This document shows positions 1 to 64,000 of a stretch of DNA of 64,000 bases, piece by piece. The stretch spans positions 434,001 to 498,000 of the forward strand of contig NZ_FQWW01000003.1 in assembly GCF_900129795.1 (NCBI RefSeq), read 5' to 3'. The first letter of the stretch is position 1, and every line of letters starts with the position of its first letter. Source of the DNA: Flavobacterium sp. CF108. Its GTDB lineage: Bacteria; Bacteroidota; Bacteroidia; Flavobacteriales; Flavobacteriaceae. The position numbers and the translations under genes were made by a program. Below the pieces are notes generated by a model. That model had not been told where the DNA came from, searched no databases, and was given only the letters and a program-made list of their open reading frames with translations.

Positions 1-268
1 GTTTACTCCATTTGCTGGTTTTTGGGTTGCGATGCGAAAAGGTGAGATAATAACTTTCGCCATCGCGTTTTTTGCACAAACTGTCGATCCAGCCAAAACA
101 AAGCGCTTCTTCTGTGGCTTCGATTAAATTTATGCTTTTGGTCTGGCTTTTTTTATGAAACAAAATCAGCCAAACTGATTTTTCGTTTACACTATTTTCT
201 GTCAGCCATTTACGCCAGTCTGCTCTGGTTTCGGCATATACTGCTAATTTTCCGTCTTTTGTTTCCAT
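1..268 (-). CDS. YdeI/OmpD-associated family protein (partial, N-terminal part)
   Basis: The frame opens with ATG at 268 and runs off the left edge, so only the first 89 residues are present. The visible part (METKDGKLAVYAETRADW, then a segment with EEALCFGWIDS and a basic KKRDGESY stretch) matches the start of the YdeI/OmpD-associated family, small cytoplasmic proteins of unclear biochemical role sometimes linked to bacteriocin protection. No signal peptide is visible. The neighbour, an arginase-family gene, is on the same strand about 100 bp upstream and gives no functional link. Assignment rests on the Trp-rich N-terminal pattern; the C-terminal half cannot be checked. Confidence 0.75.
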   Translation of the reverse strand, partial: METKDGKLAVYAETRADWRKWLTENSVNEKSVWLILFHKKSQTKSINLIEATEEALCFGWIDSLCKKRDGESYYLTFSHRNPKTSKWSK

Positions 269-370
269 AAATCTTATTTTTAAGTAAAGGTAAAATGGGA
301 ATGTGACAACGGTTTGTCAGTAGTAAAAATAATATTAAAATATTGATTATTTGATGTTTATGTTTTTAAA

Positions 371-1273
371 TCAAGTGTTAAAATGTTTGTTGAAAGTAAC
401 TGTAATATTGTTTACGAAATCTTTGGTATATTTTCCGGTTTCGTCTAAATCCGGATCAAGAATTGTAATTTCAAGTCCGCTTAGTTTCTTACTTTCAAAT
501 AAATAGGAGGTAAGTTCATTAAATTCATCATAGGTTAAACCGTCTGGCGTTCTGCTGTCTACGCATGGCATAATATCGTCGTTAAGAACGTCGACATCGA
601 TATGAAGCCAAAAACCATCTAAGTTTTTGTTTTCAACTTCTGAAAGAAATGTTTTTACAGATTTTGTAATGCCTTGTTTTCGCAGTTCCTGAAGACTTAA
701 ATATGTTGCCGAAGATTTCCGTATTTCGTTTTCGTATTCATCATCGTATTCGCGATTGCCAACGCACCAAAGGTTTTCTTCTTTTATATAAGGAGATAAA
801 TTGAGAATATTGGTTAGTTTTTGATGTCCGTTTCCGGTAACAATTGAAGCCGCCATGCCACCAACACCGCCGGTTTCAGAAAGAGAAACATCCATAAAAT
901 CGGTATGGCCGTCGAGATAAAATAAGCCGTAATTGCCTTTTTGTTTTAAAGCCATTGCAGGGCCCAAAAGAATACTGCAATCGCCGCCCAAAATAAACGG
1001 AAATTTATTGGCACTCAATAAATTGTTTATTAAATAGGCTTGTTCTCTGGCGTAGGTTACTAATGAATCTGCGTTGAGAATATTGGTTTCGGGATCTTTT
1101 ATATTGGAGTATTTTGGAGGATCAACTCTTATGATGTTTTTTGGGTTAATTGCTTTATGCAAATTATGTTTCCATAACCAATCCGGCAAACGATTTACGC
1201 CTGGTTCTTTTCCTGTCTGCGGTTCTTTTAGGCCTAAATTAGAAGTGAATTCAACAATGCATATTTCTTTCAT
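371..1273 (-). CDS. Arginase/agmatinase-family (ureohydrolase) protein
   Basis: A 300-residue cytoplasmic protein of the ureohydrolase fold, which hydrolyses guanidino compounds (arginine, agmatine or formiminoglutamate) with a binuclear Mn centre. Metal-ligand motifs are in order: GGDCS (residues 96-100), DGHTD (121-125) and HIDVDVLND (224-232, ligands Asp226 and Asp228). The first ligand, normally His in GGDHS, is Cys99. This variant probably changes metal affinity or marks a subfamily of different substrate. Length matches arginases. It stands alone, with no urease or hutH nearby; rocD, which could use ornithine, is 37 kb away. Family assignment is firm, substrate unknown. Confidence 0.85.
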   Translation of the reverse strand: MKEICIVEFTSNLGLKEPQTGKEPGVNRLPDWLWKHNLHKAINPKNIIRVDPPKYSNIKDPETNILNADSLVTYAREQAYLINNLLSANKFPFILGGDCSILLGPAMALKQKGNYGLFYLDGHTDFMDVSLSETGGVGGMAASIVTGNGHQKLTNILNLSPYIKEENLWCVGNREYDDEYENEIRKSSATYLSLQELRKQGITKSVKTFLSEVENKNLDGFWLHIDVDVLNDDIMPCVDSRTPDGLTYDEFNELTSYLFESKKLSGLEITILDPDLDETGKYTKDFVNNITVTFNKHFNT

Positions 1274-1343
1274 AGCAAAATTATTTACGGATAAAGTTAT
1301 TAAAATTAATGCTGCTGTAAATTATTTTTAACAGCCGGAAATC

Positions 1344-1378
1344 AAAAAATCCGATTTGTTTTCACCAATCGGATTTTT
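1344..1378 (-). terminator. Rho-independent terminator, bidirectional type
   Basis: The arms AAAAAATCCGATT and AATCGGATTTTT enclose a 10-nt loop, with A/T runs on both sides. It lies directly after the SUFU-domain gene on the minus strand. The same CCGATYTG stem recurs at 2686, 6387 and 24513. Confidence 0.8.
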
Positions 1379-1384
1379 AATATT

Positions 1385-2032
1385 TTATGATTTTCTCGTT
1401 AAATCTGTAATTAACAGCAGGTTGTTTTCTTTTAATTTATTGACCAATTCTTCGACTGTTCCGGGATTTTCTTTTATGGCTTCGTATTCAGCAGAAGTTA
1501 TTCCGACTATTTGCAAGAAGGAAAGTTCACCATGCGGAGTTTGTTTCTTTTCGATTTCAGGATCGGCAACAATTACTAAAGCTGTTATATCCGTTTCTGT
1601 ATCAAGTCTTATAGGACCGTTTGCAGGCATATAATGAAATTCTTCAAACCAGTTGCCGCTGTCAAAAACATATTTTGCAATGTTTTGTAAAAGGGCAATT
1701 ACCCAGCTTGGGTTTCCGTTATCTTCTGCAAAAGGTTTTAGTCTAAAAGTGAGTTCGAATCCCCATTTGCTAAATTCATCTTCGATTTTATTTTCGTCGT
1801 AATACAATTCAGAAAATCCATAAGTGACAAAGTGAAAATGATCTGTTTGTTTTTTGCTTTCGTAAATGCTTACGCCGTCCAGCGGATGTTCTCCGCCAAG
1901 TATATAACTTATGGCCGGAGCAAAATGTTTGGGCTCCTGATCTGGATAAAGACGTTCAAATTCTTTATCGATTTCAAGCCATCCTACAGCATCATCTTCT
2001 GAAAATTGTTTTTTGTATTCTTCTAATGTCAT
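1385..2032 (-). CDS. Suppressor-of-fused (SUFU) domain protein
   Basis: A protein of about 215 residues that is one SUFU domain (signatures DDAVGW near the start, GGEHPLDGVSIYES, FVTYGFSELYY, and a C-terminal ITSAEYEAIKENP). Bacterial SUFU proteins are commonly immunity partners of contact-dependent or polymorphic toxins; others are stand-alone with unknown roles. The frame extends to 2062, but the ATG at 2032 (MTLEEYKK) is preferred because the upstream ten codons (SFNHKKKI) do not fit the family start. No secretion system or toxin gene is adjacent, so it looks orphan. No signal peptide. It is followed by a strong terminator. Confidence 0.8.
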   Translation of the reverse strand: MTLEEYKKQFSEDDAVGWLEIDKEFERLYPDQEPKHFAPAISYILGGEHPLDGVSIYESKKQTDHFHFVTYGFSELYYDENKIEDEFSKWGFELTFRLKPFAEDNGNPSWVIALLQNIAKYVFDSGNWFEEFHYMPANGPIRLDTETDITALVIVADPEIEKKQTPHGELSFLQIVGITSAEYEAIKENPGTVEELVNKLKENNLLLITDLTRKS

Positions 2033-2089
2033 AATTTTCTTTTTATGATTAAACGAATACAATTTAAGATTTTTGGTTAAAAGAAGAAA

Positions 2090-2602
2090 TTAATATGTTT
2101 TTAATTTATTCATAATTTGATCGACGGCAAGTTCTAAACCTTTGCCATAATCACCTTTTTTAAATTCGGGAACGGCATAGGTTGTAATAATATTTTGGGT
2201 GTCATTGTCGCTTAGTTTATAACGGATAAGATCAATGCTTTGAACCTGGATTTGCCTTAATTCTTTGCTTACTACAATTAAAATAGTAGGGTCTAGTTTT
2301 GGGTCTTTAGCCAGATATCTGTCTAATTCTAAAGCATAATCAGGAAAAGTTGTATAAGGCTGTATTGTTGAGGTTGTTACGACCGTAATTTTGTAAAGAA
2401 ATTGTTTTTCAAATGCCTTTAGCATATTGGTGAGGTTTGTAATTTGATCTGGATTTAAGATTTTTTCGAAATCATTTACATAATCATAAGGTCTTGAAAA
2501 AACATTTTGGGCGTCAGGAACTGTGTTTTCTTTTTTTGTTTGGGAAAATAATATACTTGCTGGAAACAAGATTATTATAATAAGGAATAATATTTTTTTC
2601 AT
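2090..2602 (-). CDS. Exported TPM-domain protein
   Basis: A 170-residue protein with an N-terminal signal peptide (hydrophobic residues 4-20, cleavage near FSQT) and one TPM domain: DYVNDFEKILNPDQ at about 40-53, a TVVTTSTI strand, an ILIVVSKELRQIQVQS core and a C-terminal GDYGKGLELAVDQIM helix. TPM domains are Rossmann-like; plant TLP18.3 has weak phosphatase activity and is involved in photosystem II turnover, and bacterial ones are often membrane-tethered. This one lacks the usual C-terminal membrane segment or Gly-rich tail. A terminator separates it from the next gene upstream, so it is probably transcribed alone, though it lies beside an SPFH-containing block, as TPM genes often do. Confidence 0.85.
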   Translation of the reverse strand: MKKILFLIIIILFPASILFSQTKKENTVPDAQNVFSRPYDYVNDFEKILNPDQITNLTNMLKAFEKQFLYKITVVTTSTIQPYTTFPDYALELDRYLAKDPKLDPTILIVVSKELRQIQVQSIDLIRYKLSDNDTQNIITTYAVPEFKKGDYGKGLELAVDQIMNKLKTY

Positions 2603-2685
2603 CGCAGGCGAAGATTAGATTTGGTGCTGCAAAAATACCACATTATTGGTTTAGGATAAAAAGATAAATTGATATTTATGTAAAG

Positions 2686-2719
2686 AAAAAAACCGATCTG
2701 TTTTACAAATCGGTTTTTT
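2686..2719 (-). terminator. Rho-independent terminator
   Basis: Stem AAAAAACCGAT pairs with ATCGGTTTTTT around a short loop. It lies after the stop of the 2740-3702 gene and belongs to the same CCGAT stem family as three other terminators in this window. Confidence 0.8.
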
Positions 2720-2739
2720 ACTATTTAAAGAAACTGAAC

Positions 2740-3702
2740 TTAGAAATTTACATCGTCTGCGATATTGCCGCCTTGTTCTGCAGCAAATTTTGCGGCATAT
2801 TCTTTTTGTTTTGCTTGTTGATAATCATGGAATTCTGTGATATTTTCAGAATTCCAGTTTTGATTTTGCTCTGTCATCCACTGCATTGCTGCAGATTGGA
2901 AATCAGCAAGGTTGATCCCGAAAGTTTCTAAAATCCATTGCGCGCCATCGATTCCGTATTCGTATGCAGCTTGTCTTGCTCCGGCAAGTTCTTCGTAGAA
3001 ATAACGGTCTGTTTTGATTCTTTCAAGATTTGCTGCTCCTTCTTCAGAAATTTCTGCTTTTAGGTTTTCTAATTGCGGAACCGTTACATTTTCTGCATAA
3101 TACTGCCCGAACAAAGTTGTAACCGTAAATGAAGTGTCTTCGCCCATACGCTGGGGCCAGATTGTGTTTAACTCTTCCCAAATTACAGATTCGAAGCCCA
3201 TTGCTTTGCAAACTTCCTGATAATCGATTCCGGCACTTATTTTAAGGCACATTGCGGTATACGTTCTTAAATCTACGCCGTGTACAGGCTCAAGAAACGG
3301 ATTATTTTCTTCAACCTTTATGAATCCTGAAGTTTGAATTCCGGTATATTTTAATGAATTAGCATGTTCAAATCGTATCATTTGGTCAGAATCGCAATTA
3401 TTCCATTCGGTGTAAATTTCTCTTCTGTAACTAAAATATATGCCTTTAATATCTTTTTCTTCAAGGTTTTCACCACTTGCGCGTTGGTCAGCAATCCATG
3501 CTTCGGCTCTTTCTGCTACTTCGGCATCAAAATCATCAACATTATAATGCGTTCCGTGCAAAGTTTCTGGATCGTATTCTACTTCCTGATAATCATTTCT
3601 GTAATTATCTTCATAGTTTTCGTTTGATGTTTGTGCCTGCTCAAAATTTTGATTTTCCTGTTTACTGTCTCCAGTTAGAGCTCCAAAAAGTTTCTTAAAC
3701 AT
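2740..3702 (-). CDS. Conserved protein of unknown function, last gene of an SPFH-associated block
   Basis: A 320-residue soluble protein. I do not recognise a characterised family. Residues 1-50 (MFKKLFGALTGDSKQENQ onward) are polar, Asn/Gln/Glu-rich and probably disordered; residues 55-300 look globular and mostly helical, with many Trp and acidic residues and an ALAARQAAYEYGIDG-like helix near 230-245. No signal peptide or membrane segment. The MF(K/G)LF start resembles that of its upstream neighbour (MFGLFNKSKG), suggesting a shared N-terminal docking peptide. It is 24 bp after that zinc-ribbon gene, closing a four-gene cluster led by an SPFH protein, and ends at a strong terminator. A role as client or adaptor of the SPFH assembly is inference. 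Confidence 0.8.
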   Translation of the reverse strand: MFKKLFGALTGDSKQENQNFEQAQTSNENYEDNYRNDYQEVEYDPETLHGTHYNVDDFDAEVAERAEAWIADQRASGENLEEKDIKGIYFSYRREIYTEWNNCDSDQMIRFEHANSLKYTGIQTSGFIKVEENNPFLEPVHGVDLRTYTAMCLKISAGIDYQEVCKAMGFESVIWEELNTIWPQRMGEDTSFTVTTLFGQYYAENVTVPQLENLKAEISEEGAANLERIKTDRYFYEELAGARQAAYEYGIDGAQWILETFGINLADFQSAAMQWMTEQNQNWNSENITEFHDYQQAKQKEYAAKFAAEQGGNIADDVNF

Positions 3703-3726
3703 TTGTTGATTTTTAAGGATTAATAA

Positions 3727-4683
3727 TTATTTATTGTGTACCTGATTCTGATACATTTTTTCGTTGTGCTCTTTTAAATCGGGCGTAATTTTATTCCACT
3801 CGTCATACATGGCGCGCAGATAAACCTGATATAATTTTGGAGCATTTTTGATAACAAATTGCCTTTGTTCTTCGAGATCATCCATTTTTGCCTGAATTTC
3901 ATTCAGCACTTTTTTATCTGATTCATGTATTTTGCTTAAACTTAATTCATGTCGCTGATGATATAATTCCCGCTCTTTTTTATCCTCCGTTTCAAAAGCT
4001 TCGTATAAGTGTGCTGTTCTTTGTTCAGCAAGTCCGCGTGCAATGTTTTGCAAATTTCTGCCTTGTGTGCTTGGCGCAAACGTGTTTTGCGTTTTACAAT
4101 ACGGACATGAAATATAGGTTTCGATTAAAAAGATTTTTTCGATTTCGATATTTCCGCCGCATTGGGTACAACTGAATTTGTTTTTAATGGCTTCGTATTC
4201 GTCTAATATTTTTTTGTATTCGATTTCAAGATCACGTTCCTGCGTTTTTTCAATTTGTTTTCTCCAATAATCATATTTATTGTCAAAATCGCTGTAACGA
4301 TCAGTACAATCACTTCTAAAATCAGAAACTAGATCGTGATGTTTACTTAAAACCGAAATCTGCGAATTGTAATTTTGGTAAACAGCAAGAATTTTTTCGT
4401 CATATGTATCTCTGGCTTTTTCTCTAATGTTATTTAACTGGCCATTTATACCCGAAAGTACTCTGTGAAAAGTTCTTTTATAAAGATCTTCATCTTCTTG
4501 TAAAAGCTGTTTCAATTCTGGAATTGAGGCTGTTGCCAGTTCTTCCATTTTTGCTTCGAGTTTTTCTAAAAAGGCAAACCATCTTTGCTGTGATTCCTGA
4601 AGTTCTGCGTACCATTCTGGAAACGTTTCTTTACTTCCTTCGTTTTTTTCTGGGCCTTTTGATTTATTAAATAGTCCGAACAC
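3727..4683 (-). CDS. Coiled-coil protein with a central zinc ribbon
   Basis: A 318-residue protein rich in Glu, Lys and Gln with long helices at about 25-165 and 205-300 that look like coiled coil, interrupted by a zinc ribbon with Cys172/Cys175 (CTQCGG) and Cys193/Cys196 (CPYC). No membrane segment, so cytoplasmic. In Bacillus subtilis the pspA-ydjGHI group combines a zinc-ribbon protein (YdjG), a TPM protein (YdjH) and an SPFH protein (YdjI); this block has the same ingredients. It lies 12 bp after the small zinc-ribbon gene in an apparent operon. Function unknown; a scaffold between membrane-stress proteins is the best guess. Confidence 0.8.
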   Translation of the reverse strand: MFGLFNKSKGPEKNEGSKETFPEWYAELQESQQRWFAFLEKLEAKMEELATASIPELKQLLQEDEDLYKRTFHRVLSGINGQLNNIREKARDTYDEKILAVYQNYNSQISVLSKHHDLVSDFRSDCTDRYSDFDNKYDYWRKQIEKTQERDLEIEYKKILDEYEAIKNKFSCTQCGGNIEIEKIFLIETYISCPYCKTQNTFAPSTQGRNLQNIARGLAEQRTAHLYEAFETEDKKERELYHQRHELSLSKIHESDKKVLNEIQAKMDDLEEQRQFVIKNAPKLYQVYLRAMYDEWNKITPDLKEHNEKMYQNQVHNK

Positions 4684-4695
4684 GTGATATGATTT

Positions 4696-4938
4696 TTAAA
4701 TTGAATTATCTTCTTTTTTAATATAAACTCCGTCTGTAAGTTTTACGGTTATGAATTCAAATCCGCAATAAGCGCAATGCGTTACGCCATCTTGTTTTGC
4801 TCTTCCGGCGCCGCAATTTGGACAGTCTTTTGCATTCATTTTGGCGTCGTTGATTTCCATTTCACCGCCATAATTAGTTTGGTTTTGAGCTTTTTGTTTT
4901 AGTCTGTCTAAAAACGAATTGACTTTTTTCTCTTCCAT
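4696..4938 (-). CDS. Small zinc-ribbon protein
   Basis: An 80-residue protein whose only clear feature is a four-cysteine zinc ribbon: Cys39/Cys42 (CPNCG) and Cys55/Cys58 (CAYCG). The first 35 residues are polar and helical. The start codon overlaps the stop of the upstream SPFH gene in a TAATG junction, so the two are probably translationally coupled and made in fixed ratio. Nothing suggests nucleic-acid binding; in this context the ribbon probably mediates protein contacts. Confidence 0.85.
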   Translation of the reverse strand: MEEKKVNSFLDRLKQKAQNQTNYGGEMEINDAKMNAKDCPNCGAGRAKQDGVTHCAYCGFEFITVKLTDGVYIKKEDNSI

Positions 4939-5891
4939 TATAATTGGCTTAATAATTCGGATTTTTTTGTTTTGAATTCGTCTTCGTCAATTAAACCGGC
5001 ATCAAATAAAGATTTCAATTTTTGAAGTTTTGAAGTTAAATCGTCTTTTACTTCTTCTTTTGGTGTTTCTTTATTTTGCTGTAATTGATTTAGAAGAATT
5101 CCCATGCTTAATGCGTTTTGGGTTGCATCGTGAAGTGCGGTTCCTTTATCACCAATTGCAGTTGCGGTATTGAATTTGGTAAATTTATCCATATCGGTTA
5201 CCATATTCATATTGGTGATTTTGTCGTAATGTGCCGTAACTTCTTCGGGTAATGTAACGCTGGTGATTACAAACTGCGTTAATTCAATTCCGAATTGAAG
5301 AAAATAAGGTTTAAGATACGGTTCGATTTTTTTGCCTAATTGGGTAATATTTCCGGCAATATCGGTAACGGTTATGTTTTCGTTTGCCAGAACTTCTCCA
5401 AATTTTGGCGCAACAAAATCTCTTAATTGGTTTTGTAATTCAAAAATGGTAAGCTGCTGATACGTTCCGGCATATTGGCGGAAGAATTTGGCAACATCAA
5501 CAATTTGAATATCAAAACTTCCGAAAGCGCGAATTCTGATTTGTCCGAATTGTGGATCGTTTAGCAGAATAGGAGCGGGAGTTCCCCATTTATTATTGAT
5601 GAATTGATGGGTGTTGAAAAAATAAACATCGACTTTAAAAGGACTTTCAAAACCGTATTTCCAGCCTTTCAGCTTGCTTAAAATCGGAATATTTTCTGTA
5701 GATAAAGTGTGAAGTCCCGGAGAATACACATCGGCAAGCTGACCTTCGTTTAAAAGCATTACATGCTGACTTTCGCGAACGGTTAGTTTTGCTCCGTTTT
5801 TTATTTCTTTATCTTCATCATAAAATTTCCACATTAGTAAATTAGGGTCACTGGTCGTGGCTTCGATTATTTCTATAAAAGGTAATGTCAT
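4938..5891 (-). CDS. SPFH-domain protein with C-terminal SHOCT motif (YdjI/virion-core-like)
   Basis: A 317-residue cytoplasmic protein. Residues 20-230 form an SPFH/band-7-like domain of the YdjI (so-called virion core protein) type, with ESQHVMLLNEGQL, GLHTLSTENIP, and a characteristic F-x-DVYFFNT strand. Residues 285-317 form a SHOCT oligomerisation motif (LQKLKSLFDAGLIDEDEF). The stretch between is low-complexity. No transmembrane segment, unlike flotillins. It leads the SPFH, small zinc ribbon, coiled-coil zinc ribbon, unknown protein cluster. In Bacillus the equivalent set works with PspA in the membrane-stress response; no pspA is visible here. Confidence 0.88.
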   Translation of the reverse strand: MTLPFIEIIEATTSDPNLLMWKFYDEDKEIKNGAKLTVRESQHVMLLNEGQLADVYSPGLHTLSTENIPILSKLKGWKYGFESPFKVDVYFFNTHQFINNKWGTPAPILLNDPQFGQIRIRAFGSFDIQIVDVAKFFRQYAGTYQQLTIFELQNQLRDFVAPKFGEVLANENITVTDIAGNITQLGKKIEPYLKPYFLQFGIELTQFVITSVTLPEEVTAHYDKITNMNMVTDMDKFTKFNTATAIGDKGTALHDATQNALSMGILLNQLQQNKETPKEEVKDDLTSKLQKLKSLFDAGLIDEDEFKTKKSELLSQL

Positions 5892-6003
5892 AAAATCTTA
5901 TTTATAAAGAATAAAAATAAGAATTATAAGACGACTTCAATATTTTTTAATGTGAAGTTTTTAACAAATTTTTCTTTATAAATTTTAAAGTTTATGATTT
6001 TTG

Positions 6004-6210
6004 TCAAAGTTTTGTCAATCCTAAATTTTTGCTTTTTTTATTAGTAATAATAAGTTTGTTTTTCTTTTGTTCGACAATTACAACTTCGCCTTTTTTAAAC
6101 CCAAGTTTTTCAAGCCATTTACCTTCCAGTTTTATTGATGGAATTGTAATGTGTTTGTATGTTCTTTTTTGATATTTGGTGTGAATTTTAAGTTTCCTCT
6201 CGTTGTTCAT
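6004..6210 (-). CDS. SymE-like protein (type I toxin family or AbrB-like domain)
   Basis: A 68-residue basic protein. The core IPSIKLEGKWLEKLGFKKG followed by a VVIVEQKKNKLIIT strand matches the SymE toxin domain, which has an AbrB-like fold. In E. coli SymE is an SOS-induced RNA-associated toxin, repressed by the antisense RNA SymR. The residue pattern P-x-I-x-L-x-G-x-W-L is intact. No partner protein gene is adjacent. An antisense RNA cannot be confirmed by reading, although the gene is flanked by a 110-bp and a 250-bp gap. Many SymE homologues are not toxic, so function remains open. Confidence 0.75.
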   Translation of the reverse strand: MNNERKLKIHTKYQKRTYKHITIPSIKLEGKWLEKLGFKKGEVVIVEQKKNKLIITNKKSKNLGLTKL

Positions 6211-6386
6211 TGCTGTTGTTTTTTTAAGACGAAGTTTGTAAGGACCAAATGTCTAACGAATAGTTGAGAATGTTGTCAACTTAAAATATGACAAATCTGA
6301 TTTTAAGACAAAGATTGGCGATTTGCTTTGCTGAGTTTTTCTGTCGATATACGAGTGCGATTTCTCGTTCCTCGAAATGACAAAAC

Positions 6387-6422
6387 AAAAAAATCCGATC
6401 TGTTTTCACAAATCGGATTTTT
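6387..6422 (-). terminator. Rho-independent terminator after lpdA
   Basis: Stem AAAAAAATCCGAT pairs with ATCGGATTTTT with an 11-nt loop. It lies just beyond the lpdA stop on the minus strand and is nearly identical to the hairpin at 1344-1378. Confidence 0.85.
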
Positions 6423-6460
6423 AAATTGAAAATTATATATGACCGTAAAACGGTATATTT

Positions 6461-7849
6461 TTACAAGTGAATTACTTCGCCGTAAGCATCTGCAACAGCT
6501 TCCATAACAGCCTCGCTCATTGTTGGGTGAGGGTGGATAGATTTAAGGATTTCATGACCTGTAGTTTCTAGTTTACGAGCTACAACTGCCTCAGCAATCA
6601 TATCTGTAACACCAGCACCAATCATGTGGCATCCCAACCATTCTCCGTATTTTGCATCGAAAATTACTTTTACGAATCCGTCTGGAGTTCCAGCAGCTTT
6701 TGCTTTTCCTGAAGCTGAGAATGGGAATTTACCAATTTTTAATTCGTAACCTTTTTCTTTTGCTTGTTTTTCAGTTAAACCTACAGAAGCGATTTCTGGA
6801 GTTGCGTAAGTACAACCCGGAACGTTTCCGTAATCGATTGGGTCTACGTGAAGTCCTTTAATTTTTTCTACACAGTTAATTCCTTCTGCAGAGGCTACGT
6901 GAGCTAAAGCCTGACCTGGAGTAACGTCTCCAATTGCGTAGTATCCTGGAATGTTAGTTTCGTTGTAAGCGTTTACTAAGATTTTATCTCTGTCAACAGC
7001 AATTCCAACTTCTTCTAAACCAATATTTTCAATGTTTGTTTTGATTCCAACTGCCGAAAGTACGATGTCAGCTTCAAGAACTTCTTCTCCTTTTGCAGTT
7101 TTAACAAATGCTTTTACTCCTGCACCAGTTGTGTCAATACGCTCAACAGATGAGTTAGTCATAACCTTAATTCCTGCTTTTTTCAAAGAACGCTCAAATT
7201 GTTTTGAGATATCTTCGTCTTCTACAGGAACAACGTTTGGCATGAATTCTACAATAGTAACATCTGTTCCCATTGAGTTATAGAAGTGAGCAAACTCAAC
7301 TCCAATTGCTCCAGAACCTACAATAATCATAGATTTTGGCTGTGTTGGTAATGTCATTGCCTGACGGTAACCAATTACTTTTACACCATCTTGTGGTAAG
7401 TTTGGTAACTCACGAGAGCGAGCTCCGGTTGCGATGATGATATGATCAGCGCTGTATTCAGTAACTTTATTATCTTTATCTGTAACGTCTAGTTTTTTTC
7501 CTGGTTTTAGTTTTCCAAAACCTTCAATAACGTCAATTTTGTTTTTTTTCATTAAGAATTGAACACCTTTGCTCATTCCTTCTGCAACACCACGGCTGCG
7601 TTGAACAACAGCAGGAAAATCTTTATCGAATTCAGAAACTTTTAATCCGTAGTCAGAAGCGTGTTTTAAATAATCAAAAACCTGAGCTGATTTTAATAAT
7701 GCTTTTGTTGGGATACATCCCCAGTTTAAACATACACCACCAAGGTTTTCTTTTTCAACTACAGCTACTTTAAAGCCTAATTGTGAAGCTCTAATCGCTG
7801 TTACATATCCTCCAGGACCACTTCCTAAAACAATAACGTCGTATTTCAT
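6461..7849 (-). CDS. lpdA: Dihydrolipoyl dehydrogenase (E3)
   Basis: A 462-residue cytoplasmic flavoprotein that reoxidises dihydrolipoamide with NAD+ in the pyruvate, 2-oxoglutarate and branched-chain 2-oxo-acid dehydrogenase complexes. Visible are the FAD-binding GSGPGGY (9-15), the redox-active disulfide Cys40/Cys45 in GGVCLNWGC, the NAD-binding GSGAIGVEF near 180, a second FAD motif (YAIGDVTPG near 310) and the catalytic His441/Glu446 dyad in HPHPTMSE. Length and motifs are all canonical. It is a single gene, ends at a clear terminator, and has no dehydrogenase E1/E2 partner beside it. Confidence 0.97.
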   Translation of the reverse strand: MKYDVIVLGSGPGGYVTAIRASQLGFKVAVVEKENLGGVCLNWGCIPTKALLKSAQVFDYLKHASDYGLKVSEFDKDFPAVVQRSRGVAEGMSKGVQFLMKKNKIDVIEGFGKLKPGKKLDVTDKDNKVTEYSADHIIIATGARSRELPNLPQDGVKVIGYRQAMTLPTQPKSMIIVGSGAIGVEFAHFYNSMGTDVTIVEFMPNVVPVEDEDISKQFERSLKKAGIKVMTNSSVERIDTTGAGVKAFVKTAKGEEVLEADIVLSAVGIKTNIENIGLEEVGIAVDRDKILVNAYNETNIPGYYAIGDVTPGQALAHVASAEGINCVEKIKGLHVDPIDYGNVPGCTYATPEIASVGLTEKQAKEKGYELKIGKFPFSASGKAKAAGTPDGFVKVIFDAKYGEWLGCHMIGAGVTDMIAEAVVARKLETTGHEILKSIHPHPTMSEAVMEAVADAYGEVIHL

Positions 7850-8020
7850 TTTTTGTGTTTTTAGTATTAACTATCGAAAATGAGGTTTATAGATTCCGAA
7901 ACTCACTTATCGATTTTCTTTTGTTATTTGTGCTTGCGAATTTAATGATTTATTTTAAAAAGAGTATCATGTAAAAAAGTAAAAAGGTAAAATGTGGAAA
8001 ATTTGAAATATTGATTCATT

Positions 8021-8238
8021 TGTCAGGCTGAGCGAAGTCGAAGCCCTGCTACTTGTAAAAAAGCTCTTCGACTTCGCTCAGAGTGACAGAAATTATTAAA
8101 AAAATAAAGCCACAGATTATCAGGATTAAAAAGATTTTTAAAATCCGTTTAATCTGTGTAATCTGTGGCCTTATATTTTGTTGTCATGGAACTATATGGA
8201 AGAGGTTTGCGTGGGCTTCGACTTCGCTCAGCCTGACA
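8021..8238. repeat. Palindromic intergenic repeats, TCAGGCTGAGCGAAGTCGAA family
   Basis: The 482-bp gap upstream of lpdA holds no gene, only stacked repeats. An inverted pair (tgtcaggctgagcgaag at 8021 and its near complement ending at 8088) is followed by another half-copy at 8213-8238. The same family recurs at 55476-55600. Between them, 8109-8169 is a separate inverted repeat with arms GCCACAGATTA and TAATCTGTGGC. Confidence 0.8.
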
Positions 8239-8331
8239 AAATAATGGTGAATTGTGAATTGTGAATTGTAAATTGTTAATTATTAATTAAACATTCTCAG
8301 TCATTAACAATTCACCATTTACAATTAATAA
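8239..8331. repeat. Short AT-rich direct and inverted repeat
   Basis: Tandem copies of gtgaattgtgaatt at about 8250-8275 are followed by the inverse (aacaattcaccatttacaat) up to 8330, abutting the stop of the next gene. It could form a long weak hairpin after the NUMOD4/HNH gene. Confidence 0.6.
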
Positions 8332-8928
8332 TTAAACCTTCACGTGTCCCCAGTTTTCACCGCTGGCAATTCTGCGAATCTGCATTTCGCTTACGCCGAA
8401 TTGTTTAGCGATCATTTTAAGACGTGTTTTTTGTTCTGGTCTTGCTAATATTTTTTTGATTAACATGACTTTTGTGGTAGTTAATTTTCGTCCGTCGGCT
8501 TTTAAGTTGTGTTCAATCAGGTTTTTCTTCGCCTGAATCACACGCGGACTTTTGCGGCTGTGCGCCATCATTTCTTGTTTTGTTGCCCAGCGTAAATTGC
8601 TGATATCGTCATTGCTTCGGTTGTAATCGAGATGCAGAACATAGGTTTGATCTTCTGATTGTTTTGGAAGAAAATATTGGGCAACTAATTTGTAGAGAAA
8701 TAAATATTTGTTGATGATTTTGTCATCTTTTTTAACCTTAAATCTAAAAGTAGGATATCCATCGCTTAAACCGCCTTTTAAGATTCGGCCGTTTTCAATT
8801 TCATCTGTAAAGCTTATTAATCTTCCTCTGTTTGAAATTGCGTATTTAAGTTGTAATGATGCGTTTATTTCTATTTCTTTGAATTCTTCGTTAGGATAAA
8901 ATCTGTTATGTGGCATTTTCTTTTTCAT
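8332..8928 (-). CDS. NUMOD4/HNH-like DNA-binding protein, degenerate nuclease
   Basis: A 198-residue protein. The N-terminus (NEEFKEIEI, then YAISNRGRLISF) is a NUMOD4-like module, the middle (YVLHLDYNRSNDDISNLRW, about 96-114) is an HNH_3-type fold, and the C-terminus (IAKQFGVSEMQIRRIASGENW) is a helix-turn-helix. In active homing-type HNH enzymes the core reads HHxDxN; here only one His (His99) remains and the next position is Leu, so catalysis is doubtful. Flavobacteria often carry such proteins as solitary genes, perhaps as transcription factors derived from homing endonucleases. It is not inserted in another gene. Confidence 0.78.
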   Translation of the reverse strand: MKKKMPHNRFYPNEEFKEIEINASLQLKYAISNRGRLISFTDEIENGRILKGGLSDGYPTFRFKVKKDDKIINKYLFLYKLVAQYFLPKQSEDQTYVLHLDYNRSNDDISNLRWATKQEMMAHSRKSPRVIQAKKNLIEHNLKADGRKLTTTKVMLIKKILARPEQKTRLKMIAKQFGVSEMQIRRIASGENWGHVKV

Positions 8929-9152
8929 TTAAATTTTTGTCTCTCAAAGATAAAGAATTCTAAAATGAAGAAAGTTATACTGTAAGTTACATAATATCAA
9001 CTTTATGATTCTTATAACGCTATTTTAACTTTTTAGAATGATTTTGACACTTATTTGGTCAGTTTAAAACTTCAAATTGTGAATTATGCAGTTTTCAATT
9101 TTCCGCGAAAGCGTAAATTTTAGCGTTTTACGATTCAAAAAAATGATCCGTT

Positions 9153-9917
9153 TTATTGATCGAGCCAGTTTTTGAAATTGTTTATTTCTTTTTTACTGAT
9201 AATTATTGGGTCGTTTTCGATGGGAGGAACGGTAAGAATGAGTTCTATTTTTTGATGCGAGTGTTTTACGACTTCTTTTATAATGTTTCGGTGTACGATA
9301 TATTTTCGGTTTATTTTGAAAAAAATAAAAGGATCAAGGCTGTTTATAATATCAGTAATCGTGCTGTTGTACAAATAACTGTTTCCTGATTTTACATAAA
9401 TAAACAAATGCTTTCCTGATGCAGCAAAATAGGTGATTTCAGATTCGTTTACTGAAATTAGTTTATAACCGTGATTTACTAAAAAATGACGTTGTATTTT
9501 GCTTGTTTCAGGATTTTCGATGGCCACTAAAGACTGCAGCGTTGCATCGGCGTTGAAACTGTCTTTTATTTTTTTGAATTTGGTTAGGGCTTCTAATAGT
9601 TCTTGTTCTTCAAAAGGTTTTAAAAGATAATCAATTGTAAAGTGTTTGAAAACCGAAATGGCATAAGAATCATAAGCGGTAACAAAAATGACAGGGCAGG
9701 AGATTGTGGCTTTCTCAAATATTTCAAGACTTTTACCGTCGCCCAAATGAATGTCCATAAAGGCTAAGTCGACATTGTTTTGTTTAAAAAATTCGACTGC
9801 TTCTTTTACCGATTTTAGAACTGCAATTTCGGCTATCTGTAAAATGTCCTGCTGTTCTAAAATTGATTTTAGGTAAGTGGATGCAAGATATTCGTCTTCG
9901 ACAATGGCAATTTTCAT
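9153..9917 (-). CDS. LytTR-family response regulator
   Basis: A 254-residue two-component regulator with a receiver domain (residues 1-120; phospho-acceptor Asp55 in FMDIHLGD, acidic pocket EDE at 7-9, Lys in LLKPF) and a C-terminal LytTR DNA-binding domain (about 145-254; FLVNHGYKLISV, FFKINRKYIVHRNII). The likely sensor partner is the LytS-type kinase at 17727-19337, which has no regulator beside it. Between the two lie susD, susC and a metalloprotease gene, the probable targets. A 441-bp gap with a terminator and palindromes separates it from susD, so it is probably transcribed from its own promoter. Confidence 0.93.
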   Translation of the reverse strand: MKIAIVEDEYLASTYLKSILEQQDILQIAEIAVLKSVKEAVEFFKQNNVDLAFMDIHLGDGKSLEIFEKATISCPVIFVTAYDSYAISVFKHFTIDYLLKPFEEQELLEALTKFKKIKDSFNADATLQSLVAIENPETSKIQRHFLVNHGYKLISVNESEITYFAASGKHLFIYVKSGNSYLYNSTITDIINSLDPFIFFKINRKYIVHRNIIKEVVKHSHQKIELILTVPPIENDPIIISKKEINNFKNWLDQ

Positions 9918-10096
9918 TTTCCTTTTGAGATAAAGTTAAAAAGTTTCATTTTTAAGTGAGAAGCTCTTAAATGATTTTGCAAATATAATTGTCTATAGTT
10001 TTTTTACAACAAGTTTTTATAGGAGTTTGCAGTTTTGTTGTTATTTAATCTTTTTTGTCATATTTCAAATATTGTTTGTGGATTGAACGACGGGTT

Positions 10097-10260
10097 ACGG
10101 ATCGTGAATATATTGTGTTCCCGCGGTTGAAACTACGGGCTATATTTTTTTAAGCTTTAATGAAAATCTATTTTTGTATTTCAAATATAGCCTGTGGTTT
10201 CAACCACAGGAAACGAATTGTGAATATATTGCGTTCCCACGGTTGAAACCGTGGGCTATG
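10097..10260. repeat. Palindromic repeats in the gap between susD and the LytTR gene
   Basis: Three perfect or near-perfect palindromes occur: CCCGCGGTTGAAACTACGGG (10120-10139), CCTGTGGTTTCAACCACAGG (10191-10210) and CCCACGGTTGAAACCGTGGG (10236-10255). The first and third sit in direct copies of a unit of about 48 bp starting tgaatatattg, about 115 bp apart. The rest of the 441-bp gap shows no gene. Confidence 0.8.
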
Positions 10261-10306
10261 TTCTTGTATGAATAAATCTGATTGTGTTTAGGTTTCTTTT
10301 AAATGC

Positions 10307-10338
10307 AAAAGAGGCCCAGCTTTGCAACTGGACCTCTT
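10307..10338 (-). terminator. Terminator after susD
   Basis: The hairpin has arms AAAGAGG-C-CCAG and CTGG-A-CCTCTTT with one central mismatch and an A-run on the plus strand, reading as a U-run only in the plus direction and as CTTTTGC on minus. It lies 20 bp after the susD stop. Confidence 0.7.
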
Positions 10339-10358
10339 TAAAAAAAAACAATAGGTAT

Positions 10359-11678
10359 TTATAGATTGGGATTGTTTAATCTCGCGTCTGCCGGGTAAAT
10401 AATGGTATATCGAGGATCGTTTTGTATCAATGTATAATTATCACCGTCAAAAGTATGAACGATTTGTTTTTGAGATGTTCTTCTCAAATCAAACCAACGT
10501 TGTCCTTCAACAGCAAACTCACGGTGTCTTTCTTCATAAATGAAGTTTGTTAAATCTGCAGCATTCATTGCGTTAACTTCAATTTCAAGTTGTACATAAG
10601 CTGTAGCAGTGTATCTGTTTTTGATAAAACTTAAAACAGTTGTTTTAGCATCAGCAATATTGTTCAGTTTTAATGAAGTTTCTGCTTTTGTTAAATACAA
10701 CTCAGAAGTTCTGAAAGAACATTTTTGATCAATATTTCCACCTTTTTGAATTCTGTAACGGCTTCCGCTTGCTAAGAAATAAAGAGGAAAACGTAAATCA
10801 GTTGTTTTGCTGTAAGCAGCAATTAAATCTGGTGAAGCATAAACAGCACCTTTTAAGTTGTTTATTAAACCATCTTCAAGAGCTAAAATAGATTCTTTTG
10901 AATCGTATTTTGTTGCAAATACAGGTGTAGCTTTTAAATCAACTAAAGCGTTGTTAATTGCTAACGCTTTGTTTGCAGCGTCAAGCGATTTTTGCCATTG
11001 TTGTACATATAAATAAATACGGCTTTCTAAACTGTATAAAGCAACTTTAGAGAAACGGTAGTTTAAACCTTTTGTTTGAGAATCTTTGTTGATGAATTTT
11101 TCAGCTTCCTGAGTATCAGAAATAATTTGATTATAAATTACTTCTACTGTCTGAGGTACGAAAGCCTGCTCTAAATCAATCTCTAACGCTAATGGAACTC
11201 CTTTGTCTGAACCTGCAGTTGCTGCATTGTAAGGTTTTCCGAAAAGGTTAATTAAATCAAAGTAAGCCATTGCTCTTAAAGCATACGCTTCTCCAACTAA
11301 TTGGTTTCTTTCTGGAGTTACATCTAATTTTTTAGACGCTTCGTTAATGATTACGTTCGTATAAAAGATAGTTTTATATAAATCTGCATATTGAAAAGTA
11401 GTTGTAATACGATCCGGATTTGCATCTTTCCAAATATAAATATCTCTATAGTATGTTACGTCATCACTAAATTCATTCATCGTTAATTCGTCTGTACGAA
11501 CTGCCGTTAATGATTTGTGTTCAGGATATACGTCGTATCCTTTTGTTAAAACTGCGCGGTACTGCTCTAATGTTTCTGGAATAACACGACCAACTGGTTG
11601 GATATCCAGATAGTCATCACAGCTTGTTACTGCAAGTGCTGCAGCAAAAAGTAGTATATATTTTGAGAATTTTTTCAT
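10359..11678 (-). CDS. RagB/SusD-family nutrient-binding outer-membrane lipoprotein
   Basis: A 439-residue surface lipoprotein that caps its SusC partner and binds the nutrient. The signal peptide ends in a lipobox at Cys20 (LAVTSCDDYLDI). SusD features include the TPR-like helices with GEAYALRAMAYFDLINLFG (about 128-146) and the C-terminal FIYEERHREFAVEGQRWFDLRR signature. It is 11 bp downstream of susC. The neighbouring zinc metalloprotease and lack of glycoside hydrolases suggest peptides rather than glycans. It is slightly shorter than average for the family. Confidence 0.95.
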   Translation of the reverse strand: MKKFSKYILLFAAALAVTSCDDYLDIQPVGRVIPETLEQYRAVLTKGYDVYPEHKSLTAVRTDELTMNEFSDDVTYYRDIYIWKDANPDRITTTFQYADLYKTIFYTNVIINEASKKLDVTPERNQLVGEAYALRAMAYFDLINLFGKPYNAATAGSDKGVPLALEIDLEQAFVPQTVEVIYNQIISDTQEAEKFINKDSQTKGLNYRFSKVALYSLESRIYLYVQQWQKSLDAANKALAINNALVDLKATPVFATKYDSKESILALEDGLINNLKGAVYASPDLIAAYSKTTDLRFPLYFLASGSRYRIQKGGNIDQKCSFRTSELYLTKAETSLKLNNIADAKTTVLSFIKNRYTATAYVQLEIEVNAMNAADLTNFIYEERHREFAVEGQRWFDLRRTSQKQIVHTFDGDNYTLIQNDPRYTIIYPADARLNNPNL

Positions 11679-11689
11679 CTTTATTTTTA

Positions 11690-14600
11690 TTAGAAAGTTA
11701 CATTACATCCTAAAGTGAATGACTTAGGAACTGGTTGTGCATAAATGTTTCCGAAAGTTTCAGGGTCAAAGTAACCTTTGTAATCAGAACTGATTACGAA
11801 TAAGTTTCTAGCTTCAACATTAAGTCTGATACTTGAAATGTTAATTTGATCTGTAAACGCTTTAGGGAATGTATAACCTAAACGCATACTGCTTAATCTC
11901 ATATAACTCATTTCGCTAACCCATGTATCTAAATAATTGTAGGTTGTAATTTGATTTTGTCCAGAATACCATAGGTATGCCATATAAGAATCTCCTGTTC
12001 CTGAATCTTTACTCGTAATTCCTGGTAAGTTAGAAGATGTATTAGTTGGTGACCATGCATCTAAAATATCTCTACTGTAATTTTGTCCTCTGTCTACGAT
12101 TGTTCCATTGTATGGAGGAGTTCTTGTTACAGTCTGTTTAATGTTAAATGAAGCTGCAATTGTTAAATCAAAATTACTTACTTTAAAAGTATTGGTAATA
12201 CCTCCAGTAAATTTAGGATCCCTGTCTCCTAAATAAACAAATAAGTCTCTAAATTCAGCAGCGGATAAATTTGACTGCGCTAATTCTCCTGGGAAAATAT
12301 CAGCAAATGGATCGTATAAACCAAAGAATGTTTGAGAGTTTACAGTTTCTCCTTTTTTGTTGATAAATAAAGGATATCCATTTTCGTCGATTCCGTTTGT
12401 TTTAAATCCAAATACAGCATTTACCGGACGCCCTTCTCTATTTGGCAGGTAATCTGTGTCACGAACTTCGATACGGTCTACATTACTTTTGTTATGAGAA
12501 AAGTTAATACTTGTATTCCATTGAAAGTTTGGACGGTCAATATTTTTTGTAGACAAAGTAATTTCGTAACCTTTGTTACTTACCTGTGCCCAGTTCATAT
12601 TTGTATACTCAAAACCATTTTCTAATGGAAGTGCTCTTAAACCAATTAAGTCAGAACTTTTTCTTCCGTATAAATCAGTTACAAGGCTAATACGATTGTT
12701 GAATAAACCTATATCAGCACCAAGGTTAGTGTTAGTTGTTTTTTCCCAACGTAATTTTTCATTTGGCGGACTCTGAACATCAATAATCTGCTCATTTTGT
12801 CCTGGCAAAATAATAGTTGTTCCGTTAGTACCCATTACATAAGGAGAAGTATTTTTGTCAATGTTTCCTTGTAAGCCGTAAGAAGCACGAAGTCTTAAGT
12901 TAGAAAGTGTTAGGTTGTCTTTTAAGAAATCTTCTTCAGACACTGCCCAAGATGCAGATGTTGACCAAAGTGGTAAATATTTGTATTTAGGATCTACACC
13001 AAATAAATCTGAACCATCGTATCTCACACTTCCAAATACACTATATTTTCTGTTGTAAGTATATGCAGCTGTAGCGAAGAAAGAAGCGAAAGCATTTTCA
13101 TTTTCACTTTTAGCATATTGTTTATAATCAGATTCCTTAGCGAAACCAGCGTTAGGGAAAAGAATTGGCTGTGTAGTTAAATTTTTCTCATCAAAACCAA
13201 ATCCTTTAGTTGAAACAGATGTTGTGTAGTTTCTTCTTAACTCGTTACCAACCATTGCTTCGATTTCGTGTTTTTCAGCAATTTCAGTTTTATAACTCAC
13301 CATTGTTTTTAAGTTATACTGAAAAAAGTCTGTATTTGAGTTTTGAATAATTCCACCTTCTGGAAGGAAATAATTGTAAGCTCCGTTAGTAAAATAACGT
13401 GATTTTTCTTTTTGTTTTCTTGTGTAATAAGTTTCTTTTCCAGCAAATTTTTCGCTAGCAGTATTGTCTAATTGTAAACCTAATTGAGACGTTACTTTTA
13501 AGTCTTTAGTAACTTTATATTCAGCATCTAATAATGCTTTAATAGCTCTTGTTTTTAAATCGTAAGAAGTATTTGCTCTTTCTTCTAAGATGTTAAAAGG
13601 AACATAACGACCAGAATAACCAGTGATATCCGGATCATATTTATAACTTCCATCTTCGTTGTATGGAGTTAAATATGGATTTACGTTTCTTGAGTAATTT
13701 GATGGGTTTGTAAACGCATCTGTATCTGTAAGGTAAGATGTAGTTTTGTTTTCAGAACCAAAAATTCCAACACCAACTTTAAATTTATCTGTTATTTGAT
13801 AGTTGTTTTTTAATGTTAAGTTGTAACGTTTGAAACCAGTTCCAATAGTTGCTCCTTTTTCATCATAGTATCCTAAAGAGAAATAATAATCTGATTTTTC
13901 TCCACCACCAGATAAACTTAAACCGTGCTGCGTGTTGATTGCTGTTTGGTATAATAAGTTACCCCAGTTTGTGTTGTTTCCTCTTAAAGAATTGATAGAT
14001 TGTTGCGTTGCAGGGCTTAAAGAAGAAAATCCTCCAGCTCTGTAAGCGTCTAATTCACCAGATCCGTTTAAGATGCGAGAAATATCTCCGCCAGTATCTC
14101 TGTAAGTTAAATCTGCACGGCTTGCCATGTTAAGTTCTAAATCAATTTTCTCGTTTGAGTTCATCAAGTTTAATTTAGAAAACTGAGGTCTCTGCGTGAT
14201 AAATGTATTCGTATTGAAACTTACTACCATTTTACCAGCTTTACCTTTTTTAGTTGTTACCACGATTACACCGTTTGCAGCGCGTGCACCGTAAATAGCC
14301 GTTGCAGCAGCATCTTTTAAAATCGTAATATCTTTAATATCGTCTGGGTTTAAACCTGCAATAGAATAGTTGCCTAATACGTCGATATTGTCTTTGTCAA
14401 AATTTTTAGGAACTTCATTTCCTTCTAATGGTAAACCATCAAGTACCCATAAAGGATCTTGTGTACCGTTAAGAGAAGCTGTACCCCTGATTCTGATTTT
14501 CGCAGGCGCTCCAGGTGCTCCAGATGGTGTGCTTACCGCAACCCCGGCAATTTGTCCTACCAATAATTGGTCAATACTGGAAACTCCTGTCTGCTGGATT

Positions 14601-15028
14601 GCAGACATGTCGATTTTAGAAACCGCAGCAGTAAGTTTTCTTTTCTCAATTTTTTGGTAACCTGTTACAACAACCTCCTGAAGTTTTGCAGTTTCAGATG
14701 TTAAGTTGATTGTATAATTTTTTTGAGGAGAAAGTTCAAGAGTATACGATTTGTATCCCATGAAAGTAACTCTCAAAGAAGTAATGTTTTTTGAAATTTT
14801 CAAAGAGAATTTACCGTCGAAATCTGTAGTAGTTCCGATTCCTTCACTTTGAATAATACCTGCCATAGCAGTTTTATTTGAGATGGAATTGTTCTCAACA
14901 AAGATGGATGCACCAGGAATTGGCGACAAGTCAGCTTCATCTTGAATGATCCCCGTAATAGTTCGGGTTTCCTGCGCATATCCTGCGATGGCCAGGAACA
15001 GCAGTAGGGCATGTAGAATTTTTTTCAT
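11690..15028 (-). CDS. SusC/RagA-family TonB-dependent outer-membrane transporter
   Basis: A 1112-residue TonB-dependent importer. Order: signal peptide (1-18, ending YAQ), a carboxypeptidase-regulatory-like domain (about 22-110), plug with LQEVVVTGYQKIEKRKLT and a conserved DILKDAAATAIYGARAANG segment, then the beta-barrel ending in a C-terminal aromatic strand (FTLGCNVTF). The N-terminal domain carries an insertion of roughly 20 residues (NKTAMAGIIQSEGIGTT) before the usual TDFDGKF. It lies 21 bp after the metalloprotease gene and directly before susD, forming one operon. Confidence 0.96.
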   Translation of the reverse strand: MKKILHALLLFLAIAGYAQETRTITGIIQDEADLSPIPGASIFVENNSISNKTAMAGIIQSEGIGTTTDFDGKFSLKISKNITSLRVTFMGYKSYTLELSPQKNYTINLTSETAKLQEVVVTGYQKIEKRKLTAAVSKIDMSAIQQTGVSSIDQLLVGQIAGVAVSTPSGAPGAPAKIRIRGTASLNGTQDPLWVLDGLPLEGNEVPKNFDKDNIDVLGNYSIAGLNPDDIKDITILKDAAATAIYGARAANGVIVVTTKKGKAGKMVVSFNTNTFITQRPQFSKLNLMNSNEKIDLELNMASRADLTYRDTGGDISRILNGSGELDAYRAGGFSSLSPATQQSINSLRGNNTNWGNLLYQTAINTQHGLSLSGGGEKSDYYFSLGYYDEKGATIGTGFKRYNLTLKNNYQITDKFKVGVGIFGSENKTTSYLTDTDAFTNPSNYSRNVNPYLTPYNEDGSYKYDPDITGYSGRYVPFNILEERANTSYDLKTRAIKALLDAEYKVTKDLKVTSQLGLQLDNTASEKFAGKETYYTRKQKEKSRYFTNGAYNYFLPEGGIIQNSNTDFFQYNLKTMVSYKTEIAEKHEIEAMVGNELRRNYTTSVSTKGFGFDEKNLTTQPILFPNAGFAKESDYKQYAKSENENAFASFFATAAYTYNRKYSVFGSVRYDGSDLFGVDPKYKYLPLWSTSASWAVSEEDFLKDNLTLSNLRLRASYGLQGNIDKNTSPYVMGTNGTTIILPGQNEQIIDVQSPPNEKLRWEKTTNTNLGADIGLFNNRISLVTDLYGRKSSDLIGLRALPLENGFEYTNMNWAQVSNKGYEITLSTKNIDRPNFQWNTSINFSHNKSNVDRIEVRDTDYLPNREGRPVNAVFGFKTNGIDENGYPLFINKKGETVNSQTFFGLYDPFADIFPGELAQSNLSAAEFRDLFVYLGDRDPKFTGGITNTFKVSNFDLTIAASFNIKQTVTRTPPYNGTIVDRGQNYSRDILDAWSPTNTSSNLPGITSKDSGTGDSYMAYLWYSGQNQITTYNYLDTWVSEMSYMRLSSMRLGYTFPKAFTDQINISSIRLNVEARNLFVISSDYKGYFDPETFGNIYAQPVPKSFTLGCNVTF

Positions 15029-15049
15029 GTTTTGGGTTTGGGTTATGTA

Positions 15050-17641
15050 TTAAAAGGTTGTATTGTTCAAAGCTTTGTCGATTCGTTGTATTAAATCGCG
15101 GTAATGATTTTGGGTCGATTCATCTCCGGTACTTCTTTTTGTTCTTAATAATTGAAGTACTTTTGTTAATTCCCCTTTTTTATCAGATGTTACTTCTGTA
15201 ACTCTTTTTAAGAAAGAATTATTAATGTTTCTCGCCATATGTGCATCATCTAAAGAACATAAATGAGGCATTTGTAATGTTTCTTGTATTTCGACGGGTT
15301 TTTTAACATCCGTTTTTTCAAATAATTTATTTGTCGAAACAATTAAAACATCTACATAATTCTTTTGTGTCATACGCTCCAGAATAGTAAGCGATTTGTT
15401 TTGGATAGTTCCTGCAAATACATTCTGATGCATTTTTTTAAACAATTCATTTACGGTAAAAACCTTCTCGTTGGTTTTATTTCGCTGGTATAATTCATTT
15501 TCTGTCATTCGAAGTAAACGGTCATCGCTGAATAAACTATATATAACATCGTATTGTAATGCTCTTGACATTGTATATGGCGTGTACTCATAAGGCCCAA
15601 AAGGAGAATCTTTCAGCGGATTTGTTTTGTCTAAAACGTCATTAAAAAACAACCACTGCGGAATTGTAATTACATTTTTTACTAAATAATCTACTGCTCT
15701 TTTTTGCATTGCTGCAGGAACCGGAACATAACTCTGTTTGTTATCGCCGTGAACCGTTGGGTTTAAGTAAACACCGCCAATATTGGTTAATACATGTCCA
15801 TTGTACGTTTGCCATTGTCCGATAGCTCCAATATACAGTTTACCAGTTTCGTAGTAAGACTGATCTTTATCGTAGGACCAGTTTAAGATATTATCTACAA
15901 CACGTTTTAAGTTTTTCAATCCGTACTCGCTTGCTTTTACAGCATCGTTTCCTAAATCTTCAGACTGCGAACGAGGATCGATTTGAGAGCCTTGCTCACC
16001 GTAAAAATAAATTGGGTCATTTTGATGTTTTGTAATTAAGGCGTTTAGTTTTGCTGTTTCGTTTTCGTTAGGCGAATACCATCTGTAACCCCATTCAATA
16101 GCATATTTATCATATTCTCCAATTTTAGGAGTAATTACCGTAACACTATCTTCTGGCTGTGCAACGTAATTATAACGGGCATAATCCATAATTGAAGGTG
16201 CAGTTCCACCCATTTTTGCTGTAAATTCTTTAGAACGCAAAGACTCAACATCATAAGCAAACGAAGAGCCCATATTGTGTCTTAAACCAAAAGTGTGTCC
16301 AACTTCATGAGATGATACAAAACGAATGGCTTCTCCCATATGTTCATCGCTAAATACATTTCCTCTTGCTTTTGGGTCAATTGGTCCGGTCTGGATACGC
16401 ATCCAGCTTTGAAGCGAAGTCATCACATTGTGCCACCAAATAATGTCGGCTTCAATAATTTCTCCGCTTCTTGGGTCAACAACCGAAGGGCCCATAGCAT
16501 TGGATTTTGGTGATGCCGCATACGTAATAACAGAATAGCGAGCATCATCTATGTCAAAGTCTAAATCTTTTTCAGTAGGTTCTTTTGCAATAATAGCGTT
16601 TTTAAAACCCGCTCTTTCAAAAGCTGCCTGCCAATCGTGAACTCCATCAATAATATACTTTCTCCATTGCTTCGGAGTCGACGGATCGATGTAATAAACG
16701 ATTGGTTTTTTCGGCTCTACTAATTCACCTTTCAAATATCGTTCTTCATCTTCTTTCTTTGGTTCTAAACGCCAGCGGGTAATCAATTCTTTTTCAAGCA
16801 TTGCCTGCTGTGCATCGGCAAAATACCAATGCTTTTCAGAGAAGAAACCAATTCTGTTGTCAGAAAAACGAGCTTTCATTGGAGTTTTATCCAATAAAAT
16901 AATATTACTTGTTACGCCAAGCGTTACCGACAATGCCGGTCCGCCGCCTTCGCTGATAGAAGTTGTCAGCTGCGATTTTACTACAATATTTTTAGGGAAA
17001 GCTTTTAAACTCTCTATATATGATAAGTCAGATTTTACAGAACCGCCAATACCAATGCTGCTCAAAACATCATTGAAGCTTTTTTGTTTTCCGTCAAAAA
17101 TCTTATTTACTTTAATAACTACAGCACTCGAATCGTTGTTTTTGGTTTCAATATCAAAAACTTCAATAATAGATTCTGAGAAATTATCAATTACAGATGC
17201 TGTAATGGCATCTTCTTTTGGTGAAGAAACTTTAGGAACATATGTTTTTATCCAAACTTTCTTTGCAATTGTATCTTTATAAAAGGAAATGATTTTGTTT
17301 TCATAATTCATTCCTTTATTTAAGCCAGCTTCGTTAATCTGAAAAGGGACCTGAGATAATTTATTTACAACCAGAAATTCTCTTTTAAATAAACTATCCT
17401 GAATTTCAAAATAAACATCGGTTTTAACCTGAATGATATTGAACAGTCCTTTTTTAAGTGTGCCCTTTTTTATTAGGTCACTATATTTTTTTCCTTTTTT
17501 GGAGTCAGTAGAATCTTTTACAATTTCAGTCTCTGTTTCTTTTTTCTTTTTCTTTTGCGAAAGAACTGTAACAGGAATGAATAATAATAAAATTAGTAAG
17601 CAAAGTAATTTTACATTATGCAGGAATGCCTTTTCCCTCAT
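15050..17641 (-). CDS. Exported zinc-dependent metalloprotease (DUF5117/DUF5118 type)
   Basis: An 863-residue metzincin-like protease. A signal peptide (1-29, ending VLSQ) is followed by a Lys-rich stretch, a beta-rich N-terminal part resembling DUF5118/DUF5117 (about 50-290), and the catalytic domain with the zinc motif HEVGHTFGLRH at 445-455 and a Met-turn-like SIMDYARYNY about 30 residues later. It heads the protease, susC, susD operon and presumably cuts proteins or peptides for import by the pair. An 85-bp gap with a duplicated AGGAGTGAATGG separates it from the sensor kinase upstream. Confidence 0.93.
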   Translation of the reverse strand: MREKAFLHNVKLLCLLILLLFIPVTVLSQKKKKKETETEIVKDSTDSKKGKKYSDLIKKGTLKKGLFNIIQVKTDVYFEIQDSLFKREFLVVNKLSQVPFQINEAGLNKGMNYENKIISFYKDTIAKKVWIKTYVPKVSSPKEDAITASVIDNFSESIIEVFDIETKNNDSSAVVIKVNKIFDGKQKSFNDVLSSIGIGGSVKSDLSYIESLKAFPKNIVVKSQLTTSISEGGGPALSVTLGVTSNIILLDKTPMKARFSDNRIGFFSEKHWYFADAQQAMLEKELITRWRLEPKKEDEERYLKGELVEPKKPIVYYIDPSTPKQWRKYIIDGVHDWQAAFERAGFKNAIIAKEPTEKDLDFDIDDARYSVITYAASPKSNAMGPSVVDPRSGEIIEADIIWWHNVMTSLQSWMRIQTGPIDPKARGNVFSDEHMGEAIRFVSSHEVGHTFGLRHNMGSSFAYDVESLRSKEFTAKMGGTAPSIMDYARYNYVAQPEDSVTVITPKIGEYDKYAIEWGYRWYSPNENETAKLNALITKHQNDPIYFYGEQGSQIDPRSQSEDLGNDAVKASEYGLKNLKRVVDNILNWSYDKDQSYYETGKLYIGAIGQWQTYNGHVLTNIGGVYLNPTVHGDNKQSYVPVPAAMQKRAVDYLVKNVITIPQWLFFNDVLDKTNPLKDSPFGPYEYTPYTMSRALQYDVIYSLFSDDRLLRMTENELYQRNKTNEKVFTVNELFKKMHQNVFAGTIQNKSLTILERMTQKNYVDVLIVSTNKLFEKTDVKKPVEIQETLQMPHLCSLDDAHMARNINNSFLKRVTEVTSDKKGELTKVLQLLRTKRSTGDESTQNHYRDLIQRIDKALNNTTF

Positions 17642-17707
17642 TTTGGTGTTAAGTTTAAGTTAATTTTCATCGAAACTATTCGATTTTAGTTCAGAAAAAA
17701 AACAAAA

Positions 17708-17740
17708 AGGAGTGAATGGCTTTTTTTTAGGAGTGAATGG
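17708..17740. repeat. Direct repeat of AGGAGTGAATGG
   Basis: Two perfect 12-bp copies (17708-17719 and 17729-17740) lie 21 bp apart. The right copy overlaps the 3' end of the sensor-kinase gene and the left one is 67 bp upstream of the metalloprotease start. Spacing of two helical turns and location fit a binding site for a dimeric regulator such as the LytTR protein, but this is inference. Confidence 0.5.
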
Positions 17741-19337
17741 ATATTAATGGTAAAATACAAACGAAATTGCCTTCTTTTTCTGAGGTTTTTAAATTGGTTC
17801 TGGAGTAAAAATTATAAATGCTTGAGAGATATTTTAGACCGAAATTAGTACTGGGTTCACCGTGTGCCTTTTTTTGAAGATTATTACTGATAATAACCTG
17901 ATCTTTCTGAATTAGAATTTCTGTTGTCAGCGGATTTTCCTGTGTTGCCATATTATGCTTGATAGCATTTTCAACCACAACCTGAAAAGCCAGATATGGG
18001 ATAAATTTATCCAAAGCTTCTTCGTTTTCGATTTTTATCGAAAAGAATAATTCTTCTTTGAAACGAGTCTGCTGTAAAAAGATATATTTTTCGATAAACA
18101 ATAATTCATCCTTTAGCGGTACAATATTTTTTGCCGGCGGATCTATCAAATAGCGGTAAATACGGGAAAGATTCAAAGTAAATTTCTGCGCTGTTTTTAC
18201 ATCACTTCCTACCAGCATATAAAGCGAGTTTAACGAATTAAATAAAAAGTGCGGATTAATCTGCTCTTTTAAATGCTGGAGCTGAATAAGCGCTTTTTCT
18301 TTTACAATTTTTTCATTCTCTACAAGGAGTCGGTTTTTTTCTTTAATGGCAATTCCCTTCTCTTTATAGGCCCGTCTGTTGGCATACGAGAATAAATAGA
18401 AAATCAGCAGAAGCATTACTGTTGTAATCGAATAAATCCAGGTCAAATATTTTTTAACCAAAAAAACATTTTCATTATCAATCATTTTCGGAAAACTAAT
18501 GCAGACATACCAAGGCAGATTTTTAACATCTAACCTTGTTGTAAAACTGATAACATCCAGTTTTAAAAATTCAGACATCGTATTTTTTTTAGTGTAATCC
18601 AATTTTAAAAAATCAGATGCCGAAGTATTGGCGGGATCTTTTTTATAAGTAAAAACCGTATCTGATGGCTGAATAGCCGAAAAATCATAAATATTTTTTC
18701 CTATAAAAGTAGAGTCAGGGTGATAAACACATCTTCCTGCGTTGTCAAATACAAAAGCATAATTAGAAGCTGCTTTGTCAACAGTCGCAAAATTATCATG
18801 CAATTTTTTTAAGTTGATGTCATAGCCGCAACGAACCGTTGTGTAGTTTTTGGAAATGATTTTAAAGTAAACTCTCCAAACCCATTCTTTTCCTTGTTTA
18901 ATTACGGTATTGCTGCGCGTAGTGTTTTGGTTTTTTGAAATAAATTCGACAACGTCTTTTTTTATTTCATCAGAAACAGAATCGTTTCCAAATTCTATTT
19001 TTTCATCATTAATCTGAAACCAGTTATCAACTATCATTAAATTGATGGACTGAACAGACGAGAGTACTTTTATATTAGCAGATAAATTAGATTTACTGCT
19101 GATTTTTAAAGCATGTTTGATTCTGTTTTCCTGCTCCAGAAACCTCGAAAATTCCCGCGACATTAATTCATGTTTTTTAATGAAGTTCAATCGCGCCTCA
19201 CTTTCATTCGCTTTTTGTGTAACATCAGTAATCAAATTACTTAACATGTAAACAGAAAAAACGATAATAAGAATAGACACAATGACGTAAATTACGAAAG
19301 CACGTCGGGATGTTATTTTTTTTAATCTAAATCTCAA
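17727..19337 (-). CDS. LytS-type sensor histidine kinase with extracellular Cache-like sensor
   Basis: A 536-residue inner-membrane kinase. Transmembrane segments at about 12-36 and 297-319 enclose a periplasmic sensor of about 260 residues with Cache-like features (YAFVFDNAGRCVYHPD near 193-208). The cytoplasmic part has the His_kinase-type phosphorylation box QINPHFLFNSLN (His363) and an HATPase with VVENAIKHN. An odd short internal repeat, SDFLKLD and SEFLKLD, lies at 241-261. No response regulator is adjacent; the LytTR protein at 9153-9917 is the likely partner. It starts 20 bp after the ABC exporter gene, so it may be co-transcribed with it. Confidence 0.92.
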   Translation of the reverse strand: MRFRLKKITSRRAFVIYVIVSILIIVFSVYMLSNLITDVTQKANESEARLNFIKKHELMSREFSRFLEQENRIKHALKISSKSNLSANIKVLSSVQSINLMIVDNWFQINDEKIEFGNDSVSDEIKKDVVEFISKNQNTTRSNTVIKQGKEWVWRVYFKIISKNYTTVRCGYDINLKKLHDNFATVDKAASNYAFVFDNAGRCVYHPDSTFIGKNIYDFSAIQPSDTVFTYKKDPANTSASDFLKLDYTKKNTMSEFLKLDVISFTTRLDVKNLPWYVCISFPKMIDNENVFLVKKYLTWIYSITTVMLLLIFYLFSYANRRAYKEKGIAIKEKNRLLVENEKIVKEKALIQLQHLKEQINPHFLFNSLNSLYMLVGSDVKTAQKFTLNLSRIYRYLIDPPAKNIVPLKDELLFIEKYIFLQQTRFKEELFFSIKIENEEALDKFIPYLAFQVVVENAIKHNMATQENPLTTEILIQKDQVIISNNLQKKAHGEPSTNFGLKYLSSIYNFYSRTNLKTSEKEGNFVCILPLISIHS

Positions 19338-19357
19338 AAAGCATTTATAATTTAAGC

Positions 19358-21112
19358 CTAATTCGCAACCGAAAATTGAGAATCGTATAAGTTTTTATAA
19401 TAACCATCAGTTTTCATTAATAATTCCTGATGTGTTCCTTGTTCCACAATTAATCCTTTGTCCATAACCACAATTTTATCTGCATTTACAATTGTTGCCA
19501 GTCTATGCGCAATAATAATCGAAGTTCTTCCTTTTGTAATGGTTTCAGTCGCACGCTGAATTAATTCTTCAGAATACGTATCTATTGAAGAAGTTGCTTC
19601 ATCTAAAATCAAAATACTCGGATTGCTTACATACGAACGTAAAAATGCAATTAATTGTCTTTGTCCGGACGAAAGCATTACGCCGCGTTCTTTTACATCA
19701 AAATCATAATTATCAGGAAGACTCATAATAAAGTCATGAACGCCTATTTTCTTTGCAGCATCCAGAACCTTTTCTCGGGTAATTTCAGGATTATGAAGTG
19801 TAATATTATTGTAAATCGTATCGGCAAACAAAAATACATCTTGTAAAACCACCGCGATTTGTTTTCTTAAAGAAGCCAAAGTATAATCTTCGATATTTTG
19901 TCCGTCAATGCAAATCGTTCCGCTGTTGATTTCATAAAAGCGATTCAGCAAATTGATTATAGTCGATTTCCCGGCTCCGGTTGAACCTACAATTGCAACG
20001 GTTTGTCCGCGATCTACAGATAAATCAATTCCTTTTATTACTTCTTCTTCGGGGATATAACTAAAACGAACTTGTTTAAACTCGATGCTTCCGTTAAAAA
20101 CCGGAGCTTCAATTTTTCCTGTATCCTGAATATGATCTTCAGTATCAATAATATCAAAAACACGATTGGCAGCAATCATTCCTAACTGCATCTCATTGAA
20201 TTTATCTGCAATTTGACGAAGCGGATTAAAAAGCATTCCGATAAACATGGTATAAGAAAACAAATCTCCAAACGTCGTAAAGTTATCTCCGTTTAAAATT
20301 TTAAATCCACCAAAAACAACTACTAAACCTAAAGTGATAGATGAAATAATATCGGCAATGGGGAAGAAGATCGAGTTGTATAAAATGGTTTTAATCCAGG
20401 CAACTCTGTGTTTGTCATTAATAACCCTGAAATTTTCGGCATCGATTTTTTCACGATTAAAAAGCTGAACGATTTTCATACCCGTTACACGTTCCTGAAC
20501 AAAGGAATTCATATTAGCAATCTGCGTTCTTACTTCCTCAAAAGCAACCTGCATTTTGCGTTGAAAGATTCGAGTAATGTAAACCAGAATTGGCATGGCA
20601 ACAACGACAATCCAAGTCAGCTTCCAGTTCATGTAAAACATAAAAATAAGAACCACGAGCATTTTCATCAAATCACTTATAATCATAAACAATCCCTGAC
20701 TGAAAATACGTGCAATCGATTCAATATCCGAAACAGATCTGGTAACCAATTGTCCAACCGGAACCAAATCAAAATATTTCATTCTAAAACTTAAGATATG
20801 TTTGAAAAGTTTGTTTCGAATATCTTTTACAATATCTTGTCCAAGCCAGTTCGCCCAATACACAAAATAAAACTGAGAGAAAACTTCCATCAACAAAACG
20901 CCTCCCATTAAAATAATGTATAACAGCAAACCTTCTTTGTCGTGTGTCTTGATATAGCCGTCGACCGTTTGCTTTAATAAGTAAGGTCTAAGTGCTGCAA
21001 ATATGGAAAGCGAAACCGCAAAAATAATAACGCCGTAATAGCGCCACTTATAAGGTTTCGTATATTTTAAAATTCGTTTAAATAAACCAGTATCAAATGC
21101 TTTTGCTTTCAT
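19358..21112 (-). CDS. ABC exporter, fused permease and ATPase (MsbA-like)
   Basis: A 584-residue half-transporter. Six transmembrane helices occupy about residues 20-310 and an ABC ATPase about 340-580 with Walker A GSTGAGKST, Q-loop VLQDVFLF, signature LSSGQRQLIAF and Walker B SILILDEATSS, followed by the H-loop IIAHRL. Typical of homodimeric lipid, peptide or drug exporters; the substrate cannot be read from sequence. It lies between truA and the LytS-type kinase. A hairpin upstream separates it from truA. Confidence 0.93.
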   Translation of the reverse strand: MKAKAFDTGLFKRILKYTKPYKWRYYGVIIFAVSLSIFAALRPYLLKQTVDGYIKTHDKEGLLLYIILMGGVLLMEVFSQFYFVYWANWLGQDIVKDIRNKLFKHILSFRMKYFDLVPVGQLVTRSVSDIESIARIFSQGLFMIISDLMKMLVVLIFMFYMNWKLTWIVVVAMPILVYITRIFQRKMQVAFEEVRTQIANMNSFVQERVTGMKIVQLFNREKIDAENFRVINDKHRVAWIKTILYNSIFFPIADIISSITLGLVVVFGGFKILNGDNFTTFGDLFSYTMFIGMLFNPLRQIADKFNEMQLGMIAANRVFDIIDTEDHIQDTGKIEAPVFNGSIEFKQVRFSYIPEEEVIKGIDLSVDRGQTVAIVGSTGAGKSTIINLLNRFYEINSGTICIDGQNIEDYTLASLRKQIAVVLQDVFLFADTIYNNITLHNPEITREKVLDAAKKIGVHDFIMSLPDNYDFDVKERGVMLSSGQRQLIAFLRSYVSNPSILILDEATSSIDTYSEELIQRATETITKGRTSIIIAHRLATIVNADKIVVMDKGLIVEQGTHQELLMKTDGYYKNLYDSQFSVAN

Positions 21113-21121
21113 TTATTTTTA

Positions 21122-21195
21122 AGCTTTAAGCTTTAGGCAATAAGCTTTAGGCACAAGGTTTAAAGCTTATTGCCTACAGCCTACAGCTTAAAGCT
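21122..21195. repeat. Inverted repeat between truA and the ABC exporter gene
   Basis: Tandem AAGCTTTAGGCA-like units on the left are matched by the complementary TGCCTACAGCCTACAGCTTA on the right, making a long stem that reaches the truA stop codon. It probably serves as terminator or processing hairpin, although no clean U-run follows. Confidence 0.6.
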
Positions 21196-21928
21196 ATAGA
21201 TAGTCGTAATATATTTTGGTTAAATACAAACCATGCGCCGGAACCGAAAATCCAGCTTTTTCTCTGTTTTTGCTGGCAATAATATTTTCAAAATCAGCCA
21301 GCGTAATTTTGTGTAATCCTATATTAATTAAAGTTCCCACAATTGCCCGAACCATATTTCGTAAAAAACGATTCGCTGAAATTGTAAAAACCAGTTTGTT
21401 GTTTTCATTTTTCCAATACGCTTCAAAAATCGTGCAGTCAAAAGTATTTACATCTGTATTCACTTTCGAAAAACATTGAAAATCGGTATGTTTTAATAAT
21501 AGCTTCGCTGCCTCGTTCATTAAATCAATATCTAACTTTTGATTTACATACCAGCTTAATTCCTCTAAAAACGGATTTTTTACCGTATTGATATGATATT
21601 CATACGTTCTTTTTGTAGCGTCGAATCTACAATGCGCATCATCGTGAACGGGAATCAGATTATATATTGCAATATCTTTTGGTAAATACGAATTCAGTTT
21701 ATGTACAAAAACCGGTATATCAATTGACTTTTCTAAATCAAAATGTCCGTACATTTCCTCGGCATGAACGCCAGTATCTGTTCTTCCGGCACCCATCACG
21801 TTTATCTCCGAATTTAATAAAACTGAAAGCGCTTTATTTAAAGTTTCCTGAACTGATGAAGCGTTAGGCTGAAACTGCCAGCCATGATAATGAGTTCCGT
21901 TATAAGCAAAATGAATAAAATATCTCAT
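21194..21928 (-). CDS. truA: tRNA pseudouridine synthase A
   Basis: A 244-residue enzyme that makes pseudouridine at positions 38-40 of tRNA anticodon arms. The catalytic Asp51 is in the GAGRTDTGVHA motif, with the family start RYFIHFAYNGTHYHGWQFQP, the central RTYEYHI strand and the C-terminal NRFLRNMVRAIVGTL motif. Length is normal. It is transcribed alone or with the following ABC gene; its start lies next to the first of the tandem repeats in the 563-bp gap upstream. Confidence 0.97.
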   Translation of the reverse strand: MRYFIHFAYNGTHYHGWQFQPNASSVQETLNKALSVLLNSEINVMGAGRTDTGVHAEEMYGHFDLEKSIDIPVFVHKLNSYLPKDIAIYNLIPVHDDAHCRFDATKRTYEYHINTVKNPFLEELSWYVNQKLDIDLMNEAAKLLLKHTDFQCFSKVNTDVNTFDCTIFEAYWKNENNKLVFTISANRFLRNMVRAIVGTLINIGLHKITLADFENIIASKNREKAGFSVPAHGLYLTKIYYDYL

Positions 21929-21929
21929 T

Positions 21930-22158
21930 GTTGAGGTACAGAGGTTTTGAGGTGCAAAGGTACAAAGGTTTTTTTTAAAAGTTGCTAAGGTTCTAAGTTG
22001 CTAAGGTTCTAAGTTTTTTTATACCTCAGTATTATGTAGAGACGCACAGCAGTGCGTCTAACGCCAGATTGGTTTTAAAAAGGTTCTAAGATTCTGAGAA
22101 GCTAAGGTTCTAAGTTTTTTATACGTTATGATTTGTAGAGACGCACAGCAGTGCGTCT
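21930..22158. repeat. Repeat cluster left of the flotillin-like gene
   Basis: Tandem units of ggtacaaagg and gttgctaaggttctaag (about 21930-22015) are followed by palindromes AGACGCAC-AGCA-GTGCGTCT at 22040-22059 and 22139-22158. The same elements occur in reverse order and orientation right of the gene (24480-24702). The remainder of the 563-bp gap, up to 22460, is AT-rich with no gene. Confidence 0.8.
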
Positions 22159-22462
22159 TACGTCAGATTGGCAAATTGTATATATAATAGGTATAATAAT
22201 TTCCGATATATTTTAAAATCGATAAACATCCATTTTAATAAAATCTAAAAACAAAACTTAGAGCCTTAGCTTCTCAGAATCTCAGAATCTACTCAAAAAA
22301 CTGTTAACTCCCAAAATGCAAATCATAGTTTGCTCAGCTAAAAATCGTGTCAGAAATTGACAATTCCAACGATATAATTAAAATCATTTTTTAACATTTT
22401 TAGGAAGAAAATTCCAAGTGTTAATTTTTAAAATTTTTCATTTTAACACTTCATATTTCTCC

Positions 22463-22470
22463 TATGTTTG
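22463..22470 (+). promoter_or_regulatory. Predicted -7 element of the flotillin-like gene promoter
   Basis: TATGTTTG fits the Bacteroidetes -7 consensus TAnnTTTG and lies 22 bp before the start codon. No convincing -33 TTTG is present about 19-21 bp upstream. Confidence 0.5.
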
Positions 22471-22491
22471 CACAACTAAATATCAAAAACT

Positions 22492-24420
22492 ATGAATGAA
22501 ATTACTTCTTATTGGTGGATACTTTTAATATTATTCGCCATTGTTTTTTACAAATTTATTTTACGTGTTTTCTTCGGAATGGTGATGGTTCCAGAAGATA
22601 AAATTGGTTTAGTGACCAAAAAATTCGTTTTGTTTGGCACGGACAAATCATTACCAGACGGCCGAATTATCGCTACAAAAGGCGAAGCCGGTTATCAGGC
22701 AAAAACACTTGCTCCGGGTTTATACTGGGGAATGTGGATTTGGCAGTATTCAATTGATATGACTAGTTTTACAATAATTCCGGAAGGAAAAATTGGACTG
22801 GTTTTAAGTAAAGATGGAAAAGAAATTCCAACCGGAAGAATCTTGGCCAGAAGAGTAGATAGTGATAATTTTCAGGATGCAACTGCCTTTTTAGACAATG
22901 GAGGTCAAAAGGGACGTCAGACTGCTTTTATCACAACGGGTTCGTACCGTATTAATACATTTTTGTTTGAGATTGTAATTACAGATCAAATCAAAATTTT
23001 TGAAAACATGATTGGTATTGTAACCGCTCTTGACGGTGAACCAATTCCGCAGGGACAAATTGCGGGTAAATTTGTTAACGATCATAATAACTTTCAGGAT
23101 TTTGATAAGTTTTTGGAACATGGCGGAAATCGTGGTTTACAGCCTCAAGTTATGTTAGCCGGTTCTTACTATATCAATACATGGGGCGTTTTAATTGAGC
23201 AAAACCCAATGACAGATGTGCCAATTGGTTATGTTGGAGTTGTGATTTCTTATATTGGAGAAGACGGACAAGACGTAACGGGTGATACTTTTAAACACGG
23301 TAACATTGTTTCAAAAGGACAGCGTGGTGTTTGGATGGAACCATTTGGACCTGGAAAATATGCGTTGAATAAATACACTACAAAATTAGAAGCAGTACCA
23401 ACAACGAACTTAGTTTTAAACTGGGCAAACGCACGCAGCGAATCACACGATTTAGATAAAAATCTTTCTACAATTACGGTTCGTTCAAAAGACGGTTTCC
23501 CATTTAATCTTGACGTTGCGCAGATTATTCACGTTCCGGCAGCAGAAGCTCCAAAAGTAATTGCACGTTTCGGAAGCATGAACAACTTGGTTTCTCAGGT
23601 TTTAGAACCTACGATTGGTAACTATTTTAGAAACTCGGCTCAGGACAGCGATGTGATTTCGTTTTTGACAACCAGAAAAGAGCGTCAGGAATCAGCTAAA
23701 AATCATATTAAATTAGTACTTGATGAATATAACGTAAATGCAGTTGATACCTTGATTGGAGATATCGTTCCGCCGGATTCATTGATGAAAACTTTAACAG
23801 ATAGAAAACTGGCTGAAGAAGAGCAAAAAACGTATCAAACTCAAAGAATGGCGCAAGAACAGCGTCAGGGTATGGAGAAAGAAACGGCGATTGCTGATAT
23901 GCAGAAAGAGATTGTACGTGCTTCACAAAGTGTTGAAATCGCTCAGCGTACTGCAGATGCTACCGTTAAGAAAGCAGAAGGGGACGCAACCAGTTTAAAA
24001 CTGAATGTAAACGCAGAAGCAGAAGCTACAAAAATGCGTGCCAATGCAGAAGCCGAAGCAACAAAAGCAAGAGCAGGAGCACAGGCCGAAGCAACTAAAT
24101 TGAATGCGAGTGCCGAAGCTGAAAGAATTTCGAAAACCGGTCTTGCAGAAGCTGAAAAGATTATGGCAATTGGTAAATCGACTGCTGAGGCATACCAACT
24201 ACAGGTAACCGCAATGGGCGGTGATAACTTTACGAGATATAAAGTAACTGAGGAAATTGGTAAAGGAAACATCAAAGTAATTCCAGATGTTTTAATTACT
24301 GGAAATGGCGGTTCTGATGGTTCTATCAGTGGCTTATTAGGATTAAAACTAATGGAAATGATGGATACAAAAGATTCTAAGGATTTGAAAGAAGTTAAAA
24401 ATCAAAACCCGAAGAAATAA
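22492..24420 (+). CDS. Flotillin-like SPFH-domain membrane protein with four N-terminal tandem modules
   Basis: A 642-residue protein. A membrane segment (about 7-28) is followed by four related modules (37-95, 99-168, 173-240, 245-303), each starting near IGxV and, in the middle two, sharing GRI/GQI, NFQD, LD/EHGG and GSYxIN. The SPFH core (about 310-450, with TVRSKDGFPFNLDV) precedes a long helix rich in AEAEATK repeats (about 455-570) typical of flotillins, and a Gly-rich GSDGSISGLLG tail. Flotillins organise membrane microdomains. It is monocistronic, with its own -7 element and terminator, and is bracketed by inverted repeat clusters. The tandem modules are not in classical flotillins. 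Confidence 0.88.
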   Translation: MNEITSYWWILLILFAIVFYKFILRVFFGMVMVPEDKIGLVTKKFVLFGTDKSLPDGRIIATKGEAGYQAKTLAPGLYWGMWIWQYSIDMTSFTIIPEGKIGLVLSKDGKEIPTGRILARRVDSDNFQDATAFLDNGGQKGRQTAFITTGSYRINTFLFEIVITDQIKIFENMIGIVTALDGEPIPQGQIAGKFVNDHNNFQDFDKFLEHGGNRGLQPQVMLAGSYYINTWGVLIEQNPMTDVPIGYVGVVISYIGEDGQDVTGDTFKHGNIVSKGQRGVWMEPFGPGKYALNKYTTKLEAVPTTNLVLNWANARSESHDLDKNLSTITVRSKDGFPFNLDVAQIIHVPAAEAPKVIARFGSMNNLVSQVLEPTIGNYFRNSAQDSDVISFLTTRKERQESAKNHIKLVLDEYNVNAVDTLIGDIVPPDSLMKTLTDRKLAEEEQKTYQTQRMAQEQRQGMEKETAIADMQKEIVRASQSVEIAQRTADATVKKAEGDATSLKLNVNAEAEATKMRANAEAEATKARAGAQAEATKLNASAEAERISKTGLAEAEKIMAIGKSTAEAYQLQVTAMGGDNFTRYKVTEEIGKGNIKVIPDVLITGNGGSDGSISGLLGLKLMEMMDTKDSKDLKEVKNQNPKK

Positions 24421-24479
24421 TAATTATTATAAAATGTTAAACGTTAGATGTGAAATGTAAAAGACATCGTATATCGTAG

Positions 24480-24702
24480 AGACGCACTGCAGTGCGTCTA
24501 ACACATAGTTTGAAACCGATTTGCACCAGCAGATCGGTTTTTTGTATTTATAAAGAAATGAAAACCTGACGAAAGACGCACTGCTGTGCGTCTCTACATA
24601 ATACTGACGTAAAAAAAATCTTAGAATCTTAGCGCCTCAGAACCTTAGCCCCTTTTAAAAAACCTTTGTACCTTTGTAACTCTGAACCTTTGTACCTTTA
24701 AA
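24480..24702. repeat. Repeat cluster right of the flotillin-like gene
   Basis: AGACGCAC palindromes at 24480-24499 and 24574-24593 are followed by cttagaatcttagcgcctc and acctttgtaccttt units (about 24612-24702). This is the inverse of the left cluster, giving an imperfect inverted repeat of about 85 bp around the gene. It runs to within 5 bp of the next start codon. Confidence 0.8.
24513..24543 (+). terminator. Terminator after the flotillin-like gene
   Basis: Stem AAACCGAT pairs with ATCGGTTT and is followed by a T-run. It is a member of the CCGAT stem family seen elsewhere in the window. Confidence 0.8.
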
Positions 24703-24706
24703 AAAA

Positions 24707-25201
24707 TTGAAAAAAATCCTCCTGCTTTCCGATACACACTCTCACATTGATGATGTTATTTTAAAATATGCTGCACAAGCAGATGAAGTCTGGCATGCTG
24801 GAGATATTGGCGACTTGCATGTTACAGATACTATAAAAAAGCTAAAACCACTTCGTTGTGTTTACGGAAATATTGATGATGCAAAAGCAAGATTAGAATT
24901 TCCGCTTCATAACAGATTTTTATGCGAAAATGTTTCCGTTTGGATCACGCATATTGGCGGTTATCCGGGGAAATACAATCCAAGTATTAGGGAAGAAATG
25001 GCTTCGAATCCGCCGAAATTATTTATCTGCGGGCATTCGCATATTTTAAAAGTAATGTTTGATAAAAAGAATAATTTATTGCACATGAATCCGGGTGCGG
25101 CAGGAAAAAGTGGTTTTCATCAAATGCGAACTATGCTTCGTTTTGTAATTGATGATGATAAAATAAAGGATTTGGAAATTATCGAGATTGGAAAAAAATA
25201 A
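24707..25201 (+). CDS. YfcE/MJ0936-type metallophosphoesterase, TTG start
   Basis: A 164-residue calcineurin-like phosphoesterase of the YfcE/MJ0936 family with all metal motifs: SDTHSH (8-13), GDIGD, GNIDD, THIGG and GHSHILK, ending in NPGAAG. These enzymes hydrolyse phosphodiesters in vitro; the physiological substrate is unclear. The only usable start is TTG at 24707 (MKKILLLSDTH when initiated): an in-frame TGA lies at 24683, and no ATG or GTG gives the family N-terminus. The upstream repeat cluster ends 5 bp before this codon, so insertion or drift of the repeat may have altered the start region. Confidence 0.9.
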   Translation: MKKILLLSDTHSHIDDVILKYAAQADEVWHAGDIGDLHVTDTIKKLKPLRCVYGNIDDAKARLEFPLHNRFLCENVSVWITHIGGYPGKYNPSIREEMASNPPKLFICGHSHILKVMFDKKNNLLHMNPGAAGKSGFHQMRTMLRFVIDDDKIKDLEIIEIGKK

Positions 25202-25205
25202 GACT

Positions 25206-26123
25206 TTATGAAATTGGAACTTTTATTTTTATAGATGTTCCTGTATTTTCATCTGCTCTCGAAATAATAGAAAAACTTCCTTTTAGTTTTTTTATTCTCA
25301 CCCGAATTCGGTTTAAGCCAAAACCTTCAATTTCATTTAATTTTTCTGCATTAAAACCTATTCCGTTATCATGAATAATAATGATTAACTGATTATTGTT
25401 TTCGTGTATTGAAATTTGGGCTTTTTGTGCTTCGCTGTGTTTTATAATATTGTTGAATAATTCAGAAACAATAAAATACAGTTTTGTTTCAAATTTTTCA
25501 GAATATCTTGTATCTGTTGCAACAGAACTTGTAAATTCAAAGTGAATGCTCGAATTGGAGTTTCTTTCGCATAAATCTTCTAAAGCATAAATTAATCCAA
25601 AACGAACCAAAAGAGTAGGCACAAGATCGTGTGAAATGTCACGCAGCAAATCGTGGGCTTCTGATAAAATAGCTTTTGCCTTTTGAATTTCTTCAGATTG
25701 GATATTATTTTTGGTTGTAAACACATTCAAATGTAATCCTGCAGAAGACAGAAGTGAATTGATGTTGTCATGTAAAAAAGCTGCAATCTTTTTTTGTTCG
25801 GTTTCCTGACTGTCAATCCCTGCATTTATTACATTTAAAAGGATTTTTTGTTTGGTGTCTTTTCGCTTAATTTTTTGCTTTAGTTTATTGTTTTGATAAA
25901 CGAGATAGAAAAGAAAAAATAAAATAATGATTAGCACAATAAATAAACTTACGACTTTTTTGTTTCGTAACTGTTCTCTTTTTGATTGTTCTAAAACCTC
26001 TTTTTTTGCTGGTTTTACAATAGAAATAGTAGATTCTTTAAGTGTTTTATTTTGCTGGCCGAAAACCTTGTCTCCAGTAGAGATAAGTATAATAATCGAT
26101 ATTAAAATTCTAATAAAAAACAT
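25206..26123 (-). CDS. NarL-type sensor histidine kinase
   Basis: A 305-residue kinase with a signal-anchor or signal peptide (1-22), a short periplasmic part, a transmembrane segment (about 57-77), a dimerisation and phosphorylation helix with His118 in FLHDNINSLLS, and an HATPase with ELFNNIIKHSEA and HDNGIGFNAEKL. The periplasmic part is only about 35 residues, too short for a folded ligand domain, so it may sense through the membrane or a partner. It lies 32 bp after its response regulator, one operon. Confidence 0.9.
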   Translation of the reverse strand: MFFIRILISIIILISTGDKVFGQQNKTLKESTISIVKPAKKEVLEQSKREQLRNKKVVSLFIVLIIILFFLFYLVYQNNKLKQKIKRKDTKQKILLNVINAGIDSQETEQKKIAAFLHDNINSLLSSAGLHLNVFTTKNNIQSEEIQKAKAILSEAHDLLRDISHDLVPTLLVRFGLIYALEDLCERNSNSSIHFEFTSSVATDTRYSEKFETKLYFIVSELFNNIIKHSEAQKAQISIHENNNQLIIIIHDNGIGFNAEKLNEIEGFGLNRIRVRIKKLKGSFSIISRADENTGTSIKIKVPIS

Positions 26124-26155
26124 ATTTCGGTATATTATTCTCTTGATTTTTAATT

Positions 26156-26818
26156 TTACGGGTTTATTAGGTTGTTTTTTAAAGCATACTTTACAAGACC
26201 AATTGTGTTTTTTATGTTGAGTTTTTTCATAATATTCTTGCGATGCGTTTCGACAGTATTTATACTGATAAAAAGCTGTTCGCTTATTTCTTTTCCGCTG
26301 TATTCTAAGCAGATTAATGTTATAATTTCCATTTCTCGCGGACTTAAAATGGGATTTTCAGTATAAACATTATTGCTTAATTTGGGATTGTTTTGAGAAA
26401 ACATGCTAAAGATTTTTTCCCGCACAGCATCAGAATAATATTCCTGGTCCTGATAGACTGCATCAATAGCTTCAATGATATTTTCGCCTGCGCATTTTTT
26501 GGTTAAATAGCCTTTAGCACCCAATTTCATTACTTCTTTAATGATTTTTAGATCATCATAACTTGATAAAATAATGACTTTACACGGAAATCCTTTTTGA
26601 CTGAATTCTTTCAAAACTTCGATTCCGTCTTTTTGCGGCATACTGATATCCAAAACTAAAATATCTGCCTGATCCTTTACTACATCATCATATATAGTGA
26701 TACCGTTCAATGAACTGCCGGCAATTTCAAAATTTGGAACTGTCTGCAGTAAATTGGTGAGTCCATCAATAAGAACCTGATGATCATCAGCAAGGTGTAT
26801 CTTTATTTTATCTGACAT
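26156..26818 (-). CDS. NarL/FixJ-family response regulator
   Basis: A 220-residue regulator with a receiver domain (Asp57 in VLDISMP, acidic DD at 11-12, Lys in TKKCAG near 105-110) and a C-terminal LuxR-type helix-turn-helix (about 150-215; LSPREMEIITLICLEYSGKE, TVETHRKNIMKKL). It is first in a two-gene operon with the kinase downstream. A TAAATTTG element 20 bp upstream fits a Bacteroidetes -7 box. Targets are unknown. Confidence 0.94.
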   Translation of the reverse strand: MSDKIKIHLADDHQVLIDGLTNLLQTVPNFEIAGSSLNGITIYDDVVKDQADILVLDISMPQKDGIEVLKEFSQKGFPCKVIILSSYDDLKIIKEVMKLGAKGYLTKKCAGENIIEAIDAVYQDQEYYSDAVREKIFSMFSQNNPKLSNNVYTENPILSPREMEIITLICLEYSGKEISEQLFISINTVETHRKNIMKKLNIKNTIGLVKYALKNNLINP

Positions 26819-26838
26819 AAATAATTTTGAACAAAAAG

Positions 26839-26866
26839 CAAATTTATGAATAAATTATCTTACAAA
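26839..26866 (-). promoter_or_regulatory. Predicted promoter of the NarL-type two-component operon
   Basis: On the minus strand TTTG (26863-26866) and TAAATTTG (26839-26846) resemble the -33 and -7 boxes. The -7 match is perfect, but the 16-bp spacer is shorter than the usual 19-21. Confidence 0.5.
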
Positions 26867-26920
26867 ATTGATTTTCGAAAATGATTTCAGATTTCTCACT
26901 TTACAGTAAAAATTAACCAC

Positions 26921-26947
26921 AAAAAAACCCGAATATAAATTCGGGTT
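26921..26947 (-). terminator. Terminator after the DUF4293 gene
   Basis: Stem AACCCGAAT pairs with ATTCGGGTT and on the minus strand is followed by seven T residues. It lies 32 bp past the stop of the DUF4293 gene. Confidence 0.85.
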
Positions 26948-26978
26948 CTCTTCGCACAAAAAAATTAAGTTTATAGGT

Positions 26979-27395
26979 TTATCTCAAACGATCTACAGAT
27001 TTTACAAGATCTTCGTCCTTCTTGATGGCCTTATTAGCAAGAACTAATAACACGATAGCAACAATAGGAAGAAACATCCCAATACCTTTCTCTGATACAA
27101 TTGTTGTTGTATCTCCAGATAAATTTAGAGAGCGGTAAACAAATAATCCTAATAAAATTAAATTTAATATTATGTTCAGTCGGTTCATCACAAACTGATT
27201 TTGTCTCTTTTTGTATGAAATAATACTAACAATCGTAAGCATTGTGCTTAAGCCTAGTAAAATTGTGTAAAACTGGTCTTGCATAAAATAGAAAGCTTTT
27301 CCAGTATTTAATGTCCAAAGCGGCATAAAAAACATTAAAACCCCTGTAACAACAAAGGTAAGAATTAGATATACGGTTTGAATTCTTTGTATCAT
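26979..27395 (-). CDS. DUF4293-family four-helix membrane protein
   Basis: A 138-residue membrane protein with four hydrophobic segments (about 7-26, 40-58, 72-89, 104-122) and a polar C-terminus ending DLVKSVDRLR. The start MIQRIQTVYLILTF is the DUF4293 signature, a family found in Bacteroidetes, typically divergent from rho as here (185 bp between starts). Function unknown. Confidence 0.88.
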   Translation of the reverse strand: MIQRIQTVYLILTFVVTGVLMFFMPLWTLNTGKAFYFMQDQFYTILLGLSTMLTIVSIISYKKRQNQFVMNRLNIILNLILLGLFVYRSLNLSGDTTTIVSEKGIGMFLPIVAIVLLVLANKAIKKDEDLVKSVDRLR

Positions 27396-27443
27396 GATCT
27401 AAAATTGTTTTACAAAAATATATTTTCTTTTTTTAAAATACTA

Positions 27444-27473
27444 TTGTATGATTAAATTTTATTCGTATTATTG
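27444..27473 (+). promoter_or_regulatory. Predicted rho promoter
   Basis: TTG at 27444-27446 and TATTATTG at 27466-27473 are separated by 19 bp, matching the Bacteroidetes -33/-7 layout with one mismatch in TAnnTTTG. It predicts a leader of about 100 nt, which could allow autoregulation as known for rho in other bacteria. Confidence 0.55.
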
Positions 27474-27579
27474 CATCATAATACCGTAAGCACTTCATAC
27501 TGCGGGCAATTGAAAAAAAATATCTACCTATTCTTTTTACAGTATTTCCTTTAAAATAATTAAACTCATAGAACAATTC

Positions 27580-29385
27580 ATGTTTGATATTTCTGCATTA
27601 AAAGAAATGAAGCTTTCTGAGCTTCAAGAAATAGCTAAATTAGCTAAAACTATAAAGATTAATGGCGTTAAAAAAGATACTCTGATTACTCAGATATTAG
27701 CGCATCAGGAGGCGGCATCTGCACCGCCAGCAGAAACTATTGCAGAAAAGGAAGCAAACAGTGACAAACCAAAAAGAGCACGAATTGCTCCGGTTAAAAA
27801 AACAGTCAGTAAAAATGCCCCTGTTCTTGAATTTGATAGTGTAGAGGAAACTCCAAAGGAAATTGAAACTCCTGCGGCTGTAGAAGAAAAGCAGACAGCA
27901 CAAACTGAAGAAGCTGTCGAAACTAAAACTCCAGAGAAAAAAGGACCTAAAATTGTAAAATTTAATAAGTCAGCTTATGAAAAAAAGGTCGCTCTGCAAA
28001 AGGAAAAAGAAGCTGTAAAAGAAGTAGTTTCTACTGAAGAAGTTACAGAAAATGATACAACAGCACCAGTTGCTGAAAAAACTGAAAATACTGCCCCGGT
28101 TAAAAAGATTAATCCTAATCAGAATAAAAACCAAAATCCTAACCAGAATCCGAATCAAAACCAAAACCCAAACCAAAATGGGAACGGAAACGGAAATAAT
28201 GGGAATCAAAACCAGAATCAAAATCATAAAAATAAAAAGAACAATAATTTCAGGGATTCAGATTTTGAATTCGACGGAATTATCGAAAGTGAAGGTGTTC
28301 TTGAAATGATGCCTGATGGTTACGGATTTTTACGTTCTTCTGATTATAATTATTTAGCTTCACCAGATGATATTTATTTATCAACTTCACAAATCCGATT
28401 ATTTGGTTTAAAAACCGGAGATACTGTAAAAGGTGTGGTTCGTCCTCCAAAAGAAGGCGAGAAATTTTTCCCTCTTGTTCGCGTATTAAAAATCAACGGA
28501 CATGATCCGCAGGTTGTTCGCGACAGAGTTTCTTTTGAACACCTGACTCCAGTTTTTCCTTCTGAAAAATTCAAATTAGCCGAAAAAGGCAGTTCTATAT
28601 CAACCCGTATTATTGATTTGTTTTCTCCTATTGGAAAAGGGCAGCGTGGAATGATCGTTGCACAGCCAAAAACGGGTAAAACAATGCTTTTAAAAGATAT
28701 TGCCAACGCAATTGCTGCTAATCACCCAGAAGTTTATTTGATCGTTCTTTTGATCGATGAGCGTCCTGAAGAGGTTACAGATATGCAGAGAAGTGTTCGT
28801 GGTGAAGTTATCGCGTCAACTTTTGACAGAGAACCGCAGGAACACGTAAAAATTGCCAATATCGTTCTTGAAAAAGCAAAACGTTTGGTTGAATGCGGAC
28901 ACGATGTTGTTATTCTTTTAGATTCGATTACACGTTTAGCAAGAGCTTATAATACAGTACAGCCAGCATCTGGAAAAGTGTTAAGTGGAGGTGTTGATGC
29001 AAATGCATTACAAAAACCAAAACGTTTCTTTGGAGCGGCTAGAAATGTAGAAAACGGAGGTTCGTTAAGTATCATTGCAACTGCATTGACAGAAACAGGT
29101 TCTAAAATGGATGAGGTTATCTTTGAAGAGTTTAAAGGAACGGGTAACATGGAACTTCAGTTAGATCGTAAAATTGCGAACAAACGTATTTTTCCTGCAA
29201 TCGACCTTACTTCATCAAGTACACGTCGTGACGACTTATTACTTGACGAGAAAACTTTACAAAGAATGTGGATCATGCGTAAATATCTATCTGATATGAA
29301 CCCGGTTGAATCTATGGATTTTGTAAACGATCGTTTCAAGAAAACAAAAAATAATGAGGAGTTTTTGATTTCTATGAATGACTAA
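27580..29385 (+). CDS. rho: Transcription termination factor Rho with Asn-rich disordered insertion
   Basis: A 601-residue RNA-dependent hexameric ATPase that terminates transcription. A Rho_N/SAP-like helix domain (1-43) is followed by a disordered insertion (about 44-235), first Glu/Lys/Pro/Ala-rich and then Asn/Gln-rich (178-223, mostly N with Q, P and G). The cold-shock RNA-binding domain (about 236-306; [14 protein letters not shown]) and ATPase follow, with Walker A QPKTGKT (362-368) and Walker [17 protein letters not shown]. coli Rho has 419 residues and no such insertion. In Bacteroides thetaiotaomicron the equivalent region drives phase separation. It is a single gene with a clear terminator. 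Confidence 0.97.
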
Positions 29386-29387
29386 GG

Positions 29388-29583
29388 GAAGTTGCTAAGG
29401 TGCTAAGGTTCTGAGTTGCTAAGTTTTTTTTCTTTGACTTTAAACTTTAGTTCACAATATAAAAAAGGGATGAGTTTTATAAAACTCATCCCTTTTTGTT
29501 TTTATCTTAGAATCTGAGAAACTCAACAACTTAGAATCTTTAAAAAAAATCTTAGAATCTTAGCATCTCAGAACCTTAGCAAC
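29388..29583. repeat. Inverted ctaaggttct-type repeats around the rho terminator
   Basis: Units gttgctaaggtgctaaggtt (from 29390) and their inverse (cttagaatcttagcatctca to the end) flank the terminator. They are the same family as those flanking the flotillin-like gene. Confidence 0.7.
29462..29497 (+). terminator. Strong bidirectional terminator between rho and the M28 peptidase
   Basis: A perfect 16-bp stem (AAAAAGGGATGAGTTT with its complement) and 4-nt loop, followed by T-runs in both directions, serves the convergent genes. Confidence 0.9.
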
Positions 29584-30606
29584 TTATTTAATCGGTTTAT
29601 CAACCACCGGTCTATTCTCTCTATTCGCTAATTCCCAAGCTAGGACAAAAGCCAGTTTTGTTCTTTTAGTTAAAGCGTCGTATTCGATTTTTTGAGGTTC
29701 GTCGCCTTTTCCGTGGTAATCTTCGTGAACTCCGTTGAAGAAGAAAATTGCAGGAATACCATGTTTTGCAAAATTGTAGTGGTCAGAACGCTCGTAAAAA
29801 TGATTTGGATCTGCTGGATCATTAAATTTAAAATCTAAGTCCATTTTGATATATTTTTCATTTTGAGCCACAACTGCATTGTGTAAGTCAGATGATAATC
29901 TGTCGGCACCAATTACATACACATAATTGTTTGTGTTAGCGTGTTCAATATCGCGACGTCCGATCATATCAATGTTGATATCTGAAATCGTGTTTGCAAT
30001 TGGAAACAAAGGATTTTCAGAATAAAAACGAGACCCGTGTAAACCATGTTCTTCACCAGTTACGTGTAAAAACAAGATAGAACGTTTAGGTCCGTGGCCT
30101 TGTTTTTTAGCTTTCGCGAAAGCTTTAGCCATTTCGATAACAGCAACAGTTCCAGAACCATCATCATCAGCTCCGTTATACACTTCACCATCTTTAATAC
30201 CCACGTGATCGTAGTGAGCTGAAATTACCAAAACTTCATCCGGTTTTTCAGAACCTTCGATGTAAGCCCAGATATTCTCAGAATCAGGTAAATTTTGATT
30301 ACGTTTTGCATTTAAATACGATGCAGGAATATGCTGGTAATAATCAGATGCACCTTTAGGGAAAGATACGCCGCTTTTTTTGTATTGCTCAATCATATAA
30401 AGACCCGCTTTTTTCTGTCCTGGTGATCCGGTTTCACGACCTTGCATTTCATCAGAAGCAACAATATAAAGCATTTTTTTAAGGTCTTTTTCAGAGATAA
30501 GCTTCACGTATTTCGTTGGATCTGAATTATCCTTAGAAGCAACAGACTGCGCATTTTTACATGAAAACGCCGAAGCAATTAATAATAGAATTACAATTTT
30601 TTTCAT
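29584..30606 (-). CDS. M28-family zinc peptidase, lipoprotein
   Basis: A 340-residue aminopeptidase-like enzyme with a lipobox at Cys16 (IASAFSCKN). M28 metal and catalytic residues are visible: His131 in SAHYDH, Asp147 in NGADDDGSG, Glu185/186 in VTGEEHG, Asp213 in NIDMIGR, and a late His in a DYHG-like motif. It presumably removes residues from peptides in the periplasm or at the cell surface. It follows the DUF3667 gene by 9 bp on the same strand, so the two are probably co-transcribed. Confidence 0.93.
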   Translation of the reverse strand: MKKIVILLLIASAFSCKNAQSVASKDNSDPTKYVKLISEKDLKKMLYIVASDEMQGRETGSPGQKKAGLYMIEQYKKSGVSFPKGASDYYQHIPASYLNAKRNQNLPDSENIWAYIEGSEKPDEVLVISAHYDHVGIKDGEVYNGADDDGSGTVAVIEMAKAFAKAKKQGHGPKRSILFLHVTGEEHGLHGSRFYSENPLFPIANTISDINIDMIGRRDIEHANTNNYVYVIGADRLSSDLHNAVVAQNEKYIKMDLDFKFNDPADPNHFYERSDHYNFAKHGIPAIFFFNGVHEDYHGKGDEPQKIEYDALTKRTKLAFVLAWELANRENRPVVDKPIK

Positions 30607-30615
30607 TATAGTATA

Positions 30616-31584
30616 TTAGTGTAAATTGATAAATGTGTATAAAACATAAAATGTTAGTAAAAATAGAATAAAAAAGAAGTTAATAAAGAATAATATTACG
30701 CTTTTAACAAACGAAACTACTCTGCTTTCTCCATAAAAACGATGGTGTGCCGGATAAAAATAATAACACATCCATATTGTGCCCACAACATTGACTATAC
30801 TTGCAATAAAACTAATCGGGTTGTCTTCTCCAAATAATCCAACTACTCTTTCTACGATAAACATAATGAGGAAAATGAGCAGTAAAAACGAGAAATAATG
30901 CAGTGTAAAAATTCCGTGATCAAAATAATACCATTTCTTTTTATTATGGAAAATCCATAGAAAGAAAGCGAAAAACGGCATTATAATGAATAGGATTTTG
31001 GGAATATTATGGAAAAATGATTCAATGAATTTTGTTACAATTTCTCTTTTGGTATTATTCTCTGTAACATGAACTGATTTTTCATATAACCAGTATTCAA
31101 GCTCTGAGAGTTTTTCATCTTCCTTACCATACTTTTGAATCGAATCGATTTCTTTCATCGTTTTTAATTCAAAATGGGTTTTGTACTTACTTTTAACACC
31201 ATCTTTATCCTGATTAATGAGTTTTGTAGAAATTTCTTTTTCACCTTTACTGATCTGATCGCCTACTTTACTTGGAAATATGGCAATTAAAAGAAAAGTA
31301 ATAAAACTGATAAAAATATAAAGACGAACGGGCGCCAGATAAGACAATCTTTTTCCTGAAAGATATTCTTTTGTCAGTGTTGCCGGCTTAAAAAGAAGGT
31401 TTCTTATTGTTTTCCAAAAAGCATTTTCATAATGCGTTAAATCTTCAAAGAAATGAATAAATAAATGATGAAACGTTTTTCTGGAATCTGAATTTTCCTG
31501 TCCGCAGTTTGGACAAAATTTTTGTTCAACAACATACCTGCAGTTTAAACAGGTTTTGTCTTCTCTAATTTTGTTATGTGACAT
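30616..31584 (-). CDS. DUF3667-family membrane protein with zinc ribbon
   Basis: A 322-residue protein. The N-terminus has a zinc ribbon (CLNC at 17-20, CPNCGQ about ten residues later), followed by the DUF3667 signature with TFHHLFIHFFEDLTHYENAF and LFKPATLTKEYLSGKR. Four or five transmembrane helices follow (near 90-110 and across 195-320), with a Lys/Glu-rich loop at about 112-170. The family is widespread in Bacteroidetes and lacks a known function. Operon with the M28 peptidase. Confidence 0.88.
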   Translation of the reverse strand: MSHNKIREDKTCLNCRYVVEQKFCPNCGQENSDSRKTFHHLFIHFFEDLTHYENAFWKTIRNLLFKPATLTKEYLSGKRLSYLAPVRLYIFISFITFLLIAIFPSKVGDQISKGEKEISTKLINQDKDGVKSKYKTHFELKTMKEIDSIQKYGKEDEKLSELEYWLYEKSVHVTENNTKREIVTKFIESFFHNIPKILFIIMPFFAFFLWIFHNKKKWYYFDHGIFTLHYFSFLLLIFLIMFIVERVVGLFGEDNPISFIASIVNVVGTIWMCYYFYPAHHRFYGESRVVSFVKSVILFFINFFFILFLLTFYVLYTFINLH

Positions 31585-31641
31585 TGATTATTTTTGGTTG
31601 ATTTGATTTTGGTTATTGGTTTGCCCGCTGATTATACGGGT

Positions 31642-31726
31642 TAAACGGGTTTACAATGGTTTTTGCTACGAATTACACGAATTTTCACGAATTAATTTTA
31701 TTATAATCAGTGTAAACCCGTTTAAT
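31642..31726. repeat. Inverted repeat upstream of the DUF3667 gene
   Basis: The arms TTAAACGGGTTTACA (31642) and TGTAAACCCGTTTAA (31712) are perfectly complementary over 15 bp. The enclosed segment contains tandem acgaattacacgaatttt units. It belongs to the same type of repeat as 52123-52190. Confidence 0.75.
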
Positions 31727-31754
31727 CAGTATCATCCGTGTGCCATAAAAGGTG

Positions 31755-32528
31755 TTATTTTTTAAGAACTTCGTTTAAAAAAAGCTGTAAATGTTCAAAT
31801 GATCTTTTTGCTGCAACGGGATTGTAAGCAGCGCCTTTTGAATTGTCATTTCCGGCTTCAGGATTTGTAAAAGAGTGTACAGAATTTGCATAATAAATCA
31901 TTTGCCAGTCGGCTTTTGCATCACGCATTTCCTGTTGAAAAGAGGCAATTTCTTCTTTTGGAACAAAAGGATCATCAGCTCCGTGACAAATTAAAACTTT
32001 AACTGAAGTTGGTTCGGTTTTTCTGGCTGCATCTTTACCTAAACCGCCATGAAATGAAGCAATTCCTTTTACGTTAAGATGTCCGCGAACCGCTTCAAGA
32101 ACTCCGGTTCCTCCAAAACAATATCCAATAGCTGCAATATTATCAGCATTTGCTCCGGATTTTACTAATTCCTGCAAAGCTGCGTTGATTCGTTTTTGAT
32201 AAGCTTCGTAATTTGTTTTATAAAAACCGGCTTGTTTTCCCGCTTCAGAAGTGTTTGTTGGATAATTTCCTTCTCCATAAATATCTGCGATAAAAACATT
32301 GTAGCCTAGTTTTGATAATTCTTGGGCAATTCCTTTTGAAGCATTATCGATTCCTAACCAAGCTGGTAAAAGCAAGATTCCAGGATTATTAGCGCTCTTT
32401 TTAGCAGATTTTATAAATAAACCATTCAATGCCTGGCTTCCTTCAGCATATTTTACGGGTTTTAATTGTGCATTCATAGTAGTTGAAAACAATATTGCAG
32501 CAAAAATAAGGGTGACTAATTTTTTCAT
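31755..32528 (-). CDS. Exported dienelactone-hydrolase-family protein
   Basis: A 257-residue alpha/beta hydrolase with a signal peptide (1-20, ending MNAQ). The nucleophile Cys137 is in GYCFGG, the acid in CHGADDPFVP and the His in NSVHSFTNPEAGN, the classical DLH triad with Cys instead of Ser. These enzymes open lactones or hydrolyse esters; the real substrate here is unknown. It is preceded on its strand by the acylase operon but separated by a terminator, so it is probably transcribed alone. Confidence 0.92.
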   Translation of the reverse strand: MKKLVTLIFAAILFSTTMNAQLKPVKYAEGSQALNGLFIKSAKKSANNPGILLLPAWLGIDNASKGIAQELSKLGYNVFIADIYGEGNYPTNTSEAGKQAGFYKTNYEAYQKRINAALQELVKSGANADNIAAIGYCFGGTGVLEAVRGHLNVKGIASFHGGLGKDAARKTEPTSVKVLICHGADDPFVPKEEIASFQQEMRDAKADWQMIYYANSVHSFTNPEAGNDNSKGAAYNPVAAKRSFEHLQLFLNEVLKK

Positions 32529-32574
32529 TTTTTTACAATTTTTAACAAATATCAGAAATATTATGTTACAAAAA

Positions 32575-32601
32575 AACCTCGGAAGCTATTTCACGAGGTT
32601 T
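32575..32601 (-). terminator. Terminator after the acylase operon
   Basis: Stem AACCTCG pairs with CGAGGTT and on the minus strand is followed by seven T residues. It lies 26 bp after the acylase stop. Confidence 0.8.
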
Positions 32602-32626
32602 ATTTAACACATTTCATCAAACAAAA

Positions 32627-34825
32627 TTATTTTCCGGGATGATAGGTTCGTTCGGCATTTTTAAGAACGTCTTCTTTATAAAATAAAACGTCTTTAAATT
32701 GTCCGTTTCGATACATTTCTGCCTGATCTGTAAAATGCTTTGAATTGGCATCACCGCTGTTCCCACCGGCTAATAATGATTTTGCTTTTATTTTTGATCC
32801 AAATTCAACCGCGCACACAAAACTGTTTCCATTGTAACCGTATCGTTTTTTTGAATTATTTTGATAATTGGCTTTAAAAGAAGGCAAACTTCCCCATGAA
32901 CCAGGGCCAAAACCAATTGGTAAACTCGGTTTAGTATCATCATATTTTAAATCAATATCGCCGCTTGAACGCTGAAAACGATTGATTTCGCCCCAAGCCG
33001 TTTTCCAGGTTCCCCATTTTGAGTTAAGTTCTTTTATAACAGTTTGCAATTGCGGAATCATTTGCGATACAACAGCATTTTTTGCAAAATTTTTAGTGTT
33101 TTCAACCTGATCTAATTCTCCTTCATCAATATAAGCTTTCTGAATAATTGGGTCTAATTTATAAGCCCATTCAACGGCTAAAGTTGTGGCAACAGAATTT
33201 TCTTTAGCATAATTATCCCAGTTTTTAAGAATCGAAATAGGTTCAGCTAATTCTGAATATTCAATCGATTCTGGCTTTATATTTTTTTCGAAAACAGCAA
33301 TTAAACTCGGAATTAATATTTCAAAAATGGACAATTTAGTATCATAACCATTGGCGATAACTTTGTCTAAAGTATATTTTTCGTTGTTGCTGAAAATTCG
33401 AACAGCATTTACACCTCTAAAATTTTCTCCATCCGGCGCCATATATGGAATATAATTTTCTTTTTTCGGACTATTATTTCCTGCGACAGAAAAAGGGGTA
33501 GAGTTACAATTTTGAAGCCAGCCATTTACTGGATTATACAAATGAACCGTTTCATTAACATCATGCAATCCTTTCCATTGTGTTGAAGAAATTGAGCCGT
33601 CAATAACTTTTGCCCAGTTTAAAGTTTTATCCCGAATTGGAATAAAATTGCCGTGCCAATAGGCGATATTTCCTTTACTGTCGGCATAAACCGTATTGTT
33701 AGAAGTATTGGCTTTTAAATCCATTGCTTTTTTGTAATCGTCAAAATTGGTCGATTTAGTTCGAACCCAGCTCTGAATCAAACTTGTCATGGAACGATTA
33801 TTTGATTTTAAACTAATCCATTTTCCATCTCGTTTGGCCATAATTGGGCCGTTATTCGTAGCGTAGGTTTTGAATTTCTTCGGAATTAGTTTTCCTTTTT
33901 CCAGATATTTTATCGTGATTTCTTTTTCAATAATAGGTAAAAGTTTAGAATCAAATTCGTAGAAAAGTTTTCCATTTTTATTGGTGATTTTTTCGGCGTA
34001 CATATCGGCAACATCAACATTTGAAGAAGTATGCATCCAGCCGCAATTTTCATTAAAACCCTGATAAATAAAAAACTGACCCCAGGTTACGGCGCCATAA
34101 ACATTTAAACCTTCTTCACTTGAAATTTGAACTTCTGGCCTGAAATAAAATGTTGTATGCGGATTAATATATAAAATCGAATTTCCGCTTTCCGTTTTTG
34201 ATGGAGCAAAAGCAAAACCGTTTGAGCCGGTTTGTACATATTTTTCTCTTTCTACATAAGCCACTTTATCATTATTTCCAGAATAAAAAGCTTTTAATTC
34301 TCCAGTCGAAAGATCTGCAGTGCTTATTGCGCCAATACTTCCGTCAGTCCAAAGCAGCGGAAACCACGGTTCAAAATGTGTTAAAAGTGCAGGTTTTACT
34401 TCCGGATGTTTGTAGAGATAAAAGTTAATTGCATCGGCATAACTGTTTAAAAGTTTTTTAAGCCAGTCCGGTGCTTTTTTATAATCTGCTTTGGCTTCAT
34501 TAACATCAATTAAAAGTTTAATTTCTAAATCATTATATAAAACAGATTCGCCATTTATTTCAGAAAGACGACCTAATTTTTCTATATAATTCATTTCAAT
34601 TCTTTTAAAATCATCTTCACATTGTGCATACAATAAACCAAAAACAGCATCGGCATCAGTTTTTCCGTAAACGTGGGGAATTCCCCAATTATCACGGATT
34701 ATAGTAACTTTTTCAGCCAGTTTTTCTAATCGGCTACTTTCTTTTGTGCTGATTTTTTGTGCCGAAAGCTGAAAACTAAAGCAGATTAAAAAAGTTATTT
34801 TTAAGATTTTAGAATACTGAAACAT
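32627..34825 (-). CDS. Penicillin-acylase-family N-terminal-nucleophile amidohydrolase
   Basis: A 732-residue precursor with a signal peptide (1-23). Family features are the A-chain start VTIIRDNWGIPHVYGKTDADA, the processing site TG/SNGFAF with Ser201 as the predicted N-terminal nucleophile of the B chain, and conserved downstream INPHTTFYFRPE and VTWGQFFIYQG segments. Members include penicillin, cephalosporin and acyl-homoserine-lactone acylases; the substrate cannot be told. It follows the cyanophycinase by 2 bp as the last gene of an Lrp, M28 peptidase, cyanophycinase, acylase cluster, which suggests deacylation of peptide or amino-acid conjugates. Confidence 0.92.
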   Translation of the reverse strand: MFQYSKILKITFLICFSFQLSAQKISTKESSRLEKLAEKVTIIRDNWGIPHVYGKTDADAVFGLLYAQCEDDFKRIEMNYIEKLGRLSEINGESVLYNDLEIKLLIDVNEAKADYKKAPDWLKKLLNSYADAINFYLYKHPEVKPALLTHFEPWFPLLWTDGSIGAISTADLSTGELKAFYSGNNDKVAYVEREKYVQTGSNGFAFAPSKTESGNSILYINPHTTFYFRPEVQISSEEGLNVYGAVTWGQFFIYQGFNENCGWMHTSSNVDVADMYAEKITNKNGKLFYEFDSKLLPIIEKEITIKYLEKGKLIPKKFKTYATNNGPIMAKRDGKWISLKSNNRSMTSLIQSWVRTKSTNFDDYKKAMDLKANTSNNTVYADSKGNIAYWHGNFIPIRDKTLNWAKVIDGSISSTQWKGLHDVNETVHLYNPVNGWLQNCNSTPFSVAGNNSPKKENYIPYMAPDGENFRGVNAVRIFSNNEKYTLDKVIANGYDTKLSIFEILIPSLIAVFEKNIKPESIEYSELAEPISILKNWDNYAKENSVATTLAVEWAYKLDPIIQKAYIDEGELDQVENTKNFAKNAVVSQMIPQLQTVIKELNSKWGTWKTAWGEINRFQRSSGDIDLKYDDTKPSLPIGFGPGSWGSLPSFKANYQNNSKKRYGYNGNSFVCAVEFGSKIKAKSLLAGGNSGDANSKHFTDQAEMYRNGQFKDVLFYKEDVLKNAERTYHPGK

Positions 34826-34827
34826 GT

Positions 34828-35679
34828 TTATTTGATATTAAATTTTTGCCCGGCGGTATAAATGCTCATTTCTAATTTTTCAATTGAAATTAGATTATCT
34901 TTTTTCGCTTTTACAATGCCTTTTGGATTCTTGAAAACAATTACTTCACTTTCTCCGGCAACTTCTACTTTATTATTTCTAACAATAATGGCAGTTGCTT
35001 CGTCAATTCCAATTCCCGTTAAATCAGGAAATTCAATCAAGGCAGAAAGTAAACGGTTGTAGCGGTTTCTCTTTAAAAAATGCTGATCAATAACGACAGT
35101 TTTTAATAAACCCAAACCTTCATCAGTTTCGAGATTATCGTATTTAATAACAGAGAAAGTTCCCGTATATTCTTTTTGTAATTTTTGGTTTCCGGTAATC
35201 ATTTTTTCAGACATTACGGCTGCTCCGGCGCTTGTTCCAGAAATTGTACTTCCGTTTTCATACGCTTTTAAAATTGCTGTTTTTATGGGAGTATTATGAA
35301 CAACTTTCATAAAACGCGTTTGATCGCCGCCGCTTATAAAAATCAATTTAGCATTTTGTACGGAATCTGTCAGAGTCTTATTTTGCGCCGTTTCTTTGTT
35401 GAAATTCAGCATTACAATTGGGTTTGATGTCAGCTTTACCATTTGCGTTTTAAAAAAGATAAACGAACTGTCCGGTTCTTCGCTTGACATGGGTAAAACC
35501 ACGATATAATCTTTTTTGCCCAATTCTGCTACATCCAAAACCTGTTTCATTAAATCATCAGAACGATCGCCGCCGCCAATGATAAATAATTTTCCCTTTG
35601 GATTTTGCGCCTGAACAAAACAGCTCGTTAATAGCAAAGAAAGAATGGTAAACGATTTGATAAGTAGCTTATTTTTCAT
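34828..35679 (-). CDS. Cyanophycinase-like peptidase S51
   Basis: A 283-residue exported serine peptidase. The N-terminus is hydrophobic (residues 9-24) and could be either a lipoprotein signal (LLTSC, Cys20) or a conventional one ending VQAQ. The catalytic Ser150 lies in SGTSAGAAV, with the family motifs FIIGGGDRS and FISGGDQTRF. Cyanophycinases release Asp-Arg dipeptides from cyanophycin; others split beta-aspartyl peptides. No cyanophycin synthetase is present in the window, so it probably uses external material. Operon position between an M28 peptidase and an acylase fits peptide scavenging. Confidence 0.92.
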   Translation of the reverse strand: MKNKLLIKSFTILSLLLTSCFVQAQNPKGKLFIIGGGDRSDDLMKQVLDVAELGKKDYIVVLPMSSEEPDSSFIFFKTQMVKLTSNPIVMLNFNKETAQNKTLTDSVQNAKLIFISGGDQTRFMKVVHNTPIKTAILKAYENGSTISGTSAGAAVMSEKMITGNQKLQKEYTGTFSVIKYDNLETDEGLGLLKTVVIDQHFLKRNRYNRLLSALIEFPDLTGIGIDEATAIIVRNNKVEVAGESEVIVFKNPKGIVKAKKDNLISIEKLEMSIYTAGQKFNIK

Positions 35680-35691
35680 GGTTTATCGTGT

Positions 35692-37170
35692 TTAGTTTGG
35701 CTGGTTTTCTATAAATTTTAAAAGAGAATTGTTGACAATAAATAATACGTCTTGTATTTTATCCAAATCTACTTTTGAAGCTTTATCGCGCGGTGTATGG
35801 TAATCTTCGTGAAAGCCGCTAAAGAAAGTCATAATCGGAATTCCTTTTGCGGTAAATGAAGCATAATCGCTTCCGGAATGTCCGTTAGTTTCCCATAAAT
35901 CTAAAGTAAATGGATTTTGAAGTTTAGCGTTGCTTTCGCTGGCAATTTTCTTTAAGTATTCTGTTTCTTTTTGGGTTCCGATGCTAAGAATTCGATGGGT
36001 TTTATCTTCAGACGCACTTCTCGAAATCATATCCATATTGATACAGAGAAGTATTTTTTGATTTTTTAAATTCTGAGCAAAATATTCACTTCCTAGAAGT
36101 CCCATTTCTTCGGCAGTCCAGGATGCGAAGAGAATATTATATTTAGGCTGTATTTTAGATTCTGACCAGTTTTTTGCCAAAGCCAGCATTCCAGATGTTC
36201 CAGAAGCATTATCATCTGCACCATTATAAATAGAATCATTTTTAATTCCTAAATGATCGTAATGCGCACCAACGATAATTGTTTTTGTTGTGTCTTTTCC
36301 GGGAATAAACCCTAAAACATTTTGAACTGGAAATGTTTCAGATTGTAATTCTATCGAAAAATTGATTTTTACATTTTTTAATAGAGTAGAAGTGAACTCT
36401 TTTTTTATTGAAATAGAAGTTCCTGAAAAGAGACTTTCTGCAGTTACTTTACTAATTCTAAAAACGGGAATTGCTTCTGATTTTGAGTTTTCTAAAGAAT
36501 GAAAAACTTCGTTTTCTTTAGCGGTTTCAGGTTTAAAATTTTCTTTTGTATCAATAATAATCAATGCAATTGCACCTTTGCTGATGACCGTTTTTAGTTT
36601 TGTTTCCTCTAAATCATTTTCTTCCGGAAATATCTTTTTGAATTTCTTATATGCTGCAGATGTGCTGTCATTATCGCTGGGAAACCCGCTTTGTACGATA
36701 ACAATTTTATTTTTTGCATCTACGTTTCTATAATCGTTGTAGTTTTCTTTTGATAAACTTAAGCCATATCCCACAAAAACTACTTCAGCTTCTTTTTTCT
36801 CAATCGATTTTGATGTTGGAGTCACTTCAAAATCTTTTTCAGGAGATAGGGAGATGGTTTCTTTATTTCCTTTTTTGATTTCTAAAGTGACTTTTTTAAC
36901 TGAATGTTCCTGAATTTTAAATTCCTGAAAAAAAGATTTTCCGTTGTTATTATAAGGTTTCAGTTTATAGGAGTACATCGTAGACGCAATATAAGTGGCT
37001 GCTATATAACCGCCTTTTTGATTGGCTTCTCGGCCTTCCATATAATCAGAAGCTAGAACAGATAACGCTTCTGCAAAATCACTTTTTACAGGATTTGAAA
37101 CCGTCGTTTGCGATACAAGTATTGATTTACAAAAGAATAATGTAAAAAAGATTAGTATTCGTAAACGCAT
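35692..37170 (-). CDS. M28-family peptidase with PA-like insert
   Basis: A 492-residue exported peptidase: signal peptide (1-20), a region of about 40-130, a PA-like segment (about 125-275; EVVFVGYGLSLSKENYNDY) and the M28 catalytic domain with VGAHYDHLG, NGADDNASG, WTAEEMGLLGSEYF and NMDMISRS, ending with a DYHTPRDKASKV motif that includes the last metal ligand. It is 18 bp after the Lrp-type regulator and 12 bp before cyanophycinase. A dipeptide or Arg-containing peptide substrate is inferred from context only. Confidence 0.93.
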   Translation of the reverse strand: MRLRILIFFTLFFCKSILVSQTTVSNPVKSDFAEALSVLASDYMEGREANQKGGYIAATYIASTMYSYKLKPYNNNGKSFFQEFKIQEHSVKKVTLEIKKGNKETISLSPEKDFEVTPTSKSIEKKEAEVVFVGYGLSLSKENYNDYRNVDAKNKIVIVQSGFPSDNDSTSAAYKKFKKIFPEENDLEETKLKTVISKGAIALIIIDTKENFKPETAKENEVFHSLENSKSEAIPVFRISKVTAESLFSGTSISIKKEFTSTLLKNVKINFSIELQSETFPVQNVLGFIPGKDTTKTIIVGAHYDHLGIKNDSIYNGADDNASGTSGMLALAKNWSESKIQPKYNILFASWTAEEMGLLGSEYFAQNLKNQKILLCINMDMISRSASEDKTHRILSIGTQKETEYLKKIASESNAKLQNPFTLDLWETNGHSGSDYASFTAKGIPIMTFFSGFHEDYHTPRDKASKVDLDKIQDVLFIVNNSLLKFIENQPN

Positions 37171-37188
37171 ATTTCACCAGATAATTAA

Positions 37189-37641
37189 TTATAAAATGAT
37201 ATTTCTTTTAAAAGCGCACCCTAATTCAATAATAGAATCTGTTTTAGCGATTCCGGGAATATTATCGATTTTCTCGTAAAGAATTTTTCGCATATGTTCG
37301 TGATTCTTTGCCACAATTTTGATGTAAAGCGTAAATGAACCCGTAACATAATAACATTCTGTAATTTCGGGAATATTTTTTAATTCTTCAATAATTCTAT
37401 CAGAATCAGAATCTTTGTTTAAAGTAATTCCGGTAAAAGATGCCCAGTCAAATCCAATTTTTTTCTCCTGAATAATGGGTTTTATACCGCCAATTATTCC
37501 TTGTTCCATTAATCGGTTAATACGCTGATGTACCATTGTATTTGATATTTTCAAATTGGCCGCAATGGCAGAAAAAGCCATTCTTCCGTCTTTTTCTAAT
37601 TCTTTAATTATGTTGATATCAAATTCGTCTAAACTATCCAT
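37189..37641 (-). CDS. Lrp/AsnC-family transcriptional regulator
   Basis: A 150-residue regulator with a winged helix-turn-helix (about 5-55; DEFDINIIKELEKDGRMAF, SNTMVHQRINRLMEQGII) and a C-terminal RAM ligand domain (about 65-145; TECYYVTGSFTLYIKI). It is divergent from rocD and heads the peptidase/cyanophycinase/acylase operon, so a role in ornithine, arginine or aspartate sensing is plausible. AGTCAAAA motifs in the shared intergenic region, next to the rocD promoter, are candidate binding sites. Confidence 0.94.
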   Translation of the reverse strand: MDSLDEFDINIIKELEKDGRMAFSAIAANLKISNTMVHQRINRLMEQGIIGGIKPIIQEKKIGFDWASFTGITLNKDSDSDRIIEELKNIPEITECYYVTGSFTLYIKIVAKNHEHMRKILYEKIDNIPGIAKTDSIIELGCAFKRNIIL

Positions 37642-37709
37642 TTTGTAATGTTAATTTTTATTTTTTCAAATATTCTTTTTTGAAAATAAATATGTGTTAG
37701 CATATGTCT

Positions 37710-38027
37710 CTACGGGACATTTTAACGTGATTAAATTATTTTTTTCTACCGATCTGTAACTCCTAACGGAGTTAAGATGCTGTACGTTTTATTTTTTAAA
37801 TATTTTGTTTGAAATAAATTCGTGTTTTACTGTATAGTCCCTACGGGACATTTTACCGTTGTCTTATTCTTTTTCCTACCGATATTTAACTCCTAACGGA
37901 GTTGTGCTGTTATGCGCTTTATTTTTCAAATTTTGTTTGAAATGAGTATTTGTTTATCAGATGTCCCGTTGGGATATTTTGCAGTGATCAAACCTTTTTT
38001 CTAACAATATTTAACTCCTAACGAGTT
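37710..38027. repeat. Three tandem copies of a unit of about 130 bp
   Basis: Each copy has ctacgggacatttt (third copy degenerate, cgttgggatatttt), an AT-rich stretch, then AACTCCTAACGGAGTT (37758-37773, 37888-37903; shorter AACTCCTAACGAGTT at 38013-38027). Period is 131 then about 125 bp. It occupies much of the 735-bp gap between the Lrp-type gene and rocD. No ORF is seen in it. Confidence 0.8.
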
Positions 38028-38109
38028 GCGCTGCTACTGATTTTATTTCTAATAATCATTTCATGAATTATTGATGACCACTTCATACATTTATCCATCA
38101 TTTCAAAAA

Positions 38110-38190
38110 TATCTCGTAGAGATAAAATATCGGTAGCTTTAAATATATCGTCCCAGCAATTAGTCCCGTAGGGACTACACTATCATAACC
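38110..38190. repeat. Inverted partial copy of the same repeat family
   Basis: TAGTCCCGTAGGGACTA (about 38161-38177) is the palindromic form of the agtccctacgggac core found in the tandem units, with a TCTCGTAGAGA palindrome nearby at about 38111-38121. Confidence 0.65.
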
Positions 38191-38226
38191 ATAAAAGTAG
38201 CTATTTTTTTTAATAAAAGATTATAA

Positions 38227-38313
38227 AGTCAAAATTTCTAAAAATTAAATTTGATTCTACATTGTCTTAAAAACAACTATTTTGACTTTACAATCGTTAA
38301 TATGGAGTCAAAA
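38227..38313. promoter_or_regulatory. Candidate Lrp-type operator, three AGTCAAAA/TTTTGACT motifs
   Basis: AGTCAAAA occurs at 38227-38234 and 38306-38313 and its complement TTTTGACT at 38280-38287. Centres are 53 and 26 bp apart. The nearest copy is 15 bp upstream of the rocD -33 region. Position between divergent Lrp/AsnC and rocD genes supports a regulator site; assignment to this Lrp protein is inference. Confidence 0.55.
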
Positions 38314-38327
38314 TATACTATTTAAGC

Positions 38328-38356
38328 TTGTGGATTTGAAAATTTTATTACTTTTG
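38328..38356 (+). promoter_or_regulatory. Predicted rocD promoter
   Basis: TTG (38328-38330) and TACTTTTG (38349-38356) are 18 bp apart; the second matches TAnnTTTG exactly. A transcript would start about 14 nt before the rocD ATG. Confidence 0.65.
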
Positions 38357-38376
38357 CTTTTTTAAAGTTAAATATC

Positions 38377-39630
38377 ATGACACATACAGAAAACACCCTT
38401 TCGTCAAAATCAGAAATTTTGATTGAAAAAGAGAATAAATACGGAGCTCATAATTATCATCCGCTTCCTGTGGTTTTAGAAAGAGGAGAAGGAGTTTATG
38501 TATGGGATGTTGACGGGAAAAAATATTATGATTTTTTATCGGCTTATTCTGCAGTAAACCAAGGACATTGTCATCCTAAAATTGTAAAAGCAATGGTTGA
38601 TCAGGCGCAGACATTAACGCTTACTTCTCGTGCTTTTTACAATGATAAATTAGGGAATTACGAAGAATACATAACAAAGTATTTTGGTTTTGATAAAGTA
38701 CTGCCGATGAATACTGGTGCCGAAGCTGTTGAAACAGCTTTGAAAGTATGCAGAAAATGGGCGTATGAGGTAAAAGGAATTCCTGAAAACCAAGCACAGG
38801 TTATTGTTTGCGAGAACAATTTTCACGGAAGAACTACTACAATCATTTCATTTTCAAATGATGAAACGGCTCGTAAAAACTTTGGACCGTTTACAGATGG
38901 ATTTATAAAAATTGAATACGATAATCTTGAAGCTCTTGAAAAAGCTTTAGAATCATCAAAAAATATAGCAGGATTTTTAGTGGAACCAATTCAGGGTGAA
39001 GCTGGAGTTTATGTTCCGTCTGAAGGATATTTGGCGAAAGCAAAAGCATTGTGTGAGAAACATAATGTTTTATTTATTGCTGATGAAGTTCAAACCGGGA
39101 TTGCACGTACCGGAAAATTATTAGCGGTTCACCACGAAAATGTACAGCCGGATATTTTGATTTTAGGAAAAGCAATTTCTGGTGGTGTTTATCCGGTTTC
39201 GGCAGTTTTATGTAATAACGAAATCATGAACGTTATTAAACCAGGTCAGCACGGATCTACTTTTGGTGGAAATCCTGTTGCGGCGGCAGTTGCGATTGCA
39301 GCTCTTGAAGTGGTGAAAGATGAAAAACTGGCTGAAAATGCAGAGCGTTTAGGTGTTATTTTAAGAAAAGGTCTAAATGAAATTGCTGAAAGAAATCACT
39401 TAATTACGCTTGTTCGTGGTAAAGGTCTTTTGAATGCAATTGTGATTAACAGCGGTGAAGATTCTGATTTAGCTTGGGAAATCTGCCTAAAATTTAGAGA
39501 CAACGGATTATTGGCAAAACCAACACACGGAAACAAAATTAGATTTGCTCCGCCATTAGTTATGACTGAAGATCAAATTAAAGAATGTCTTGAAATTATT
39601 GAGAAATCTTTAAATGAATTCAAATTATAA
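38377..39630 (+). CDS. rocD: Ornithine--oxo-acid transaminase (ornithine aminotransferase)
   Basis: A 417-residue class III PLP aminotransferase that converts ornithine and 2-oxoglutarate to glutamate semialdehyde and glutamate, linking arginine breakdown with proline and glutamate. Motifs include [41 protein letters not shown], the PLP-binding Lys in [16 protein letters not shown], and [13 protein letters not shown]. Length and motifs match Bacillus RocD closely. It is monocistronic, has its own promoter and terminator, and is divergent from an Lrp/AsnC-type gene. Confidence 0.95.
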
Positions 39631-39653
39631 AAGGTTGCAGTTTATTGTTAATG

Positions 39654-39680
39654 AAGCTGCATTTATGATGCAGCTTTTTT
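39654..39680 (+). terminator. rocD terminator
   Basis: Stem AAGCTGCAT pairs with ATGCAGCTT and is followed by a T-run; it lies 24 bp after the rocD stop. Confidence 0.88.
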
Positions 39681-39861
39681 ATGAAGTTAAAATTATATAA
39701 CAAACAACAATAATTATATAATTTATAAATCAGGTTACTGAGTAGTTTTGGGTGTTGATTTAACGTGCTTTTTTGGATGTAACAAAAGTGGCGGTTGAAG
39801 CTTAATTGTAATTTGATTAAAAATACCTTTTTAAATATTACTTAGAATCTGTTATTAAATG

Positions 39862-39895
39862 AAAAAGCCATTCCGTGGGGAGAATGGCTTTTTTT
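39862..39895 (-). terminator. Terminator after the second susD
   Basis: Stem AAAAAGCCATTC pairs with GAATGGCTTTTT around a 9-nt loop, 15 bp past the susD stop; both strands end in T-runs. Confidence 0.85.
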
Positions 39896-39910
39896 ATTTT
39901 AAATAATTTA

Positions 39911-41305
39911 TTAAATTCTGTATCCAGGATTTTGAGTGATTTTTTTGTTAGCATCCGTTTCTTTTAATGGAATTGGGAATACTAATTTATCAGCATCATA
40001 AGTTAATAATAACGGATCTCCATCTGGGGTTTCAGTTAAAATGGAACGTTTAGTTCTTTTAATATCATGAATTAGGAATCCTTCCATTCCAAGTTCTAAT
40101 TCTCTTTCTAATAAAATATCATCAATTGTTACGGTTGCCAAATCATCAGCATGGGCTCTTTCTCTGATAATATTAATATCATCAACAGGAGCGTTTCCTA
40201 TTGCAGTTCCTTCTTCAAAATTTCCTTCTGCTCTAATTAAATACATTTCGGCCAGACGAATAATTCCAACATTGGCAAACTGATCTGTAAATTTAGAAGT
40301 CAAAATTCTGCCATTGTCTTCGTTTTCGTAGATAAACTCTGCTCTGTCATCAGGATCACTGAATTTTTCCAAATAAGCATCTCTAATAGAAAAATCTCCA
40401 CCGCGTCCTCCGTTACCTTCAGAAGCATAAAAAGTTACAGCATCATTTACACCTGTTTGTTTGGTAATTTGAATTGAGAAAACATCTTCTGTTTGGTCTG
40501 TATCGTGATTAAAAGCTCCAGCATAACTTTGAGATAATCCATGTCCGCTGTTTTCAATAACGTCATTTGCAGCATCTCTGGCTAAATCATATCTGCCTTG
40601 CTGCAAATAGACTCTTGCCAATAAAGCCTGTGCGGCATATTTATCGGCATAAAAACCATTGTCTTCCGGTAAGTTGGTGTAAGCCAGATTTAAACCATCA
40701 ATTATGACTTGGTACACTTCTTCAACCGTGCTTCTTTCTTTTGAAAGGTCTACACTAAAATCATAAATAGCGTTTGGTCTTATTACAACTCCAAGCTGTG
40801 TATTTGTCTGACCAGTTTCGTAAGGTTTTGCGAAAAAACGAACCAAGTCAAAATAAGCCAATGATCTTAAAAAGTTAGCTTCACCAATCATAACCGCTCT
40901 TCTGTCTGGATCTTTTACTTTGTCGATATTTTCGATAACCGTGTTTGATGCGTTTATAATTTCATATAATCTTGCATACGTTCCTTCGATAATTACGTTA
41001 TCAGACAGCATATTTTTGCTATACATTTGTCTTAATTCTCCAAAAGTACCGCGCCATCTTAAATCAGTTGTACTTAATACTCCCGTTACACCAAGTAAAT
41101 CGGCATACAATAAAACTCTTCCGCCGTAAGCGTTTCCGTTTGCTGCCAGCGCATAAGTTCCGGTAAGTACGTTTGTTACTCCGGTTTCTGTACTTAATGT
41201 TGTATTAGCGTCTTCTCTCTGTTTAGGCTCTATGTCTAATTCATTTTCGCAGCTTGTAAAAAACGCAGCGAAAAATATAAATAGGATTAGTTTATTTGCT
41301 TTCAT
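39911..41305 (-). CDS. RagB/SusD-family nutrient-binding lipoprotein (second pair)
   Basis: A 464-residue lipoprotein with lipobox at Cys19 (AAFFTSCENEL). SusD elements: MIGEANFLRSLAYFDLVRFFAKP (about 138-160), a YAAQALLARVYLQQG TPR helix, and the C-terminal LRYAEMYLIRAE-like segment and RELELGMEGFLIHDIKR signature. It lies 10 bp after its susC and is the last gene of a two-gene operon. There is no enzyme next to the pair, so the nutrient is unknown. Confidence 0.95.
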   Translation of the reverse strand: MKANKLILFIFFAAFFTSCENELDIEPKQREDANTTLSTETGVTNVLTGTYALAANGNAYGGRVLLYADLLGVTGVLSTTDLRWRGTFGELRQMYSKNMLSDNVIIEGTYARLYEIINASNTVIENIDKVKDPDRRAVMIGEANFLRSLAYFDLVRFFAKPYETGQTNTQLGVVIRPNAIYDFSVDLSKERSTVEEVYQVIIDGLNLAYTNLPEDNGFYADKYAAQALLARVYLQQGRYDLARDAANDVIENSGHGLSQSYAGAFNHDTDQTEDVFSIQITKQTGVNDAVTFYASEGNGGRGGDFSIRDAYLEKFSDPDDRAEFIYENEDNGRILTSKFTDQFANVGIIRLAEMYLIRAEGNFEEGTAIGNAPVDDINIIRERAHADDLATVTIDDILLERELELGMEGFLIHDIKRTKRSILTETPDGDPLLLTYDADKLVFPIPLKETDANKKITQNPGYRI

Positions 41306-41315
41306 CTTTTTCTTT

Positions 41316-44300
41316 TTAAAAATTAAAGTTTACACCAATTGCAGTTGTTCTCGCTGGAGGTGCTGAATAAAAATCTTCTCCAATTCCGGCATCATCTCTT
41401 CTTGCTTCAGGATCGTTTCCTTCGTAGTTTGTAAAGGTCAATAAGTTAACTGCAGTAAAATAAACTCTTAAACTACTCATTCCTAAATTTTTCAGTACGT
41501 CCTTAGGAAGTGTATATCCTAAAGTTAAATTTCTTAAACGAACAAAATCGGCTTTGTCAAGATAACGAGAAGAATCTTGTGTACCGTTTGATCCTCCAAA
41601 TCTGGCCTGCGGTACATCTGTAATATCACCAGGATTCTGCCATCTGTTTAGCTGATCGGCTGTTTGGTTATCAAAATAATCAGCCGCAGTTGATTGATAA
41701 ATCCCTGCTGAATTATAGATACTTGCGCCCCATTCTCCCTGAAATGTAAAGGTGAAGTCAAAACCTTTGTAAAGAATTGTGTTTGTTAAACCAGACATTA
41801 AAGTAGGGAAAGGGTTTCCTGCAATAATACGTTCTGCTTCACTATAATTACTTGTTTTAGTACGGTCAAGTGAGCCATCAGCATTTTTAGTGTTTTTGTA
41901 AAATAAAGCATCACCATTTTCTGGATCAACTCCAGCGTATTCAACTAAATAGAAAGATGAAATATTTTCTCCAACTCTATTAATATTGTATGAAACTATA
42001 ATGTCTCTGTTATCGTTTGGAAGTGATTTTACCTTTGATTCATTTGTTGTCAAATTGAAACTAGTATTCCATTTAAAGTTTTCAGTATCAATATTTTTAG
42101 TGTTGATAGTAAGTTCAAAACCATTACTTCTTATTTTTCCAATATTTTTATTGATAGAAGCGGCTCCAGAACTTATTGGTAACGGAACTTCAAAAAGCAA
42201 CCCGTCAGTATCTTTTTGGTAATAATCTGCTTCAATAGAAAATCGGTCTATAAAACCAATTTCAAAACCAAAATCAGTTTGAGCTGATTTTTCCCAAGTC
42301 AAATCATTGTTTCCAGGCTGATCAAATGTAAGCCCTGATTTTAAGTTATAAGGATTTGGTCTGTAAAGCTGACGTGAAGCAAAATTTCCAATTTCGGCAT
42401 TTCCTAATTTACCCCAGCTTCCTTTTATTTTTAAATTTGAAATAGCTTTACTATCCTTTAAAAACTCTTCTTGCGAAATAACCCATCCGGCAGAGAACGC
42501 CGGGAAAACTCCAAATCGTTCATTTTTTCCAAAACGAGATGAGCCATCACGACGAATACTGGCTTTTAAAAGATATTTATTCATGTAAGAATAATTTAAT
42601 CTTCCAAATTGAGAAACAAAAGCATAATCAGTTTCATTTCCGTGGCCTTCATTTACTTCGGCACCACCGTCAACAGTTTGAAAATCATCACTAGAGAAAT
42701 AAATACTGTTTACATCCTGATATCTTCTGTTGTATTTGTTGAATTCCATACCAGCTACAACATTAAAAGTATGTTTTTCTGCAAATGTTTTATCAAATGT
42801 AAAATAGTTACTCGAAACATAATTTTCTGTATTTACAGAAGTCGCAAATACAGCCCCGTCTGTTGCCATAAAAGGAGCATTTTTACCTTGCCAGTAATCT
42901 TCAGTCTGAGATAAAAGATCGTATGAGAAATCAGAATTAAACTTTAATGAAGAAAGTATTCTAAATTCGGCAAAAAGTTTACCTGTAAGTCTGCGCATAA
43001 TAGTTTTCCAAAACGTATTATCTTTTGCTAAAAGGTAGTTTGAATATTCTGTATTTGGGTTTGCACTTCCGTCTTCTAATCTTGCCGGTGAAATAGGCGC
43101 CTGTGCAACTGATTGAAGTGGAGAAGAAAAGGAGTTATCATCCTGAACCCTGTGAATTAAAGATCTTGAAAAACCAAGGTTCATTCCTAATGTTAAACGA
43201 TCTGTAACTTTATGCGATACGTTTGTTCTGGCCGTAAATCTTTCTAACGTATTACTGTCAACAATACCAGTTGTATTATTATACGCACCAGAGAAGAAAT
43301 ACTTAGTTTTCTCATCTCCTCCAGAAGCAGAAAAATCAGCATCTGTAGTATAACCCGTTCTTAAAGCAATGTCCTGCCAGTCTGTATCAACTTCGCCATT
43401 TCTCCAATCCGTTCCCTGAGATAAGTATTCTAACTCATCTTCAACAGATTCTAAATCGTTGACGTTTCTTCCGGCTTCCTGTAATAATTCAACATATTGT
43501 TTTGCATTCAGCCATTTTCTTTTGTGTGTAGCTTCACTAACTCCCTGCGAAAGATTTACTGTGAAAGTACCTTTTCCTTCACGGCCTTTTTTGGTAGTAA
43601 TTAAAACAACTCCGTTTGCTCCACGCGCACCGTAAATTGCTGCAGAAGACGCATCCTTTAAAACATCTATCGATTCAATTTCATTCGTACTTAAAGTCAA
43701 TAAAGGGTTTGTTGGTGCACCGTTGCTTGATTCATTATCATTAATTAACGGAATTCCGTCAAGAACATACAAAGGCTGCGTTCCCGCACTGATACTCGCC
43801 GCACCACGCACACGAATATTAATACCACCATCAACCTTACCATTTGTCTGCGTAATTTGAACCCCGGCCAGTTTACCAACCAAAGCATTTTGCACGTTTG
43901 AAACCGGAATCTGCTGGATATCTTTTGCTGTTACACGCGCGATATTATCTGTTAAGTTTCTTTTAGATTGTGTTCCGTATCCCACAACAACTACAGTTTC
44001 AAGTTCATTTTGAACTTCATCCAGCTGAATTGTAATGTTATTAGAAGCAGGAACTTCTACGGTTTTATAACTTACATAGGTTACAATAAGTATTTCGCCT
44101 TTTTTTGCGGCAATTTTAAAAAGACCGTCAAAATCAGTTTGGGCACTGATATTTTTTCCCTGTACTACAATATTTGCTCCGGGAATTGGCAGGCCTTTTT
44201 TATCTGTTACTTTTCCGGAAATAGATTCTTGTGCTGCAGCTATTTGTACAAATAGTAAAAACAACCACAAGCAGTGTTTTAATTTAATTTTCATATTCAT
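41316..44300 (-). CDS. SusC/RagA-family TonB-dependent transporter (second pair)
   Basis: A 994-residue importer. Signal peptide (about 1-24, ending AAAQ), carboxypeptidase-regulatory-like domain (about 26-100; VTDKKGLPIPGANIVV), plug with ELETVVVVGYGTQSKRNLT and SIDVLKDASSAAIYGARGANG, then the barrel ending in AIGVNFNF. The frame opens with two Met (MNMKIK); the second, MKIKLKHCLWL, is an equally good start. It forms an operon with susD and is near no degradative gene, with rocD on the other side of a terminator. Confidence 0.96.
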   Translation of the reverse strand: MNMKIKLKHCLWLFLLFVQIAAAQESISGKVTDKKGLPIPGANIVVQGKNISAQTDFDGLFKIAAKKGEILIVTYVSYKTVEVPASNNITIQLDEVQNELETVVVVGYGTQSKRNLTDNIARVTAKDIQQIPVSNVQNALVGKLAGVQITQTNGKVDGGINIRVRGAASISAGTQPLYVLDGIPLINDNESSNGAPTNPLLTLSTNEIESIDVLKDASSAAIYGARGANGVVLITTKKGREGKGTFTVNLSQGVSEATHKRKWLNAKQYVELLQEAGRNVNDLESVEDELEYLSQGTDWRNGEVDTDWQDIALRTGYTTDADFSASGGDEKTKYFFSGAYNNTTGIVDSNTLERFTARTNVSHKVTDRLTLGMNLGFSRSLIHRVQDDNSFSSPLQSVAQAPISPARLEDGSANPNTEYSNYLLAKDNTFWKTIMRRLTGKLFAEFRILSSLKFNSDFSYDLLSQTEDYWQGKNAPFMATDGAVFATSVNTENYVSSNYFTFDKTFAEKHTFNVVAGMEFNKYNRRYQDVNSIYFSSDDFQTVDGGAEVNEGHGNETDYAFVSQFGRLNYSYMNKYLLKASIRRDGSSRFGKNERFGVFPAFSAGWVISQEEFLKDSKAISNLKIKGSWGKLGNAEIGNFASRQLYRPNPYNLKSGLTFDQPGNNDLTWEKSAQTDFGFEIGFIDRFSIEADYYQKDTDGLLFEVPLPISSGAASINKNIGKIRSNGFELTINTKNIDTENFKWNTSFNLTTNESKVKSLPNDNRDIIVSYNINRVGENISSFYLVEYAGVDPENGDALFYKNTKNADGSLDRTKTSNYSEAERIIAGNPFPTLMSGLTNTILYKGFDFTFTFQGEWGASIYNSAGIYQSTAADYFDNQTADQLNRWQNPGDITDVPQARFGGSNGTQDSSRYLDKADFVRLRNLTLGYTLPKDVLKNLGMSSLRVYFTAVNLLTFTNYEGNDPEARRDDAGIGEDFYSAPPARTTAIGVNFNF

Positions 44301-44623
44301 TTCGTTTAAATTAGTCTCTCAAATATCCTAATTTATTGTTAATTTTTAATGATAATTTAACATTAAAAATAACAATTATGACTAGTTTTGTGATATTGAT
44401 AACTTTTACATACGTGTTTGTTGGTTTTTGATGAAAATTGTTTGATTTTTTGATAAAAATGTAAGGCAGAATAATTTCGTTAAAAAAAGTGCTGTTTTTT
44501 TAGCGCCAAAAAACGTAGTTTTAATAAAAAAAGCGACTGTTATAAAACAATCGCTTTCAGGGTATAATTACTTAAAATATCAAAAAAAGCAATTATCATT
44601 TTTGAGAAGAGTTCTCATTATTT
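44301..44623. other. Gap between susC and the cysteine desulfurase gene
   Basis: The 323-bp stretch is very AT-rich and carries the leader of susC and the terminator of the desulfurase operon at 44530-44557. No ORF or repeat of note is seen. Confidence 0.6.
44530..44557 (-). terminator. Terminator of the cys/encapsulin operon
   Basis: Arms AAAGCGA-c-TGTT and AACA-a-TCGCTTT pair with one mismatch and are followed by T residues on the minus strand, 67 bp past the desulfurase stop. Confidence 0.8.
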
Positions 44624-46558
44624 TTAGAATCTAACTTTTTTAAGTTCCCAAATGGTTTTAATAAAAGTATCAACATCATCGGTTGTATTATAAAATGCTA
44701 ATGAAGGACGAACGGTAGTTTCAACTCCCATTCGGCGTAAAATAGGCTGCGCACAATGATGTCCGGTTCTTACTGCAACACCTTCTTTGTTTAAAGCCTG
44801 TCCAACCTGATCGTTTGAATAACCTTGTAAATTAAAAGACAATACACTTGCTTTATCTTTGGCAGTTCCAATCAATCGTACACCCGGAATTTCTTTTAAA
44901 AGCCTTGTAGCATATTCTAACAAATAATGCTCATATTGACCAATAGCTTCAATTCCTAATTTGGTTACATAATCGATTGCTGCGCCAAGACCAATGGCAT
45001 CGGCAATATTTCCGGTTCCAGCTTCAAAACGATTCGGAGCTTTGTGGTATTTTATTTCCTCAAAAGTTACGTCCTGAATCATGTTTCCGCCAGATTGATA
45101 CGGCTGCATTTCGTTTAGCAAATCTTCTTTTCCGTATAAAGCTCCAATTCCTGTTGGACCAAATAATTTATGTCCGGAGAAAACCAGCCAATCTGGATTT
45201 AAATCCTGAACATCTACTTTCATATGTGAAACAGATTGTGCGCCGTCGATTAAAACTTTTGCGCCGGCAGCATGTGCCATTTCAACTATTTTTTTCGCTG
45301 GTGTTACGGTTCCCAATGCATTTGAAACTTGTGTAAAAGAAACCAAACGTGTTTTTGAATTTAGCAGTTTTGCATATTCGTCTAGCAGAATCTGACCGTC
45401 ATCATCAACAGGAATTACTCTTAATTTCAAACCTTTTTTATCTGCAAGGCGTTTCCACGGAACAATGTTCGCATGATGCTCCAGATTACTCACAATAATT
45501 TCATCTCCAGAATTTAAATTCTGTTCGCCCCAGGTTGCCGCAACAAGATTTATTCCTTCTGTTGCACCTCTTACAAACACAATTTCGTTTACAGAAGAAG
45601 CATTCAAAAAAACTTTTACTTTTTCACGAGCGGCTTCATACGCATCAGATGCGCGGGCAGCTAATTCATGTGCCGCACGATGAATGTTTGAATTTTCATG
45701 TTCGTAGAAATACGCAATTCGATCAATAACCGATTGCGGTTTCTGCGTTGTTGCTGCATTATCAAACCAAACTAATGGTTTTCCGTTTACGGTTTCTCTT
45801 AGAATTGGAAAATCTTTTTTTACCAATGCTGCATCAAAATGATGTCCTGTAAAAAGATTGATTTCTTTGTGTTCAAAAGAGTTTCCAACAATGATATCTG
45901 TACTTCTTTTATCAAAAGCGAAAGGATTCTGATCCAGAAAATAGTAAGAAGATGTTGTTTCATTTCCGTTTAAAGGAAAATCTTCGCGTTTTTTAAACTG
46001 TGTATCAACAGATGCCAAAGCAGCTTGTAATTCAATTTCAAAAGAAGAATTCTCTGTTTGAAATGGCAGATATTGATTGTTTAATAACAACGATGAAAAA
46101 ACAGATTCTTCATTCAATTGAGCAGGTTTTGCATTTTTCAAATTAATATCATGAAATCCGGTATGCGGATCATTGATATTTAAATCATGGTTTTCCTGAA
46201 CTCCAGACGACGAATTTTTGCTTTGCGGATCAAATCCTGCCCCGGCATTTGGGTATAAAACAGAAGCTCCTGTATTTCCATAATTTAATGCAGAAGGAGA
46301 AGCTCCAAAACCGCTAAATGCAGGCGGCGCAGGCGATGTACTCGACGGACTTACTGCGGGAATCTGACCTAACTGATCAAGGTTTCCCGTATGCAATATC
46401 GTTTCTGCAATTTTTGTCGCACGCGGGTGTTCGGCTTTATCCGGACTTAATGATATTTCTTTTGGAAATTCATATGGTAAAGCTTTGAACAATTCGTTTG
46501 CTAAATTTTGCAAATCGTCGATGTTTGGTAAACCGTTGCTGTTAATATTTGTACTCAT
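44624..46558 (-). CDS. Encapsulin-cargo cysteine desulfurase (SufS-type) with long disordered N-terminus
   Basis: A 644-residue protein. The catalytic part (about 243-644) is a SufS-like PLP enzyme that takes sulfur from cysteine as a persulfide: PLP Lys464 in SGHKLFG, sulfur-accepting Cys602 in RTGHHCAQP. Ordinary SufS has about 410 residues; the extra 242 are low-complexity (Pro/Ser/Gly/Ala-rich at 65-110, Asn-rich around 115-165), with a helix-like segment IDDLQNLANELFKALP at 13-28. Family 2A encapsulin cargo desulfurases have exactly this disordered cargo-loading extension. The start overlaps the shell gene by 17 bp. No SufE or SufU acceptor is beside it, consistent with storage rather than Fe-S assembly. 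Confidence 0.95.
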   Translation of the reverse strand: MSTNINSNGLPNIDDLQNLANELFKALPYEFPKEISLSPDKAEHPRATKIAETILHTGNLDQLGQIPAVSPSSTSPAPPAFSGFGASPSALNYGNTGASVLYPNAGAGFDPQSKNSSSGVQENHDLNINDPHTGFHDINLKNAKPAQLNEESVFSSLLLNNQYLPFQTENSSFEIELQAALASVDTQFKKREDFPLNGNETTSSYYFLDQNPFAFDKRSTDIIVGNSFEHKEINLFTGHHFDAALVKKDFPILRETVNGKPLVWFDNAATTQKPQSVIDRIAYFYEHENSNIHRAAHELAARASDAYEAAREKVKVFLNASSVNEIVFVRGATEGINLVAATWGEQNLNSGDEIIVSNLEHHANIVPWKRLADKKGLKLRVIPVDDDGQILLDEYAKLLNSKTRLVSFTQVSNALGTVTPAKKIVEMAHAAGAKVLIDGAQSVSHMKVDVQDLNPDWLVFSGHKLFGPTGIGALYGKEDLLNEMQPYQSGGNMIQDVTFEEIKYHKAPNRFEAGTGNIADAIGLGAAIDYVTKLGIEAIGQYEHYLLEYATRLLKEIPGVRLIGTAKDKASVLSFNLQGYSNDQVGQALNKEGVAVRTGHHCAQPILRRMGVETTVRPSLAFYNTTDDVDTFIKTIWELKKVRF

Positions 46559-47462
46559 GATACTTTCCTATTTCTACATCTTCTAAAACAGCAATAGCAT
46601 CATCTACTAAAATAGCCAAAGAACAATAAAGAGATACTAAATAAGAAGCAATGGCTTTTTCATTAATTCCCATAAAACGAACTGATAATCCAGGAGATTG
46701 TTCGCCTTGTAAACCAGGCTGAATTAATCCGATAACACCTTGACGGCTTTCACCTGTTCTTAAAAGAATGATTTTTGATTTTCCTTTTACGATTGGCAAT
46801 TTATCCGAAGGAATAAGCGGAATTCCTCTCCAGGTTAAAAATTGTGATCCAAATAATGAAATTGTTGGAGGCGGAACACCACGACGTGTACATTCGCGTC
46901 CAAAAGCCGCAATGGCTAACGGATGTAAAAGGAAAAATCCAGGTTCTTTCCACACTTTTGTCAATAATTCATCTAAATCATCTGGAGTTGGAGCTCCGGT
47001 TCTTGTTTTTATAATTTGAGATGGCGCAACGTTGCTTAATAATCCATAATCTTTGTTATTGATTAATTCGCTTTCCTGACGTTCTTTGATTGTTTCGATA
47101 GCTAAACGAAGCTGTTCTGAAATCTGATTGTATGGTTTACTGTATAAATCAGAAACACGGGTATGAACCTCGACAATGGTTTGAACTGCAGCCAGATTGT
47201 ACTCTCTTGGATTCTCGATATAATCGACAAAAGTATTCGGTAAAATCCTTTCGTCGCGTGCAGAACAATCAACCTCGATGTGGTTTGCGTTTTTAACTTT
47301 ATTCAAACGAAACACACCCGATTCTACTGGTGTCCAATGCAAAAGATGCGTTAACCAGCGTGGGGTAATAGTTCCAATTTGAGGAACAGTACGAGTTGCG
47401 ATCGCTAATTGTCTTGCTGCAACATCGCCTAATGCGGTCTGTTGTTTTGGTAAATCTGCCAT
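46542..47462 (-). CDS. Family 2A encapsulin nanocompartment shell protein (SrpI type)
   Basis: A 306-residue HK97-fold shell protein. The sequence is diagnostic of Family 2A: the N-arm TALGDVAARQLAIATRTVPQ, the ITPRWLTHLLHW segment, PVESGVFRLNKV, a central TRTGAPTPDDLDELLTKVWK helix, PTISLFGSQFLTWRGIPLIPSD, and the end VSLYCSLAILVDDAIAVLEDV. Homologues include SrpI of Synechococcus, induced on sulfur starvation. Shells are T=1 capsids of 60 subunits that package the cysteine desulfurase encoded next. No phage gene is near, so this is no prophage capsid. It follows cysK by about 100 bp without a clear promoter of its own. Confidence 0.96.
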   Translation of the reverse strand: MADLPKQQTALGDVAARQLAIATRTVPQIGTITPRWLTHLLHWTPVESGVFRLNKVKNANHIEVDCSARDERILPNTFVDYIENPREYNLAAVQTIVEVHTRVSDLYSKPYNQISEQLRLAIETIKERQESELINNKDYGLLSNVAPSQIIKTRTGAPTPDDLDELLTKVWKEPGFFLLHPLAIAAFGRECTRRGVPPPTISLFGSQFLTWRGIPLIPSDKLPIVKGKSKIILLRTGESRQGVIGLIQPGLQGEQSPGLSVRFMGINEKAIASYLVSLYCSLAILVDDAIAVLEDVEIGKYHEYKY

Positions 47463-47566
47463 AATTTTAAGGTTTTTCGGTTATAATTTTGATTAAAATT
47501 TTTCTAGCTTTATTGAATTAAATTTATGGGTTTTTATTCAATTATAAGCTTTTGATTTGTAATTTG

Positions 47567-48487
47567 TTAAGAGAAAAAATCGAATAATTCCTCTACAGAT
47601 AGATATCGCTCTCCGGTATCATAATTAAAAGTCAGGATTACGGCATCTTCGGGAATATTTTTCAGTTTTTTTGATACGGCTGCTAATGCTGCTCCAGTCG
47701 AAATTCCTCCAAAAATCCCTTCTTCTTTAGTTAATTTTTTTGCAAAATTAAAAGCATCATTTTTTTCAATAGTCACAATTTCATCGATATATTCTCTGTT
47801 AAAAACTTCAGGAATAAATCCGGCGCCAATTCCCTGCAATGGGTGAGGAGCAGGAATACCGCCGCTTAATACTGGCGAAAGTGCAGGCTCAACGGCAATC
47901 GTTTTTAAATTAGGAAAATGCTGTTTTAATATTTTAGAAACTCCGGTAATGTGACCGCCCGTTCCCACGCCTGTAATCAGATAATCAATTCCGTCCGGGA
48001 AATCAGCTAAAATCTCTTGTGCGGTGGTTCTTTCGTGAACTGCGACATTGGCAGGATTTGTAAATTGCGAAGGCAGAAAAGAATTTTTAATCGTTGCAGC
48101 TAATTCTTTGGCTTTTTCAACCGCTCCCGAAGTTCCTTTTTCTCTCGGAGTCAAAACATATTCTGCGCCGTAAGCTTCGATAATTTTTCTGCGTTCCACA
48201 CTCATCGATTCCGGCATAACGATAATTACTTTGTAACCTTTTACGGCTGCCACTAACGAAAGTCCAATTCCGGTATTTCCCGATGTTGGTTCAATAATAA
48301 TAGAATCAGGATTTAAAAGTCCTTTTGCCTCAGCATCTTCAATCATTGCCAGTGCAATTCTGTCTTTGATACTCGATCCCGGATTTGCTTTTTCTAATTT
48401 AATCCATACCTCGTGGGTTTTAAAAAGCTTGTTGAGCTTGATGTGCGGCGTATTGCCAATGGTTTCTAAAATGTTCTGATATTTCAT
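47567..48487 (-). CDS. cysK: Cysteine synthase A (O-acetylserine sulfhydrylase)
   Basis: A 306-residue PLP enzyme that joins O-acetylserine and sulfide to cysteine. PLP Lys41 in SSIKDR, substrate loop PTSGNTG (67-73), GTGGHITG phosphate loop near 176-183, and C-terminal YDTGERYLS are all canonical. Length typical of CysK. It starts 13 bp after cysE and is followed by the encapsulin shell gene, so cysteine synthesis and cysteine desulfuration are encoded in one transcript. Confidence 0.96.
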
Positions 48488-48500
48488 GTGTTTGATATTT

Positions 48501-49325
48501 TTAAATAGAATAAAAAATGGGTTCGGGAAAAGGATTATTGTCCTTAACCTTCATCTCATTTTTATGGTAAACAACCGAATTGGAAGGCACAGAATACGTA
48601 AGCCATACATTTCCTCCAATAATTGAATCTCTGCCTACAGTTGTCTGCCCGCCAAGAATTGTGCTATTGGCGTAAATAATAACATTGTCTTCAATAGTTG
48701 GATGCCTTTTGATAAAAGCTTCCTCTTTTTTAACGCTCAAAGCACCAAGTGTCACGCCTTGATAAATTTGAACATTATTGCCAATAACAGTTGTTTCGCC
48801 AATAACGATTCCCGTGCCATGATCAATTGCAAAATCATTTCCAATTTTGGCTCCGGGATGAATTTCAATGCTCGTTTTAATATGCGCATATTCTGAGATT
48901 GTTCTGGCTAATAATTTTAAATCCTGCTTCCAAAGCTGATGAGAAAATCGATAAACGGCAATAGCGAAAAAACCTGGATACGAATATAATACTTCTTCTA
49001 AAGTTTTGGCTGCAGGATCTTTAGCAAAAATGGTTTGAGCATCATTCAATGCTTTTTTATGTAAATAAGGCAGAGCCTCAAAAAATGTTTCCGTCTGTTG
49101 TTTGGTGTTTTGATTTTTAGGAGCAAAGTCTAAAACCAGCTCGTCAAATTGTTTTTCTAATCCATCAAACTTATTTTCAATAATAGCCACAATGCCGTAG
49201 GATTTTGAAGTATTCGAAAACAAAATTGAAAACAATTCATCTATAAACTGATGGATTAATTTCTTTTCAGGAAGTATTAATAATTCCTGATGCTGTCTTG
49301 CAATTTCCTGATAAAATGAATTCAT
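48501..49325 (-). CDS. cysE: Serine O-acetyltransferase
   Basis: A 274-residue acetyltransferase that makes O-acetylserine from serine and acetyl-CoA, the committed step to cysteine. The N-terminal helical domain (about 1-140) is followed by the left-handed beta-helix of hexapeptide repeats with [33 protein letters not shown] and [19 protein letters not shown]. This is the longer form of the EpsC type common in Bacteroidetes. First of the cysE, cysK, encapsulin, desulfurase run; 190 bp with an inverted repeat separates it from the sulfatase upstream. Confidence 0.95.
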
Positions 49326-49367
49326 ATTGATTTGATTTTATGATTAGAAAAATTAGGCTTGTTTTTT

Positions 49368-49507
49368 AAACACATAGAGACATAGAATTTGTTACGGATA
49401 AAGGCGTTTCACTTGTTTAAATGCACATAGAAGGCTATATGAAAGAAATGTATTTCTTTATTGTAGTCTTTTTTACATCTAAAAATATTCTATGTTTCTA
49501 TGTGTTT
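49368..49507. repeat. Inverted repeat between sulfatase and cysE
   Basis: The 21-bp arms AAACACATAGAGACATAGAAT (49368-49388) and its near complement (49487-49507) enclose about 100 bp with no gene. It could act as terminator or attenuator between the two genes; the sequence is of a type repeated in intergenic regions of this organism group. Confidence 0.65.
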
Positions 49508-49515
49508 AAATAATT

Positions 49516-51171
49516 TTATTTTTTAAGTGCCGCGCCGCCCGGCATTGTTTCTGGTTTTAATTTGAATTTACTGTATTCTACCACTCCGGTTTTGTCTGCC
49601 CATTCAAAATACGAAGCCGAAAGTTTGTTTACAATTCCGGGATTCTGTTGTGCTACATTAGTAGTTTCGCCTCGATCCGTTTCTAGATCGTACAATTCCC
49701 ATTCATAAGAAGGATAAATCGAAACCAATTTCCATTTTCCATCACGAACGGCTCTGTTTCCAGCTCTTTCCCAAAATAATGGTGCGCCTCTATCGACCTG
49801 TGAAACATTATTAAATAAAACAGGCAACAAACTTTTTCCAACCAAAGCGTTTGTCGTCACGCCATTATATTCTTTTGGGTAATCTATTCCGGCTAATTCG
49901 TAGAAAGTAGGAGCGAGGTCAATAATATGTCCAGTTCCTTTATCAATTCTTCCCGCTTTTATTTTGGATGGAAACCAAGCAATAAACGGAGAGCTGAAAC
50001 CACCTTCGTGCATATTATTTTTATATTGCTGAAGTGGAGTATTCGATAAATAAGCCCAGTTTTGTTCCTGATAATCGAATGAACCCGAAGTTCCAACTGG
50101 CCCGTCATTTCGAACCAAACCTCTTCCAAGCGGATTATAAGTATTGAATCCACCTTGAGCGCCATTGTCTGAAATAAAAACAATCAGCGTGTTTTTATCT
50201 TTTTTAAGCGCTTTTAGTTTGTCCAGAACTTTGCCAACGTTTTGATCCATATTGTCGACCATTGCGGCGTATACTTCCATTTTAGCTTTCCAGAATTGTT
50301 TTTCGTCGTAGCTTAACTTATTCCATTCCGGAACTTCAGGATCTCTTGGCGATATAGTTTGATCGGCAGGTAAAATTCCGCTGGCTTTTAGTTTCTGGAT
50401 TCTCTTTTCTCTTAAAACATCCCAGCCTTCGTCAAATTTGCCTCTGTATTTGGCAATATCAACAGCTTTCGCCTGCAGCGGCCAGTGCGGCGCCGTAAAA
50501 GCTAAGTATAAAAAGAAAGGTTTATTTTCTTTGTTTTGTTCGTCTAAGAAAGTAACAGCATTATTCCCAATTTCATCTGTAAAATAATACGAATCATCTT
50601 TTGGATACAGTTCTTCGTTATTACGGATTAATTTTACCGGATAAGGCGTTTTTCCGAAAGGCAAAGGTTTTGTATCAAAATAATTCGATGCGCCTTTTAA
50701 GATTCCGTAAAATTTATCAAAACCTCTTTGATTAGGCCATTGTGCCTGATCTTCAGAACCAACGTGCCATTTTCCTGATAAAAGAGTGCTGTAACCGCCG
50801 GAACGGAAAACTTCTCCCAAAGTCAAAGATTCTTTATTTAAATAGCCCTGATAAGCTGGTAAACCCAAATTAACATCGAAGAAACCAACTCCGGCTTTAT
50901 GCTGATATTGTCCGGTTAGGAGGGAAGCGCGTGTTGGCGCACAAATCGAGTTATTGTAGAATTCGCGTAAGCGTAAACCTTCTGTAGCTAGCTTATCGAG
51001 ATTTGGTGTTTTAATTTCGGAACCATAATTTCCTAAATCCGAATAACCCATATCATCAACCAAAATCAAAATAATATTGGGTTTTGATTCTGTTTGAGCA
51101 TGTAACTCGTGAGAAGTTACAACTCCGGTTAAGAGAATAGAAAAAAGAAGTTTTGTGATTTTTGTATTCAT
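49516..51171 (-). CDS. Exported arylsulfatase-type sulfatase (S1 family)
   Basis: A 551-residue sulfatase with signal peptide (1-25, ending LHAQ). The formylglycine site is Cys77 in CAPTRASLLTG, with metal residues in ILVDDMGYSD (38-40), a His in KWHVGS, and FISDNGAQGG. Sulfatases hydrolyse sulfate esters after oxidation of the Cys by an FGE or anSME-type maturase, neither of which is in the window. A promoter at 51572-51602 gives a leader of about 390 nt with a Cys-rich mini-ORF. Downstream is cysE. Confidence 0.93.
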   Translation of the reverse strand: MNTKITKLLFSILLTGVVTSHELHAQTESKPNIILILVDDMGYSDLGNYGSEIKTPNLDKLATEGLRLREFYNNSICAPTRASLLTGQYQHKAGVGFFDVNLGLPAYQGYLNKESLTLGEVFRSGGYSTLLSGKWHVGSEDQAQWPNQRGFDKFYGILKGASNYFDTKPLPFGKTPYPVKLIRNNEELYPKDDSYYFTDEIGNNAVTFLDEQNKENKPFFLYLAFTAPHWPLQAKAVDIAKYRGKFDEGWDVLREKRIQKLKASGILPADQTISPRDPEVPEWNKLSYDEKQFWKAKMEVYAAMVDNMDQNVGKVLDKLKALKKDKNTLIVFISDNGAQGGFNTYNPLGRGLVRNDGPVGTSGSFDYQEQNWAYLSNTPLQQYKNNMHEGGFSSPFIAWFPSKIKAGRIDKGTGHIIDLAPTFYELAGIDYPKEYNGVTTNALVGKSLLPVLFNNVSQVDRGAPLFWERAGNRAVRDGKWKLVSIYPSYEWELYDLETDRGETTNVAQQNPGIVNKLSASYFEWADKTGVVEYSKFKLKPETMPGGAALKK

Positions 51172-51230
51172 TGTAATGTAGTTTTTGTCTGTTTTTTTTG
51201 TTTTTGTAAGTGATAAATGTTCTTCAAATC

Positions 51231-51260
51231 AGGTCATTTCTGTTGCCGCAGAAATGACCT
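51231..51260 (-). promoter_or_regulatory. Hairpin in the sulfatase leader
   Basis: Perfect 12-bp stem AGGTCATTTCTG / CAGAAATGACCT with a 6-nt loop. On the minus strand it is followed by GATTTGAAG rather than a U-run, so it is not a standard terminator. It lies 60 nt before the sulfatase start and could block or expose the ribosome entry region. Confidence 0.6.
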
Positions 51261-51444
51261 TTGGTAATCAAAAAGAATGTTAGTTTGTCGTCTCCATTTT
51301 CATTTTTGATTTAGTATAACGTGATATCTTCTGAAGCAAAAGCATCAAAGGAATATTTCAATAAAGTTAGGGAATGGTTGTAGTTCGATTTATAGTTTCT
51401 GATTTTTATTTTAAACCGATTCAAAGCGAACGTATAAGGAAGAA

Positions 51445-51462
51445 TTAACAGCAGCTGCACAT
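51445..51462 (-). CDS. Candidate leader peptide Met-Cys-Ser-Cys-Cys
   Basis: ATG TGC AGC TGC TGT TAA encodes a five-residue peptide with three cysteines. It lies about 100 nt into the predicted sulfatase transcript and 274 nt before the sulfatase start. Cys codons are rare in this genome, so three within five codons is striking. Poly-Cys leader peptides act as cysteine-responsive attenuators in mycobacteria; a similar role here is inference. A second short ORF, MKMETTN, follows at 51280-51303. Confidence 0.5.
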   Translation of the reverse strand: MCSCC

Positions 51463-51571
51463 ATAACAAGAGGCGCTATAAGTGTGTTTTTTACGAAGAA
51501 TGTGATACGTATTATTTACTGTTGTTTTCAAAATGTAAGTTTTTAATTTTAAACTCTACTAATTCTATAGA

Positions 51572-51602
51572 CAAAGTTATATTTAATATTGTAATATCCA
51601 AA
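51572..51602 (-). promoter_or_regulatory. Consensus Bacteroidetes promoter for the sulfatase/cys transcript
   Basis: On the minus strand TTTG (51599-51602) and TAACTTTG (51572-51579) are exactly 19 bp apart. Both boxes match the consensus perfectly. The predicted start near 51565 gives a leader of about 390 nt. Confidence 0.75.
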
Positions 51603-51723
51603 TTAATCTTTGCTTTTTTTGAAAAAAAGATGTGATATAATGGGGTGTAGGTATGTTTTTAGAAGGTAATTTATTGATTTTTAAGTGATTGATTTTTTGT
51701 GTGAAAATAAAAAAAATAGCTGA

Positions 51724-52190
51724 GTCATTGCGAGGAACGAAGCAACCACACTAAATAATAAGACACAAAGTTTGATGTAGCAAATTAAGATTGCTTAGTT
51801 CCTCGCAAAGACATACTGGGGTTTTCGCAGAGACTTGTTATTACGAATTGTTAGAATCTTGCAAAGTCGCGAAGACGCAAAGTTTTTGTTTCACACAGAT
51901 TTTAAAAGATTTAAGCAGATGCGCGCAGAAGTTTTATAATTAAATCTGCAATAATCTGCTAAATCTGCGTGAAAAAAAACCTTTTTAATCCTTATAATCT
52001 GTGGCTATAAATAAAAACTTTGCGTCATTGCGAGGAACGAAGCAACCACACTAATAATAAGACACAAAGTTTGATTTAGCAAATGAGATTGCTTCGTTCC
52101 TCGCAAAGACATAACTAAATGGTTTTGCCACGAATTACACGAATTTCCACAAATTTAATTCGTGCTAATTCGTGAAATTCGTGGCAAAAA
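51724..52190. repeat. Stacked intergenic repeats between the YeiH and sulfatase genes
   Basis: Two direct copies of an 87-89-bp unit (51724-51812 and 52024-52110) have palindromic ends GTCATTGCGAGGAAC and GTTCCTCGCAAAGAC. Between them lies an inverted ctgtgg/tctgcgtgaa element. At 52123-52190 an inverted repeat (TTTTGCCACGAATTACACGA with its near complement) touches the YeiH stop. The rest of the 1023-bp gap holds the promoter and leader described separately. Confidence 0.8.
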
Positions 52191-52194
52191 ATAA

Positions 52195-53454
52195 TTAACT
52201 AAATAGCAAAAACGCAATAATCAACGTAACAATCACATTGAATAATTGTGCAATTAAAAAGGCGTATAACGGTTTACGGCTGTTATTGCTCAATAAATCT
52301 TTAAAATTAGTTTCTAAGCCGATACTTGTAAAAGCTAATGCAAACCAAATTCCCTGCAGGTTTTTCAAACTGTCTTTTACGCTGTCTCTGGTTTCGGGCG
52401 TAATCAAAAATGAAAAGATTAAAGAAGCACCAATAAAACCAATTACAAATTTTGGAAAGCGTTCCCAAATTACTTTTAAAGTTGGTTTTGATTCTACAGC
52501 TTCTGAAGTAGTATTATGCGAATACGTCCAATAAACAGAAATTGCAAAAGCCGCTAATCCTAATAAAACGTTTTGAGAAAATTTTACAATTGTACTAATT
52601 TTTAAAGCCGTTTCACCAACTAAAGTTCCAGACGCTGCAACGGCTCCAGAAGTGTCGATACTTCCGCCAAGCCAGGCTCCGGTTACTTCTTCGGGAAAAT
52701 TGAAATATTTGGCAATAATGGGCATGAAAATCATCATGGGAATTGCGGTTACCAAAACGATTGAAATGACATACGATAATTTCTTTGAATCACCTTTTAT
52801 TGCGCCCGAAGTTGCAATGGCAGCAGAAACACCGCAAATTGAAACAGCACTAGAAATCATCATGGTTAATTCATCATCAACTTTTAATTTTCGGCAAAGC
52901 CAAAAGGCAAAATACCAGACGGATATCACAACAACCAATGCCTGAATTAAGCCTAATGAACCTGCCTTTAATATATCTGAAAAAATTACTCCGGTTCCCA
53001 ATAAAACCAATCCGATTTTTACAAAGACTTCTGTAGAAAGCGATGAACGAAACCATTCCGGAAGTTTGAAGAAATTCCCGATCGCTAAACCAATTATCAA
53101 ACTGAAAATTACGGCTTCTAAATTGATGGATTTTATAGCTGAATTTCCGGCGAGAATAAGTGCAATTATGGTTAAAAGATAGACTATCGGAAAAGTAAAT
53201 AGAAAATATTTTACGGATCTTCCAATTAAAAATGCTCCGATTGTACCAATTGAAATGAGATATAAAAATTGAATTAAAAGGATTTTAAGATTTGCTAAAT
53301 CAAATACTTTCGTAAATAAATCAGAAGTGTTTGACCAGCTAAAAACGGGAACTTCGGGAAGAAATATAAAAAGGGAAATCCCGATGATAATAAATCCTAA
53401 AATTACGACTGTCCAGTCTTCGTGAATATTAAATTGTTTGGGTTGAGTTGACAT
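52195..53454 (-). CDS. YeiH-type putative sulfate exporter family transporter
   Basis: A 419-residue inner-membrane protein with about ten to eleven hydrophobic helices. The family is recognisable from LEAVIFSLIIGLAIGNFFKLP, GLVLLGTGVIFSDILKAG, SSAVSICGVSAAIATSGAI and GAWLGGSIDTSGAVAASG. Family members are annotated as sulfate exporters mostly by association with organosulfonate metabolism; transport has rarely been shown. Location among four sulfatases and cysEK supports a role in sulfate or sulfite balance. It is flanked on both sides by repeat-filled gaps, so it is probably transcribed alone. Confidence 0.88.
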   Translation of the reverse strand: MSTQPKQFNIHEDWTVVILGFIIIGISLFIFLPEVPVFSWSNTSDLFTKVFDLANLKILLIQFLYLISIGTIGAFLIGRSVKYFLFTFPIVYLLTIIALILAGNSAIKSINLEAVIFSLIIGLAIGNFFKLPEWFRSSLSTEVFVKIGLVLLGTGVIFSDILKAGSLGLIQALVVVISVWYFAFWLCRKLKVDDELTMMISSAVSICGVSAAIATSGAIKGDSKKLSYVISIVLVTAIPMMIFMPIIAKYFNFPEEVTGAWLGGSIDTSGAVAASGTLVGETALKISTIVKFSQNVLLGLAAFAISVYWTYSHNTTSEAVESKPTLKVIWERFPKFVIGFIGASLIFSFLITPETRDSVKDSLKNLQGIWFALAFTSIGLETNFKDLLSNNSRKPLYAFLIAQLFNVIVTLIIAFLLFS

Positions 53455-53510
53455 TTGTTTTTGATTTGATTATTCTAAGAATTATTGATTCTGAGATTTT
53501 ATTTCAATTG

Positions 53511-53680
53511 CCTCCAGCTTTAGCTGGAGGTAACCAATTTGTGAATAGAAAAGGTTTTTAATTGCCTCCAGCTTTAGCTGGATTTAACTGATTTGCAAAT
53601 AGAAAAAGGCTTTAGCCGAATTAAAAGTTTGGCTAAAGCCTTCTGCACTTTAACTCTAAACCTCCAGCTAAAGCTGGAGG
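53511..53680. repeat. Palindromes CCTCCAGCTTTAGCTGGAGG
   Basis: Copies at 53511-53530, 53565-53582 (truncated) and inverted at 53661-53680, plus a hairpin AAGGCTTTAGCC / GGCTAAAGCCTT at 53606-53642. They fill the 345-bp gap upstream of the YeiH-type gene, with no gene seen. Confidence 0.8.
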
Positions 53681-53697
53681 CAATTTATTATTTATTT

Positions 53698-53786
53698 CCT
53701 GCAAGGTTTCCAAAACCTTGTAGGTATTAGTTATTAATATAGTATTTAAAAATGAAAGACCTACAAGGTTTTGGAAACCTCGCAGG
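53698..53786. repeat. Inverted repeat after the third sulfatase
   Basis: CCTGCAAGGTTTCCAAAACC at 53698 and its complement ending at 53786 form a long stem, 14 bp from the sulfatase stop. It may act as terminator. A related shorter hairpin is at 57789-57821. Confidence 0.7.
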
Positions 53787-53799
53787 ACTGTTGTAATTG

Positions 53800-55413
53800 T
53801 TACAAATCAACAAAGTATTTTTGTTTACCAAAGTCGAATTCATAATAAGTCAAATTAGGCCAAAGTGGTTTGATTAAACCTTTTTCCCAAGTTTGTAAAG
53901 CAGTTTGTAATTCTTTTACTTTTTCAGGATTTTTTGCAGCCAGATCTGTAGTTTCAGATTTGTCTTTTGATAAATTATACAACCATTTTTCATGCGTTTT
54001 TCCGCTGATGATTAATTTCCAGTCGCCGCTTCGAATTGCTTTTGCATCGCCTGAACGCCAGTATAAATCCTTGTGAGCTTCTTTATTGTTATTGACAACA
54101 TCTACTAAATCAACTCCGTCATAAACTCGGTCTTTAGGTAAACCAGAATGTGTAACGGCTGAAATTGTGCTAAAAATATCCAAAGAACTTACGGGAGTTT
54201 TGTAAACAGTATGCGGTTTGATTTTTCCCTTCCACGAAAGTGCAAACGGAACATTTATACCACCTTCAAAATGAGAAAATTTTCCCCCTTTTAATGGTGC
54301 ATTTGTTGTCGCAAAAGTATAATCGGCGCCACCATTGTCGCTGATAAAAAAGATTAAGGTGTTTTCTTCTAAACCTTCTTTTTTTACTTTTTTCCTAATT
54401 CTTCCCACGGCATCATCAAGTGCGCTGATCATAGCAAAATAGACGCGTTTGTTTTCGTCTTTTACATTCGGGAAGCGATCGTAATATTTTTTGCGAACCT
54501 GAAATGGAGTATGCGGCGAATTAAACGGAACGTATAACAAAAATGGTTTGTTTTTATTTTTGTCGATAAAAGCTTCTGCTTCATCTGCAAAAGTTTCGGT
54601 TAGATATTTTTTATCTTTTATGATAGTGGTATCGCGGCGAATTTGTCCAATTCCAACGCGTCCATTCCCCCAAATCGTTTTATCGGTAAAATCTTTGTGA
54701 TGATGATTTATGATATCCGGATTGTCATCTTCTGGAGTATAAAGCGAAAATGCCTGATAAAATCCGTAATGATAATCGAAACCTCTGTCTAAAGGAAAAA
54801 ATCCTTTGTTGTGACCCAAATGCCATTTTCCGATAATGGCAGTATTGTAACCTTGTTTTTTAGCTAAATCAGCAAACGTAATTTCAGATTTTGGCAAACC
54901 CTGCGTTGCGATCGAAGCTTCGTTTGGATAATTTATTTTGTCGTTTAATCGCCAGCTGTTTGTGTTGATTAAATATTTAAAAGCATAATATTCTAAATTG
55001 TTTTTCGGATAACGATCTCCCGGCTGATATTCATGTCCGAAACGTTCCTGATAGCGGCCAGTCAATAATCCCGCACGTGATGGCGAACAAATCGATGCCG
55101 AAACATATCCATCTGTAAAAGTTACTCCAGAAGCTGCAAGTGAATCAATTTGTGGCGTTGGTGTTGATTTTCCTCCGTAAAGAGAAATATCATATTTGCC
55201 TAAATCATCGGCAACTAGAATGATAATATTTGGCTTTTTTTCTGAAGTTGTATCTTTTTGAGAAAGAAATGCGGCCTTTCCTTCGGCTAGTTTTTCATCG
55301 GCTTTAATTAATGTTCCATCGGTATTTATGGGCCAGAATAAAAATGCTGCGATGATAAGAAGCACTAATAAAATAGGAACAACAATCTTGGTTATTTTTT
55401 TATAGTTTGCCAT
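53800..55413 (-). CDS. Membrane-anchored or exported sulfatase (S1 family)
   Basis: A 537-residue sulfatase. The N-terminus has a hydrophobic segment (about 10-27) with no obvious cleavage site, so it may be anchored in the membrane. FGly site Cys109 in CSPSRAGLLTGRY, Mg/Ca ligands in VADDLGKYD, KWHLGHNKG and FISDNGGADY. Closest in motif spacing to GalNAc or aryl-type S1 sulfatases, but the substrate cannot be given. It follows the rhodanese-thioredoxin gene by 260 bp containing palindromes. Confidence 0.92.
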   Translation of the reverse strand: MANYKKITKIVVPILLVLLIIAAFLFWPINTDGTLIKADEKLAEGKAAFLSQKDTTSEKKPNIIILVADDLGKYDISLYGGKSTPTPQIDSLAASGVTFTDGYVSASICSPSRAGLLTGRYQERFGHEYQPGDRYPKNNLEYYAFKYLINTNSWRLNDKINYPNEASIATQGLPKSEITFADLAKKQGYNTAIIGKWHLGHNKGFFPLDRGFDYHYGFYQAFSLYTPEDDNPDIINHHHKDFTDKTIWGNGRVGIGQIRRDTTIIKDKKYLTETFADEAEAFIDKNKNKPFLLYVPFNSPHTPFQVRKKYYDRFPNVKDENKRVYFAMISALDDAVGRIRKKVKKEGLEENTLIFFISDNGGADYTFATTNAPLKGGKFSHFEGGINVPFALSWKGKIKPHTVYKTPVSSLDIFSTISAVTHSGLPKDRVYDGVDLVDVVNNNKEAHKDLYWRSGDAKAIRSGDWKLIISGKTHEKWLYNLSKDKSETTDLAAKNPEKVKELQTALQTWEKGLIKPLWPNLTYYEFDFGKQKYFVDL

Positions 55414-55475
55414 TATAGGTTAGTTTATAATTTTGAATTTTGGTTTTGTGTTGTTTAATTTTTTTAGGTACAGTT

Positions 55476-55600
55476 TGTCAGGCTGAGCGAAGTCGAAGCC
55501 CACATAAGTAGCTCCGTCACGAAAATTCAATCTTTGTAGAGTTTCTAACGCGGGCTTCGACTTCGCTCAGCCTGACATTCGACTTCGCTCAGCCTGACAC
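55476..55600. repeat. TGTCAGGCTGAGCGAAGTCG palindromic repeats
   Basis: An inverted pair (55476-55502 and 55553-55577) and an extra half-copy (55578-55600). Same family as at 8021-8238. No gene is seen in the 260-bp gap. Confidence 0.8.
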
Positions 55601-55610
55601 GATTGTAGCG

Positions 55611-55643
55611 AACTTTGTCAAAGTTTTAAACTTTGACAAAGTT
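55611..55643 (-). terminator. Hairpin after the rhodanese-thioredoxin gene
   Basis: Perfect 13-bp arms AACTTTGTCAAAG and CTTTGACAAAGTT with a 7-nt loop, 31 bp past the stop. No U-run follows on the minus strand, so termination is likely but not certain. Confidence 0.6.
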
Positions 55644-55673
55644 TACGTATATTTTAAGGATGATTATATGTAT

Positions 55674-56381
55674 TTATTTCGAGGCCAAAGCCAAATCAAC
55701 ATCATTTTTCAAATCGCCTAAACCGTCTTTTTTGAAAACGATTTTACCATTTTGATATAAGATCAAAGTAGGGAAGACCTTTACGGTTTTTAAATCGGCA
55801 ATTACTTGCGGGCTGGTTTCTAATTCGATTTCTACGATTTTTAAATTTTCGCCATATTGTGCTCTAATGGTTTCCAGAACTGGTTTTACTTTTATACACG
55901 CACCGCAGTATTTAGAACCAATATCAACCAAAACAGTTTTATTATCAGCAATGATTTTGTTGTATTCCGCTAAGGTTAGTTTGCTTTTAGAATTGGCATA
56001 AAAAGGTTTTCCGTTTCCAATCCAATTCGCAATTCCGCCTTCTAAACTGTAGGCTTCTTTAAAACCTTTTTTTAATAAATCGTCTGCTAACCAAACACTT
56101 CTTCCGGCTCCAATTGAGTAAGTAAAAACGGGTTTAGATTTGTCTAGTTTTGCAACTTGTTCTGCATAATCTTTTGACTCTAAATTGAAGTTTACTGCGC
56201 CATTAATATGGTTTAAGGCAAATTCTTCTGGACCGCGTGCATCAATTATCTGCGGCTTTTTTTCAGCCTGAATTTTACTGTAATAAACATCTAATGAAAC
56301 GGTAGTTGTACTTTTATTTTGCGAAAAACCTACTATTGTAAACAGCAGGATTAGTGTGGTAATATTTATTTTATTTTTCAT
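55674..56381 (-). CDS. Exported rhodanese-thioredoxin fusion, rhodanese site degenerate
   Basis: A 235-residue protein with signal peptide (1-21). Residues 25-128 form a rhodanese domain (IIDARGPEEFALNHINGA, SLEGGIANW), but the active loop reads YSIGAGRS (88-95): the persulfide-forming Cys is Ser89, so sulfur transfer by the normal mechanism is unlikely. Residues 130-235 form a thioredoxin domain with CGAC at 159-162 and cis-Pro204. Predicted periplasmic, perhaps a thiol-disulfide protein whose rhodanese part only binds. Located in the sulfur locus between the fatty-acid-hydroxylase and a sulfatase gene. Confidence 0.9.
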   Translation of the reverse strand: MKNKINITTLILLFTIVGFSQNKSTTTVSLDVYYSKIQAEKKPQIIDARGPEEFALNHINGAVNFNLESKDYAEQVAKLDKSKPVFTYSIGAGRSVWLADDLLKKGFKEAYSLEGGIANWIGNGKPFYANSKSKLTLAEYNKIIADNKTVLVDIGSKYCGACIKVKPVLETIRAQYGENLKIVEIELETSPQVIADLKTVKVFPTLILYQNGKIVFKKDGLGDLKNDVDLALASK

Positions 56382-56405
56382 GATGGAAAGTTTTTGATAA
56401 AAGCT

Positions 56406-56440
56406 GGCAGCGTATTCAAGGTTAATTTGAATACACTGCC
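56406..56440 (-). terminator. Hairpin between the hydroxylase-family and rhodanese genes
   Basis: Arms GGCAG-c-GTATTCAA and TTGAATAC-a-CTGCC with one mismatch and a 7-nt loop, 31 bp after the hydroxylase stop. A weak T-tract (AGCTTTTATC) follows on the minus strand. Confidence 0.55.
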
Positions 56441-56471
56441 GTACTTTATATTTTTTTATTGCTTTTTAAAA

Positions 56472-57539
56472 TTAAGCCTGTTCTAAAACCGGAGTTTGTT
56501 CAACAGTTTCTACTGCTTTTTCTACAGGTTTGGCTTTTAGAGGAAATGCCAATACGCCTTCGGCAAGAGAACTTCCTTCTTTTTTAGATTTGAATATCGG
56601 CCACAAAAATTGTGCGTACCATTCTTCCTGTTTGTATGATTTTGTTCCGTAAGATTCCGGGAATTTACGAGTGATTAATCCAGTTCCGAAAATCATGTCC
56701 CAAATGAAAAACATGTTTCCGAAGTTTCCTTTAAAGTGTCCAACACCGTCACCGCTAGTATCAGCGTGATGCGCGTGGTGTGTTGCCGGAGTAGAAATCA
56801 ATCTTTCTAAAACCCAAGCAATTGGATGTAAAACTTTGTATTTGTAAAATGGTTTGTCCCATGCTATGCTTGAGTGCGCGCCTAAAGTGATGAAACTTTT
56901 AATTACCAAAACAAATAAAGCCGGTAATCCTAAACCTAAATACGTTAAAGTTGCAGTCAAATAAATTTGAGAAAAGAAAACCGTGTAAATAAAGTTTTGT
57001 CTTGAAGCCATCGCCATTCCCATATATGGAGCAGAGTGGTGTGTTCTGTGAAAACGCCATAAAAACGGAACTTGATGGTGTAATCTGTGGTACCAATATT
57101 GGGTTAAATCATCGGCAATTGCGATTAGGAAAAAACCTCCCCAAAATGGAACCCATGAAAGTGTGTTAGCTAAATTTGGTAATAAATAAGGTAAAGCTGT
57201 TAAGCTGAAAAATGCAATTACAGGAGGTAAAAGTAATTTTGGAGCTAAGAAACAAACAATATCTATTTTACGTTCTTCGCCTGTCCATTCGTCATCGTAT
57301 AAACCTGCCGCAAATTCTATAATTCCCAAAACTACCATAAAAACGGTTAATCCCCACGTGCGGATGTTTTCGAATGCTGGTTTTGCGAATTCTAAAAATG
57401 AAGGAAGTGCAATATGCGATTCGCTTACGGCTCCGCCTGTTAATTTAAAATACAGGAAAATTGCCACTACTGGCAAACTGTATATTAATAAACTGATACT
57501 TAAATCTCTTTTTAGTTTTTCTTGTTGAACTATTGCCAT
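56472..57539 (-). CDS. Fatty-acid hydroxylase/sterol desaturase superfamily membrane protein
   Basis: A 355-residue membrane di-iron enzyme with hydrophobic segments at about 15-34, 58-80, 100-125 and 190-215. The eight-His pattern is intact: YWYHRLHH, HRTHHS and THHAHHAD. Such enzymes hydroxylate or desaturate lipids using O2. Residues 325-355 are a polar Glu/Val/Pro-rich tail. It is preceded by a 39-residue membrane protein gene ending 6 bp upstream. Its presence in a sulfatase locus could reflect processing of a sulfated or sulfonated lipid, which is inference. Confidence 0.9.
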   Translation of the reverse strand: MAIVQQEKLKRDLSISLLIYSLPVVAIFLYFKLTGGAVSESHIALPSFLEFAKPAFENIRTWGLTVFMVVLGIIEFAAGLYDDEWTGEERKIDIVCFLAPKLLLPPVIAFFSLTALPYLLPNLANTLSWVPFWGGFFLIAIADDLTQYWYHRLHHQVPFLWRFHRTHHSAPYMGMAMASRQNFIYTVFFSQIYLTATLTYLGLGLPALFVLVIKSFITLGAHSSIAWDKPFYKYKVLHPIAWVLERLISTPATHHAHHADTSGDGVGHFKGNFGNMFFIWDMIFGTGLITRKFPESYGTKSYKQEEWYAQFLWPIFKSKKEGSSLAEGVLAFPLKAKPVEKAVETVEQTPVLEQA

Positions 57540-57545
57540 GATTTC

Positions 57546-57665
57546 TTATTTTAAAAATTGATTAATTAATGCTAATCCTCCGGCTAAAATTACCAGCGGA
57601 ACTAAAAATACAATTGCCCCAACGACAATCTTTTTTCCTATGATTTCATAATCTACTCGTTTCAT
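57546..57665 (-). CDS. Small single-span membrane protein (39 residues)
   Basis: ATG at 57665 to TAA at 57546 encodes MKRVDYEIIGKK, then one strongly hydrophobic span (about 13-34, IVVGAIVFLVPLVILAGG part) and NQFLK. The stop is 6 bp before the hydroxylase-family start, the usual spacing of an operon partner. The positive N-terminus predicts the N-end in the cytoplasm. Probably a small subunit or stabiliser of the neighbouring membrane enzyme; I know no named family. It is short enough to be missed by automatic gene callers. Confidence 0.7.
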   Translation of the reverse strand: MKRVDYEIIGKKIVVGAIVFLVPLVILAGGLALINQFLK

Positions 57666-57788
57666 ATCTTTTTGAATTTTAATATGTTAATGTAAAAATA
57701 AATAATTTAACTTCTAATTCTATGGATGTAGTCGAGTTTTATTTTTTATTTTTTCACTAATTTGTTAGAATCTTCTGTTTTTTATTGA

Positions 57789-57821
57789 AAAACCTACAAG
57801 GTTTTTTAAACCTTGCAGGTT
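57789..57821 (-). terminator. Terminator after the susCD-sulfatase operon
   Basis: AACCTGCAAGG pairs with CCTTGTAGGTT (one mismatch) and is followed by T residues on the minus strand, 8 bp after the sulfatase stop. Confidence 0.75.
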
Positions 57822-57829
57822 GATAATCA

Positions 57830-59752
57830 TTATTTTGCAGTTTCTGTATCTGCAGGTTTAGTTACTTGTTTCACTAAATCTTGTAATGTTTTACCTTTAT
57901 CAGCTCCTGTATTGTGGATTCTTCTGTTGTAAACATCCTGCCAGTCAATCAATGGATAAACATTGTTTTCTTTTGCCTGTTCGTCAAATAATTTTTGAAG
58001 TTCGGCTAACTTTTCAGGATATTTTTTAGCCAGATTGTTACGTTCGTTGAAATCTTCGTTTAAGTTGTATAATTCCCAAACATCAGTATCAAAATTGCTT
58101 GCAGCAGGTTTTTCGTTTTTACCTATTGATTGTTTTACAGCAAATGAATCTGGTAAATGCGCCGCAGCAGCTTTCCATCCATCTTTATAAATAGCTCTGT
58201 TTCCGAAGATATAGTAGTACTGAACTTTGTGTAAAGATTCTGCTTTTGGATTGTCTAAAGAAGCTTGGAAAGAAGAACCCTGAATAATATCTTGTTTAAT
58301 TCCTTTGATATATTCCGGAGCTTTAATTCCTGCGATTTCTAAAGTTGTTGGAAGTAAATCTGTTACGTGGCTGTATTGATTTCTGATTCCGCCTTTGTCT
58401 TTAATTCCGTTTGGATAAAAAACAATTAACGGGTTACGAGTTCCACCTTCAGAATGTGCATCTTGTTTCCAGTTTTTAAAAGGAACGTTTGTTGCCTGCG
58501 CCCATCCTAACGGATAATTTGTATTTAAACCTTTTGCAGTTCCAATTTCTCCAATATTATTTAAATTGCTTTGAAGATTTTCTGCTTCTGTTTTTCCTTG
58601 AGAAAATAAACTTTGGTTGATTGTTCCTTGTAAAGTTCCTTCTTTACTTGCTCCGTTATCTCCAATAGCAACAAAAATTAAAGTGTTGTCAAGCTGTCCG
58701 CTTTCTTTTAGATAATTTACAACTCTTCCAACTTCAGCATCCGTATAAGTCAGGAATCCAGCGTAAGCTTCCATGAATCTTGCGTATACTTTCTTTTCAT
58801 CCGGAGTTAATTTTTTCCAATCTGTTATAAGAGCATTACGTTCCGGTAATACCGCGTTAGCAGGAACAACACCTAATTTCTTTTGGTTTGCCAATACTTT
58901 TTCGCGATACACATCATAACCTTCGTCAAATTTTCCTTTGTAAGGCTCGATCCATTTTTCAGCAACCTGATGAGGTGCATGAACAGCTCCCGGCGCATAG
59001 TACAAAAAGAATGGTTTTCCAGGTGCCGCTTTTTGCTGTTTTTTAATGTAGCTGATCGCTTTATCTGTAATTAATTCATTTAAGTGACGTCCATCTGGTT
59101 TCACATGTGCCTGATCTTCCACTAAATCAGGATTGTATTGATCAGTTTGAGAACCAAGGAATCCGTAGAAATGGTCGAAACCTTTTCCGGTTGGCCATCT
59201 GTCAAACGGACCAGCGTCTGTAGCATCTTCATCTGGAGTTACACCGTATTTACCAACGGCAAAAGTGTTGTATCCATTTTCACGTAAAATCTCTGCAATT
59301 GTTCCTTTATCAGATGGAATTCTTCCGTCCCAGCCCGGAAAACCAGCTGATAAAATAGTGTGTGAAAATCCGCTTTCGTGTACTCTTCCAGAATTTCTTC
59401 CAGTTAATAATGCTGCACGCGTTGGCGCACAAATTGCAGTTGTATGAAAGTTGGTATAACGTAAACCGTTATTTGCCAGATTTTCAAAAGTTGGCGTTTG
59501 AATTAAGCCGCCAAAAACACTTGCAGCTCCAAATCCAACATCATCTAACAAAATCCAAACAATATTTGGAGCTCCTTTTGGTGCTTTTACAGGCTCTGGC
59601 CAATATTCTTTTGAATCGGCTAATGTTTTACCAATTGTTCCTTTGAACTCTTGAGTATCTTGTGCAAAGCCAAATTGTGCAGCTAGCAATGCAGTAATCA
59701 AAAGCCCTTTTCCAGAGCTTTTGATTGTACTGAAATTTTTAAAATTTTTCAT
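57830..59752 (-). CDS. Exported sulfatase (S1 family, large AtsA-like)
   Basis: A 640-residue sulfatase with a signal peptide (about 12-30, ending FGFAQ). FGly site Cys108 in CAPTRAALLTGRN, metal ligands in LLDDVGFG, VGKYGVTPD and VAIGDNGASKEG. The start and length, and features such as TDLLPTTLEIAGI, resemble the Pseudomonas AtsA-like arylsulfatases, which are made in sulfate starvation. It is last in the susC, susD, sulfatase, sulfatase operon and follows the preceding gene by 43 bp. Confidence 0.93.
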   Translation of the reverse strand: MKNFKNFSTIKSSGKGLLITALLAAQFGFAQDTQEFKGTIGKTLADSKEYWPEPVKAPKGAPNIVWILLDDVGFGAASVFGGLIQTPTFENLANNGLRYTNFHTTAICAPTRAALLTGRNSGRVHESGFSHTILSAGFPGWDGRIPSDKGTIAEILRENGYNTFAVGKYGVTPDEDATDAGPFDRWPTGKGFDHFYGFLGSQTDQYNPDLVEDQAHVKPDGRHLNELITDKAISYIKKQQKAAPGKPFFLYYAPGAVHAPHQVAEKWIEPYKGKFDEGYDVYREKVLANQKKLGVVPANAVLPERNALITDWKKLTPDEKKVYARFMEAYAGFLTYTDAEVGRVVNYLKESGQLDNTLIFVAIGDNGASKEGTLQGTINQSLFSQGKTEAENLQSNLNNIGEIGTAKGLNTNYPLGWAQATNVPFKNWKQDAHSEGGTRNPLIVFYPNGIKDKGGIRNQYSHVTDLLPTTLEIAGIKAPEYIKGIKQDIIQGSSFQASLDNPKAESLHKVQYYYIFGNRAIYKDGWKAAAAHLPDSFAVKQSIGKNEKPAASNFDTDVWELYNLNEDFNERNNLAKKYPEKLAELQKLFDEQAKENNVYPLIDWQDVYNRRIHNTGADKGKTLQDLVKQVTKPADTETAK

Positions 59753-59795
59753 TCGATTAAATTTTTATTTATTAGTAATCAGTATTTTAATTAAA

Positions 59796-61364
59796 CTATT
59801 TTATTCTATTCCAATCTTCGACACCTACTTTTACAGACCATTTTTGATGTAACTCAATTAGGGTTTGGAGTAGTTTCGGTTCTAATTTTGCTACGTTTTT
59901 TGTTTCTGTTCTATCTGCAGTAAGATTGTACAATTCCCAAGGCTGATTGTTTTCGGCTACTGCTTTCCATTGATCTTTTCTTACTGCTTTGCTGCCTTCA
60001 TGTTCCCAAAACAAGGCTTCATGTACATCAGATTGCTGTCCTTCAAATTCCTTTTTTAAGCTGATTCCTTCTAAAGGTGTGAGGTTTTTTCCTTGAAAAG
60101 CATCAGGGTATTGAAAATCTGCATATTCCAGACAAGTCGGGAAAATATCAATCACATGACTTACTCGGTTACTTACTGTTCCGGCTTTAATATGCTTTGG
60201 ATAGTAAGCAATAAAAGGAGAAGCAATTCCGCCTTCGTGGGTATTCTTTTTGAATAGTTGAAAAGGCGTGTTGCTCACATTTCCCCACGGACTTTCGTAA
60301 CTATCAATAGATACAGCAGAACCTGGTGTTCCATTTTTTTGTGTAACATAATTCCAGTTTTTTACATCATCGGCACTTCCTCCATTATCTGAAAGAAAAA
60401 GAATTAGGGTATTATCTTCTTCTCCCAACGTCTTGACTTTCTGCAGGATTTCTCCAATTCCGGCATCCATTCTGTCTATCATGGCGGCGTAAATTGCCAT
60501 TCGGGTATCCCATTTGTCTTTTTCTTCGGTGCTTAGTTTTTCCCAATCCGGCACTTTTTCAAAACGATTAGATAAGTCCCAATTTTTATCAATAATTCCT
60601 TGTTCTTTTAATTTTTTAAAACGGCTTGCCCTCAATTTATCCCATCCTTTTAGGTATTTACCTTTGTATTTTGCAATATCTTTCGGCAATGCCTGAATGG
60701 GCCAATGTGGAGCATTATAAGCAACATACAGAAAAAATGGTTTTTGCTGATTGTGCTGTTTTTCTAAAGAACTGATGGCAAAATTGGTAATTTCCTGAGT
60801 CAGATAAGTTGAAGTATCCGTGCGGATAATTTCTTTATCTCCTTTCAAAAAAGTAACTTTTCTTCCGTCATTATATAAAGGCTGCGAGTTAAAATAACTG
60901 CTCCCGTTGTTTTGTAATGTAAAAGAATCATCGAATCCTCTATTAACCGCCCAGGCTGATGGCACTAAACCAACGTGCCATTTTCCTGAAACAATCGTAC
61001 TGTATCCTGCCTGTTTAAGTGCTTGTCCAATGGTGATACAATGCTCGTTTAAATATCCCTGATAAGCCGGAAATCCTTTATCCTGAACCATATCGCCAAC
61101 ACCTGCCTGATGCGGATACAAACCCGTTAGCAATGAAGCCCGCGAAGGACAGCAGCGGCCTGCATTATAAAACTGCTTTATAATAAGCCCGTTTTTAGCA
61201 AGTTTATCCAGGTTTGGAGTTTTAATTTCTGAGCCAAAAGCACCAATATCTGAGTAACCTAAATCATCCGCCAAAATGACGATGATGTTAGGCTGCTTTT
61301 TCTGTGCAAATAGGTGAGATTGTGCAGCAACCAATAGGGCAAGGATGAACAGTTTTTTAATCAT
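59796..61364 (-). CDS. Exported sulfatase (S1 family)
   Basis: A 522-residue sulfatase with signal peptide (1-20, ending LFAQ). The FGly site is Cys71 in CCPSRASLLTG, with Cys72 as an unusual middle residue. Metal sites include ILADDLGYSD, KWHVGLVPS and FLSDNGGSAD. Its pattern closely parallels the 49516-51171 sulfatase (YPHQAGVGDM / YQHKAGVGFF), suggesting duplication. It starts only 4 bp after the susD stop, so import and sulfatase genes share a transcript. Confidence 0.94.
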   Translation of the reverse strand: MIKKLFILALLVAAQSHLFAQKKQPNIIVILADDLGYSDIGAFGSEIKTPNLDKLAKNGLIIKQFYNAGRCCPSRASLLTGLYPHQAGVGDMVQDKGFPAYQGYLNEHCITIGQALKQAGYSTIVSGKWHVGLVPSAWAVNRGFDDSFTLQNNGSSYFNSQPLYNDGRKVTFLKGDKEIIRTDTSTYLTQEITNFAISSLEKQHNQQKPFFLYVAYNAPHWPIQALPKDIAKYKGKYLKGWDKLRASRFKKLKEQGIIDKNWDLSNRFEKVPDWEKLSTEEKDKWDTRMAIYAAMIDRMDAGIGEILQKVKTLGEEDNTLILFLSDNGGSADDVKNWNYVTQKNGTPGSAVSIDSYESPWGNVSNTPFQLFKKNTHEGGIASPFIAYYPKHIKAGTVSNRVSHVIDIFPTCLEYADFQYPDAFQGKNLTPLEGISLKKEFEGQQSDVHEALFWEHEGSKAVRKDQWKAVAENNQPWELYNLTADRTETKNVAKLEPKLLQTLIELHQKWSVKVGVEDWNRIK

Positions 61365-61368
61365 TTTA

Positions 61369-62841
61369 TTAATAACCTGGATTTTGTGGCAATCCTATCG
61401 GATCAATATTTCTTTCGCTTTGCGGAATTGGATATAAATTATTACGTTCTGAAACCGAGTTTTTAGCCGTAACTTTTTTAACTTCAGTAACAAGTGTTCC
61501 CCAACGTACTAAGTCAAACCAGCGTTGTCCTTCTTGAACAAATTCTTTTTTGCGTTCTTCCTGAATGGCAGCCCTAAAAGTGGTTTGGTTTAATCCAGCT
61601 AAATCTACAGCTGCATCTGGTGTTGCAATTGGTTTTCCGTAAGCTCTTCTTCTTACCTGATTAATTAATTCATAAGCTTCTGCAGTTGGTGCACCTTGCT
61701 CATTTATGGCTTCCGCCAAAGACAATAAGATGTCTGCATAACGAATTAAAGGGAAATTGATCGCTACGTTTGATGGAGTAGCCAAATTGGACAAATCAAG
61801 GTATTTTTTGAAAATTGGTTTTGGGAAAGTATACAAAGTTCCTGTAGTTGGGTTAAGCAGTTGTTTAGCATAACTTACATCTCTACGCGTATCTCCAGCT
61901 TCATAAATGTCATAAAACAAGGCTACATCTGAAATAATATCAGCAGGTTCAGTTGCTGTAAATCCGGTAAAAGATGTTGCCTGAAAAGTACTTCCGCTAG
62001 ATCCGTTTCCGGCTTGGTTTGGCTCAAATTGAACAGAGAAAATATGTTCTTTTCCGTTCTTTTTTGTTTTCGTAAAAATGTCCTGAAAGTTTTCAAATAA
62101 AGCATAACCGTATCCTCCGTTAATTACTTCTCTTGCTTTTAAAATAGCATTTGGATAATCTTTTCTTGTCAAATACACTTTTGCCAAAATAGCTTTTGCA
62201 GCTCCAGAAGTAGCACGTCCGGCATCTGCAGCAGTGTAAGTTGCAGGTAAACTTTCGGCAGCAGTTAAATCTGAAATAATTTGAGCATACACATTATCTA
62301 CAGATTCTCTTCTTGATTTTAAACTTTCTAATTGAATAGAAGTTGGTTCGTGTAAAACAATTGGAACACCGCCCCAGATACGAACAGCCTGAAAATAAAG
62401 TAATCCGCGGATAAATTTAGCTTCGTTGATTAATCTTGTTTTTACAACTTCAGATCCTGTAACTTTTGGGATATTGTCAATAGAAACATTGGCTCTGTTA
62501 ATTCCCGCATAAATTTGTCTCCATGCCACCTGAACACGGTCTGAAGTTGCATCGTGCGTTAAACTGCTCAAAGCTCTAACCTGTGGGTTTGTTGCAGAAA
62601 CTCCGGCTGCAGCATAATCAGAACCCATATCGGTTAAGAAATATAAGTTTCTCCCAAATAAACTCTGCTCTCCCGGATCAAGGCTTAAAGAAGCATAAAC
62701 CGCAGTTACACTCGCAACGGCATCATCTTGGGTTATAAAGTAATTATCTTCGGTTACAAAAGAGGTTGGTGTTACCTCCAGATCCGTGCACGATACAAAC
62801 AGTCCGGCACTTAAAAGGAATGTTATTATAATCTTTTTCAT
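61369..62841 (-). CDS. RagB/SusD-family nutrient-binding lipoprotein (third pair)
   Basis: A 490-residue lipoprotein, lipobox at Cys18 (AGLFVSCTDLEV). SusD elements: RLINEAKFIRGLLYFQAVRIWGG (about 136-158), AAKAILAKVYLTRKDYPNA, and C-terminal RAAIQEERKKEFVQEGQRWFDLVRWG. It is 19 bp after its susC and directly before two sulfatase genes. Sulfated ligands are likely from context, although no glycoside hydrolase is near, which argues against a classical sulfated-polysaccharide locus. Confidence 0.95.
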   Translation of the reverse strand: MKKIIITFLLSAGLFVSCTDLEVTPTSFVTEDNYFITQDDAVASVTAVYASLSLDPGEQSLFGRNLYFLTDMGSDYAAAGVSATNPQVRALSSLTHDATSDRVQVAWRQIYAGINRANVSIDNIPKVTGSEVVKTRLINEAKFIRGLLYFQAVRIWGGVPIVLHEPTSIQLESLKSRRESVDNVYAQIISDLTAAESLPATYTAADAGRATSGAAKAILAKVYLTRKDYPNAILKAREVINGGYGYALFENFQDIFTKTKKNGKEHIFSVQFEPNQAGNGSSGSTFQATSFTGFTATEPADIISDVALFYDIYEAGDTRRDVSYAKQLLNPTTGTLYTFPKPIFKKYLDLSNLATPSNVAINFPLIRYADILLSLAEAINEQGAPTAEAYELINQVRRRAYGKPIATPDAAVDLAGLNQTTFRAAIQEERKKEFVQEGQRWFDLVRWGTLVTEVKKVTAKNSVSERNNLYPIPQSERNIDPIGLPQNPGY

Positions 62842-62860
62842 TTTGATATATTTTTTTTAC

Positions 62861-64000
62861 TTAGAAAGTTACGTTCAAGCCCGAGATGAATGTTTTTGAG
62901 TTTGGATAAGAACCAAAATCAATTCCCGGATATAAGTTGTTTTGTTCGTATGAACTTACTTCTGGATCATAACCAGAGTATTTTGTCCATGTAATTAGGT
63001 TTTCTGCAGAAACATAGAATTTCACACTTTTTGCTCCCAGTTTTTTAGAGGTACTTTTAGGTAATGTATAACCAAGAGTGATTAATTTTAATCGTAAGAA
63101 AGAAGCATCTTCTACATAACGCTCAGAAACAATTCCTAACGGAGAACTTGTTGCTCTCGGAATTTCGTTGCTTGGGTTTGTTGGTGTCCAGCGATCTTCT
63201 AACGTTACATTAGCATTTGTTCCAAGAGTTGAAATTTCTAACTGCTGGTTTAAAGCATTGAAGATTTTTCCTCCATAAGAACCTTGAAAAGAGAAATTCA
63301 AATCAAAATCATTATAGGAAATCGTGTTGCTGAAACTTCCAACAAATTTTGGCTGAGATGAACCTAAATTTCCTTTGTCAAGAGCTGTAATTACACCGTC
63401 TCCGTTTGTGTCAACATATTTTCTGTCTCCCACTTTTGTGTTCGCTAAACTGTTGATTTTTGGCTGTGTATTAACTTCTTCCTGAGTTTGGAAAATTCCA
63501 TTTGTTCTGTATCCCCAGAAAGTTCCTAAAGGCAGTCCTACTTTTACTGTAACCGGCTGCTGTTGCAATAAAGAACCGTTTGGTACTACAGGGAAAAACT
63601 GATTTACTCCGTTTCCAATAGCTACAACTTTGTTTCTGTTAGCAGAGAAAACAATATTTGAATTCCATGAGAAATTTTCTGTTTTTAAGTTTTCAGTCGT
63701 TAAACCAATTTCGATACCTTTATTTTCAACCCCTCCAATATTTTGAAGTACACTTGCATATCCTGAAGTTAACGGCACCGGAACACTGATTAACAAATCG
63801 TTTGTTTTTTTGTAATACACATCAAAAACAAAATTGATTTTTCTTTCTAATAATGATAAATCTAAACCAACATTATACTGCGTTGTTTTTTCCCATTTCA
63901 AATCTGGATTTGCCAATCGGGTAGGAGCAAGACCAGTGTATAATGTTCCGCCAAAAGAATAGTTTACAGATCCCATTTGAGCTAAAGCTAAATAGTTTCC
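62861..64000 (-). CDS. SusC/RagA-family TonB-dependent transporter (third pair, partial C-terminal part)
   Basis: The frame runs off the right edge; residues at the edge read GNYLALAQMGSVNY without a stop, so the gene starts outside the window. The visible 379 residues are the C-terminal half of the barrel, with LKWEKTTQYNVGLDLSLLE, FVFDVYYKKTNDLL, a GYRTNGIFQTQEEV loop, and the final FISGLNVTF strand. The pair with susD at 61369 and the two sulfatases downstream define the imported nutrient as probably sulfated. Confidence 0.95.
   Translation of the reverse strand, partial: GNYLALAQMGSVNYSFGGTLYTGLAPTRLANPDLKWEKTTQYNVGLDLSLLERKINFVFDVYYKKTNDLLISVPVPLTSGYASVLQNIGGVENKGIEIGLTTENLKTENFSWNSNIVFSANRNKVVAIGNGVNQFFPVVPNGSLLQQQPVTVKVGLPLGTFWGYRTNGIFQTQEEVNTQPKINSLANTKVGDRKYVDTNGDGVITALDKGNLGSSQPKFVGSFSNTISYNDFDLNFSFQGSYGGKIFNALNQQLEISTLGTNANVTLEDRWTPTNPSNEIPRATSSPLGIVSERYVEDASFLRLKLITLGYTLPKSTSKKLGAKSVKFYVSAENLITWTKYSGYDPEVSSYEQNNLYPGIDFGSYPNSKTFISGLNVTF

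What the first reader, a model, noticed from the sequence alone, without database searches (positions are those of the whole stretch)
44624..47462. Family 2A encapsulin with a cysteine-desulfurase cargo: a sulfur-storing nanocompartment
The shell gene (306 residues, diagnostic N-arm and P-domain motifs) and the SufS-type cargo gene with a disordered extension of about 242 residues are adjacent and overlap by 17 bp. Family 2A compartments package such desulfurases and, in Acinetobacter, were shown to hold elemental sulfur. A flavobacterial example tied to cysE and cysK and to four sulfatases is a new setting for this organelle.
Basis: partly seen in the sequence, partly recalled or inferred. 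Interest (0 to 1): 0.9.

Follow-up and report, generated by a model that had tools for sequence, protein, structure and literature searches.

The report
Known sulfur nanocompartment in Flavobacterium
This is a two-gene protein nanocompartment of a well-described kind that packages a sulfur-releasing enzyme; it is a clear but ordinary member, and the mildly new point is that in Flavobacterium it often sits as an on/off module in a sulfatase gene island.

Summary
The shell gene (46542-47462, minus strand, 306 aa) and the cargo gene (44624-46558, minus strand, 644 aa) overlap by 17 bp. Both score above the cut-offs of dedicated NCBIfam models: Family 2A encapsulin shell, 530 bits against 380; Family 2A cargo cysteine desulfurase, 903 against 800. 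The shell is 73% identical to SrpI of Synechococcus elongatus, and a SrpI structure is solved. Both published cargo motifs have counterparts.

The claim that the setting is new is largely wrong. The type locus on an S. elongatus plasmid already reads cysK-cysE-srpI-cyd-rhodanese. A published survey counts 111 Bacteroidetes Family 2A desulfurase systems and names serine O-acetyltransferase as an enriched accessory.

What I did not find in print is the sulfatase link. In Flavobacteriaceae 45 of 58 shell loci have a sulfatase within the fetched stretch; in other Bacteroidota 3 of 22. Twenty shell-less Flavobacterium genomes carry the island's YeiH-like gene, 18 of them with most of the island, and none has the shell-desulfurase pair there. 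The module is therefore dispensable. Its sulfur-storage role here is inferred from homologues, not shown.

The parts
46542..47462 (-). Family 2A encapsulin shell protein (SrpI-like), 306 aa
   Evidence: NF041162 530.3 bits (cut-off 380), PF19307 E 1e-106, PDB 6x8m SrpI E 1.2e-151
44624..46558 (-). Family 2A encapsulin cargo cysteine desulfurase, 644 aa: N-terminal extension of about 240 aa plus SufS-type domain
   Evidence: NF041166 903.1 bits (cut-off 800), matched over residues 6-639, extension included; SufS TIGR01979 554.9 bits (cut-off 475.1)
46475..46513 (-). Cargo motif 1, residues 16-28 (LQNLANELFKALP), counterpart of published LARLANEFFS
   Evidence: alignment of 23 cargo proteins; position; published motif
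45923..45955 (-). Cargo motif 2, residues 202-212 (TSSYYFLDQNP), counterpart of published AASPYYFLDG
   Evidence: alignment of 23 cargo proteins; position; published motif
46542..46558 (-). 17-bp overlap of shell end and cargo start. In 58 Flavobacteriaceae loci the cargo match starts at +904 from the shell start in 54 and at +901 in 4 whose shell match is 3 bp shorter
47567..48487 (-). CysK, O-acetylserine sulfhydrylase
   Evidence: TIGR01139 395.9 bits (cut-off 350.95); the only gene over that cut-off in the genome
48501..49325 (-). CysE-like serine O-acetyltransferase (additional copy)
   Evidence: TIGR01172 174.2 bits, below its cut-off of 210.65; NF041874 EpsC 152.9 bits, above its cut-off of 150; a second CysE-like gene lies at C8:885500
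44529..44558 (-). Terminator-like hairpin with T tail, 65 bp after the cargo stop codon
   Evidence: 13 pairs; consensus scan only, 7 such sites found in the region against 3.9 expected
49516..51171 (-). Sulfatase 1 (surroundings: sulfatase island)
   Evidence: PF00884 E 8.5e-63
52195..53454 (-). YeiH-like membrane protein (PF03601), used here as marker of the sulfatase island
   Evidence: PF03601 E 5.4e-53; TIGR00698 101.4 bits, below its cut-off of 232.6
53800..55413 (-). Sulfatase 2 (surroundings)
   Evidence: PF00884 E 6.8e-63
55674..56381 (-). Rhodanese-thioredoxin fusion with a signal-like N-terminus (surroundings)
   Evidence: PF00581 and PF00085; signal judged by eye only
57830..59752 (-). 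Sulfatase 3 (surroundings)
   Evidence: PF00884 E 2.2e-62
59796..61364 (-). Sulfatase 4 (surroundings)
   Evidence: PF00884 E 1.2e-62

Best explanation
It is a Family 2A encapsulin operon of the cysteine-desulfurase type. The shell protein builds a closed icosahedral particle, and the long N-terminal extension of the desulfurase binds its inside so that the enzyme is packed. CysE and CysK, in the same run of genes, make cysteine from serine and sulfide; the packed desulfurase takes sulfur off cysteine, leaving alanine, and the sulfur is held inside the shell as a reserve or passed on. In Flavobacterium this module often sits at one place at the end of an island of sulfatases, TonB/SusD-type uptake proteins and a YeiH-like transporter, so it may bank sulfur won from sulfate esters. 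Shown here: the identity of shell and cargo, the motifs, the gene order, the repeated link to the sulfatase island and its dispensability. Inferred from studied homologues: assembly, loading, desulfurase activity and sulfur storage. Inferred from position alone: the link between storage and sulfatase-derived sulfur.
For: Dedicated NCBIfam models for shell and cargo both exceed their cut-offs, and the cargo match includes the extension. The shell matches solved shells named SrpI or Major membrane protein I over its length and is 72.9% identical to SrpI of S. elongatus. Both published cargo motifs have counterparts. HRAAH, DGAQS, SGHK and GHHCAQP are present in the window cargo (that they hold active-site residues is recalled). 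Shell and cargo are adjacent in 80 of 80 named loci and in 38 of 38 loci of other genus genomes (the sets share genomes). The genome has another SufS-like desulfurase at C16:544224 and another CysE-like/CysK-family pair at C8:885500-886907, so this set is extra, not housekeeping. The type system is upregulated on sulfate deprivation (passages of PMC8049743). The sulfur-storage paper (Benisch 2024) is known to me by title from reference lists and one summarising passage; the paper itself is not held.
Against: Nothing here shows assembly, loading or sulfur content in this organism. The AlphaFold model of the shell failed (mean pLDDT 33.4, shallow alignment), so it gives no support. The rhodanese of the type locus has no counterpart in the operon itself; the nearest rhodanese domain (55674-56381) looks secreted. 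CysE and CysK are not always near the shell: in 58 Flavobacteriaceae loci CysE was found in 36 and CysK in 34. The sulfatase link is rare outside Flavobacteriaceae (3 of 22), so it is not part of the basic mechanism.
Confidence: 0.82

Rival explanations
1. A Family 2A compartment whose job is not sulfur storage but restricting the desulfurase: sulfur is handed only to a chosen acceptor, or excess cysteine is broken down safely.
For: The 2021 survey proposes channelling to a co-regulated rhodanese (passages of PMC8346489). cysE/cysK beside it fit control of the cysteine pool as well as storage.
Against: No rhodanese gene in the run cysE to cargo; the homologous compartment is reported to store elemental sulfur (title and one citing passage only).
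Confidence: 0.15
2. The link to sulfatases is a hitchhiking effect: the module was inserted at a tolerant site and shares no physiology with the island. (This rival concerns the link only and can be true together with the best explanation of the compartment.)
For: Only 3 of 22 non-Flavobacteriaceae Bacteroidota shell loci have a sulfatase in the fetched stretch, and 13 of 58 Flavobacteriaceae loci have none. Shell presence is patchy on trees of flanking genes, and on the aminotransferase tree no more clustered than in shuffles. Genome size and relatedness confound the co-occurrence statistic.
Against: 38 of 39 shell-bearing genus genomes carry the YeiH-like island marker against 20 of 260 without the shell, also in some genomes where shell and marker lie more than 10 kb apart. 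Both are sulfur chemistry.
Confidence: 0.4
3. The shell gene is a phage major capsid protein from a prophage remnant.
For: Encapsulins share the HK97 fold with capsids (PMC8346489 abstract); faint matches exist.
Against: Family 2A profile 530 bits. None of 14 of the 21 listed ORFs (80 aa or more, 36000-58000) that were scanned against Pfam is a phage gene. The gene is paired with the desulfurase in 80 of 80 loci.
Confidence: 0.01

Closest known systems
SrpI/CyD Family 2A encapsulin of Synechococcus elongatus PCC 7942 (plasmid locus; PDB 6x8m and 6x8t 'Protein SrpI')
   Same: Shell 72.9% identical over 98%; desulfurase cargo with a weakly conserved extension (19%) and a conserved catalytic part (68%); cysK and cysE directly upstream of the shell
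   Different: Order cysK-cysE instead of cysE-cysK; no shell/cargo overlap (234-bp gap); a rhodanese gene follows the cargo; plasmid-borne; no sulfatase among the 15 annotated features of the stretch. Its own first cargo motif aligns poorly with the window's
Family 2A encapsulin of Acinetobacter baumannii (reported to store sulfur)
   Same: Shell 72.6% identical over 98%
Other Bacteroidota Family 2A desulfurase systems (Runella, Niabella, Chitinophaga, Emticicia, Terrimonas and others)
   Same: Shell 86-92% identical and paired with the desulfurase in 22 of 22
   Different: Sulfatase nearby in only 3 of 22; CysE in 11 of 22; CysK in 3 of 22

Membership tests
Family 2A encapsulin (cysteine-desulfurase type) | Shell matches the Family 2A profile over its length and above cut-off | tested here: met
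   NF041162 530.3 bits against 380, profile positions 1-295 of 295. It also passes the 2B cut-off (425.8 against 400), but its best stretch covers only positions 208-449 of 450
Family 2A encapsulin (cysteine-desulfurase type) | No cNMP-binding domain fused to the shell (that would make it 2B; definition from passages of PMC8346489) | tested here: met
   Only PF19307 found by Pfam; 306 aa
Family 2A encapsulin (cysteine-desulfurase type) | Adjacent SufS-like desulfurase with a long unannotated N-terminal extension | tested here: met
   NF041166 903.1 bits against 800, residues 6-639
Family 2A encapsulin (cysteine-desulfurase type) | Two conserved motifs in the cargo extension (LARLANEFFS, AASPYYFLDG; found in most, not all, such cargos) | tested here: met
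   LQNLANELFKALP and TSSYYFLDQNP (judged by eye on the alignment)
Family 2A encapsulin (cysteine-desulfurase type) | HK97 fold of the shell | tested here: inconclusive
   AlphaFold model failed, mean pLDDT 33.4; the fold follows only from the whole-length sequence match to solved shells
Family 2A encapsulin (cysteine-desulfurase type) | Assembles, loads the cargo through the extension, stores sulfur | not testable with these tools
   Bench experiment needed
Phage major capsid protein | Matches capsid families better than encapsulin families and lies among morphogenesis genes | tested here: not met
   ORFs

The most novel reading that the evidence does not exclude
In Flavobacterium the encapsulin pair, often with cysE and cysK, is a plug-in sulfur bank for a sulfatase island: bacteria that scavenge sulfate from sulfated compounds gain and lose the storage module repeatedly at one fixed site next to the class-III aminotransferase gene, which gives paired natural strains with and without the bank.
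Probability: 0.4. Interest if true: 0.4.

Novelty: new member of a known kind. Interest (0 to 1): 0.25.

Why it matters
The compartment itself is known. The useful addition is a natural comparison set: Flavobacterium relatives that share the sulfatase island, some with and some without the storage module, would let one test whether such compartments help cells that live on organic sulfate. It also places Family 2A systems beside a possible upstream sulfur source in one genus.

Tried and rejected
Phage capsid reading: rejected on profile scores and on the neighbours scanned.

Structure check of the shell: one AlphaFold job on 19 close relatives (A2, 86-98% identical to the window) gave mean pLDDT 33.4 and pTM 0.26. 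The alignment is too shallow; I ran no fold search on it and draw nothing from it.

New-setting claim for cysE/cysK: rejected, the type locus has both.

A conserved promoter or regulator site upstream of the shell: aligning about 160 bases upstream in 56 sequences (the window and 55 of the 58 Flavobacteriaceae loci) showed no long conserved block, partly because the upstream gene differs between loci. Promoter-like sites in 44300-49700, including the one upstream of the shell (47570-47541), are no more frequent than in shuffles (15 found, 17.6 expected).

Remnants of shell or cargo at empty sites: none at E below 0.5 in 20 stretches. For cysE and cysK the same search gave CysK in L095 (85% identical), a weak CysK match in L107 (29%, E 6e-4) and a 29-residue CysE match in L098 (E 0.32); I count only the first.

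Worry that single-sequence queries miss distant sulfatases outside Flavobacterium: a profile grown from the four window sulfatases and their hits, run on all ORFs of at least 150 aa, gave the same counts, 45 of 58 and 3 of 22.

Papers. Searches: encapsulin with cysteine desulfurase and Family 2 (5 papers), elemental sulfur, Flavobacterium and cysteine, srpI with srpG and srpH (none), the storage-paper title phrase, sulfatase, Bacteroidota, sulfur starvation, and Flavobacterium with arylsulfatase and sulfur starvation (none). I saw passages of PMC8049743, PMC8346489, PMC10960027 and PMC11946847 and only listings of the rest. None of what I saw describes the sulfatase link. The library holds open-licence papers only, supplements were not available and I read no paper whole, so this is weak evidence of absence.
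Full report
What is there. On the minus strand the window reads cysE (49325-48501), cysK (48487-47567), shell (47462-46542), desulfurase (46558-44624). The last two overlap by 17 bp, and a terminator-like hairpin follows 65 bp after the desulfurase stop. The shell scores 530.3 bits against NCBIfam NF041162, the Family 2A shell model with cut-off 380. The desulfurase scores 903.1 bits against NF041166, the model of the Family 2A cargo desulfurase, with cut-off 800. Pfam calls the shell SrpI-like, E 1e-106. Among solved structures its five best matches are named SrpI or Major membrane protein I: 6x8m E 1.2e-151, 8t6r E 1.7e-150, then 9ksl, 8wol and 8won. The desulfurase's best solved relative is 8kg1, E 4.1e-176, over the catalytic part only.

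Phage alternative. Against 50,697 phage records the shell finds 28 records, of which 20 were listed. Two, at 72.6%, are filed as 'Acinetobacter phage MD-2021a' and have a shell and an annotated sufS under the match; I take them for bacterial DNA. The other 18 listed are capsids, a hypothetical protein or unannotated, 25-28% identical, E 3e-5 to 8e-3. PHROGs gives two weak matches, 1.2e-4 and 0.049. Of the 21 ORFs of at least 80 aa at 36000-58000, 14 were scanned against Pfam and none is a phage gene. The reading is rejected.

Cargo anatomy. I aligned the window desulfurase with 22 others from cyanobacterial, proteobacterial, Aliarcobacter and Bacteroidota loci. The catalytic part (window residues 239-644) is 64-98% identical; the extension (1-238) is 14-86%, and in the 16 non-Flavobacterium rows 14-46%. 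Two islands stand out: LQNLANELFKALP at residues 16-28 and TSSYYFLDQNP at 202-212 (positions). They correspond to the two motifs published for most SrpI-associated desulfurases, LARLANEFFS and AASPYYFLDG (passages of PMC8049743). Not every row keeps both: the Aliarcobacter protein has no aligned first motif and a poor second one, Azospirillum lacks the second, and S. elongatus itself aligns poorly at the first. HRAAH, DGAQS, SGHK and GHHCAQP are all present in the window protein; that they hold the PLP lysine and the active cysteine is recalled.

Is the setting new? The S. elongatus plasmid record reads cysK, epsC (serine O-acetyltransferase), srpI, cyd, rhodanese, all on one strand. Aliarcobacter cibarius has rhodanese, shell, desulfurase, cysE, a hypothetical gene, cysK; Azospirillum argentinense has shell, desulfurase, cysE; Variovorax has rhodanese, epsC, a regulator, shell, desulfurase. 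These are four of the 32 plasmid records matched. The 2021 survey (passages of PMC8346489) counts 1281 Family 2A desulfurase operons in 12 phyla, 111 of them in Bacteroidetes, and names serine O-acetyltransferases and rhodaneses as the most enriched accessories. So neither the host phylum nor cysE/cysK is new.

Distribution. In the genus of the window the shell is in 39 of 299 sampled genomes, all 39 over the cut-off. In the class it is in 5 of 395, 4 over the cut-off, two of these being the window's genome and one other of its genus. The genus is Flavobacterium by the names of the nearest hits in a named collection: of 436 confirmed loci the best 80 were kept. By record title I put 58 of them in Flavobacteriaceae (Flavobacterium, four unnamed Flavobacteriaceae and one titled [Flexibacter] sp. 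ATCC 35103) and 22 in other Bacteroidota. Shell and desulfurase sit together in 80 of 80 and in 38 of 38 stretches fetched from the other shell-bearing genus genomes. The two sets share genomes and are not independent.

The sulfatase island. The window's four sulfatases are PF00884 proteins and are the four best of 12 over the cut-off in the genome. Of the 58 Flavobacteriaceae loci, 45 have a sulfatase within the fetched stretch (up to 10 kb each side), 36 a CysE, 34 a CysK and 39 the YeiH-like gene; of the 22 others, 3 have a sulfatase, 11 a CysE, 3 a CysK and 2 the YeiH-like gene (matches of E 1e-8 or better covering at least 30% of the query). A more sensitive profile search gave the same sulfatase counts, 45 of 58 and 3 of 22. 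Some stretches are short because the contig ends, so these are lower bounds. Reading, 31 of 38 genus loci carry at least one of the YeiH-like gene and sulfatases 1 to 3 in the stretch; the other seven are L050, L062, L066, L067, L074, L080 and L083, of which L050 and L083 are whole short contigs.

Occupied and empty sites. The YeiH-like gene is in 58 of 299 genus genomes, one of them (G207) only as a truncated piece. It is in 38 of 39 genomes with the shell and 20 of 260 without (Fisher p 3e-32; each drew 299 genus genomes, which I take to be the same set). The p-value ignores relatedness and genome size and must not be read as a sum of independent evidence. The close rhodanese-thioredoxin homologue (66% identity or more) behaves alike: 37 of 39 against 25 of 260. 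I fetched the YeiH-like locus of all 20 shell-less genomes. In 18 of 20 most of the island is there in much the same order, some lacking one or two of its sulfatases; in 2 (L101, L107) the YeiH-like gene stands without it. None of the 20 has shell or desulfurase there, and 16 of the 18 show both the island and the class-III aminotransferase gene that flanks the window's module, so they span the empty site. L095 keeps a CysK in place. No shell or desulfurase fragment was found at E below 0.5.

Gain or loss. On a tree of the YeiH-like protein (26 with, 19 without the shell) presence needs at least 10 changes, 4 of them forced by well-supported branches; on the aminotransferase tree (33 and 15) 12 changes, 6 forced. 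Label clustering is above chance on the first tree (7 of 500 shuffles as low) but not on the second (155 of 500). So the module comes and goes repeatedly. The trees were quick, unrooted builds and cannot tell gain from loss; rows without a near-full-length protein in the fetched stretch were left out.

Function. Desulfurase activity, loading and storage are carried over from homologues. The elemental-sulfur paper (Benisch and others 2024) was not held; I saw its title in reference lists and a passage in PMC10960027 saying that such systems store sulfur. The genome keeps another SufS-like desulfurase (C16:544224) and another CysE-like/CysK-family pair, so the operon is an extra set. The rhodanese domain protein of the island starts with a signal-like stretch (by eye), so it is probably not a cytosolic sulfur acceptor.

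Verdict. Observation confirmed, identity right, novelty overstated. A new member of a known kind, with one modest addition: a recurrent, dispensable placement in a sulfatase island of Flavobacterium.

Noticed in passing
window 52195-53454: The YeiH-like protein scores well below the TIGR00698 cut-off (101.4 against 232.6 bits) though well above the PF03601 cut-off; it may be a distinct transporter subfamily tied to sulfatase islands in Flavobacterium.
   Followed up: partly
window 55674-56381: Rhodanese-thioredoxin fusion with a signal-like N-terminus inside a sulfatase island; homologues of 66% identity or more track the island in the genus.
   Followed up: partly
window 56472-57539: Fatty-acid-hydroxylase family membrane protein (PF04116) kept inside the sulfatase island; weakly like ornithine lipid hydroxylase OlsE, 45 bits against a cut-off of 475. 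Its place in sulfur scavenging is unexplained.
   Followed up: partly
window 46542-47462 against L169 and L174-L194: The shell stays 86-92% identical between Flavobacterium and 22 other Bacteroidota loci, while the cargo extension falls to 25-46% in the 10 of them aligned; either strong constraint on the shell or transfer between lineages.
   Followed up: no
Phage records CAKLQH020000001 and CAKLQF020000001: Two records filed as 'Acinetobacter phage MD-2021a' contain a Family 2A shell with an annotated sufS and are probably bacterial DNA.
   Followed up: no
   Followed up: no
L095 (G077): A lone CysK (85% identical) remains at the site where shell and desulfurase are absent, a possible intermediate of module loss or gain.
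   Followed up: partly
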